From Amaricoccus solimangrovi (GTDB taxonomy: Bacteria > Pseudomonadota > Alphaproteobacteria > Rhodobacterales > Rhodobacteraceae), in contig NZ_VFRP01000033.1 in the NCBI RefSeq assembly GCF_006385685.1, positions 1 to 32,949 of the forward strand: a stretch of DNA of 32,949 nt, in the 5' to 3' direction. The position numbers were made by a program, and so were the translations under genes. A model generated the notes under the pieces. The model made no database searches, was not told the DNA's origin, and saw only the letters and a program-made list of their open reading frames with translations. Every line of letters starts with the position of its first letter. The first letter of the stretch is position 1. Below, in pieces: positions 1 to 32,949 of the stretch.

Positions 1-288
1 CGCCGCGCGGAGCTGGAGCTCGTTGATCGGGTGGAGCCCGGGCGAGAACGGCGCCTCGACCGCGCCGACCATGCCGCAGAGCGCGACGCCGATCGAGCCG
101 GTGTTGCAATTCAGCGTGTGCGCGGCGTAGGCGACCGGCCCGTTCGGATCGATCGACTCGTTCGCCTCGATGGGCCAGACGCCGGCGAAGACCGAGCCCT
201 CGCCGTCGACAATCCGGTGATAGTGCTGGCGGTCGAGCGCGGACACGACATTGGTGCCCGCCGTCCAGTGAAGGATGACGCGTTTCAT
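1..288 (-). CDS. N-acetylmuramoyl-L-alanine amidase (endolysin), 3' end outside the window
   Basis: The first 96 residues of a probable endolysin are visible, and the frame is still open at base 1. It starts at ATG 286-288 with MKRVILHWTAG, the first beta strand of Amidase_2 domains, whose His is a zinc ligand. Around residues 66-78 comes AAHTLNCNTGSIGVALCG, matching the second zinc-His region and the conserved NTGSIGIAL block. Enzymes of this family cut the amide bond between muramic acid and the stem peptide, which would release virions at lysis. There is no signal peptide, so export would need a holin. The Shine-Dalgarno is weak. The gene lies 53 bp after the membrane coiled-coil gene and probably shares its transcript. 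The C-terminal half is not in the window. Confidence 0.85.
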   Translation of the reverse strand, partial: MKRVILHWTAGTNVVSALDRQHYHRIVDGEGSVFAGVWPIEANESIDPNGPVAYAAHTLNCNTGSIGVALCGMVGAVEAPFSPGLHPINELQLRAA

Positions 289-341
289 GGAGGTTCCGAT
301 GTCAGGGGTCAGCCGGATCCGCGCCCGGCCCGCGCTGGAGG

Positions 342-743
342 CTATGGCTTTCGGGAATTGAAGGCCCGGAGCTCGTCGCGGACCTCCCGGAGCAGCGTCT
401 CGAAACCCTCGAGGCGCTGCCCGAACTGCGCGGCGGCGACGTCGGCCTTGTTGAGCCGGTCGGCGTTGGCCCTCGACGCGGCGGTGTTGTCGCGAATGTC
501 CGCCCGCACGTCGGCGAGCTGGGTATCGACGTAGGAGCGCAGGTTCGTGAGATCGATGCGCTGCTGGTTCACCGCGCTGTTCAGCCCGGCCCAGAGCACG
601 CCAGCCGCGAAGATCGCGATGACCCCCGAGAGCACGCTCCCGAGGATCGACCAGATGTTGACGGTCCAGTTGATCTCCGGTCTGGGCAAGGGCGCTTCTC
701 CTTGGGCGTGAAAGGCATCGGGGGGCGGTGCTGTCGCCGGCAT
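342..743 (-). CDS. Small single-pass membrane protein with coiled coil, lysis-module candidate
   Basis: The protein has 133 residues. A proline-rich N-terminus of about 25 residues precedes one hydrophobic segment (about residues 28-52, NIWSILGSVLSGVIAIFAAG), then an uninterrupted charged helical region to about residue 128. The layout fits an inner-membrane spanin-like or DUF2730-like phage protein. A canonical multi-pass holin is less likely, and I cannot assign it firmly. It lies just before the amidase gene on the same strand. ATG 743 has no Shine-Dalgarno and falls inside the palindromic operator of the divergent toxin gene. A TTG at 687-689 is preceded by AAGGAG at 8 nt spacing and would give a 115-residue protein that keeps the membrane segment. 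That start is a serious alternative. Confidence 0.6.
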   Translation of the reverse strand: MPATAPPPDAFHAQGEAPLPRPEINWTVNIWSILGSVLSGVIAIFAAGVLWAGLNSAVNQQRIDLTNLRSYVDTQLADVRADIRDNTAASRANADRLNKADVAAAQFGQRLEGFETLLREVRDELRAFNSRKP

Positions 744-788
744 GTGTAGCTATTGACTTCATGCGTAGCTTTCCGCTACACATGTGAC
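741..788 (+). promoter_or_regulatory. Palindromic operator and candidate promoter of the toxin-antitoxin module
   Basis: CATGTGTAGC (741-750) and GCTACACATG (775-784) form a perfect 10-bp inverted repeat. A third GTAGC at 765-769 makes an inner hairpin with 775-779. A TTGACT at 753-758 could be a -35 element, with a poor -10 match (TACACA-like) inside the right arm, so transcription would begin next to the toxin ATG at 789. The left arm covers ATG 741-743 of the divergent membrane gene. This is the usual kind of site at which an Xre antitoxin or a toxin-antitoxin complex represses its own operon. The repeat is seen directly; the binding is inferred. Confidence 0.6.
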
Positions 789-1037
789 ATGAAACCGATC
801 AGCTACAGCAAGGAAGCTTTGAAGACGCTTCGCCGGATGCCGGCGAACACCTCGGGCCGAATTCGCGAGAAGATCGAAGCCTACGCCGCTGATCCCGCCT
901 CTCAGGCCAACAACGTGAAGGCACTCCAGGGCGCCGAGAATACCATCCGCCTCCGTGTTGGAGACTGGCGCGTCATCATGGAAGAGACAGCTGTCATAGC
1001 GGTGATCAGGGTCGCCGCGCGTGGCGGAGCATATTGA
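789..1037 (+). CDS. RelE/ParE-superfamily type II toxin
   Basis: This is an 82-residue protein of the usual RelE/ParE length. It begins MKPISYSKEALKTLRRMP and carries the typical C-terminal beta block: IRLRVGDWRVIMEE, then IRVAARGGAY. The basic and aromatic residues there are those that RelE-type enzymes use on ribosome-bound mRNA. Whether this one is an mRNA interferase or a ParE-type gyrase poison cannot be told from sequence. The frame opens upstream at 753, but the ATG at 789 gives the family N-terminus. The toxin gene comes first and its Xre partner second, the HigBA-type order. It runs against the flanking phage genes, which suggests an acquired cargo gene. Confidence 0.85.
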   Translation: MKPISYSKEALKTLRRMPANTSGRIREKIEAYAADPASQANNVKALQGAENTIRLRVGDWRVIMEETAVIAVIRVAARGGAY

Positions 1038-1051
1038 AGGGGAGAGCCACC

Positions 1052-1393
1052 ATGTCCGAGACCATTACCATCGACCGCGCGGAATACGATCGACTCGTCG
1101 CGCTCGCGGAGGATGCCGAGGATCTCCGCGCCGTCGCCGATTTCCGTGCCCGGCTCGAGGCCGGAGAAGAGGAGCTCATGCCCGCCGAGTTCGCCGATCG
1201 CATCCTCGACGGCGAGTCCCCGCTGCGCGTCTGGCGGGAATACCGCGGCCTGTCGCAGGCGGAGCTCGCAAGGCGGTCGGGCATCAACCGCGTCGTCATC
1301 GCCGACGTCGAGGCCGGGAGGAAGGGCGGCTCCGTCGCCACCTTCAAGGCGACCGCCGAGGCGCTCGGCGTGACGATCGACGACCTGGTCTGA
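1052..1393 (+). CDS. Xre-family antitoxin
   Basis: This 113-residue protein follows the toxin stop by 14 bp. ATG 1052 has AGGGGAG upstream; a TTG in frame at 1034 is less likely. Residues 1-45 are acidic and helical, as in the toxin-binding parts of many antitoxins. Residues about 60-113 are a Cro/CI-type helix-turn-helix: YRGLSQAELARRSGINRVVI, then EAGRKGGSVATFKATAEALG and the terminal IDDLV. It should neutralise the RelE-like toxin and repress the operon through the repeats at 741-784. In a phage such a module may stabilise the prophage or exclude other phages; neither role can be read from the sequence. Confidence 0.85.
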   Translation: MSETITIDRAEYDRLVALAEDAEDLRAVADFRARLEAGEEELMPAEFADRILDGESPLRVWREYRGLSQAELARRSGINRVVIADVEAGRKGGSVATFKATAEALGVTIDDLV

Positions 1394-1406
1394 GCGGCGG
1401 CGACAT

Positions 1407-1613
1407 ATGTGCATCCCGCCTCCCGACGCGCCGCCGGCGCTGCACCTCCTCGCGGTCATCGAGGAGGTGATCGTGGAGCGCATGGCAGGCGCCGGAGGGA
1501 ATGTACCCCTGGGCGAACTCCTCGAGGTCCGCCGCTGGCTGATCGAGATCCTCGCGGAGCAAGGTCATGTCCCGGCAAGAACGAGAGAAGGTCTCCCGTC
1601 CCACCTGAACTGA
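1407..1613 (+). CDS. Small hypothetical protein downstream of the antitoxin
   Basis: This is a 68-residue open frame starting 13 bp after the antitoxin stop, with no convincing Shine-Dalgarno. Its middle (VIEEVIVERM to VRRWLIEILAEQG) looks like two amphipathic helices and the C-terminus is basic. I recognise no family. Its position suggests co-transcription with the toxin-antitoxin pair, and its stop codon lies in the loop of a hairpin. It may be real, but chance open frames of this size are common at this GC content. Confidence 0.35.
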   Translation: MCIPPPDAPPALHLLAVIEEVIVERMAGAGGNVPLGELLEVRRWLIEILAEQGHVPARTREGLPSHLN

Positions 1614-1625
1614 GGTCGGTTCAGG
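1604..1625 (+). terminator. Hairpin at the end of the toxin-antitoxin transcript
   Basis: CCTGAAC (1604-1610) pairs with GTTCAGG (1619-1625) around an 8-nt loop containing the TGA of the 68-residue frame. Only CTTCC follows, with no T-run, so at best it is a weak terminator or an mRNA-stabilising hairpin. Confidence 0.3.
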
Positions 1626-1858
1626 CTTCCCGCGCCGCCTCGAATCGAAGCCAGTGGCGCACGTTTCGAATGCACCGGCTCTTGGGCTGGCCAAATCGTA
1701 GTCTTTCGATGATGGACGGGAGGGGGTACCCGCGCGGCTTTCAGGAAGGCACGCGGGATTGTATGCTGATACTCAGCCGTTTCTCGATCGCATTTGCGGG
1801 ATCGGGGAGCGGTCAGGCCCTCGGTTGGCAGGGCGCAACGCCGCCGGGGGCCGCCGGG
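1614..1858. other. Non-coding gap between convergent genes
   Basis: This 245-bp stretch separates the end of the plus-strand toxin-antitoxin module from the stop of the minus-strand antirepressor gene. It has no credible ORF, tRNA or strong promoter. Apart from the hairpin at its start I see only short GC-rich inverted repeats close to the antirepressor stop. An attachment site here could not be recognised without the second copy. Confidence 0.5.
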
Positions 1859-2599
1859 TCAGACGAGCTTCGCCACGGGCGGCAACAGCTGCGCCAGCCG
1901 TGTCAGCCCCTTCGGCGTCACCCGCACCTGGGTCGCGGTCTTCTCCGAGCCATCCGACCGGTAGACGGTCATCGTCTTGTGCTCGAGGAGGCCGGAGGCG
2001 AGCTTATCCTGATAGGCGACCTCCCCGCCCCCGCCGCGGGAGTAGATCCAACCGTGCGAGCGCAGGAACTCGAAGAGAGTCTTCGGCCGGACCTGCAGTG
2101 TCTTTGCGGTGTCGGTGATGCAGAGACTGCCGTCGGAGGTCGCGATGCGCTCCAGCGCCTGGACCTGGGGCTGCATCTCGTCGACGCGCCCTTCGAGGAC
2201 GAGCACCTTCTCGCTATAGGTCAGCAGCAGACCGCGCATCGTCGCGGGATCGTTCAGCGCCCTGAGCGGATCAGCTGGCGGTTGCCCCTCCAACTCCAGC
2301 CAGCGATCGATGATCCGCTTGCGGAGCTTGACGTTGTAGCCCGCGACCAGCGTCAACGTCAGATCCTTGGGAAGGAGGAAGCACGGGTTCTCCTTCCCGT
2401 TCTCCGCGATGTAGTTCCCCCCAAATTTGGGGGCTACCTCTCCGAGCTTGTCGAGCATCTTCTTGATATCCCGCATCACGTGATCATGGCGCTTCTCGCA
2501 CAGCTCGGCGATCTCGCGGCTCGACATGGTGAGCGGCTGGTCCGCGCTGAATGCGGCTACCATCGCGCGCGCCACCCCGCTATTCTCAACCTCAGGCAT
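1859..2599 (-). CDS. Phage antirepressor/regulatory protein, Rha domain plus KilA-C (ANT) domain
   Basis: The protein has 246 residues. Residues about 20-110 match the Rha family: TMSSREIAELCEKRHDHVMRD, a conserved ENPCFLLPKD strand, and VAGYNVKLRKRIIDRWLELE. A helical linker follows. Residues about 150-240 match the KilA-C/ANT domain: CITDTAKTLQVRPKTLFEFL, GWIYSRGGGGEVAYQ, VRVTPKGLTRLAQLL. Proteins of this layout act as lytic-lysogenic regulators, either by antagonising a CI-type repressor or by binding DNA. The start is set by AAAGGGAAAGGG upstream of ATG 2597-2599. It lies 165 bp after the large fibre gene on the same strand, with an inverted repeat between them, so it may have its own transcript. 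A 16-bp perfect palindrome lies inside the gene at 2418-2433. Confidence 0.85.
   Translation of the reverse strand: MPEVENSGVARAMVAAFSADQPLTMSSREIAELCEKRHDHVMRDIKKMLDKLGEVAPKFGGNYIAENGKENPCFLLPKDLTLTLVAGYNVKLRKRIIDRWLELEGQPPADPLRALNDPATMRGLLLTYSEKVLVLEGRVDEMQPQVQALERIATSDGSLCITDTAKTLQVRPKTLFEFLRSHGWIYSRGGGGEVAYQDKLASGLLEHKTMTVYRSDGSEKTATQVRVTPKGLTRLAQLLPPVAKLV
2418..2433. repeat. 16-bp perfect palindrome within the antirepressor gene
   Basis: CCCCCAAATTTGGGGG reads the same on both strands and encodes part of APKFGG in the Rha domain. It could be an intragenic operator or an mRNA hairpin, or simply follow from the codons used. The symmetry is certain; the function is unknown. Confidence 0.5.
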
Positions 2600-2664
2600 C
2601 TTCGGGAGACCCTTTCCCTTTGGTGTTAGATGGAGCCGCCCGGCAAGGCGACTTTGTCGTCTTC

Positions 2665-2704
2665 GGCGGCGGGGATGTTGCTTGCTGGCTTGTTCCCCGC
2701 CGCC
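2665..2704 (-). repeat. Inverted repeat between the fibre and antirepressor genes
   Basis: GGCGGCGGGG (2665-2674) and CCCCGCCGCC (2695-2704) are perfect 10-bp arms around a 20-nt loop. There is no T-run on either side, so it is not a standard intrinsic terminator. It may protect the 3' end of the late mRNA or act as a Rho-dependent or NusG-sensitive pause. It occupies most of the 165-bp gap between the two genes. Confidence 0.45.
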
Positions 2705-2764
2705 TCCTGAAGCAGCATCACGACATGGGTGTTGAACGAAACCCCCAGCCCTGATCGCCTGGTT

Positions 2765-5700
2765 TCAGCTGGTGTAGTAGCTGGCAGGCACGTCCACGGG
2801 CGCGGTGCCCTCGACGTAGCAGACGGCGCAGTCGGCCAGCGCGAACCACGGCAGGACGCCATAGAGGTAGCTCGACCCCACCACCCGCTGGCTCCAGGTC
2901 CAGTCCTTCGAATTCGAGCCGTCGCCGTCGTTGCGGGTGTCGTGCGCGAAATCGAGCCAGCCCACCTTGTCGCGCGTGATCTCCCGCATCCACGCGACCG
3001 CGACCTTCAGGCGCGCCGCGGTCGCGATGACGCGAGGGTCGGTGCGGGACATCACGCCCGAGGCGAGGCCGGCCATGAAGGCGTAGACCCCCGCTCGCAC
3101 CGCGCCCATCATGTATTCCATGGACGATCTCAGCCCTTCGGCGTCCTGCCCCTCCAGCTCCACGCCCATGCCGATCTGCCCGACCAGCGCGTTGAGCGCG
3201 GCCGTCGCACTCCCCTTGATCTTGCCGCGCCCGTTGTAATTCAGCCCGTTCTTGGTCGCCGCCGCCGTCTTGCAGACCCGGCTGAACATGTAGTCGACCT
3301 CGCGGCAGACGATGCCGGTCAGGTCGAGAAGGGACAGCGCGCCGCCGGTCGAGGCGTCTCCCGTGGCCCAGTTGCTGCACTTGCGCACGATGTCGGCATA
3401 GGTCGGCGCCCCGCTGGGGCGCGCCGGCTTGAAGCTGCCCGCGGTATTGGTGAGGCCCGCGTCGACGAGCTCGTCGTAGAAGTCCTGCACCGCCGCCGTG
3501 TTGCTCATCGACTTGAGCACCGCGTCGCCTGCCTGCGCCGACCCGAAGAAGCACGCGCCGATCGTGACGAGGAAGCGCGGCGGGCACCGGAAATTCGGCA
3601 TGCTCGTGAGATTGGTCGGGTTCGCATAGCCCAACATGTCGCGGAGCGTGTCGGAGCCTTCCTTGCCGACGGTGGCGCCGGCGATCATGCCGGCCTTGGT
3701 GAGGAGGGTGACCTTGTTCTTGTCGGCGCTGCTGAGGTCTCCCCATTGATTGGCGTCCAGCTTGGCGAACAACGCGGCGGTGGGAAACGCGCTCTCGTGC
3801 TGGGCCGCGTAGCTCGCGACCATCGCCGGGCATGCCGCGCCGGTGAGGCACGAGCGCAGCCAGCCGAGTCCGAGGCTCCGCAGCGCGCTGTCCCCCGCGA
3901 GCGCGGCGTAGGACGCGACCGGCCCTATCGAACCGCGCGTCCCGATGTTGCCGCTGTAGCCCGCGCGGATGGCGGCGAACTGCGACTTCGGGTCATAGAA
4001 GGACGACCTCGCCTGGTTCGTGCCAGTGCCGGTCGCGAACGGGATCGGCAGGGCCGTGACGCCGGGATCGTCCAGACCGACGATGTCGAACGGAGCGATC
4101 GACCCCGCGAGCCGCATCTGGCCGCTCGCGCCGTGGAGCCACCAGAGGCGTGGATAGGCGCGGCCACCGACCGGGCGCCGGCCGGAGGAATACCAGGTGA
4201 GGCCCGCCGTGACGGCGGCGGCGGTGGCGCTCGGCGCCGCTACCTCGTCGCCCATGATCTCGCGGATGAGCGTGAAATCCTCTCCCGCGACGGTGGTCGC
4301 GACGGTGATGCCCGCCGCCGTGGTGAACTTCAGGTGCCCGCTTTCGTCCGCGAAGCCCTGCGCGGAGGCCTCGGTGAGGTCCGTGACTTCGACGACGTTC
4401 CAGTCCGCCTTCGGCACGTCGTCCGGCCACGACAGGCCCGAGGCGGTCTCGGGGCCCCTGATCTCGATCGCCGCCACGAACTGCGCTCCGGACGCCGCGC
4501 CCGTGTAGGTGTGGTCGACGTCGTCGGCCGCCGCCCAGGCGGTCGCGGGGGCCGCGGTCGATCTGGAGATGGTCTTGCGAATGCCGCCCGCGGCGTTCTG
4601 CACCACGAGCGTCGCATCCGGCCGAAGCCCGGGCGCTTGGCTCGTCTGCGCCGAGGCGATGAATGCGAGATCGAGGACGATCGAATTGGCACCTTCGAGG
4701 GTGAGCCCGGGGTGATCGAGGCGCTTGGCAAAGGACTGCCAGGTCAGCGCATCGGGCGTCCCCTCGAGGGTATTGGCTCCGAGCGGATTGGACCAGTCGA
4801 CGCCCGGGATCGAGATATAGGTCGGCCGGCCGTCTCCCCAGTCCCCGAGATCGCCGTCCTCGCCATCGCTGTCGGCGCGGCGCCAGCACACCGCCATGTA
4901 CTGGCCGCTGCTGCCCCCGAGGAAGAGCACGTTCCAGAGGTACTGGCCGGCGAACGTTCCGCTCAGATCCGGCACCGGAAAGGCGTCGTTGCTGTTCCGG
5001 CGCACCGCCGCCAGGATCATGTCGTCCGTGAGATAGTTCGTGAAATCCGCGGAGCCGGCGGTGTTCGACCCGCCCACGCCGCGGACCTCGGGAACGGTCG
5101 CGGGCGTGACGTTGTGGATATCGAGCTGGAACGACGTCTCGTCGAAGCCCCCGCTGTTGCGTGCCCGCACGACGACCTCGGCGTCCGAGACGATGGAGGA
5201 CAGCGCGATCGAGAGGGTGTCGGTCTCGGCGCTGTAGGTGACCAGGGAGACGCCGCCGGCGGTCGGTCCATTGACCTCGATCGTAAGGTCGGAGCCGGAG
5301 AACAGGCCGGCGACCGACACGCTCTCGTAGGCGCCGCTCCGCTGCTCGAACGACTGGTCGGCGAGCGAGCCGACGAGCGCCGGCGTCGGGTAGGTGATCG
5401 GGATCCCGGCCGTGTAGACGCTCGTCTCACCGGCGCCGTTGCGCGCGGTGACCCGGTACGAGAGCGACGTCAGATCGTCCTCGGCGGTCGGCGTGTAGCT
5501 GCTCGTCTCCGCGCCAGGGATGTCCGCGCCATCGCGGAGGGCCTGGAAGTCGTAGGCGGTCGGGCTGTTCGTCCAGACGCCGCTCGAAGCCGTGTGAGCC
5601 GAGCCGATCTTGCCCGGGCCGGCGATCTCCGGCGCGGTAACCAACGCCGGGGCCCCGCTCTGCACCAGGCCCTGCGTCGTGAAGGACTTCTGGCCGCTGG

Positions 5701-6745
5701 CGGGATGCCAGCGGAGGGCGTCGGCCTCCCGATAGAGCAGGATCCCGAACACCGTTTCGCCGGCCGATGACGCCTCCGACCCGAGGAGGCTATCGCCCGG
5801 CGCGGCCGCGACCGTGGCGGCGTGGATCGCGTCGTAGTTCGCGGGCGCATAGGGCAGGGAGCCCATGTAGCAGCGCAGCTCCACGCCGGCGGGAACGACC
5901 CGCGAGGGCGCGACCGTGGTGCGCGGGAGGCCGACCACCCCTCCGGCCTCCACCGTGTCGCGTTCTTCCACGAAGCCCCAGTCGTCGCCGGTGATGAAAT
6001 AGCTGTCGTCCTGGTCGATCGGAATGATGACCGCGTCGCTGAAGCCGCCGGGTCCGGCGGCCGAGATCGCGCGAATCCGGAACGTGGCGTTCCAGGTCGG
6101 GACGCCCCACTGCCAGATGTCGGCGTAGCTTTCCGGGGTGAACACCACCGAGAACGGCATCGGGGCGGACGCGGGGATGGAGAGGACGGTCGCGGCGCCG
6201 TCGAAAACCACCTGATAGCTCGTGACCGCCTCCACCGAGGCCGGCGCCTCGATGATGTTCAGGTCGATGCGATAGCCGTCCTCGTATTGCACCGGCGTCG
6301 AGAAGTGGGTGCCCGCGACCATCTGCTCGGGCAGATCCGGGTTTGTCTCGTCGATCTCGGGCACGGCGAACAGCACCCCCTCGCCGAGCGAGGACGCGAC
6401 GAGGCGGAACCGCGCTCCCTCGGACAGGGTGGCGGTGGCGACCTGAACGATGGCGAATCCGCTGTCGGGATCGAGCGCGGCGGCGGGAAGCCGCGAGCCG
6501 GCGGGGCGATCGCTGAGACCGGAGATGATCGATTCCATCGGGATCTGCGCGGCGATCTCCTCTCCGGAGGGCAGCGCGTCGGCCGGCAGGCGGCCCTGGT
6601 CGTCGGCGGACAGGATGCCGTTCGGGGCCCCGACCTGTTCCGACCCGACTTTCGAGTTCACGACGGCCTTGATCTGGTTCAGGTCCGCCGAGGTCACGCT
6701 GGAGCCGGGCATCTTGTCCGGATAGGTCACGTCCATGGGGATCAC
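2765..6745 (-). CDS. Large modular tail fibre or tailspike with Ig-like domains
   Basis: This 1326-residue protein is the last of the tail operon. It starts with GTG 6743-6745, giving a GTGA overlap with the upstream gene; ATG 6736 is possible. Residues 1-80 include NGILSADDQGRLPADALP, a linker style common at the virion end of fibres. An FN3-like beta region spans about 165-260, an Ig-like domain about 375-455 (SYTPTAEDDLTSLSYRVTAR) and another Ig/cadherin-like domain about 460-570. Beta-rich carbohydrate-binding-like segments occupy about 580-850. The last 475 residues are different: helical, rich in aromatic and Cys residues, with AHDTRNDGDGSNSKDW near the end. I do not recognise that domain. 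Its place in a terminal fibre suggests receptor binding or surface-glycan breakdown, which is inference. Confidence 0.75.
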   Translation of the reverse strand: MIPMDVTYPDKMPGSSVTSADLNQIKAVVNSKVGSEQVGAPNGILSADDQGRLPADALPSGEEIAAQIPMESIISGLSDRPAGSRLPAAALDPDSGFAIVQVATATLSEGARFRLVASSLGEGVLFAVPEIDETNPDLPEQMVAGTHFSTPVQYEDGYRIDLNIIEAPASVEAVTSYQVVFDGAATVLSIPASAPMPFSVVFTPESYADIWQWGVPTWNATFRIRAISAAGPGGFSDAVIIPIDQDDSYFITGDDWGFVEERDTVEAGGVVGLPRTTVAPSRVVPAGVELRCYMGSLPYAPANYDAIHAATVAAAPGDSLLGSEASSAGETVFGILLYREADALRWHPASGQKSFTTQGLVQSGAPALVTAPEIAGPGKIGSAHTASSGVWTNSPTAYDFQALRDGADIPGAETSSYTPTAEDDLTSLSYRVTARNGAGETSVYTAGIPITYPTPALVGSLADQSFEQRSGAYESVSVAGLFSGSDLTIEVNGPTAGGVSLVTYSAETDTLSIALSSIVSDAEVVVRARNSGGFDETSFQLDIHNVTPATVPEVRGVGGSNTAGSADFTNYLTDDMILAAVRRNSNDAFPVPDLSGTFAGQYLWNVLFLGGSSGQYMAVCWRRADSDGEDGDLGDWGDGRPTYISIPGVDWSNPLGANTLEGTPDALTWQSFAKRLDHPGLTLEGANSIVLDLAFIASAQTSQAPGLRPDATLVVQNAAGGIRKTISRSTAAPATAWAAADDVDHTYTGAASGAQFVAAIEIRGPETASGLSWPDDVPKADWNVVEVTDLTEASAQGFADESGHLKFTTAAGITVATTVAGEDFTLIREIMGDEVAAPSATAAAVTAGLTWYSSGRRPVGGRAYPRLWWLHGASGQMRLAGSIAPFDIVGLDDPGVTALPIPFATGTGTNQARSSFYDPKSQFAAIRAGYSGNIGTRGSIGPVASYAALAGDSALRSLGLGWLRSCLTGAACPAMVASYAAQHESAFPTAALFAKLDANQWGDLSSADKNKVTLLTKAGMIAGATVGKEGSDTLRDMLGYANPTNLTSMPNFRCPPRFLVTIGACFFGSAQAGDAVLKSMSNTAAVQDFYDELVDAGLTNTAGSFKPARPSGAPTYADIVRKCSNWATGDASTGGALSLLDLTGIVCREVDYMFSRVCKTAAATKNGLNYNGRGKIKGSATAALNALVGQIGMGVELEGQDAEGLRSSMEYMMGAVRAGVYAFMAGLASGVMSRTDPRVIATAARLKVAVAWMREITRDKVGWLDFAHDTRNDGDGSNSKDWTWSQRVVGSSYLYGVLPWFALADCAVCYVEGTAPVDVPASYYTS

Positions 6746-7074
6746 TCGCTGACTGTGAAGGGGAGGGTGGCGGGGAGGACGTCGGCGCCTGGCGTCGCTC
6801 CGACGCGGATCATTTCGACCAGGGCGTCGATCTGGGTTTGGAGGTCGGCCACCGCGGCGGCGTGCTGCTCGGGCGATACGAAGGAGTCGGTATCGGCGTA
6901 GGCGGCGCTGCCCAGTTGCGTGGGCTGAACCGCCGTCTCGGCCTTGGCCGCCGTCGCCGCGAGTTCCGACGCGGCGATCTGCTGGAATTGAGGCGTCTCC
7001 GGGTCGCCGTTGAGCGCGACGAGGAACCCGGCGTCGCCGACGGGTACGACCGGGGCATCTGTCAGCTCAGGCAC
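6742..7074 (-). CDS. Small tail-associated protein, function unknown
   Basis: The protein has 110 residues. The N-terminus is beta-like (VVPVGDAGFLVALNGDPETPQF). The middle is Ala-rich and helical, and a probable coiled coil (VSPEQHAAAVADLQTQIDALVEMI) lies at about residues 66-90. The pattern resembles the virion-proximal part of phage fibres, so it may be a short fibre or a trimerising adaptor for the following 1326-residue protein, with which it is translationally coupled (GTGA). I recognise no named family. Confidence 0.6.
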   Translation of the reverse strand: MPELTDAPVVPVGDAGFLVALNGDPETPQFQQIAASELAATAAKAETAVQPTQLGSAAYADTDSFVSPEQHAAAVADLQTQIDALVEMIRVGATPGADVLPATLPFTVSE

Positions 7075-7107
7075 GGGTCGGCACCTCGCCCCGCGCAGGA
7101 AGCCGGA

Positions 7108-7127
7108 CCGGGCGCGTGCGCGCCCGG
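7108..7127. repeat. GC-rich hairpin between small tail genes
   Basis: CCGGGCGC and GCGCCCGG are perfect arms around GTGC. The hairpin lies in the 78-bp gap between the genes ending at 7153 and starting at 7074. With no T-run it is more likely an mRNA processing or stability element than a terminator. Confidence 0.4.
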
Positions 7128-7152
7128 CATCTGCGTCGTCATCATGGGAACC

Positions 7153-7479
7153 TCAGATCTGGGAGCTTGCCTCGAAGAAGGCGTCGATCTCGGCCGGCGA
7201 CTTGCCGGCCGCCGCCGCGAGCAGGTCGACGAGCGGGTCAGCCCGCTCGATGACGGACATGCGCGCCCAGGTGATGCGCGCGGCAACCTGGGCTTCATCG
7301 GGCAGACGCGCGATCACGGCCTCGATCGCCGCCGGAATGGCGCCGGAGCAGGCGGCGGCCACGGCCTCGTCGGCCGTGACGACCCCGGCGCGCGCCAGTC
7401 CGATGAACAGCTGCGGGGGCGTCAGACGCATCTCCGCCCGCCGGGCCGCGAGCTTGGCCGCTCCGGAGACGACGAACAT
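7153..7479 (-). CDS. Small helical protein of the tail-fibre region, unknown
   Basis: The protein has 108 residues. ATG 7477-7479 forms a TGATG overlap with the gene before it; a longer frame upstream is only overlap. The sequence is predicted mostly helical and Ala-rich (LTPPQLFIGLARAGVVTADE, then IPAAIEAVIARLPDEAQVAA), with DAFFEASSQI at the C-terminus. Small helical proteins at this site in related phages are often fibre adaptors or assembly chaperones. No motif proves that here. Confidence 0.65.
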   Translation of the reverse strand: MFVVSGAAKLAARRAEMRLTPPQLFIGLARAGVVTADEAVAAACSGAIPAAIEAVIARLPDEAQVAARITWARMSVIERADPLVDLLAAAAGKSPAEIDAFFEASSQI

Positions 7480-7868
7480 CACGGGGCCACGTCGACGGCG
7501 CAGAGCGCGCCCAGGAAAGGGAACGACGGCCGGATCTCGACGAGATACTCCCCCGGCTCCTCGAAGCGCATCTCGAACCCCGCTCCGGGCACCTCTCCCA
7601 TCTCCAGGCCGTCGACCAGGACCAGCGCGCCGGACGGAACGCCGGGCACGCTCCAGACCGCCCCGAGGGCAACCCGGGCCTGGTCCGGCAATCCGCTCGA
7701 GGGCCGGCGCTGGAGCGCGCCACCGGAGACCCAGTGCGTGCGCGGCCCGCCTTCCCCCTCGACGACGCCAGTCTCTCCCGCGACCTCCTGCGCCGCGACC
7801 TGGGCCTCGCTGGCCTCGATCGCGTAACGGATCCGGCCGGTAGCCAGCTCGAATACGACCGCTTTCAA
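7479..7868 (-). CDS. Small beta-rich tail protein downstream of the tip protein, unknown
   Basis: The protein has 129 residues and starts at ATG 7866-7868, overlapping the stop of the tip-protein gene by 4 bp (ATGA). It is rich in predicted beta strands (KAVVFELATGRIRYAI, GALVLVDGLEMGEVPGAGFEMRF, GEYLVEIRPSFPFLG). It may decorate the fibre or help it assemble. I recognise no family. Tight coupling on both sides makes it a confident gene. Confidence 0.65.
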   Translation of the reverse strand: MKAVVFELATGRIRYAIEASEAQVAAQEVAGETGVVEGEGGPRTHWVSGGALQRRPSSGLPDQARVALGAVWSVPGVPSGALVLVDGLEMGEVPGAGFEMRFEEPGEYLVEIRPSFPFLGALCAVDVAP

Positions 7869-10800
7869 CGCTTGACCCCCATGGCGAACGCGGTCGCATC
7901 CAGGACGGTGAGCAGAATGCCCGCATCCCTGCGGGCCTGCAGGCTGACGGTATGCGTCCCGGCTCCGACCGCCCGGGCGCCGAGCAGCACCTGAAGGGTA
8001 TGGGCGCCGGTCCCTTCGATTTCATCCACGGTCGTTCCGCCGATGCGGATCCTGTAACCCCATCCGCCCGAGGTGCTCGAGGTGGTGACGCGCATCACGC
8101 CCTGCGCCATGATCGTGCCCCCGAGGCCCATTGCCACGTTGAAGTCGAGCACCGAGGCATAGTCGCCTGTGACGTTGTAGTCGGCGAGGCGGCGGGCGAA
8201 GACCGGCACGGTCACCGCCTCGCCTGCGATGGTGAGCGTCTCGACCCAGCCGTTCACCGCGGCGAAGTCGATCAGGTCGGCCTTCTCGGCGGTGATCGCG
8301 CGCGCGGCGAGCTGCGGCGTCGCGATTCCCTCGGGCTCGATCAGGGTCGATCCCTTGCTCTGGCGCACGACGCTCGGCGCGAAGAAGCGCACCTGTCCGT
8401 TGGTGGTCGCCACCTCCCAGCGCCATCTGGCGCGCCGCGCCTCGCCGGGCACGACGATGGTATTCGAGATGTCCTGCGGCGCGGCGTCATTGCCCGAGAC
8501 CGCGCCGATGACAATGTCGGAGACGGCGTCGCCGTTGCTCTTCGTGAACACGATGCGCGCGCGCGCCGTCATCGAGGAGCCGCCGATCCGGCCGATCTGC
8601 GCCGAGCACACGAGCCGCATGCCGGGGCGGACCGGGAAATCCCTGCCATCGCACCGCCGGTTGCTCGCGCCGGCCACCGATCGGATCTCGCCGAGCGAAT
8701 CCGCGCTTCCCGAGCTGGTCTCGGGGATGACCGTGAAGTAGTCCGAATTGCTCCAGGCTGTGCGCGACTGCAGCTGATCGTCCGGCACCATGTTGAAGCC
8801 GAGGTCGGTCACGACGACCTCGCCGGCTGACAGCGTGCCCGGGGCGATCACGTTGCGCCCATCGAGCAGCACCGCGCCGCCGGCGCCATCCTCGTCGTCC
8901 CAGGCGACGAGCCGGATCCCGGCGGAACCGCCGCCGGCCACCGCGCGCATCACCAGCGCCGAGGAGGCGTGACCCGCCGAGGCGACGGCCGTCGCGGTCA
9001 TCGTGACCATCGCCGCGAAGTCGTCGAATTCGGCCGCGACCTCGCTGCGCATCGTCGCCACGGCGGTCTCGGCGTTCGTCGCCGCCGCCATCGCGGTCTG
9101 GGCGAGCGCGTGGGCGACGCCATCGACCAGGCGGGCCTCGACCGCCGTGAATACGCCGACGCCGGTGCCCGTCTTGCGGATCTCGAGCTGGGCCGTCGCG
9201 GCCCGGGCGGGGGCCGTGACCGTGGAGAAGGCGCTGTCGACCCAGCTCCGGCCGGTGATGTTGAGGGTGCGCGTGCTGGTCGTGAGCACGACGCCGTCCG
9301 CGTCCCGCCACGCGAGCCGCATCTGCAGGTCGAGATTGATCGTCCCCGATCCCGCCCCCGCCGCCTTGAGGGACAGGGACATTACGTCGCCGGGCTTCAC
9401 CGGCACGCCTTCGAATGCCCTGGCCGTGGCGTCGGTCTCCGCGTAGCCCGTGAAGGCGGTCGGCGCGGAGGCGAGCGCCGTGACGGCGGAGGAGCGGGCC
9501 CTGACGGACCATCCCGCCGGCCAGACCGTCCACCACTTCGGACGAACTCCGGCGGCGAGCGCGGCGCCGTCGAGGGACAGCGTGGGGTTGCGCACCCAGT
9601 TGGTGCCGCCGAACGTGGCCTCGACCGTCGAGACCCGCCCCGCGAGCGCGGAGGTCGCGTCGCTGACGGCGACCAGACTGGTGGAGATCGCCGCGTCGGC
9701 CGCCCCGAATTCCGCCCGCAGCGTCTCCTGCGCGGCCGCGATCGCGCCGCCCGGGCCGACGATCGTGAGGCGCATGTCTTCGATCGAGGCGTCGGCGTAG
9801 CTGTTGGCGAGGTAGGCCTTGACCTCGGCCTCCGTCGCCGCGCGGATGTCGAGATAGTCGAGGCGCAGCGAGGCCGCGGGAGTCTCGGAGGCCTGCTTGG
9901 CATAGCAGACCAGCTGCACCGCGCTCGCCTCGACCGGGCGCTTCCAGACGATCTCCCGCGACTGCGTCCGGTCCGGATCGATGACGAAGCCCCAGTCCTC
10001 GACCAGGCGGCCGTAGGCGTTGGCCGCGCCGAAGGCGTCCCCCCGGATCCACGATCCGCCGCTCGATTTCCACTCGGCGCGCAGGCGGCCGCTGGAGAGA
10101 TCGCCGGAAAGGCCGCGCAGCATGGCGGACACGACCACGTATTCCGCCTCCGCGTCCGCCGCCGGAAGCTGGCCGGCAACATCCGAGGAGGCGCGGACCC
10201 AGGCCTGACCGGTGCCGGTCGGCACGTCGATCAGCAGGCCGGAGCCGTAGAACGCTTCCGAGGTCTCCTGCGAGCCGTAGGTCGCGATGCCGCCGTTTGC
10301 CCAATGGGTCGGGGCGCCGGCCTCCCAGGTGTGGAAGGTCGGGTCCGCCGACCAGCCTCGCTTCATCCCGGCCAGCGCGATGCCGGTGAGGTTCGCCAGC
10401 GCGGCCTCGTCGAACTCGCCGAGCGCGGTCGTCAGCGCGTCGAGGCGGTCGAGCGTTTCCTCGGATAGCCCGGAGACGGTGGCCTCGACCTCGTTCGCCT
10501 TGGTGAGCGCCGCCGTCGCATCGTCGGCGGCCTCGTTCGCCCGATCGAAGGCATCGTCGATCCTGGCGCGGATCGTGTCCTCGAGATCGGCTTCCTTGAT
10601 CCGGACATCCGGCGCGGTGACCGGCAGCCAGTCCGACCACGCCCGGCCCTCGGTCGGCGCGAAGATCGCCTGAACCTCATAGTCCTCGCCGGCGACGATG
10701 CCCTCCGAGATGATCAGCCTCAGAGCCTCGACGTCGTTGAAGACGGAATAGGTCACGGCGACGCCGGACAGCGTGACCGGCTCGCCTCCCAATGTCAGGG

Positions 10801-12601
10801 CGAGGGTCGCTCCGGTGCTGTCCGGAGCCGGGGCGACGCTCGCCGCCGGCAGGTGCGTTCCGTCGCTCGCCAGCCGCACCCGATAGCGCACCGCGTCGAC
10901 ATTCTCGGTCTCGGTCCAGCGCAGCCGGATCGCGGGCTTGCGCGCCGATCCCGAGCCATCCTTCACCGTGGCGGGCTCGACGGTGAAGGCCCCGATGCGC
11001 GGGGTTCTGCCCGGCCGCCGGGGCGGCTCGATCACCACCGGGACTTCGAAGTCCTTGTCCCAGTCGTAGTCGGACGGATCCCATTCCCGGAGCGCGATCG
11101 CGACGCAGCCGGACGGAAGATCTTCGACCCGACGCAGCTCGAACGACTTTGCGACATAGCCGTTCCGGGCGCTCGTCCAGGCGACCGTGTCGATCGGGCT
11201 CAGCTTCTGCGCCTCCGGGGGCAGGGAATGGACGTGATTTCGGAAGCGCCGGTTGTCCTCGAGCGCCGAGCGGATGAGCCGTTGCACCTGGTGCTTGTAC
11301 GGCACGACGGGCAGGCTGAGGTTCGCGATCGACCGGCGTCCGCCATCCTCGGCTTGATAGGCGAGGCTATGCCGGAGCGGCGCGTCCTTCGCCTCCCATC
11401 CGGACTCGGGCTCCGGGTACTGCGCCCCGACGCCATTGTAGGTCGCGTCGAGGGAGGGGAAGGGATCGAACTGATCGGAGGAGGTAACGATCACGTCGTC
11501 GTCGTCATAGGCGTAGACGGGCAGCCCGGGCGCCCCGCAGCGCGTCAGCCATGTGCCCGCGACTTCCGCGACCACGCCCTGGCAGGCCTTGAGCAGCTCC
11601 TCGATCACGGAGGCCGGCTCATCGCTGAGCTTGATCTCGAGCCCGGCCCGATACTGCGGCTCCGCGCCGCCGTTCTTCCTGTCGATCGGCAGGTCGCACT
11701 CGTTCATCGCCGCGAACCAGGTGCTGGCCGGCAGGTCGCGCGCGGCGATCCCCTGGCCACCCCACAGGAATTCGCCGGTGATCGGGTCGTGGAGGCCGCG
11801 CTTGATGTTGTAGATCATCACCTGCGGGTTGTTCGTCGGCTCCCAGGTCCGCCAGTTGTTCCAGCGCTGCGCCCCGCTGCCGCCGGCGGTGCTGTCGCGC
11901 CTGGGGTCGTAGAGGCCGTAGTCGTCGAGCTCGACCATGACCTGCGGCTTGCCGCCGCGGTGCACTTCCGGGCTGTAGCGGGCGGTGACGATGAGGTACG
12001 GCACGCCGAGCCCGATCATGTCCGCGAGCCATGGGTAGGTCGCCGGGGCCTGGTATTTCGCGGCGAGCATCGGGTCGGCCGAGGTCTGGGTGCCGTCGTA
12101 GAACTTGACCCACAGGAAATCCTTTCCGTCCTTCTCGTAGCCTTCGACCGGCCAGCCGTAATCCGGATGCGCGGCCGGCTTGAGCTTCGCCCATTCGCCG
12201 TTGATCCAGACCCGGGAGAGCCGGGCGGGCCAGTCGGCCAGTTCGATCACCTGCGTGTAGAAGGCGTTGGCGGCGCTCACGCTCGGCGCGCCGTGGGACC
12301 CGTGGAAGACCAGGTCGCCGGCGGTGCAGAACCGGCCCATGAGCCGCGTGCCGGACTGGTTCTCGCCGAAGCCCATCGAGATCTTCGTGCCGGTCGGTCC
12401 CTGACCCTGTTTCGGCGCGAGCGCCTGCGACAGGGCCGAGAAGGCGACGCCGACGGCGAGCTGCTGGATGATGCCGATCGCCGTCGCGGTTCCGGCCGCC
12501 GTGAGGCCGACGCTCGCGCCGATGGCGAGCGTCGTGGCGGCGGGCGCGAGCGTGACGAAGGCGCCGCCGGCGATGACGGCCGCTGCTGCGACGGGGGGCA
12601 T
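7865..12601 (-). CDS. Tail tip / host-specificity protein, gpJ-like
   Basis: At 1578 residues this is the largest gene. Residues about 5-60 are hydrophobic and Ala/Gly-rich, ending APKQGQGPTGTKISMGFGENQSGTRLMGRF, as in many tail tip proteins. Residues about 60-530 form the conserved tip region (PQVMIYNIKRGLHDPITGEFLWGGQG; LPASTWFAAMNECD; APLRHSLAYQAEDGGRR). An FN3-like domain follows at about 540-670, then a coiled coil (about 675-740) and two carbohydrate-binding-like beta modules (about 750-930 and 1000-1150). The end resembles the central straight fibre of lambda J. It should close the tube, contact the receptor and trigger DNA release. It sits after the peptidase-like gene, as J follows K and I in lambda. 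Confidence 0.88.
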   Translation of the reverse strand: MPPVAAAAVIAGGAFVTLAPAATTLAIGASVGLTAAGTATAIGIIQQLAVGVAFSALSQALAPKQGQGPTGTKISMGFGENQSGTRLMGRFCTAGDLVFHGSHGAPSVSAANAFYTQVIELADWPARLSRVWINGEWAKLKPAAHPDYGWPVEGYEKDGKDFLWVKFYDGTQTSADPMLAAKYQAPATYPWLADMIGLGVPYLIVTARYSPEVHRGGKPQVMVELDDYGLYDPRRDSTAGGSGAQRWNNWRTWEPTNNPQVMIYNIKRGLHDPITGEFLWGGQGIAARDLPASTWFAAMNECDLPIDRKNGGAEPQYRAGLEIKLSDEPASVIEELLKACQGVVAEVAGTWLTRCGAPGLPVYAYDDDDVIVTSSDQFDPFPSLDATYNGVGAQYPEPESGWEAKDAPLRHSLAYQAEDGGRRSIANLSLPVVPYKHQVQRLIRSALEDNRRFRNHVHSLPPEAQKLSPIDTVAWTSARNGYVAKSFELRRVEDLPSGCVAIALREWDPSDYDWDKDFEVPVVIEPPRRPGRTPRIGAFTVEPATVKDGSGSARKPAIRLRWTETENVDAVRYRVRLASDGTHLPAASVAPAPDSTGATLALTLGGEPVTLSGVAVTYSVFNDVEALRLIISEGIVAGEDYEVQAIFAPTEGRAWSDWLPVTAPDVRIKEADLEDTIRARIDDAFDRANEAADDATAALTKANEVEATVSGLSEETLDRLDALTTALGEFDEAALANLTGIALAGMKRGWSADPTFHTWEAGAPTHWANGGIATYGSQETSEAFYGSGLLIDVPTGTGQAWVRASSDVAGQLPAADAEAEYVVVSAMLRGLSGDLSSGRLRAEWKSSGGSWIRGDAFGAANAYGRLVEDWGFVIDPDRTQSREIVWKRPVEASAVQLVCYAKQASETPAASLRLDYLDIRAATEAEVKAYLANSYADASIEDMRLTIVGPGGAIAAAQETLRAEFGAADAAISTSLVAVSDATSALAGRVSTVEATFGGTNWVRNPTLSLDGAALAAGVRPKWWTVWPAGWSVRARSSAVTALASAPTAFTGYAETDATARAFEGVPVKPGDVMSLSLKAAGAGSGTINLDLQMRLAWRDADGVVLTTSTRTLNITGRSWVDSAFSTVTAPARAATAQLEIRKTGTGVGVFTAVEARLVDGVAHALAQTAMAAATNAETAVATMRSEVAAEFDDFAAMVTMTATAVASAGHASSALVMRAVAGGGSAGIRLVAWDDEDGAGGAVLLDGRNVIAPGTLSAGEVVVTDLGFNMVPDDQLQSRTAWSNSDYFTVIPETSSGSADSLGEIRSVAGASNRRCDGRDFPVRPGMRLVCSAQIGRIGGSSMTARARIVFTKSNGDAVSDIVIGAVSGNDAAPQDISNTIVVPGEARRARWRWEVATTNGQVRFFAPSVVRQSKGSTLIEPEGIATPQLAARAITAEKADLIDFAAVNGWVETLTIAGEAVTVPVFARRLADYNVTGDYASVLDFNVAMGLGGTIMAQGVMRVTTSSTSGGWGYRIRIGGTTVDEIEGTGAHTLQVLLGARAVGAGTHTVSLQARRDAGILLTVLDATAFAMGVKR

Positions 12602-12605
12602 GGCG

Positions 12606-13019
12606 TCAGACCTTCAATGCGACCCGCGCGGCGAGCAGGTCGACCGTGACCAGCCCGTCCACGCTCATCAGGAAGATCCGCGCGCCCTGGACCACGCCGA
12701 GGGCGAGGCCGTCCTCGACCTGGACCACCGCGAGATCGCCGACCTGCGCGAGCGACGGCGGGATCTCCGCGAAATGGGCGCGCGCCATGTCGACGTGATC
12801 CATATAGCCCTCCCGGCGCAGCGCTCGGACGCCCCCGGTGAGCGTCGTGTAGGAGTCGCGAAACTCCGCCGCGAGGTCGGTGCCGGTCATCGCGGCGACG
12901 GCGCCGGCGGCGAAGAGGGCGCAGTCGAGGCCGCCGTAGGCGAAAGGCGACCGCCGCACGCGCTCGACATAGCAGCCGAGCCGGGCGCGCCAGTCCGGCC
13001 GGCGCCTGATCGCCGTCAT
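12606..13019 (-). CDS. DUF6950-like / NlpC-P60-like tail tip peptidase
   Basis: The protein has 137 residues. SPFAYGGLDCALFAAGAVAAMTGTDL carries the Asp-Cys at the start of a helix that marks the nucleophile region of NlpC/P60-like phage tail proteins and of DUF6950. The later segment GDLAVVQVEDGLALGVVQGARIFL would hold the beta strands of the fold, but the usual catalytic His there is not obvious, so activity is uncertain. Its place between the distal-tail proteins and J matches lambda gpK. The start overlaps the previous stop (ATGA). Confidence 0.75.
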   Translation of the reverse strand: MTAIRRRPDWRARLGCYVERVRRSPFAYGGLDCALFAAGAVAAMTGTDLAAEFRDSYTTLTGGVRALRREGYMDHVDMARAHFAEIPPSLAQVGDLAVVQVEDGLALGVVQGARIFLMSVDGLVTVDLLAARVALKV

Positions 13020-13639
13020 GACCGCACGTCCTTGGTGCCCCAGGGCACGTCCCAGGCGCGCGCTGTGCCCTTGTACCGCCGGAACCGGTCATCCTCGCGA
13101 CGACGCTGCGCCTCGTCCGATTTCTTGCGCTCCGAGGTGAAGGTCAGCATCCGCGCGGTTGAGACCAGCTGCACCTCGATCGTTGCCTCGCCGCCCGCCG
13201 CCGGGCGCTCGATCGGGGCCGTGTTGACGAACCCCTTGAAGCGCGGCTCGGGATCACCGATCGGGAGTCGACTGTCCGGGTCGTAGGAGCGGCGCCAGAT
13301 CTGGGCGCGCGCGCCGCGCGCGTCGTAGAGCCGGAACGCCGCCTGGACGGGCTCGCTGAGCGCGGAAAGCGTGACCGAGACCGGCCGGATGTCGAGGCCG
13401 GTCTCGTACCGGATCGAACTGATCGAGATGAGGCCGAGGTTGAAGAAGGTCCGCGTCTCGGTCGCTCCCGAAAACATGTCGGTCACCCGGATCTGCTCCG
13501 TGGTCTCTCCCTGCCAGATGCCCAGCCCGTGAATATCGCCGCTCTCGCGGTCGCGGGCCTCGATCCAGATCATCTGGGCCTCGACGAGCGCGCCCCGGCG
13601 CTCCCGCTGGCCTTGCGCGCGGGCATTGACGGCGCGCAT
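13016..13639 (-). CDS. Distal tail / hub protein (gpL- or DUF2163-like position)
   Basis: The protein has 207 residues. The central segment GLDIRPVSVTLSALSEPVQAAFRLYDARGARAQIWRR, followed by RFKGFVNTAPIERPA, reads like the beta-barrel of tail-tip hub proteins that build on the tube end, such as lambda gpL and the DUF2163/BR0599 group. The C-terminus is basic and ends in RRYKGTARAWDVPWG. It lies between the gpM-position protein and the DUF6950 protein, in lambda order. The fold assignment is by resemblance and position. ATG 13639 overlaps the upstream stop (TGATG). Confidence 0.65.
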   Translation of the reverse strand: MRAVNARAQGQRERRGALVEAQMIWIEARDRESGDIHGLGIWQGETTEQIRVTDMFSGATETRTFFNLGLISISSIRYETGLDIRPVSVTLSALSEPVQAAFRLYDARGARAQIWRRSYDPDSRLPIGDPEPRFKGFVNTAPIERPAAGGEATIEVQLVSTARMLTFTSERKKSDEAQRRREDDRFRRYKGTARAWDVPWGTKDVRS

Positions 13640-14283
13640 CAGACGGAAGCCTCGATCGCCTGGAACGAGCAGCCGTCGGAGAGCATCTTGCGCGTGACGC
13701 CGGCGGCGAAGCTGCCCGGGGCGATCATCATCAGCGCGGTCGGGCGCTCGAGGAAGACGCGGACCCCGGTCACCGTGCCGGTCTTGAGCGCCGGCGTCAC
13801 CGTGATGGAGGGCGTCAGGCCCGAGCTGTTCGCGGACACCGTGTCGATAATCCTGTGGAGCGAGCGGCGGTCGCCGCGGTTGAACGCGAGCATGTCGCCT
13901 CGGGTCAGCGTGTAGCCCGAGGGCAGCCCGGAAATGCGCAGGGAGACGTTGTCCGACCCGATCGCATGCAGCAGCGGCGCGCTGTTGCCGAGTTCCGAGC
14001 CATCCGGGTCCGCCGCCGGAAAGGGGCGGCGAATGTTATAGAGGTGGAAGAGGCGATGCGGCAGGATCGCTTCGAACAGCGCCTGCAGCTCGTCGGCGTC
14101 GCGGTTGTTGTAGCGCGCGAGCGTCACGTCGGCGATCCATTTCGGCGGAGCGATCTCCGAGACGATGATGTCGCCGCGCCCCGTGCCCGAGGTCTCGACG
14201 AAATCCCGACGCCAGAAGGTCATCTCGCGCACGCGGAGCTTCCTGGCAAAGACATCCCGGCCGAGCGGAAATTCCAGTGCCAT
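13639..14283 (-). CDS. Distal tail protein (gpM/Dit position)
   Basis: The protein has 214 residues and directly follows the tape measure gene, the slot of lambda gpM or the distal tail protein of other siphophages. It is beta-rich: TFWRRDFVETSGTGRGDIIVSEIAPPKW, AILPHRLFHLYNIRRPFPAADPDGS, ISGLPSGYTLTRGDMLAF, and VFLERPTALMMIAPGSFAAGV near the end. The layout suggests a ring-forming beta-barrel joining tube and tip. I do not match it to a named Pfam family with certainty. ATG 14283 overlaps the tape measure stop by one base. Confidence 0.65.
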   Translation of the reverse strand: MALEFPLGRDVFARKLRVREMTFWRRDFVETSGTGRGDIIVSEIAPPKWIADVTLARYNNRDADELQALFEAILPHRLFHLYNIRRPFPAADPDGSELGNSAPLLHAIGSDNVSLRISGLPSGYTLTRGDMLAFNRGDRRSLHRIIDTVSANSSGLTPSITVTPALKTGTVTGVRVFLERPTALMMIAPGSFAAGVTRKMLSDGCSFQAIEASV

Positions 14284-16544
14284 CAGCGGGCTCCCTTGAG
14301 CCTGGGATCGGCGATCGCGCGGCCGACGCCGTCGCGGAACGAGGCGCGGGCGCCGTCCATCGCGGTGTTGACCGTGTTGGAGGTCACGCTCTGGACGTAG
14401 GCGCGCAGCGCCCCGGCATCGTCGACCGAAACCCCGACCGAGACCCGCACGTCCTGCGTGGCGCCGCCGCCGCCGGCGCGCGGCACCTCCGGATAGACAT
14501 AGCCGGACTGGTCCGGCACGAAGAGTTCCGCCTGGTTCTCGCCGACGACATAGGGCTGACCCGCGCGGACCGGGCCGCCCCGGGCGCGGGCGCCGATGCC
14601 GAAGATCTGGGTGAAGACCCCGCCGGCGGCGGTCGCGCCGAAGCCACCCCCACCACCCACGCCTCCGACGAAGCTCTGGAAGGCGGTCGAGAGCGCCATG
14701 TCGGCGAGGCGGCCGGTGAGGTCGGACAGGGCGCTCCGGAAGCCGTCCGCGCCTTCCATCGCCCCCTTGAAAAGGCCGCTGAGCGAGCGCGCGGCGAACT
14801 GGTTCACCGCGTCGACGCGCTCCGTTTCGGCGCGCAGCGCCTCCATCTCAGTGATGAGCTGGGAGATGTGCTGCCCCTCGGCCGAGTAGAGATCCACGCC
14901 AGCCTGGCGCGTGGCCTGAGCGATGCGCCGCGCCACATCGGTGCGTTCGACCTGCTGCCGTTCGAATTCGAGCCCCTCGATCACGCGCTCACGGGTCTCC
15001 TGTTCCTGCTCGAGCTCGCGCGCCGCCTTGGCCGCTTCCGACTCTCCGGCGCTGCGTGCCTTGTTCGCCGCCGCGCGCGCCTCCGCCTCCGCCTCTCGCT
15101 GCAGGGCGAGGCGCGTCTCGTAGGGGATGGTCTGCGAGTCGCGCGCCTGCCCGGTCCGCGAATCCTCGGTCGCGGCGAGCGGCGCGGTCTTCGCGTCGAG
15201 GCGCGCCTTCGAATGGTCCGCCTCGGCCGCCATCAACTTCTGGAACTCGGCATGCGCGTCGGCGGCGTTGCGCGCCGCCGCCGCCATCGACGCGGCGAGC
15301 TGATCGCTGGCGCCCGCAGCGCCATTCGCCGCCCCCGTCAGGTCTCGCATCAGCGCGGCGGCCTCGGAGATCTTCTCCGACGCGGTCTCCACCCCGGACG
15401 TGAACTCCTGCATCGCCGGGGGAAGGTCCTCGGCGCTGAGGCCCCACTCCTCGATCATCTGACGAGTGTCGAGCATGATCGCATTGCGGTCCTCGGACCC
15501 GGCGGCGGCGTTGAACCGCTCCATCGCATCGACCAGATGCTGGGTCTGCTCGAGGCTGAGGCCCAGGGACCCGCTGATCTGGGCGAGTGCGTTGTCATCC
15601 GAGAATTCGAGTCCCAGCGCCTGGAATTCGGCGCGGATCCGCTCGATCTCCTCGCTGAGCCCGGAGAAGGCTCCCTCTCCGACGGATTCGATGGATTTGC
15701 CGAGCTCGTCGATCTCTCGCGCCCGCATCGAGGCCACCAGCGCGGCGACCTGCTCGGACGTCCCCGCGAACTTCTCCCGCAACTCGTCCTGGCCGAGCTT
15801 CACGAGATCCGCCGTCTCGCGGGCATGGTCCATCGACTCGTCGAGTTCCTTGATGCGCTCGGACAGCGTCAGGGCTTCTTCGCCGGAAGAGAGGAACGCG
15901 GCCGCGAGCGGCACGCCGACGGCGACGGCGGCGCCCGCCACCGCGCCCCAGACCCCAAGGCCGCCGAGGAGCTGGGGCAGCTGCTGAGCGAACGCGGTCA
16001 CGGGCGAGGTCCCGTTGGCGACCTGAACCGCGAAGTCGCCGATCTGGTAGGAGGCATTCTGGATGGCGCCGGAGTTGAGCCCCGCGAAACCGCGGCGCAG
16101 CTCCTCGGTGGCGTTCGACATCGGGCGCATGCGCTCGGCCGCGCGCTCGCGCGCCTGACCCGCCTCCATCGCGGTGATCGCCCCCAGCTTCTCGGCGCGG
16201 GCGATCTCCTCGAGTTCCTGTTCGTACTGGCGCGAGACCGCGAAGAGCGGATTGAACTTCGCGCGTAGCCGGTCGAGTTCGGCCCCGTAGGCCGCGACAT
16301 CGGCCGCGCGGTCCCGCGACTCGGCGCCGACGCTGAAGAGGCTGTCGAGCTGCTGGCTGAGGTTGGACGAGCCGCCGCTCTGCGCGGCCGCCTGGGTGAA
16401 CAGCTTGAGCTGCTGCGAGGCCGGACGCGTCGCGGCCTCGACGCGCTTCATCGCCGCCTCGGCGCTTCGGCCGACGCGATCGAAATCCTGTTCGACCGCC
16501 TTGCCGCCCTCGGCGGCGAGGCGGAGCGCCACGCTCTTCACCAT
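14283..16544 (-). CDS. Tail length tape measure protein
   Basis: The protein has 753 residues. It starts MVKSVALRLAAEGGKAVEQDFDRVGRSAEAAM and is long and helical, with many heptad-like Ala/Glu/Arg stretches. A hydrophobic segment (GVWGAVAGAAVAVGVPLAAAFL) lies at about residues 190-215. A Gly-rich patch precedes the motif ARGGPVRAGQPYVVGENQAELFVPD near residue 670, a hallmark of these proteins. It spans the tube lumen during assembly and sets tail length. At the usual rise per residue of tape measure helices the tail would be on the order of 110 nm (inference). It follows the G/GT chaperone genes, which in lambda coat the tape measure. Confidence 0.93.
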   Translation of the reverse strand: MVKSVALRLAAEGGKAVEQDFDRVGRSAEAAMKRVEAATRPASQQLKLFTQAAAQSGGSSNLSQQLDSLFSVGAESRDRAADVAAYGAELDRLRAKFNPLFAVSRQYEQELEEIARAEKLGAITAMEAGQARERAAERMRPMSNATEELRRGFAGLNSGAIQNASYQIGDFAVQVANGTSPVTAFAQQLPQLLGGLGVWGAVAGAAVAVGVPLAAAFLSSGEEALTLSERIKELDESMDHARETADLVKLGQDELREKFAGTSEQVAALVASMRAREIDELGKSIESVGEGAFSGLSEEIERIRAEFQALGLEFSDDNALAQISGSLGLSLEQTQHLVDAMERFNAAAGSEDRNAIMLDTRQMIEEWGLSAEDLPPAMQEFTSGVETASEKISEAAALMRDLTGAANGAAGASDQLAASMAAAARNAADAHAEFQKLMAAEADHSKARLDAKTAPLAATEDSRTGQARDSQTIPYETRLALQREAEAEARAAANKARSAGESEAAKAARELEQEQETRERVIEGLEFERQQVERTDVARRIAQATRQAGVDLYSAEGQHISQLITEMEALRAETERVDAVNQFAARSLSGLFKGAMEGADGFRSALSDLTGRLADMALSTAFQSFVGGVGGGGGFGATAAGGVFTQIFGIGARARGGPVRAGQPYVVGENQAELFVPDQSGYVYPEVPRAGGGGATQDVRVSVGVSVDDAGALRAYVQSVTSNTVNTAMDGARASFRDGVGRAIADPRLKGAR

Positions 16545-16565
16545 ATCTGGGTGTCCCTGGTCTGT

Positions 16566-17323
16566 TCAGTCGTCCGATGGCCGGATGGCGCGGAGCAGTC
16601 CGGCCTCGGCATACGGCAGCAGCAGCGCCGCGACGCGGCGATCGATCCCGTAGGCCTCGAGCACGTCGAGGCAGGCGGGAATGTCGAGCCCGGTCACGCC
16701 CGCGAACGAGACGCGGAGCTGACGGCCGAGCAGCCTGAAGACCTCGAAGAGATCGCGGGCCTCCTCTGTTTCGAGCGCATGCTCGTCTCTTGGGCAGACG
16801 CCCTGACCACCGTACCGGTCGCAGGCGAAGGCGGGATCATCGGCGCAGCCCGCGCACTGCGCCTCCCCGCCCCGCCAGCGCCAGGTGATCAGGGCGGCGA
16901 GACGTTTCCCTCGGCGACCAGCAGCAGGGCGGGCATCCGCATTTCGGTCCGGATCCGGTCAGCCAGCCAGGGCGCCATGTCCCGGAAGGTGGCCCAGGTG
17001 TCGGGCGTGAAGGGCGCGGGCGTCCGCCCGTCCTCCTCCAGGACGCCCGACCAGCCCGTGATGTGCCGCGCGGCGAGGCGGTCGAAGATGATCTCCTCGG
17101 AACGCGCGGCGATCCGGGCATCGCGCTCCGCGCGGGCCGTCGCGTCGCCCGAGGTCAGGGCGGTCGCGTCGAGCGCCGCCTCGATCTCGCGACGGGCCTG
17201 CTGGAACGCCATCGCCTCGGCGGAGCGCAGGTCGACGAAGCCGATGCCGGTCATCGTCACGGTGACCCCATAGCCGAGCGCGATCTCGCGGGGCTGGGTC
17301 AGGTCGGCGAGTCGGAGGGCCAT
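16566..17323 (-). CDS. Tail assembly chaperone GT, -1 frameshift product
   Basis: This transframe product has about 252 residues: the first 140 of the shorter chaperone, then 112 from the -1 frame entered at GGGAAAC (16904-16910). The second part has no start codon of its own. It runs open from RLAALITWRWRGG through a cluster of four cysteines (QCAGC to GQGVC) and ALETEEARDLFEVFRLLG to a TGA at 16566. The segment GVTGLDIPACLDVLEAYGI resembles DUF1799 proteins, which occupy this slot in related phages. In lambda, gpG and gpGT bind the tape measure and recruit tube subunits, and their ratio matters. The extension ends 22 bp before the tape measure start. The frameshift is inferred from the sequence. 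Confidence 0.85.
16889..17323 (-). CDS. Tail assembly chaperone G, zero-frame product
   Basis: The protein has 144 residues. ATG 17323 overlaps the tube gene stop (TGATG). It begins MALRLADLTQPREIALGYGVTVTMTGIGF and is mostly helical, with an acidic and Arg-rich middle. After the slippery codons GGA AAC only Val-Ser-Pro-Pro follow before TGA, so most ribosomes would stop here and a minority continue as GT. It is expected to bind the tape measure and is probably absent from virions, as lambda gpG is. The family name is uncertain; the role rests on position and on the frameshift arrangement. Confidence 0.85.
   Translation of the reverse strand: MALRLADLTQPREIALGYGVTVTMTGIGFVDLRSAEAMAFQQARREIEAALDATALTSGDATARAERDARIAARSEEIIFDRLAARHITGWSGVLEEDGRTPAPFTPDTWATFRDMAPWLADRIRTEMRMPALLLVAEGNVSPP
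16904..16910 (-). other. Programmed -1 frameshift slippery heptamer GGGAAAC
   Basis: On the minus strand the zero frame reads GAG GGA AAC GTC. The heptamer G GGA AAC fits X XXY YYZ exactly and differs from lambda's GGGAAAG by its last base. It lies four codons before the stop of the short chaperone, and the -1 frame is then open for 112 codons. Confidence 0.85.
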
Positions 17324-18294
17324 CAGGGGTTCCCGTAGCTGGCGGTCTGGTTCTTCAGCGTCACGGTGAGCGGCGACTCGCCGCTGTCCGGACGGGAGGC
17401 CCGGAAACCGAACTCGGCGGTGAGGATGTCGCCATTCGGAACGGGCACGCCGACGCGTTCGAAGCGGAGGTTGTGCAGGGCGAAGACGATCGAGAGCGTG
17501 GCGCTCAGCTCGTAGCGCAGCTCCATGTCCGAGAGCGTGCCGGCGGACCCCAGGTCATACCAGGACGTGTCGCGGAACCGCGCGCTGATCTTGCCCGTGA
17601 GCGACCAGTTGCCGTCGAGGAACGAAGCCGCCGTCGGCAGCTGGTTCAGCTCCTCCTGGTCCGGCGTGATGCCGAGCGACGCCTCGAATTCGAAGCCGGT
17701 CACGCCGGCGACATTGGCGCCGTCCTTCCAGATCGCCGCCTGGAACCCGACCGGCACCGTATCGGTGGCGAAGGCGACCGGCGCGGCGTCGAGCGTGTCG
17801 GCGAGCTTGTCCTCGACGGATCCGAGCATCTTGAACGCCGTTCGCGAACGCTGGCCGTCCTTCTGCGCGGAGAGCGACATCCCGGAATAGGCGACCGGGG
17901 CCTGGCGGAAATGCCGATCGATGCCCCGGTGCGAGATGCCGGCGGTGAAGAGCAGCGGCACCGGGATCGCCGCCATCTTGAAGACGTGGGTGTAGTTCGG
18001 CGCGCCGCCCGTGGTCACCGGGTCGCCGAAGAGCCCGCGCAGGTGCCAGCCGATCGACTGGAGGCCCAGCGGCACGGTGATGTCGCCGGTGAGGTTGCGC
18101 AGCCCCGCGACGGCCTCGCCGGGGAAGGCGTCGCCGACGATCGCATCGTCCTCGGTCACGTCCTCGGTCGGGGCCATGCTGATCGAGTAGAAGGGGAGCA
18201 GCCGGAAATCGCCATCCGCCGCCGCCGCGGGCGTCTCGAAATCGGCCTGCTCACGCATCAGGAAGGCGGCCTGGTCGCCGCGCGCGGTTGCCAT
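17323..18294 (-). CDS. Major tail tube protein
   Basis: The protein has 323 residues. It starts MATARGDQAAFLMREQADFETP, an opening common in siphophage tube proteins. Beta-rich segments follow: LRNLTGDITVPLGLQSIGWHLRGLFG, PNYTHVFKM, and GFEFEASLGITPDQEE around residue 205. NGDILTAEFGFRASRPDSGESPLTVTLKN closes it. The protein should stack as rings to form the tube through which DNA passes. GGAGGAG lies just upstream of ATG 18294. The gene sits between tail terminator and chaperones, as V sits between U and G in lambda. Confidence 0.85.
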   Translation of the reverse strand: MATARGDQAAFLMREQADFETPAAAADGDFRLLPFYSISMAPTEDVTEDDAIVGDAFPGEAVAGLRNLTGDITVPLGLQSIGWHLRGLFGDPVTTGGAPNYTHVFKMAAIPVPLLFTAGISHRGIDRHFRQAPVAYSGMSLSAQKDGQRSRTAFKMLGSVEDKLADTLDAAPVAFATDTVPVGFQAAIWKDGANVAGVTGFEFEASLGITPDQEELNQLPTAASFLDGNWSLTGKISARFRDTSWYDLGSAGTLSDMELRYELSATLSIVFALHNLRFERVGVPVPNGDILTAEFGFRASRPDSGESPLTVTLKNQTASYGNP

Positions 18295-18741
18295 CTAGAT
18301 CTCCTCCAGGGGGTTGTCGCCCGTCTCGTAGTAGAGCGTGATCTGAACGATGCCGGCGCGAACCGGCGCGTCGCCCAGGATGGGCGGATCCTCGACGTCG
18401 CCCGGCGCGGACAGGTCGAGATAGTCGACGCCCTCGATCGCCTGCCCGCGCAGCCCGCCGACCTTCGCGGCGAGCGCGTCGAAGAGCGCGCGGGCTCCCG
18501 CCTCGTCGCCGGGCTGGGCGACGATCTCGACCGCCGCGACCCGGCTCCACTCGCGCGCGGGAACGCCGAAGACCCTGCCTTCCTCAACGGGATCCTCGAG
18601 CCGCAGGTTCACCAGGCCCTCGGATGGGCAGTCCTCGGGCAGGACGGCGGCGCGGCTGACCGGCGGATCGCCTTCCTCCGCGAAGCAGAGCAGCAGGGCG
18701 GCATGAATCCGCGCGGCGATGGTCTCGTGCACCGTCGCCAT
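18295..18741 (-). CDS. Tail terminator protein (gpU-like)
   Basis: The protein has 148 residues. A first helix (VHETIAARIHAALLLCF) is followed by strands and helices, ending in the strand VRAGIVQITLYYETGDNPLEEI. This is the small alpha/beta arrangement expected of tail terminators, which cap the finished tube and join it to the head. Position just before the tube gene supports the call. ATG 18741 overlaps the upstream stop by one base. Confidence 0.7.
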   Translation of the reverse strand: MATVHETIAARIHAALLLCFAEEGDPPVSRAAVLPEDCPSEGLVNLRLEDPVEEGRVFGVPAREWSRVAAVEIVAQPGDEAGARALFDALAAKVGGLRGQAIEGVDYLDLSAPGDVEDPPILGDAPVRAGIVQITLYYETGDNPLEEI

Positions 18742-19388
18742 CAGTCGATCGCCTCGAGCTCGGCCTCGATCAGCGCGGGAAGCCTGCCGGACCAGTCGCC
18801 GTGTTCGCGGGCGACATCGAGGCGCTTGCGAAGCTTCACTCTCGGGTAGAGCAGGAACATCACGACTGTGGCGTCCGGGTTGGAATGCGCGGCGATCAGC
18901 TGCTTCTTCGTGCGGGCCCGCAGATACCCACGCTTGCCCCTTCGCAGGTTGTCCACGACAAGAAAGCTGGGCCCGTGCCTGCGGAAGATGAAGCGGAGCG
19001 GCCCGTAGCGGGACTCCGGGAAGTTGGAGGGGTTGATCCGCTTGCCGCCGACGCCCCGCTTCGGCGCGTCGGCCGTGGGGATCGCGAGCCAGAAGCCCGC
19101 CTCGCTCTTGATCATGGCGCCGCGATCGAAGGCGTCGATCAGCTTGGGCGACTTCGACGTGACCAGCGCCGCGGCGTTCGCGGATGCCTTCCCCTTGGGG
19201 TATAGGTCCAGCCGCCAGGCGTTGGCGAGCTTGCGCCCCAGCCCTCCCGAGAGGGTCTGGCGGCGCAGACCCGCCTGCAGGCCGACACCGGCGCGACCGA
19301 TGCCGCGCGTCACGGCGACCTGAACCTTGAGATATTCCTCGGCCATCGCCGCCAGCGGCGCGCCGGTCGCGGTGAACTTGATCTCCAT
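18741..19388 (-). CDS. DUF6441-family tail completion protein
   Basis: The protein has 215 residues. It is strongly basic, starts MEIKFTATGAPLAAMAEEYLKV, and has a central KRGVGGKRINPSNFPESRYGPLRFIFR and a C-terminal YPRVKLRKRLDVAREHGDW. This pattern is that of DUF6441 proteins, found between the head-tail connector and tail terminator in alphaproteobacterial siphophages, the slot of lambda gpZ. A role in head-tail joining follows from position. It is coupled to both neighbours by single-base overlaps. Confidence 0.75.
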   Translation of the reverse strand: MEIKFTATGAPLAAMAEEYLKVQVAVTRGIGRAGVGLQAGLRRQTLSGGLGRKLANAWRLDLYPKGKASANAAALVTSKSPKLIDAFDRGAMIKSEAGFWLAIPTADAPKRGVGGKRINPSNFPESRYGPLRFIFRRHGPSFLVVDNLRRGKRGYLRARTKKQLIAAHSNPDATVVMFLLYPRVKLRKRLDVAREHGDWSGRLPALIEAELEAID

Positions 19389-19693
19389 CAGGCGGGGACC
19401 GTGTTGACGATCGCGATCAGCCGGTCGGCATCGCGGTATCGCGGTGTGCCCCGGACCGTCCGGGTCTCTCCATCGACGAGGATCTCCGCGCCGGCGACGA
19501 TGCCCTCCATGTCCGCGCGCCGGATTTCGAGGATCACCGAGGTCGCGACGACGTCGCGGCTCAGGCGGAGCTGGATCTCTTCGTCAGGGGCGCGCCGGAT
19601 CGCCAGGATGGCGCGAGGCACGGTTTCCTGCACGATCACGGGGACCCCGAACGCATCGAAGACCGGGTCGATCGCAAGCGCGGGATCGAACAT
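19388..19693 (-). CDS. Head-tail connector (FII-like)
   Basis: The protein has 101 residues and starts MFDPALAIDPVFDAFGVPVIV. The rest is beta-rich: IQLRLSRDVVATSVILEIRRADME, ILVDGETRTVRGTPRYRDADRLIAIVNTVPA. Size, layout and place after the capsid genes match lambda gpFII, which forms the ring under the portal and joiner to which the tail attaches. The gene starts 6 bp after the preceding stop. Confidence 0.75.
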   Translation of the reverse strand: MFDPALAIDPVFDAFGVPVIVQETVPRAILAIRRAPDEEIQLRLSRDVVATSVILEIRRADMEGIVAGAEILVDGETRTVRGTPRYRDADRLIAIVNTVPA

Positions 19694-19699
19694 GTGAGA

Positions 19700-19906
19700 T
19701 CAGGCCCTGGAGCGGCTCTTGCGGCCAGCGGCTGCGAGGGCGGGGCGGCCGGCTTCCCGCTCCTCGTCGACGCGGCCCGCGCCCGAGGCGACGATGGCCG
19801 CCGCCCGATCGTCCTCGACCAGGCCGGTCCATCCTGGGGGATAGACGAGGATCTCGCCCTCGGTCAGCGGCAACTCGAGCCTGCGCTCGATCACGACACA
19901 GCGCAT
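19700..19906 (-). CDS. Small hypothetical protein between capsid and connector genes
   Basis: The protein has 68 residues and starts at ATG 19904-19906, with GGGGAAG directly before it and AGGGAGG a little further upstream. Residues MRCVVIERRLELPLTEGEILVYPPGWTG are beta-like, and the C-terminus is Ala/Arg-rich (GRPALAAAGRKSRSRA). In lambda this slot holds gpFI, a packaging facilitator, but the sequences do not obviously match. The frame is longer upstream but would overlap the capsid gene. Function unknown. Confidence 0.6.
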   Translation of the reverse strand: MRCVVIERRLELPLTEGEILVYPPGWTGLVEDDRAAAIVASGAGRVDEEREAGRPALAAAGRKSRSRA

Positions 19907-19936
19907 CTTCCCCGAAACCTCCCTGTCGGAATTGAT

Positions 19937-19963
19937 GGCGGGCCGGCGCGTCGCTGGCCCGCC
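19937..19963. repeat. Hairpin just after the major capsid gene
   Basis: GGCGGGCC (19937-19944) and GGCCCGCC (19956-19963) are perfect 8-bp arms with an 11-nt loop, in the 71-bp gap after the capsid stop. There is no T-run. A hairpin here could protect the 3' end of abundant capsid mRNA or reduce expression of the genes behind it. Confidence 0.45.
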
Positions 19964-19977
19964 GGTGCTCAGGCGGA

Positions 19978-21012
19978 TCAGTTGCTCGAGTGACCGCGCA
20001 CCAGGACCGCGGGCCGCATGCAGATCGGCAGCGTGTTCATCTGCGCCTGAACGTCGACGAACTGGCCCCACTTCTCATCCGGCGCGATCTTGGCGTAGAA
20101 CGGCTGGCCGGGGGTGTTGACGGTCTCGAGATAGTCCGCCGGGGCGTTGAACTGCCGGAAGGTGCTCCGGGTCCCGGTCGGGAAGAACCGCGCCTCGTTG
20201 TCCGGGATGAACTTGCGCGTGGTCCAGGTGCCGTCCTCGTTCGGCGTGTCGGCCGAGCCGAGATATTCCATCCAGGTGATCCCCATCCACCGGATACCCT
20301 CCTTGCGGGTGTCCTCCCGGAGCGGCGAGACGGTGGTGGCGTAGTACGTGTAGGCCTTCTGGAAGTCCTCCTGCTCCATGAGCCTGTCCCAGAAGCCGGG
20401 CGAGCAGAGCGCCGTCACACCGGTCATCATGTCGCCCTTGAGGTTGATCTCGATGTGGCGCGAGATCTCGCGCGACTTCGCGGCCCAGTCGGTCCCGGTC
20501 GTGCCGAAGGTGAAGTCGACCGCCTTCTGGGTGACGCCGAAGGCCGAGTAGAGATCGACGATCGTCGACCCGTCCGCGTCGAGCACCACGCCCCGCAGCG
20601 CGCCAGCGCGCAGGTATTCGCGCGTGATGTCGGTATTCGCCCGCAGGGTGATGATCCGGCCGTTGACCTCGTCGACCGCCTGCTTCAGCTCGCTCTCCGA
20701 GCCGAAAGCGCGGATGCCCTCGATCTCGTCGGCGGTGATCCGGGACTCCTGGGCGAAGCGCCGGGTCGAGAAGTCGCGCATCTCGCGCTTGCCATTGCGC
20801 AGGCCGGGCATCGGGGCGCCGCGCTGGCTCGAGGTGATCAGGGACAGGACGCCGTTCTGGCTCTCGATCTGGAACGCCGGCGTCCGGATCGACTTGTCCT
20901 GGAACAGGCCGAGTTCGCCGATCAGGCCGAACTGGTTCGGCACGACGTTGATCGCCTCGCTGAGTTCGCGGGTGTGGAATGCGCTGTCGCGAAAGATGTC
21001 CATGGTCGCCAT
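19978..21012 (-). CDS. Major capsid protein, lambda gpE family
   Basis: The protein has 344 residues, close to lambda gpE (341). Features of the HK97-fold gpE family include an N-terminal FHTRELSEAINVVPNQFGLIG, the arm region TRRFAQESRITADEIEG, VTALCSPGFWDRLM, the RKFIPDNEARFFPTGT strand typical of the family, and MNTLPICMRPAVLVRG near the end. GGAGAC upstream supports ATG 21012 over an internal Met three codons later. It follows the decoration gene, as E follows D in lambda. The hairpin after it may help its mRNA accumulate. Confidence 0.93.
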   Translation of the reverse strand: MATMDIFRDSAFHTRELSEAINVVPNQFGLIGELGLFQDKSIRTPAFQIESQNGVLSLITSSQRGAPMPGLRNGKREMRDFSTRRFAQESRITADEIEGIRAFGSESELKQAVDEVNGRIITLRANTDITREYLRAGALRGVVLDADGSTIVDLYSAFGVTQKAVDFTFGTTGTDWAAKSREISRHIEINLKGDMMTGVTALCSPGFWDRLMEQEDFQKAYTYYATTVSPLREDTRKEGIRWMGITWMEYLGSADTPNEDGTWTTRKFIPDNEARFFPTGTRSTFRQFNAPADYLETVNTPGQPFYAKIAPDEKWGQFVDVQAQMNTLPICMRPAVLVRGHSSN

Positions 21013-21073
21013 GGCGATTTAGTCTCCGTTTTCGGGAATGGGACGCGGCATGGCCGCCGAGGAGGAAGAACGG

Positions 21074-21442
21074 TCAGTCGGCGACGATGCCGACCGCCCT
21101 GAGCGCGGTGACGGCGGCGTTGCGCTCGCCGACGGTATCGATCGAGGAATGGAAGATCAGGGCGGAGCGGTTGAGCTTCGCCTCGCGCACCAGCGCGACC
21201 GCCCGGGCATCGGCCGAGGCGGCGGCCGCCGTCGTCACCAGGACCGCGACGGGCGTCTCGGACCCATCCGAAGCCCCGGGCGCGGAGAGGGCGTACTTGC
21301 CGCTCGCGGTCACGATGCCGAGCACGGCGCCGACCGTGAGATCGGCGCCGGAGGCGACGGTGATCTCCTCGCGGCTGTAGCGATTGTCCGCCTCGTAGCG
21401 GATCAGATCGCCGAGATAGTTTCCTTCGGTCAGCGTTGCCAT
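21074..21442 (-). CDS. Head decoration protein, lambda gpD family
   Basis: The protein has 122 residues. It starts MATLTEGNYLGDLIRYEADNRYSREEITVASGADL and then has LTVGAVLGIVTASGKYAL and ALVREAKLNRSALIFH, all typical of gpD-like proteins, which bind as trimers at capsid threefold sites and stabilise the expanded head. AGGAG lies upstream of ATG 21442. An intrinsic terminator sits between this gene and the protease gene, so its transcription depends on read-through or an unseen promoter. Confidence 0.9.
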   Translation of the reverse strand: MATLTEGNYLGDLIRYEADNRYSREEITVASGADLTVGAVLGIVTASGKYALSAPGASDGSETPVAVLVTTAAAASADARAVALVREAKLNRSALIFHSSIDTVGERNAAVTALRAVGIVAD

Positions 21443-21460
21443 CGACGGGCTCCTCGCATG

Positions 21461-21485
21461 AAAAAGCCCGCGGGAAGACGCGGGC
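21461..21485 (-). terminator. Intrinsic terminator inside the head operon
   Basis: On the minus strand GCCCGCG, a 6-nt loop TCTTCC, CGCGGGC and then TTTTTC give a 7-bp all-GC stem followed by a T-run. It lies between the protease/scaffold stop (21530) and the decoration start (21442). The decoration, capsid and tail genes need polymerase to pass it. Confidence 0.75.
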
Positions 21486-21529
21486 GTGAAGCGGATGTGG
21501 CCGGGCCCGCCGGAGCGGGCCGAGCCGGG

Positions 21530-21988
21530 TCAGCGGCCGGCGGCGGACGCCCGCATGCGCTCGGCGGCGCTCACGCGCTCCCGGGCACCGCTGGCGCCGG
21601 GCACGGCGGGCGAGGGCACGCCGCCCTGGGCGCGCATCGCCTGCGCGAGGCGCCCGGTGGTCGCACCTCCGACCGCGGCCTTCTCGAGGGCCGCGATCGC
21701 GGCCTTGGGCGCCATGTCGGTCTCGAGCGCGAGGTGGCGGGCCAGATCCTCGCGACCGGCGGCCGCCTCGGAGGTCAGGATCGCGGCGATGCGCTTGCGC
21801 TCGGAATTCCGGGCCGTCGCTTCGGCGGGCTCATCCTCCTCGACACCGCCGTCGCCCTCGTCCTCGGCGGGCGGCGGAGTGGTCTCCTCCTCGCCCCCGG
21901 TTTCATCCTCGGTCGAGGCGGCCTCTTCCTCGGGCGTCTTCGGATCTTCCGGCTCGGCCGAGAGCTTCGCCGCGGTCTGTTTCGTCAT
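21530..21988 (-). CDS. Nested capsid scaffold protein (Nu3-like internal start)
   Basis: This is the C-terminal third of the protease gene, read from an internal ATG (21986-21988, Met309 of the long form) preceded by AACGGAGGACAG, a strong Shine-Dalgarno. It would make a separate 152-residue protein: about 55 very acidic residues rich in Glu, Pro and Thr, then a helical ERKRIAAILTSEAAAGREDLARHLALE and an Arg/Ala-rich tail. Lambda uses the same arrangement, with Nu3 scaffold starting inside gene C. The start signals are seen; scaffold function is inferred by analogy. Confidence 0.7.
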   Translation of the reverse strand: MTKQTAAKLSAEPEDPKTPEEEAASTEDETGGEEETTPPPAEDEGDGGVEEDEPAEATARNSERKRIAAILTSEAAAGREDLARHLALETDMAPKAAIAALEKAAVGGATTGRLAQAMRAQGGVPSPAVPGASGARERVSAAERMRASAAGR

Positions 21989-22912
21989 GAGGATCTGTCC
22001 TCCGTTGAAGGTTGATCCGCCGCCATTCATCTCGGCGACGAACTCCAGGAAGGCCTCGCGCGGTTCTCCGACGGCGTCGGCGAGGCCGGCTGCGACGGCG
22101 TCGGCGCCGGTCAGGCATCGCGCCTCGGTCGCGAGCGCGGCGTCGGCGCTCAGCCGATCCCCGCGCCCCGCCGCGACCGTCCAGGCGAAGAGCTGGCGCA
22201 GACTTTCCATCTCCGCCTCGAAATCCGCGCGCACCGCCTCGGGCAGCGGGGCGTAGGGATTTCCATCGACCTTGTGCTTGCCGGCGTGGATCAGCGTCAC
22301 GCCGAGACCCGCCGTGTCGAGCGCGCGGGACATGTCGACATGCATGCAGAGCACGCCGATCGAGCCGAGCCCCCCGGTGCGCGGCACGACGATCTCGCCC
22401 GCCTGCGACGCCAGCGCATAGGCGGCCGAGAACGCATGCTCGGCGATGAAGGCCCGGACCGGCTTGAGCGCGCCGATCTCCCGGACGCGATCGGCGAGGC
22501 CGAAGCAGCCGGCGACCTCGCCGCCAAAGCTGTCGATCTCGAGTGCGATCGCTCGAACCGCGGGGTTGTCGGCCGCCGCGTCCAGCTGCGCCCGGATGCC
22601 CTCGTAGCTCGTCTGCCCGCTCGACTTCCCGACCCAGGCGCCGCGATGCACCAGGACGCCCGCGATCGGCACGATCGCCACGCCGTCGACCAGGCCGTAG
22701 CCATAGCCGGGCTCGACCCACTCCGCGAGCTCGTTGCCGAGCAGCGAGGCGAGCGGGCGCTTCGCAGCGGGCACGTCGTCTTCGTCGTCATCGAGGAAGG
22801 CCATCGGCTGGCCGAGAACCCGGGCGCCGAGCCCGTGCGCGAAGGCGACAGCCTTGCGTGGCTCGACGAGCAGGGGCGCGTTGAAGGCGCGCGCGGCGAT
22901 GTGAGGGAGCAT
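21530..22912 (-). CDS. S49-family prohead protease with C-terminal scaffold region
   Basis: The protein has 460 residues. The first 300 are an S49/SppA-like protease of the lambda gpC type: VAIVPIAGVLVHRG, IALEIDSFGGEVAGCFGLAD at about 122-141, AFIAEHAFSAAYALAS with the likely nucleophile Ser162, GGLGSIGVLCMHVDMS, and HAGKHKVDGNPYAPL with the likely general-base Lys214. It should mature the prohead. Residues 309-460 are the acidic and helical scaffold part, which has its own start. The gene lies 9 bp after the spike-base gene and is followed by an intrinsic terminator. Confidence 0.9.
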   Translation of the reverse strand: MLPHIAARAFNAPLLVEPRKAVAFAHGLGARVLGQPMAFLDDDEDDVPAAKRPLASLLGNELAEWVEPGYGYGLVDGVAIVPIAGVLVHRGAWVGKSSGQTSYEGIRAQLDAAADNPAVRAIALEIDSFGGEVAGCFGLADRVREIGALKPVRAFIAEHAFSAAYALASQAGEIVVPRTGGLGSIGVLCMHVDMSRALDTAGLGVTLIHAGKHKVDGNPYAPLPEAVRADFEAEMESLRQLFAWTVAAGRGDRLSADAALATEARCLTGADAVAAGLADAVGEPREAFLEFVAEMNGGGSTFNGGQILMTKQTAAKLSAEPEDPKTPEEEAASTEDETGGEEETTPPPAEDEGDGGVEEDEPAEATARNSERKRIAAILTSEAAAGREDLARHLALETDMAPKAAIAALEKAAVGGATTGRLAQAMRAQGGVPSPAVPGASGARERVSAAERMRASAAGR

Positions 22913-22921
22913 GCGCGGGCC

Positions 22922-23185
22922 TCAGTAGCGGCCGACGAGATCCGAGGCCGTCGACGTGGCGCGGACATGGGTGAAGCAGCCGAGGAACTCGACGCCCGAC
23001 GGCACATTGAGCATCGTCCTGTCCTCGGTGTCGCCCACGTGGCGCACCACCATGGTGCCCCCGTTCCCGACCCAGATCGATCGCGTGACGAAGGGCAGGG
23101 CCTCACTCTCGGCGGGGTCGATGTCGAACGAGTGACGCGGCACCCCGAGGAAATCATCCTCGTGACTCACGAAATGATCAGGCAT
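22922..23185 (-). CDS. Rcc01079-like spike-base protein
   Basis: The protein has 87 residues. The segment ALPFVTRSIWVGNGGTMVVRHVGD, then MLNVPSGVEFLGCFTHVRATSTASDLVGRY, follows the pattern of the Rcc01079 spike-base family first described beside the Rhodobacter capsulatus gene transfer agent (T-R-x-hydrophobic-x-G-x-G-G, later NVPxG, then V-x-ATxTxAxD-hydrophobic-V). In the agent these proteins anchor head spikes that help it bind cells. Here it lies between portal and protease and overlaps the portal gene by 8 bp. A virion role at the capsid surface is likely, but no spike fibre gene is seen beside it. Confidence 0.75.
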   Translation of the reverse strand: MPDHFVSHEDDFLGVPRHSFDIDPAESEALPFVTRSIWVGNGGTMVVRHVGDTEDRTMLNVPSGVEFLGCFTHVRATSTASDLVGRY

Positions 23186-24776
23186 CCGGTGTCCTTTCCG
23201 GTTCGGGGGCGCGCTGCTCCGGCGTCCCGAGCAGCTTCGCGAAGCTTTCCTGCATCGGGTGGAGGCAGCCGTCCGGCATCGCGGCGATCTCGCGCCGGAT
23301 CTGAGCCAGGTTCTCGGTCAGATCCGCGCCGCCGAGCTCGGCCGCCTCATCCTCGAGGGTGGAGAGGCCGAGCGCGACGCGCATCGCGGCGGCCTGCGCC
23401 TCCTTCACGGGATCGACGAAGCCCTTTCCCGGCCCGATCCATTTTGCCCGGGCATAAGCCGCCCAGGCTTCGTGGAAATCGGGCGCCCGGCGCGGCATCG
23501 GCAGCAGGCCGGCGTCCCACTTCTCCTCGAGCCAGGCCATGAAGAACGGCTGGCAGAAACCTCCCGAGAAATTGGCCCGGCGGGCCGTCAGGCCGCGCCA
23601 TATCTCGATCAGCGCGGCCCGGGCCGAGCTGTAGTTGACCTTGCTCCAGTCCTGGGCGACCTGCTCGTAGGACTGCCCGGTCCCAGCCGCGATATGGCGC
23701 AGGACGGCGCTCTGGAACTCACCGAACTGGGCCGAGGGGCGCGCCGAATCCACCACCCCGATCTCTTCCCCGGGATAGAGGTGCGGGATCTTGGCCCCGC
23801 CCATGCGCACGGCGCCCTTGTCGTCGTAGTACGCGGAGCGTTCCGCGTTGTAGGCGTCCCAGGCGCCGCCGTTCTCGCTCAGGAGGTCCGTGATCGCCTC
23901 CGGATCCATCGGCGATTTCACGAATACCGCCAGGATGGCATTCAGCACCGCCGCCTGCAGCTCGACGCGGCCGTACTGGTCCTCCATCCGGAGCTTTTCC
24001 ATGATCGGAGCGAGCCGCGAGACCCCGCGCGTCTGCCCGTCGCGGTGCTTGTCGAAATAGTGGAGCACGATCGGGCGGCCCCAGGCGTGCTCGCGCGCGA
24101 ACCGGGTCCATGACAGCGCTTCCGTGCTGGCCCAGCTGGTTCCCGGGTGCGCGTTCCTCAGGTGATAGGCCATCGAGGCGCCATTCGCGTCGATTTCCAC
24201 GCCACCGCGCAGCGTCGCATCGTCCGCCAGGCCCATCGGATTGCAGAGGAGGTCCGGATCGACCACCCGCAGCGTGGTCCGGACCGGCCGGTCCTCCTCC
24301 CAGCCGATCACGCCGACCGCGTCACCGTCGATCATGTAGCTCCGGTAGGCCATGCCGAAGAGTTGAGAGATCGAGAGCTGTCGCGAGGCGTCGAGATACC
24401 GGCGCGGATCCTCCGCGTCGAGCTGCCAGTGCGCCTCGACCGCCTCTTTCCAGTCCCTCGCCCAGCCCTCGTCGAGGCCAAGCGCGCGCCAGTTCGGCTT
24501 CGAGAGTGGCCGGAAGGCTGAACCGATGACCGCGTCGACCTCGCGCACCGCCGCGCCGGCCGCCCAACCGTTGTTGCGGGTGATGTCGCGCGCGCGGGCG
24601 ACGATCTGGTCGCGGTCGCGGAGATATTCCGCGTCCGGCGCGCGCAGCGGGGCATGCCAGTTGACCATGGCCTCGCTGGTCCGGTCTCCGGCGAGGTAGG
24701 CCGCGCCCTGCCCGCCGACCGCGACGGCGCCGGCGCGCGGACGCGACGGAAGCAGAGATCTCAGCCGGTCGAACAT
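23178..24776 (-). CDS. Portal protein, lambda gpB family
   Basis: The protein has 532 residues, close to lambda gpB (533). ARDITRNNGWAAGAAVREVDAVIGSAFRP, YRSYMIDGDAVGVIGWEED, YFDKHRDGQTRGVSRLAPIMEKLRMEDQYGRVELQAAVLNAILAVFVKSP and GTGQSYEQVAQDWSKVNYSSARAALIEIWRG are all characteristic of the family. Twelve copies form the channel at one capsid vertex through which terminase packs DNA. Its start overlaps the joiner stop by one base. Confidence 0.95.
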   Translation of the reverse strand: MFDRLRSLLPSRPRAGAVAVGGQGAAYLAGDRTSEAMVNWHAPLRAPDAEYLRDRDQIVARARDITRNNGWAAGAAVREVDAVIGSAFRPLSKPNWRALGLDEGWARDWKEAVEAHWQLDAEDPRRYLDASRQLSISQLFGMAYRSYMIDGDAVGVIGWEEDRPVRTTLRVVDPDLLCNPMGLADDATLRGGVEIDANGASMAYHLRNAHPGTSWASTEALSWTRFAREHAWGRPIVLHYFDKHRDGQTRGVSRLAPIMEKLRMEDQYGRVELQAAVLNAILAVFVKSPMDPEAITDLLSENGGAWDAYNAERSAYYDDKGAVRMGGAKIPHLYPGEEIGVVDSARPSAQFGEFQSAVLRHIAAGTGQSYEQVAQDWSKVNYSSARAALIEIWRGLTARRANFSGGFCQPFFMAWLEEKWDAGLLPMPRRAPDFHEAWAAYARAKWIGPGKGFVDPVKEAQAAAMRVALGLSTLEDEAAELGGADLTENLAQIRREIAAMPDGCLHPMQESFAKLLGTPEQRAPEPERTPDA

Positions 24777-25006
24777 CAGAAGGTCACCCTGATCGCTCGG
24801 CGACGCCGCGTCGTTCCGCCCTCGGCGGCGGCGATCTGGTCGCGCAGACCGCGGATGTAGGTCTCCAGCGCGGGCGCGTCGGCGCGGGCGTAACGAGTCA
24901 CGCGGCCATCGTACTGGATCTCGATCGCGGCGCCCGTCGTCATCAGCCTGTGCCTGGCCGCCTCCGCCTCCTCGAGGCGCGTCTTCAGGGTTTCGAGATC
25001 AGCCAT
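24776..25006 (-). CDS. Head-tail joining protein, gpW family
   Basis: The protein has 76 residues, near lambda gpW (68). It has a helical N-terminus (MADLETLKTRLEEAEAARHRLMTT), a strand pair (AIEIQYDGRVTRYARAD), a second helix (LETYIRGLRDQIAAA) and a basic tail. This is the gpW fold order. It binds below the portal to seal DNA in and receive the tail connector. GAGGAGG before ATG 25006 fixes the start. It lies between terminase and portal as W does in lambda. Confidence 0.88.
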   Translation of the reverse strand: MADLETLKTRLEEAEAARHRLMTTGAAIEIQYDGRVTRYARADAPALETYIRGLRDQIAAAEGGTTRRRRAIRVTF

Positions 25007-25016
25007 CCACGCCTCC

Positions 25017-26990
25017 TCACGGCATCATCCTCACGCGCTGGCGCCGCTCCTCGGCCGCCGGCGGCGCGACTGGCGCCACGGTGGGGGCCAGCATGTCGAA
25101 CAGCTCGCGCTGCGCCTCGGGCGGGGCCACTCCGCGCTCGGCGTCGAGCGCGTCCCATTGCAGTTCGGTCATCGCCGCCCAGCCGGCCCGGCGAGCCGCC
25201 GCCTCGGCGTAGAGATGCGCGTCGAGGGCCTCATTCCGTCTGGTCGCCTCGACGAGCTCCCACTGGGAGGTCACGACGCCGCTGCGCTGCCGGCGCAGCA
25301 CCCGGACTTCCGCCGTGATCTGCCGGTAGAACTCGTCTCCGAGCCCCGTCGCGAAGGCGACGAAGCCCCGCGCATCCGGATCCTCGCGCTCGAGCCGCGC
25401 GTAGAAGTCCGCCTTCATCTGGCTCACGTTGAGCATGAAGCCCTGCTTGGTCCGGGCCTTGTTCGGCTTCCCGTCCCGCCTGCGCTCCTGCATCGGCATC
25501 ATGATCGGGCCGTTCTGCGAACTCGATCCCTTGATCGCGATCACCCGGTGGCGCGGGTAGCGCTTCACCCAGGTCCAGACGTCGTCGGTATAGGCGCTCG
25601 AGTCGATCGCCAGCGCGTCGAGCCCCAGTTCGAGCCCGGCGGTGGTCCGCCATTTCGCCCGCAGGTGGGCGTCGAGCGCGTCGCGGCCGGCCTCCTCGCC
25701 GATATGATGCGGGATCACGACGTGGTCGATCACCCAGCTGCGCCGGTCGCGGCCCCAGGCGACGATCTGCAGTTCGATCCGGTCGCCCTGGCAATCGACC
25801 CCGCCGGTCAGCATCACGCCCCGCGCCGGCACGCGGCCGCGCGCCAGGTAGGCTCCTTCCTCGCTCTTCTCGACCCGGTCGCGCAGCCTGGTCCAGTCCT
25901 GCCCGCCGCTCGCCTGCTCGTATTCGAGGCCGAGCACGTCATTGAAGAACGTCTGCTCGGTCTCGGCCTCCGGCTCCGTGTCCGCCTCGCGGGCCTCGCC
26001 CGCCGCCAGCGTGCTCCATCCCATCACGCGGGCGTATTCCACGGCGATCGACGCCCAGTCGCGCTGGGGCGCGTAGGCGCGCCAGAGGAAGAACCCTGGA
26101 TGATCACCGGCGGGGTTCGTCGCGACCCACCGCCCGGCGCTCACCATGGCCTCCTTGTGGCCGTGGTGGATCGCCGCGCCGCAGGCCTCGCAGGTGAAAT
26201 GCGCGGCGTGCAGCCGCTCCGGATCGATCGAGGCCTTGAAGTTCTCCCAGGTCAGCGGCGCCATGTTTCCGCAGTGCGGACAGGGCACGTGGTAGAGCCG
26301 CTGGTCGCTCCGGGCGAACGCCTTGCCGATCCGGCAGGTGCCCTTGATGAGCGAGGTCGAGACCCGGAGGATCTTGGCATCCTCGAACGCGGAGGCGCGG
26401 CTCTCCGCGAGGCTCTCCGGATCGCCCTTGTCGCTCATCTCGTATTTCGCGACATCGTCCATGATCACCAGGCGCCGGGTCGTTCCGGTCAGGTCGGCCG
26501 GCGATCCGGCCGAGGCGACCTTCAGCGATCCGTCGCGCGCCAGCGTCTCCTGGTTCTGCGTCGTGTCGGTCTGCTCGCCGCGACCATCCCCGAAGATCCG
26601 CCGGAGGCTCGGCGCCTGTCGTCTGAGCGGCAGCCACTTCGTGCGCGTCCAGTCGGCCGCCGCGCTCATCGTCGGGTGCACCACCAGGGCGTCGAGCGGG
26701 CCGTATTCGAACCAGGCGCCGAGGGTCGGATTCACCACCGACACCGTCTTGCCCCACTGGGCCGATCCCTTGACCGTCACCTCGCGCGCCGGGTGTTCCG
26801 GCGAGAGCACCTCGTGGACCCCGCGCAGGAACGGAAAGCGCGTGATGTCGAACGGTCCCGGGAACGGGGACCGCTCGTCGAAGATGACGTTCTCCTCGCA
26901 CCAGCGCGTGATGTCCGGCGGGGGCGGCGGCCGCAGCGCCGCGGCGAAGCCGCGCGCCACCGCCGCCTCGGCGGGCGCGAGGAAGCCCAT
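25017..26990 (-). CDS. terL: Terminase large subunit, gpA family
   Basis: The protein has 657 residues, near lambda gpA (641). The start is ATG 26990, with AGGAGG upstream and a TGATG overlap with the small-subunit gene; the open frame extends further but only over that gene. It has a Walker A-like VKGSAQWGKT at about 73-82, Walker B LVIMDD at about 174-179, a CPHC and CEAC pair at about 240-270 that probably binds zinc, and a nuclease half with GGVDCQGDRIELQIVAWG and ALAIDSSAYTDDVW. It cuts concatemeric DNA and drives it into the prohead. By family it would make cohesive ends like lambda, though no cos site was identified. Confidence 0.95.
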   Translation of the reverse strand: MGFLAPAEAAVARGFAAALRPPPPPDITRWCEENVIFDERSPFPGPFDITRFPFLRGVHEVLSPEHPAREVTVKGSAQWGKTVSVVNPTLGAWFEYGPLDALVVHPTMSAAADWTRTKWLPLRRQAPSLRRIFGDGRGEQTDTTQNQETLARDGSLKVASAGSPADLTGTTRRLVIMDDVAKYEMSDKGDPESLAESRASAFEDAKILRVSTSLIKGTCRIGKAFARSDQRLYHVPCPHCGNMAPLTWENFKASIDPERLHAAHFTCEACGAAIHHGHKEAMVSAGRWVATNPAGDHPGFFLWRAYAPQRDWASIAVEYARVMGWSTLAAGEAREADTEPEAETEQTFFNDVLGLEYEQASGGQDWTRLRDRVEKSEEGAYLARGRVPARGVMLTGGVDCQGDRIELQIVAWGRDRRSWVIDHVVIPHHIGEEAGRDALDAHLRAKWRTTAGLELGLDALAIDSSAYTDDVWTWVKRYPRHRVIAIKGSSSQNGPIMMPMQERRRDGKPNKARTKQGFMLNVSQMKADFYARLEREDPDARGFVAFATGLGDEFYRQITAEVRVLRRQRSGVVTSQWELVEATRRNEALDAHLYAEAAARRAGWAAMTELQWDALDAERGVAPPEAQRELFDMLAPTVAPVAPPAAEERRQRVRMMP

Positions 26991-27622
26991 CAGAAATCCT
27001 CCTCGCTCTCGGCGTCCGACAACAGCGCGTCGCGCTCGACGAGCTCGGCCGCGTCCGCGCGGTCGCCCCGGTGCCGGCGCCACTCGTCGAGGATCAGCTT
27101 GCGGACGACGCGGGCGTCGAGCTGGTGCGCGTCGGCGACGCTGCGGGCAAGGCCGCGCAGGAATGCGAGGACCTCGCCGAGTTCCCGGGCCATCTGCCGT
27201 TGCGCCTGGCGCTCGACCTCGGACGCGAGCACGAACGCGCGCTCTTCCTCGAGGTTCTGCCGCCGTGCCCGGCGCGCATCCTCCTGCGCCTTCAGCGTCC
27301 GGGCGGCCTCGTAGGGCGTCTCGGTCGGCCCGGCCACTGGAAGCGCCGGGGCCACCGAGCGCGGTGCCTGCTCGTCGGTTCCGACCGGGCTGCCCGCCAT
27401 GATCCGCGCCGCCGCGCGCTGGGTCCCGGCGCCGTTGCCGAGGCGCTGGCCCGGATCGATCCGGCGACCGAGAGCCTCGGCGCAGGCAACGGGATCGAAC
27501 CGGCGCTGGCGACGCTCGCCGTGGTAGCAGCCGTCGAGCTTGCCTTCCGAGACGAGCTGGCTGATCCGGGCCTTCGAAACGCCGAACGCCCGCGCGAGTT
27601 CGGTCGTGTTGAGCCCCGTCAT
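26990..27622 (-). CDS. terS: Terminase small subunit (Nu1-like)
   Basis: The protein has 210 residues. A winged-helix DNA-binding start (NTTELARAFGVSKARISQLVSEGKL, then GERRQRRFDP) occupies about residues 5-50, as in lambda gpNu1. A long variable linker follows, then a helical region (LEEERAFVLASEVERQAQRQMARELGEVLAFL) that should mediate oligomerisation and binding to gpA. The acidic C-terminus ends DAESEEDF. It is the first gene of the late operon, behind a 403-bp non-coding region. The Shine-Dalgarno is poor, so the start is less certain than the gene. Confidence 0.88.
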   Translation of the reverse strand: MTGLNTTELARAFGVSKARISQLVSEGKLDGCYHGERRQRRFDPVACAEALGRRIDPGQRLGNGAGTQRAAARIMAGSPVGTDEQAPRSVAPALPVAGPTETPYEAARTLKAQEDARRARRQNLEEERAFVLASEVERQAQRQMARELGEVLAFLRGLARSVADAHQLDARVVRKLILDEWRRHRGDRADAAELVERDALLSDAESEEDF

Positions 27623-28025
27623 CGCCGTTTCGCTGTCTCGCCCCCGCTTGGTTAAGGCTAACTGTCTGGTTTAGCTTACAAAAAGTTACGCGCCCCGCCG
27701 GCCCGCATACGTTCCACGCGCCGGGAAGGACCCGCCGAACGCCGCCCGGGCGCCGACGCCTCCGGGGGCCGGGGCACCGCGCAGGCGGATGCGGCCTCAG
27801 GCTCTGGCTAACCCATTGAAAAGAAAAGGCGTCGCGCCTTTATCGAGGCGCCGCGCCGTGCGGTCATAGCTTCGCTGTCGGGCTGGCTAGTATCCCTGCC
27901 AGCTGGTCAGTGCGCGGCTCTGCTTGTCGCGAGGCCAAGGCCTCGGGCTGCCAACGGTTCCACTGTCGCCGCCCTTACCACTAGCCTAACCCTTCGCGTT
28001 AAACAAGAGCCCGCGCGGCGCCAGC
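27623..28025. promoter_or_regulatory. 403-bp non-coding control region between early and late operons
   Basis: No ORF or RNA gene is seen. It holds, from the right: a GCCTAACCC at 27984-27992; a hairpin CGAGGCC-AA-GGCCTCG at 27930-27945; a hairpin CTGGC/GCCAG at 27883-27902; the intrinsic terminator at 27818-27841; a GGCTAACCC at 27806-27814; and GTTAAGGCTAAC at 27651-27662, next to an AT-richer patch (27669-27690). The late promoter should lie here, but no clear -35/-10 pair stands out. The three related CTAAC elements share one orientation and may be binding sites. Confidence 0.55.
27818..27841 (-). terminator. Intrinsic terminator between the NusG-like gene and terminase genes
   Basis: On the minus strand AAAGGCG-CGA-CGCCTTT is followed by TCTTTTC: a 7-bp stem, triloop and T-rich tail. 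It lies about 185 bp after the NusG-like stop and about 195 bp before the terminase small-subunit start, so it should end the early transcript unless polymerase is modified. Confidence 0.75.
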
Positions 28026-28751
28026 TCATATCGCCGATTCCACCGAGCCGAGGTTTGCAAGATCCACGCGGACAGGTCGCTCCGAGCCGAACATCTCGAA
28101 GATGACCTTGGCCTCCGTCGGCGTGATCTCGATCACCTTGCCGCGCGACCAGCCGAGCGGCCCCTCGAGCACCTCCACCGCTTCTCCGACCTTGAAGGCA
28201 CGCCCCGTCGGCATCAGGCGCTGGATGGTCCTGGCCTGATCCTCATGCTCGACGTCGTGGAGACGACCGATCTCACGCTGGGGGATCGCGGCCGGAGCGC
28301 CTCCGAAGCCCATGACCCCGCGCACCATCGGGCACCGGAGAACCCGCGCCCAGCTCACGGCCTTCCCGTCGGCCGACGCGAGCGGCGCCGCGAGTACGTA
28401 GCCAGGCAGGATAGGCTGATACACCACACGCTTCTCGTGGCGCCGGTACTTGTTCGAGCGGACCCACTTCGACCGGACCGGCACCCAGGCATCGATCCCA
28501 GCGCGCAGGAGGATCTCCTGAACCAGGAACTCGGCCCGGTTGGGATGGTGCGGCTCGGGCGCGCCACTCGCCCCGTCCACCGGCACCGCCGGCCTGGCGG
28601 ACCTCCGGACCATCGAGAGCTGCGCGTTCCCGACCGACGTCCGGCGCGGATCGACGCGAAGCGCGAACCAGGTCGCGGCGCGCTCGGCCGGGGCCTCGAA
28701 TTCCTCGGCGGCGGCGATCTTCATGCGGCTTCCTTCCTTGGTCATGGTCAT
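28026..28751 (-). CDS. NusG-family transcription factor, candidate late antiterminator
   Basis: The protein has 241 residues. An NGN-like domain covers about residues 25-165: TWFALRVDPR, LRAGIDAWVPVRSKWVRSNKYRRHEKRVVYQPILPGYVLA, then RGVMGFGGAPAAIPQREIGRL. A KOW domain follows at about 186-241: FKVGEAVEVLEGPLGWSRGKVIEI, then KVIFEMFG. NusG/RfaH proteins bind RNA polymerase through NGN and modulate pausing and termination. A 49-residue insert between the first strand and the helix is unlike host NusG. ATG 28751 overlaps the previous stop (ATGA); a third Met at residue 10 has AAGGAAGG just before it and may be the true start. As last gene before a terminator and the late operon, it sits where lambda has Q. 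Confidence 0.85.
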   Translation of the reverse strand: MTMTKEGSRMKIAAAEEFEAPAERAATWFALRVDPRRTSVGNAQLSMVRRSARPAVPVDGASGAPEPHHPNRAEFLVQEILLRAGIDAWVPVRSKWVRSNKYRRHEKRVVYQPILPGYVLAAPLASADGKAVSWARVLRCPMVRGVMGFGGAPAAIPQREIGRLHDVEHEDQARTIQRLMPTGRAFKVGEAVEVLEGPLGWSRGKVIEITPTEAKVIFEMFGSERPVRVDLANLGSVESAI

Positions 28752-28909
28752 TCGTCCGCCAGTCCGATCGCATGGCCGCGCGTCGCGGAGATTTCTTCCC
28801 GGCGCGCGCGCAGCGCCTCGAGGCGCCGGCTGCTGTCGAGGATCACCTCCTCGGTGTCGCGGATCGCCTCGTCGATCTGGGCGAGGTCATGGGGAGCGAG
28901 ATCCTTCAC
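28748..28909 (-). CDS. 53-residue coiled-coil protein
   Basis: This small protein starts at GTG 28907-28909, overlapping the upstream stop (GTGA), and ends at 28748, overlapping the NusG-like start (ATGA). Read from the minus strand it begins VKDLAPHDLAQIDEAI, continues RDTEEVILDSSRRLEALRAR, and ends in GHAIGLADE. A single amphipathic coiled coil accounts for most of it. Tight coupling at both ends makes it credible despite its length. Function unknown; a partner of either neighbour is possible. Confidence 0.65.
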   Translation of the reverse strand: MKDLAPHDLAQIDEAIRDTEEVILDSSRRLEALRARREEISATRGHAIGLADE

Positions 28910-29580
28910 GCGGCGCCTTCCTCTCCCGAGAACACGAGACCGCGGACCAGATCGACCGCCTCGGCGAACCTGCGCTCCCAGTCGAGATCGGACTGGCCCG
29001 CGCTTCCCGCGTCGACCCGCTCGGCGATCACGGCGCGCTTGTGCCTCCAGGCATCGGCTTCGCGCCGGATCCGCACCAGATCGAAGTCATGGGGAGGCCG
29101 CCCGTGCCGGCGCAGGTATTTGCGCAGGGCGACCGCGACCTCCTGCCCCTCGTCCCAAGCCGCCCGGCCGGCCGCGCTCGCGAGCCAGGACCTGACGAGC
29201 CGGCTCTCTCCGCCCGGCGGACGGCACAGCTGCTCGGCCCAGTTCCGGATGCTGACCTCGTCGGGCCAGAGGTTCCGCGCATCGCCGCCGGCGGCGCGCT
29301 CCACCCCCTCGCAGAGCACTGAAAGGCTCGGCTCGTCGAGATAGGCGAACCGCTCCTCCAGGCGGCGCAGCATCGCGTCGTGGTCCTCCGCGCTGATCCG
29401 GGGCCGCCGCCTGAGCCCCAGCCGGCACAAGGGCTCGATCAGCACCCTGCGCACCCGCATGCGCCCGCTCTCGGCACGGTCCGCTTCGTCCTCCGCGTCT
29501 CTCTGCATCTGGATCCTTGGTTCACTCGCCGGCCGTGGGTTTTCCACAGTTTCGGCGGTTATCCACATGGGCGCTGTCAT
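28906..29580 (-). CDS. Hypothetical protein of the replication/regulation block
   Basis: The protein has 224 residues. The first 45 are variable and charged. The rest is helical: ISAEDHDAMLRRLEERFAYLDEPSL, then LWPDEVSIRNWAEQLC, VRSWLASAAGRAAWDEGQEVAVALRKYLRRHGRPP, and a closing VDAGSAGQSDLDWERRFAEAVDLV. I do not recognise the family. It is the first gene after the repeat-rich gap at 29581-29749, so it begins the transcript that ends with the NusG-like gene. Met1 and Met5 are both possible starts; neither has a good Shine-Dalgarno. Confidence 0.7.
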   Translation of the reverse strand: MTAPMWITAETVENPRPASEPRIQMQRDAEDEADRAESGRMRVRRVLIEPLCRLGLRRRPRISAEDHDAMLRRLEERFAYLDEPSLSVLCEGVERAAGGDARNLWPDEVSIRNWAEQLCRPPGGESRLVRSWLASAAGRAAWDEGQEVAVALRKYLRRHGRPPHDFDLVRIRREADAWRHKRAVIAERVDAGSAGQSDLDWERRFAEAVDLVRGLVFSGEEGAA

Positions 29581-29749
29581 GGGGGTTAGGGGATTCTATT
29601 CTAGTCTGTTCTAGGAGCGTGACAGCGACCGGCGAAAATGGTGGCGGCGCCGCGACGGCGCTCTCCCGTGTGACTGTCGCGCGCTGAAGCGTGACAGTGC
29701 GCGTTACTGTCACGCACTGTCACGCGTGACAGTGCTTCATGCCGTATCC
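29581..29749. promoter_or_regulatory. GTGACAG repeat cluster: candidate replication origin or operator
   Basis: This gap contains at least five GTGACAG/CTGTCAC elements. GCGTGACAG is at 29617-29625. GCGTGACAGT (29689-29698) and ACTGTCACGC (29706-29715) form a 10-bp inverted repeat with a 7-bp spacer. A 22-bp perfect palindrome at 29714-29735 is made of two GCACTGTCACG half-sites. A degenerate copy lies at 29669-29681. An AT-richer patch at 29591-29613 with repeated TTCTAG carries TAGAAT-type -10 candidates for the downstream operon, but no good -35. The repeats are certain; origin versus operator is undecided. Confidence 0.6.
29714..29735. repeat. 22-bp perfect palindrome
   Basis: Two copies of GCACTGTCACG meet head to head with ACGCGT at the centre. 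Perfect symmetry of this length suggests a high-affinity dimer site. It is the strongest element of the repeat cluster and lies 14 bp after the DUF1376-like stop. Confidence 0.8.
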
Positions 29750-30382
29750 CTATGTGATCATGCCGAAAATCCTCTGAACCGCCGCGCGCACATCCGGCTT
29801 CGACTGCGGCAACGCGCGCTCCGCCAGCCATGCGCGGACCCGCAGGACCTTGTCCTCGTCCCTGGCGATCTGCTGGAAACCGAGCTCGCTGAGCGTCGCC
29901 CGCAGCCGGCCGAGGCGCTGCCGGTCGAGATTGCCCTGCCGCTTGCCCCGCGCCCTCTCGACGAGCTTCCACATGTCCGCCGCCACCTCGGTGACGACCG
30001 GATGCGCGAGCCTGACGCCGGCGGGCGCGCCGTCCTGATCGAGGACGCGCACCCGTGTCCAGCCGCGCAGCACGCCCGTCCTGAGGCGCTCCCAGCTCGC
30101 CATGTCGCGCCAGCAGCGCGCCGCGTGGGCGAGTTCGACGTCGGCGGTGGGAAGCGTCCCGCCCGGCGCCTGCGTGCCGAGCGCGTAGGTCCACAGCGCG
30201 AGCGAGGCGCCGATCTCCTCGTTGGTCGCGGTCGCGAACATCGTCGACCCGAAAAAGCGCGCGTGGTGGAACGGGAAATAGTCGAGCCCGCCGAGACGGC
30301 ACTCGGTATGGAGGGGATAGACCGGAAGCTCGTCCTCGCCGGCGACCATGAGCAGGCCCGGCGACCGCTCCGCCGCGCTCAT
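29750..30382 (-). CDS. DUF1376-like replication-associated protein
   Basis: The protein has 210 residues. ATG 30380-30382 overlaps the upstream stop (ATGA); a longer frame exists but runs over that gene. Residues about 30-95 resemble DUF1376: LDYFPFHHARFFGSTMFATATNEEIGASLALWTYALGT, then GGTLPTADVELAHAARC. Members are often N-terminal parts of phage replication initiator or replisome-organiser proteins. The C-terminal half is helical and basic (WKLVERARGKRQGNLDRQRL). The repeat cluster lies just behind it, an arrangement common to initiators and their origins. The initiator role is inferred. Confidence 0.7.
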   Translation of the reverse strand: MSAAERSPGLLMVAGEDELPVYPLHTECRLGGLDYFPFHHARFFGSTMFATATNEEIGASLALWTYALGTQAPGGTLPTADVELAHAARCWRDMASWERLRTGVLRGWTRVRVLDQDGAPAGVRLAHPVVTEVAADMWKLVERARGKRQGNLDRQRLGRLRATLSELGFQQIARDEDKVLRVRAWLAERALPQSKPDVRAAVQRIFGMIT

Positions 30383-30687
30383 GGCCCCGCCCTCCGCATC
30401 CCGCGCCCGGATCGACCCGTATTGCCGCTGGAGAAGATCCGGCGCGCCTCCCACGGCAGCGCGCAGACGCCGGCGAAGAAGGCATGTGCCGGGTCGGGCT
30501 CGAGGCCGCAGAGAGCGCAGACCAGGGCAAAGTCGTGCGAGGGCCGGGGGCCGATCCAGCGCTCCGCGTCCCGGCGCAACGCGGGCTGGGAGAGGGCCAG
30601 GTCGGTCAGCACCTGCCAGAGGACGGCCCCCCAGAGATCCACCTCCCCCGCGCCGCCGCGCGAGGGCATGCGCGCCACGCTCGTCAT
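30379..30687 (-). CDS. Small hypothetical phage protein
   Basis: The protein has 102 residues. ATG 30685-30687 overlaps the methyltransferase stop (ATGA), and its own stop overlaps the next start the same way. The central segment WGAVLWQVLTDLALSQPAL, then ERWIGPRPSHDFALVCALCGLEP, fits a type of small phage protein (helix, W-I-G, DF-x-x-V-C-x-x-x-G-L-x-P) seen in alphaproteobacterial prophages. No biochemical role is known to me. The end is Gly/Arg-rich. Confidence 0.65.
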   Translation of the reverse strand: MTSVARMPSRGGAGEVDLWGAVLWQVLTDLALSQPALRRDAERWIGPRPSHDFALVCALCGLEPDPAHAFFAGVCALPWEARRIFSSGNTGRSGRGMRRAGP

Positions 30688-31331
30688 GACGCGACCTCGC
30701 GCGGATAGTCGCCATCGCGTTCCAGCCGGCGCCTGCAGGGCGGGATCCAGCCGAGACCGGTCCATTTCGACGCGTCGAGCCAGACCAGCCAGCAATAGGC
30801 CGTCGCGGTCGAGCCCGTCGCGGTGAGGCGCCCCTTGTGCATCGGCACCCGCTCGCTGAACTGGAGGACGTAGGCGGGCGGGTTCACGCGATAGATCGCG
30901 TTGAACCGCTCCACCCCTTCGATGAACGAGGTGCGCACGAGCATCGCGAAGCCGTCGAGCGCCACCCTGCCGGCGCGTTCGATGAAGGCCTGCGCGAGCC
31001 GGAACGGCGGATTGGTGATCACCCAGTCCGGCCGCGTCGGGCAGCGCGGCCCCGTGTTGGCGATGAGGAAATCGCAAGTCGGGAGGCCGACGCCGTAGTC
31101 GTGCACGTCGCTGGCCCAGACCTCCGCGAAATACTCCGCCAGCGGCCGCGCCATGTGGCCCTCGCCGGCGGCCGGCTCCCAGACGGTCCCGAGGCCGTGT
31201 TCGATCAGCCCCTGAGCGAGGAGCCATTCGCAGAGCGCCCGGGTCGCCCAGGGCGGAGTGGGGAAATAGTCGAGGCTGTCGTGTGGCTCGGCGCGGCGCG
31301 CCATGACCGCGGCGCTGGTATTCTGGGTCAT
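30684..31331 (-). CDS. Orphan phage DNA methyltransferase (probable N6-adenine)
   Basis: The protein has 215 residues. It contains the SAM-binding motif I VWEPAAGEGHMARPLAEYF (about 50-68), the acidic end of the next strand (VWASDVHDYG) and catalytic motif IV WVITNPPFRLAQAF (about 103-116). NPPF is typical of N6-adenine methyltransferases. A preceding YFPTPPWATRALCEWLL is also common in phage versions. No restriction enzyme gene is adjacent, so likely roles are protecting phage DNA or altering transcription by methylation. The recognition site cannot be deduced. It overlaps the GapR-like stop (ATGA). Confidence 0.85.
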   Translation of the reverse strand: MTQNTSAAVMARRAEPHDSLDYFPTPPWATRALCEWLLAQGLIEHGLGTVWEPAAGEGHMARPLAEYFAEVWASDVHDYGVGLPTCDFLIANTGPRCPTRPDWVITNPPFRLAQAFIERAGRVALDGFAMLVRTSFIEGVERFNAIYRVNPPAYVLQFSERVPMHKGRLTATGSTATAYCWLVWLDASKWTGLGWIPPCRRRLERDGDYPREVAS

Positions 31332-31660
31332 GCCGGCGCGCTCTCACTTTCCTCGGCGGCGCCCGACGCCCGCTGGAAGGCCCAGCCCGCCAGTGGCGTG
31401 CCTTCCATCCCCATCGCGTCGCGATAGAGGGCGAGCATCTCCTGTTCCTCGGAGATCTCCGACCACTCCCGCTGGCGCTCGCGCAGCAGCATCCGGATGA
31501 TCTTCGTGTCGTAGCCTTGCGCCTTGGCCTCAGCCATGACGGCTTTCGTATCGTCCGACAGCGCGGCGCGTTGCTCCGCCAGGCGCTCGAGTCGCTCGAC
31601 GAACGCCCGCAGCTGGCCGGCGACAACGGTGTTTCCTCTGACTTTCTGGCGTCTCGCCAT
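31328..31660 (-). CDS. gapR: GapR-like nucleoid-associated protein (DUF2312)
   Basis: The protein has 110 residues. TVVAGQLRAFVERLERLAEQRAALSDDTKAVMAEAKAQGYDTKIIRMLLRERQRE and the following EEQEMLALYRDAMGM match the DUF2312/GapR pattern (long coiled-coil helix, AEAKxxGxD, ILRxRK-like, EExxLLxLYxxALG). GapR binds overtwisted AT-rich DNA ahead of forks and polymerase in Caulobacter and stimulates topoisomerases. This copy has about 20 extra C-terminal residues. AAGGAGG before ATG 31660 fixes the start. In a phage it could help replication, regulate transcription or compete with host GapR; these are inferences. Confidence 0.88.
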   Translation of the reverse strand: MARRQKVRGNTVVAGQLRAFVERLERLAEQRAALSDDTKAVMAEAKAQGYDTKIIRMLLRERQREWSEISEEQEMLALYRDAMGMEGTPLAGWAFQRASGAAEESESAPA

Positions 31661-31671
31661 GGCCTTCCTCC

Positions 31672-32418
31672 TTACTCCGCCGCCGTCCGGCCCGCCTCGG
31701 CGAGCCGCGCTTCCGCGCGCCGCAGCGCCTCGGCCTGCGCGGCCGAACCGCGCACGGGCACGAGGGTGTTGAATCGGTTCACGATGTCGGCCGGTTTCCG
31801 GCCCGGGAGCTTCTGGCTGATCTTCCAGGTGTTCTCGCCGAGGGCGAGGCCGCGCAGGATCGTGACGTCCTCCGCCGGCGACCAGCCGCCGTCCCCGAGC
31901 GCCGCGCGGCGCTGCGTCTCGGCATAGGTGTGCGGATCGACCACCTTCGCCGGCGCGGAGGACGCGGGCGCGACATCGGGCCCCGCGAGGCCACTCGGCA
32001 TTATCGAGGATTCCGGCTCGGAATTTTGCGGAATGGCGTCGATGGCCTGCGCCTCGGCCTCCTCGACCGCTCCGGAGGGCGCGGGCGGTTCCGGCTCGTC
32101 GGCGGGCTCCGGAGCGGCGCTGGCCGCTTTCCGCGCCAGGTTCTTCGCCGCCATCACCTTGCCGCGCAGCCGCGCGAACTTCACGCCGGTGTCGTGGGCG
32201 ACGTCGCTCTCCTTCTCGCCCGCCAGCACGCGGGCGACGAGCGGCTCCCAGCTCTCGGGCTCGATCCCGGGCGCGGATTTGCGCGGCGCGGCGGCGGAGG
32301 ACGGAGGCGATACGGGAACCTCCGCCGCCGCCGCGCCACTCCCCTCCGTCGCGGATTCGCCCGCCGCGCCGGAGGATCCGGTTTCGTCCTGGTCCGGGAA
32401 GACGGGCGCGCTATCCAT
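31672..32418 (-). CDS. Myb/SANT-like putative DNA-binding protein
   Basis: The protein has 248 residues. About 50 N-terminal residues are acidic and low-complexity. A small helical unit (SWEPLVARVLAGEKESDVAHDTGVKFARLRGKV) at about 55-95 looks like a helix-turn-helix. A Pro/Glu-rich linker follows. WSPAEDVTILRGLALGENTWKISQKLPGRKPADIVNRFNTL at about 178-218 has the spacing of a SANT/Myb-like helix-turn-helix. The end is Ala/Arg-rich. A transcription regulator is likely but its targets are unknown. The start overlaps the DUF6378 gene by 8 bp. The TAA stop is part of the GapR gene's Shine-Dalgarno. Confidence 0.65.
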   Translation of the reverse strand: MDSAPVFPDQDETGSSGAAGESATEGSGAAAAEVPVSPPSSAAAPRKSAPGIEPESWEPLVARVLAGEKESDVAHDTGVKFARLRGKVMAAKNLARKAASAAPEPADEPEPPAPSGAVEEAEAQAIDAIPQNSEPESSIMPSGLAGPDVAPASSAPAKVVDPHTYAETQRRAALGDGGWSPAEDVTILRGLALGENTWKISQKLPGRKPADIVNRFNTLVPVRGSAAQAEALRRAEARLAEAGRTAAE

Positions 32419-32911
32419 CGCACCGCCCCCCCCCTGCAGGGCCCGGCGCGGGCGGCGCGTCCGCCACGCCCGGGTCCCTGTTCACGATAACTCGCTCGTC
32501 GCCAGCCGGAGCCACGTCCTCGCGAACTTCCGGCGGATCGGCCAGAACTCGCGCAACCGGCCAGCCCCGGCTGTCGATCTCGACGCCGAGACGCAGCGTG
32601 ATCTCGCGCCCCGGCACCGCCGCGCCGCCGAGCTCGCCGCCGATCGCCGCGTAGCCGGCCATGTCGATCCAGTTGTCCGCGTGGCCCGGATTGCCCTTCG
32701 CCCGCGCGAGCTTGAGAAGGACCATCAGCTGCGCGACGTCGGGCGCCGAGATGGCGATCCCCAGGTGCGCCGACCAGAGCGCGGCGATGCTGGCGAAACT
32801 GTCCTCCGCCCGCCCGTGCGTCGCGGCCCTGTCGCGGGTCACCGCGTCGCGCGCCTGGTCGAGCAGCGCCGCGCGCAGGTGGCCGTCAGTCGGTGTCGTG
32901 CTGCCCATCAT
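32411..32911 (-). CDS. DUF6378-family phage protein
   Basis: The protein has 166 residues. RDRAATHGRAEDSFASIAALWSAHLGIAISAPDVAQLMVLLKLARAKGNPGHADNWIDMAGYAAIG (about 30-95) matches DUF6378, a small all-helical domain frequent in phages and of unconfirmed function; the HADNWIDMAGYAA segment recalls all-alpha nucleotide pyrophosphohydrolases. GAGGAGAGG lies before ATG 32911. The remaining 65 residues are poorly conserved and end in a Gly run encoded by nine G residues. Genes before it lie outside the window. Confidence 0.8.
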   Translation of the reverse strand: MMGSTTPTDGHLRAALLDQARDAVTRDRAATHGRAEDSFASIAALWSAHLGIAISAPDVAQLMVLLKLARAKGNPGHADNWIDMAGYAAIGGELGGAAVPGREITLRLGVEIDSRGWPVARVLADPPEVREDVAPAGDERVIVNRDPGVADAPPAPGPAGGGRCDG

Positions 32912-32949
32912 CCTCTCCTCAGGCCGGGGAAAAGGCGCCGGGCCCGAAG

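Follow-up and report, generated by a model that had tools for sequence, protein, structure and literature searches.

The locus studied here raises the question of how a phage turns on its late genes when the last gene of its early block encodes a paralogue of NusG. The window (the whole stretch of DNA that was analysed) is one entire contig of 32949 bases from a 4.86-Mb genome and is also recorded as IMGVR_UViG_2889862014_000001. Our reading, which sequence comparison leads us to hold with a probability of roughly 0.7, is that a dedicated phage NusG paralogue activates the late operon by processive antitermination, probably after recruitment by leader RNA in the manner of LoaP.

The locus and its NusG-type protein

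The first-pass annotation had placed a 241-residue NGN+KOW protein at the end of the early block, and the open reading frame (28026-28751 (-), ATG start), the profile matches and the predicted fold all agree with this. Its statement that the late block opens with the terminase small subunit (terS) holds equally: terS (26990-27622 (-)) matches phrog_57 with an E value of 4e-17, and it is followed on the same strand by a GpA-type terminase large subunit (TerL; 25017-27083 (-), profile matches) and by late genes that all run in one direction (portal, protease, major head protein, tail terminator, tape measure, distal tail and tail fibre; 7865-24776 (-)). The same-strand genes upstream of terS are nusG, an open reading frame without a family match, a replication-like gene of the early block (29750-30715 (-), phrog_22470), a methyltransferase-like gene and a gene for a phage-borne GapR-like nucleoid protein (31328-31660 (-), PF10073, E = 1e-24).

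The nusG and terS genes are separated by 403 nt of non-coding sequence (27623-28025), which holds one terminator-like hairpin on the gene strand. This hairpin (27841-27825 (-), 7 bp) is followed by a T-rich tract (27815-27824) and divides the gap into a leader of 184 nt, from the nusG stop codon to the terminator stem (27842-28025 (-)), and a second stretch that runs from the terminator to terS (27623-27814 (-)). On the + strand, GGCTAAC has two copies in the window (27656 and 27806), both inside the gap, and GCCTAACC has a single copy, at 27984; the sites concerned (27650-27664, 27805-27813 and 27982-28005) are possibly operator-like repeats.

The protein matches the Pfam NusG family (PF02357; E = 3.7e-8, score 34.2 bits, gathering score 22.2) and the PHROG 6386 'transcription antiterminator' profile (E = 1.3e-19), an unspecific profile that 389 of the order's 390 genomes match. 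It lies far below the cut-off of the NCBIfam NusG model (TIGR00922; E = 7.8e-11, 42.1 bits, cut-off 135.7) and of the models for UpxY (NF033644; 37.9 bits, cut-off 100), LoaP (NF033641; 23.3 bits, cut-off 125) and RfaH (TIGR01955; 20.9 bits, cut-off 144.5). A scan of 29 family members at E ≤ 0.001 gave matches to UpxY in 29, to NusG in 28, to LoaP in 27 and to RfaH in 20. Because the members match several models, the family is best placed among the NusG-type regulators, with no clear membership of any one class.

The AlphaFold model (mean pLDDT 78, pTM 0.57) has NGN and KOW parts. Of NusG, RfaH and LoaP, which had been suggested at first pass for structural comparison, NusG and RfaH are among the nearest PDB folds to the predicted model. 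The strands of the KOW barrel lie between residues 191 and 236 (block pLDDT 92-95 over 191-230), and in a fold search the C-terminal barrel matches the NusG C-terminal domains 1nz9, 2mi6 and 2jvv. A barrel in the model is compatible with RfaH-type fold-switching. The insert noted earlier in the NGN region is real: it adds about 35 residues after the first strand, ahead of the first NGN helix, part of it modelled with low confidence, and it is present in the Rubricella-type relatives described below and absent from the host NusG and from the rhizobial phages.

The host's own nusG is on another contig, ahead of L11- and L1-like genes, and its product is 26% identical to the window protein. A 42-row tree unites the 13 housekeeping NusG proteins in one clade (100/100) and leaves the phage proteins outside it, and K-12 RfaH stands apart from the phage proteins; RfaH, the window protein and two phage rows sit on long branches, and finer placement is unsafe. 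Recent capture of nusG from the host is rejected on the 26% identity and the separation in the tree, long branches notwithstanding. Another NusG-type protein (L249, G1033:C69) groups with RfaH in this tree.

Relatives, their leader RNA and the leader of the window

Protein scans with the window NusG returned only its own contig in IMG/VR and nothing in genome contigs, and a search of viral sequences with the G997 protein likewise found no relative. The family was revealed through the NusG of phage phi3LM21, which has tblastn matches in 23 phage-collection records. Genomic context was taken from seven of these (PPF1 is present twice): in phi3LM21, phi2LM21, PPF1, MseS-P1, Rivra and a phage recorded from Nostoc, nusG overlaps a replication gene and lies just ahead of the terminase, which in PPF1 and Rivra is at the start of the record. 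One Salmonella record was rejected as housekeeping nusG by context, and the 15 records outside the context check are from another Salmonella, jumbo phages, and faecal, Listeria and Acinetobacter sources. Scans of viral contigs with single proteins as queries gave 28, 44, 4, 0 and 2 loci. Within the Rhodobacteraceae, five of 394 genomes match the window-type NusG at E ≤ 1e-16; one match is housekeeping and one groups with RfaH, which leaves three and makes the window type rare. A genome of the same family (G025) carries the stretch found in Rubricella aquisinus (Rhodobacterales), and the four Rubricella-type relatives are Rubricella itself, one same-family genome and two metagenome contigs.

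The gene order is widely kept. TerL lies downstream of nusG on the same strand in 77 of 87 loci (duplicates included), and the other ten have 0.1-2.3 kb of sequence left past nusG. A replication-gene match lies upstream of nusG in 80 of the 87, the seven without one being the window and the Rubricella-type loci. The terminases that nusG precedes are of five strongly diverged types: phi2/L119/window (37-49% identical); PPF1 (25-28% to the former type); phi3LM21 (21-25%); Rivra/MseS-P1/Nostoc (42-48%); and L053 (22-24% to the Rivra/MseS-P1/Nostoc type). Between the first three types and the last two, the best BLAST match has an E value of 0.028. A terminator is found within 420 nt past nusG in 74 of 82 loci, the window included; the scan found none in L036, L041, L052, L086, L091, L092, L112 and L121, and of these L036 (identical in sequence to L118) and L121, both Rubricella-type, do have a terminator with an imperfect stem. 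These comparisons indicate that the nusG-leader-terminator layout is under selection in the relatives.

In the rhizobial-type loci the order is nusG, a structured RNA of about 125 nt, an intrinsic terminator and the first late gene. The leader is kept across terminase types and mostly ends in AGGCGGCCGAGAGGTCGCCT and a T tract, or a variant of this. It falls into two main classes, A and B, that share a fold: an outer helix P2 with hairpins P2a and P2b, a helix P3 with an inner hairpin, and GC(NNNN)GCTATG. RNAalifold gave a partly wrong fold on a mixed alignment, and the classes were therefore handled apart. In class A (17 sequences) 97.6% of cells are paired and six of 30 pairs show double changes; in class B (26 sequences, aligned by sequence alone) the values are 92.2% and nine of 29, with two pairs of P3 failing in about half of the rows. 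Shuffles, which take no account of relatedness, were as good in 0 of 500 cases on any of five measures for class A; for class B, four measures likewise gave 0 of 500 and the fifth gave 4 of 500. When all hits are fitted to the model 23 of 30 pairs show double changes, a result equalled in 0 of 500 shuffles, in an alignment that leans to the structure and contains five noise rows. A hairpin at the leader start (AGTCAT/ATGAC, seen by eye) was dropped, as it breaks in part of class B. In L051 (after 6811) and L087 (after 6817), insertions of >100 nt separate the RNA motif from the terminator, with the RNA and the terminator still recognisable on either side.

An RNA search model, R1, built on the 17 class A leaders, gives one hit in each of the 79 rhizobial-type loci (these include the 17 training rows, and one leader is cut by a contig end), directly past nusG and with E ≤ 1.2e-4; class B, MseS-P1 and Rivra are covered. 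Beyond the rhizobial leaders R1 has no hit below E = 0.21 in 983 kb of loci. No Rfam 15 family reaches its gathering score in six whole sources, and none appears at E ≤ 1 for one rhizobial leader and the window gap. A run of R1 over 385 class-level genomes gave no hits; with strict pre-filters and no positive control, it is uninformative.

The rhizobial-type leader RNA and the NusG protein occur together from whichever side the search starts. A pattern of 18 fixed RNA bases, scanned over viral contigs, gave at least 120 stretches. Among the matches listed, a NusG match lies directly upstream in all 105 testable ones (those with ≥500 nt upstream, 105 of 118 newly fetched stretches), and the fetched stretches represent at least 107 distinct neighbourhoods, at least 73 of which are not identical to loci found through the protein. 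For the first 69 measured among the matches listed, the NusG match ends 94-155 nt before the motif in 68, and the 69th, the 1396-nt outlier L168, is an artefact with NusG directly upstream. A terminator follows within 120 nt past the motif in 69 of 78 of the matches listed.

The type of NusG also agrees with the class of leader without exception across 79 loci, where type means the best-matching reference and most loci had been found with the phi2 or the Nostoc protein. All 45 class A leaders accompany a Nostoc-like NusG and all 32 class B leaders a phi2-, PPF1- or MseS-P1-like one (29, 2 and 1, respectively); phi3LM21 and Rivra each have a leader of their own, outside both classes. Terminase and replication types are common to both leader classes. 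Correlations were calculated for the 41 loci left after removal of near-copies from the 55 of 79 that are complete. Identity of the NusG core follows that of the leader with r = 0.905, compared with 0.75 for the protein's own N-terminus, 0.32 for the C-terminal part of the replication protein, the gene for which often overlaps nusG, and 0.046 (p 0.15) for TerL. Inside class A (27 loci) the coefficients for leader, N-terminus, replication protein and TerL are 0.73, 0.91, 0.59 and 0.31, and inside class B (13 loci) they are 0.54, 0.69, 0.44 and 0.21. By these measures NusG and the leader behave as a module between classes, with a weaker signal inside them. The leader lies next to nusG, so that simple linkage accounts for part of their joint inheritance, and since descent by itself keeps neighbours together, recombination is the sharper test. 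The first ~28 NusG residues are identical in L052 and L077, but what follows belongs to different NusG classes, which suggests that recombination has occurred within the gene.

The window itself is more diverged. Its terminator-like hairpin (-7.1 kcal/mol) is weaker than that of most rhizobial phages (about -14.7 kcal/mol), and as a scan of 9 kb found two such sites against 2.6 expected from shuffles, it is alone no better than chance; its credibility comes from its place and from the terminators at homologous loci. A second hairpin (27825-27854 (-), -9.4 kcal/mol) overlaps the terminator, can sequester its 5' arm and is possibly an attenuator-type alternative fold. The last 14 nt of AGCGAAGCTATGACC (27862-27876 (-)) can be aligned, with a single gap, to the 3' motif found in rhizobial leader RNAs, the commonest form of which is GTGCGAAAGCTATGACC; the window form is GCGAA-GCTATGACC, 20 nt ahead of the terminator stem. 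This likeness, noticed before it was tested, was equalled in three of 20,000 dinucleotide shuffles, once within 12 nt of its place. R1 scores a non-significant 0.7 bits at the right place in the window, and a 9.3-bit hit lies elsewhere, inside terS; the Rubricella-type leaders have no significant R1 match either. The suggestion that the leader is a loading site finds its backing in the covarying RNA tied to NusG in the rhizobial phages, but not in a significant R1 match in the window. A word at 28002-28010 (-), GCTCTTGTT, 16-24 nt past the nusG stop codon, resembles boxA; as one short word that may be chance, it was set aside as weak.

Near the end of nusG, a Leu-Ala pair is encoded by CTTGCA (28056-28061 (-)), a candidate -35 element with no matching -10 in the window. 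These codons correspond to the TTGC element of the rhizobial phages, discussed below, and include the same CTT, a codon used for 27 of 584 leucines in 15 open reading frames of the window, although nusG contains one further CTT. Sequence scans recognised no promoter after the window nusG, and the TTGAC-N17-TTAA element of the Rubricella-type relatives is absent. Because the R1 match and the promoter-like element are missing and the terminator is weak, we read the window, with moderate confidence, as a diverged member of the nusG-leader-terminator layout with a putative RNA of its own. The interpretation of the layout is strongly supported for the family and moderately for the window.

Proposed activation of the late operon and its alternatives

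In the mechanism that we favour, transcription of the leader would normally stop at the intrinsic terminator just ahead of the first late gene; in the Rubricella-type relatives it may start from the promoter-like site directly past nusG. NusG, made as the final product of the early block, would join RNA polymerase through its NGN domain during leader transcription, and in the rhizobial phages the folded leader RNA would recruit or license it. NusG would then take the polymerase past the terminator and on into the late genes. The idea, already put forward in the first-pass annotation, that a specialised NusG serves late antitermination in place of an N- or Q-type protein gains support from the family-level comparison, including the promoter-like site, leader and terminator that follow nusG in the Rubricella-type relatives. 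We infer antitermination, recognition of RNA by NusG and the same working of the diverged window leader.

The alternative that survives best is that NusG is loaded in the manner of Q, through a DNA element or a promoter-proximal pause at the late promoter, and that the leader RNA is a 6S-like by-product; we consider this possible, though distinctly less probable than recruitment by RNA. In lambda, the order pR'-6S-tR' is promoter, short leader and terminator, and the Rubricella-type loci seem to have the same order. TTGACN-N17-TTAA is found past nusG in all four (in L121, which has a longer nusG reading frame, near the end of that frame), and the conserved terminator starts 142-169 nt past it in each; TTGAC-N18-TTAA has a single match per locus of ~12 kb, and the spacers are unrelated. 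As separate observations, made partly by eye, L118, L119, L121 and L248 share GTTAAG a few nucleotides before TTGAC, and L118, L119 and L121 have another terminator-like hairpin farther downstream.

The rhizobial phages keep TTGC at the 3' end of nusG, where CTT encodes the leucine of a PLA-type motif in 78 of 78 loci, which are related sequences and not 78 events, against 161 of 1341 other leucine codons; a further locus, L112, has ATT instead of CTT and still keeps TTGC. By eye, TTGCNN is followed at 18 nt by AGTCAT (in phi3LM21 and Rivra by TACAAA), and together with this second box, which is poor in most loci, the element looks like a promoter. A DNA element, ops, is also what recruits RfaH according to abstracts. 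Loading through DNA is nevertheless at odds with the compensatory changes by which the rhizobial leader keeps its base pairing as an RNA.

The rhizobial leader is large and structured, as cis-acting antitermination RNAs are, and it might itself antiterminate with host factors, as put- or EAR-like RNAs do, with NusG mainly guarding late transcripts against Rho or pausing. We regard this as unlikely, since the agreement of NusG type and leader class in 79 of 79 loci and the NusG match upstream of every testable motif among those listed would then be needless.

Slightly less likely again is that the terminator merely ends the early operon and that a separate promoter further down serves the late genes; NusG would then do something else, for example act in early antitermination or in autoregulation. 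In the window, the ~190 nt that separate the terminator from terS could accommodate a promoter, and in many relatives additional genes stand between the leader and terS. Among 72 rhizobial-type loci with a hairpin located by pattern, however, 69 have an ATG reading frame of ≥90 codons that opens no more than 60 nt past the terminator, which leaves little room; in the other three it starts at 96, 277 and 571 nt. A strong promoter downstream of 27818 that fully explains late expression had been named at first pass as a finding that would speak against late antitermination by NusG; the scans used, including those for sigma-70-like promoters, recognised no promoter-like site past the window terminator. 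Cos sites occur near terminase genes, as this conserved stretch does, but its reading as a cos/pac packaging site and not a regulatory leader is rejected as highly improbable, because the stretch is kept ahead of strongly diverged terminases, has in many phages other genes between itself and terS, lies in PPF1 ~0.7 kb from the end of a record that terS starts, and covaries as RNA.

Recruitment of NusG by the leader, followed by antitermination, remains the reading that we prefer. We also lean, by a little over even odds, towards a wider claim: that NusG with a ~125-nt leader RNA forms a second, independent class of RNA-guided NusG, a cognate pair which widespread alphaproteobacterial phages use for their late genes and which is co-inherited while replication and packaging modules recombine, the window and the Rubricella-type loci being diverged versions with leader types of their own. 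If this is true, phages have made a developmental switch out of a universal elongation factor, and the structured leader adds a second example, LoaP being the first, of a NusG protein that may respond to a signal in RNA. More than 100 natural protein-RNA pairs (at least 107 distinct neighbourhoods) would be available for comparison, and late gene control in rhizobial phages becomes directly testable.

Comparison with known systems

To our knowledge, phage late switches comprise Q-type and N-type proteins, RNA-only put sites, phage polymerases and sigma factors. Antitermination by a NusG paralogue is an already known kind of regulation, which here would occupy the position of a phage late switch. 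The NusG proteins of phi2LM21, phi3LM21, PPF1, Rivra and MseS-P1 occupy the same position and are annotated as transcription (anti)termination proteins, their role being known from annotation alone; a term search of the main text of the phi3LM21 paper found neither NusG nor antitermination (PMC5537653). Two papers on NusG paralogues mention plasmid-borne cases and rfaH-like genes on prophages, and the passages concerned contain no late-operon role in a phage (PMC7819879, PMC7593976). In the literature searched, which excludes most subscription journals, no title or opening of an abstract concerned a phage NusG with a leader RNA.

GafZ, from the Caulobacter gene-transfer-agent (GTA) cluster, is a proposed binder of promoter DNA and partner of host NusA, NusG and NusE (PMC11150451). 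Its cluster is alphaproteobacterial and phage-like, and an antitermination complex carries transcription through it, as we propose for the phages considered here; there the host NusG is used, whereas here the phage supplies its own. UpxY resembles the phage protein in being encoded next to its target operon (passages of PMC7819879) and in the match of all 29 family members to its model, but the window protein scores well below the cut-off. RfaH shares the NGN+KOW fold and differs both in model score and in that the phage gene lies beside its presumed target.

The lambda Q system has a regulator as the last early gene, a promoter and short leader downstream and a terminator before the late operon, and the sequences of the four Rubricella-type relatives show this order. 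In the window the regulator, leader, terminator and late operon are present and no promoter was found. The putative phage regulator belongs to the NusG family and not to Q, and its leader RNA is conserved and structured. That many alphaproteobacterial phages have their own NusG, a leader that in the majority is a conserved folded RNA, and a terminator suggests a new version of the lambda-type late switch.

By analogy, LoaP is the nearest mechanistic precedent for the phage NusG. In the dfn and mln operons of Bacillus velezensis a NusG paralogue lies beside its target operon, as the phage gene lies beside its presumed one. LoaP requires an RNA hairpin upstream of the leader terminator (as stated in part of PMC12691694), and this order of RNA hairpin leader and intrinsic terminator is found in the rhizobial-type phages. 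The phage system differs in that its target would be a late operon, its RNA is branched and ~125 nt long in place of one small hairpin, and its hosts are alphaproteobacteria and not Bacillota.
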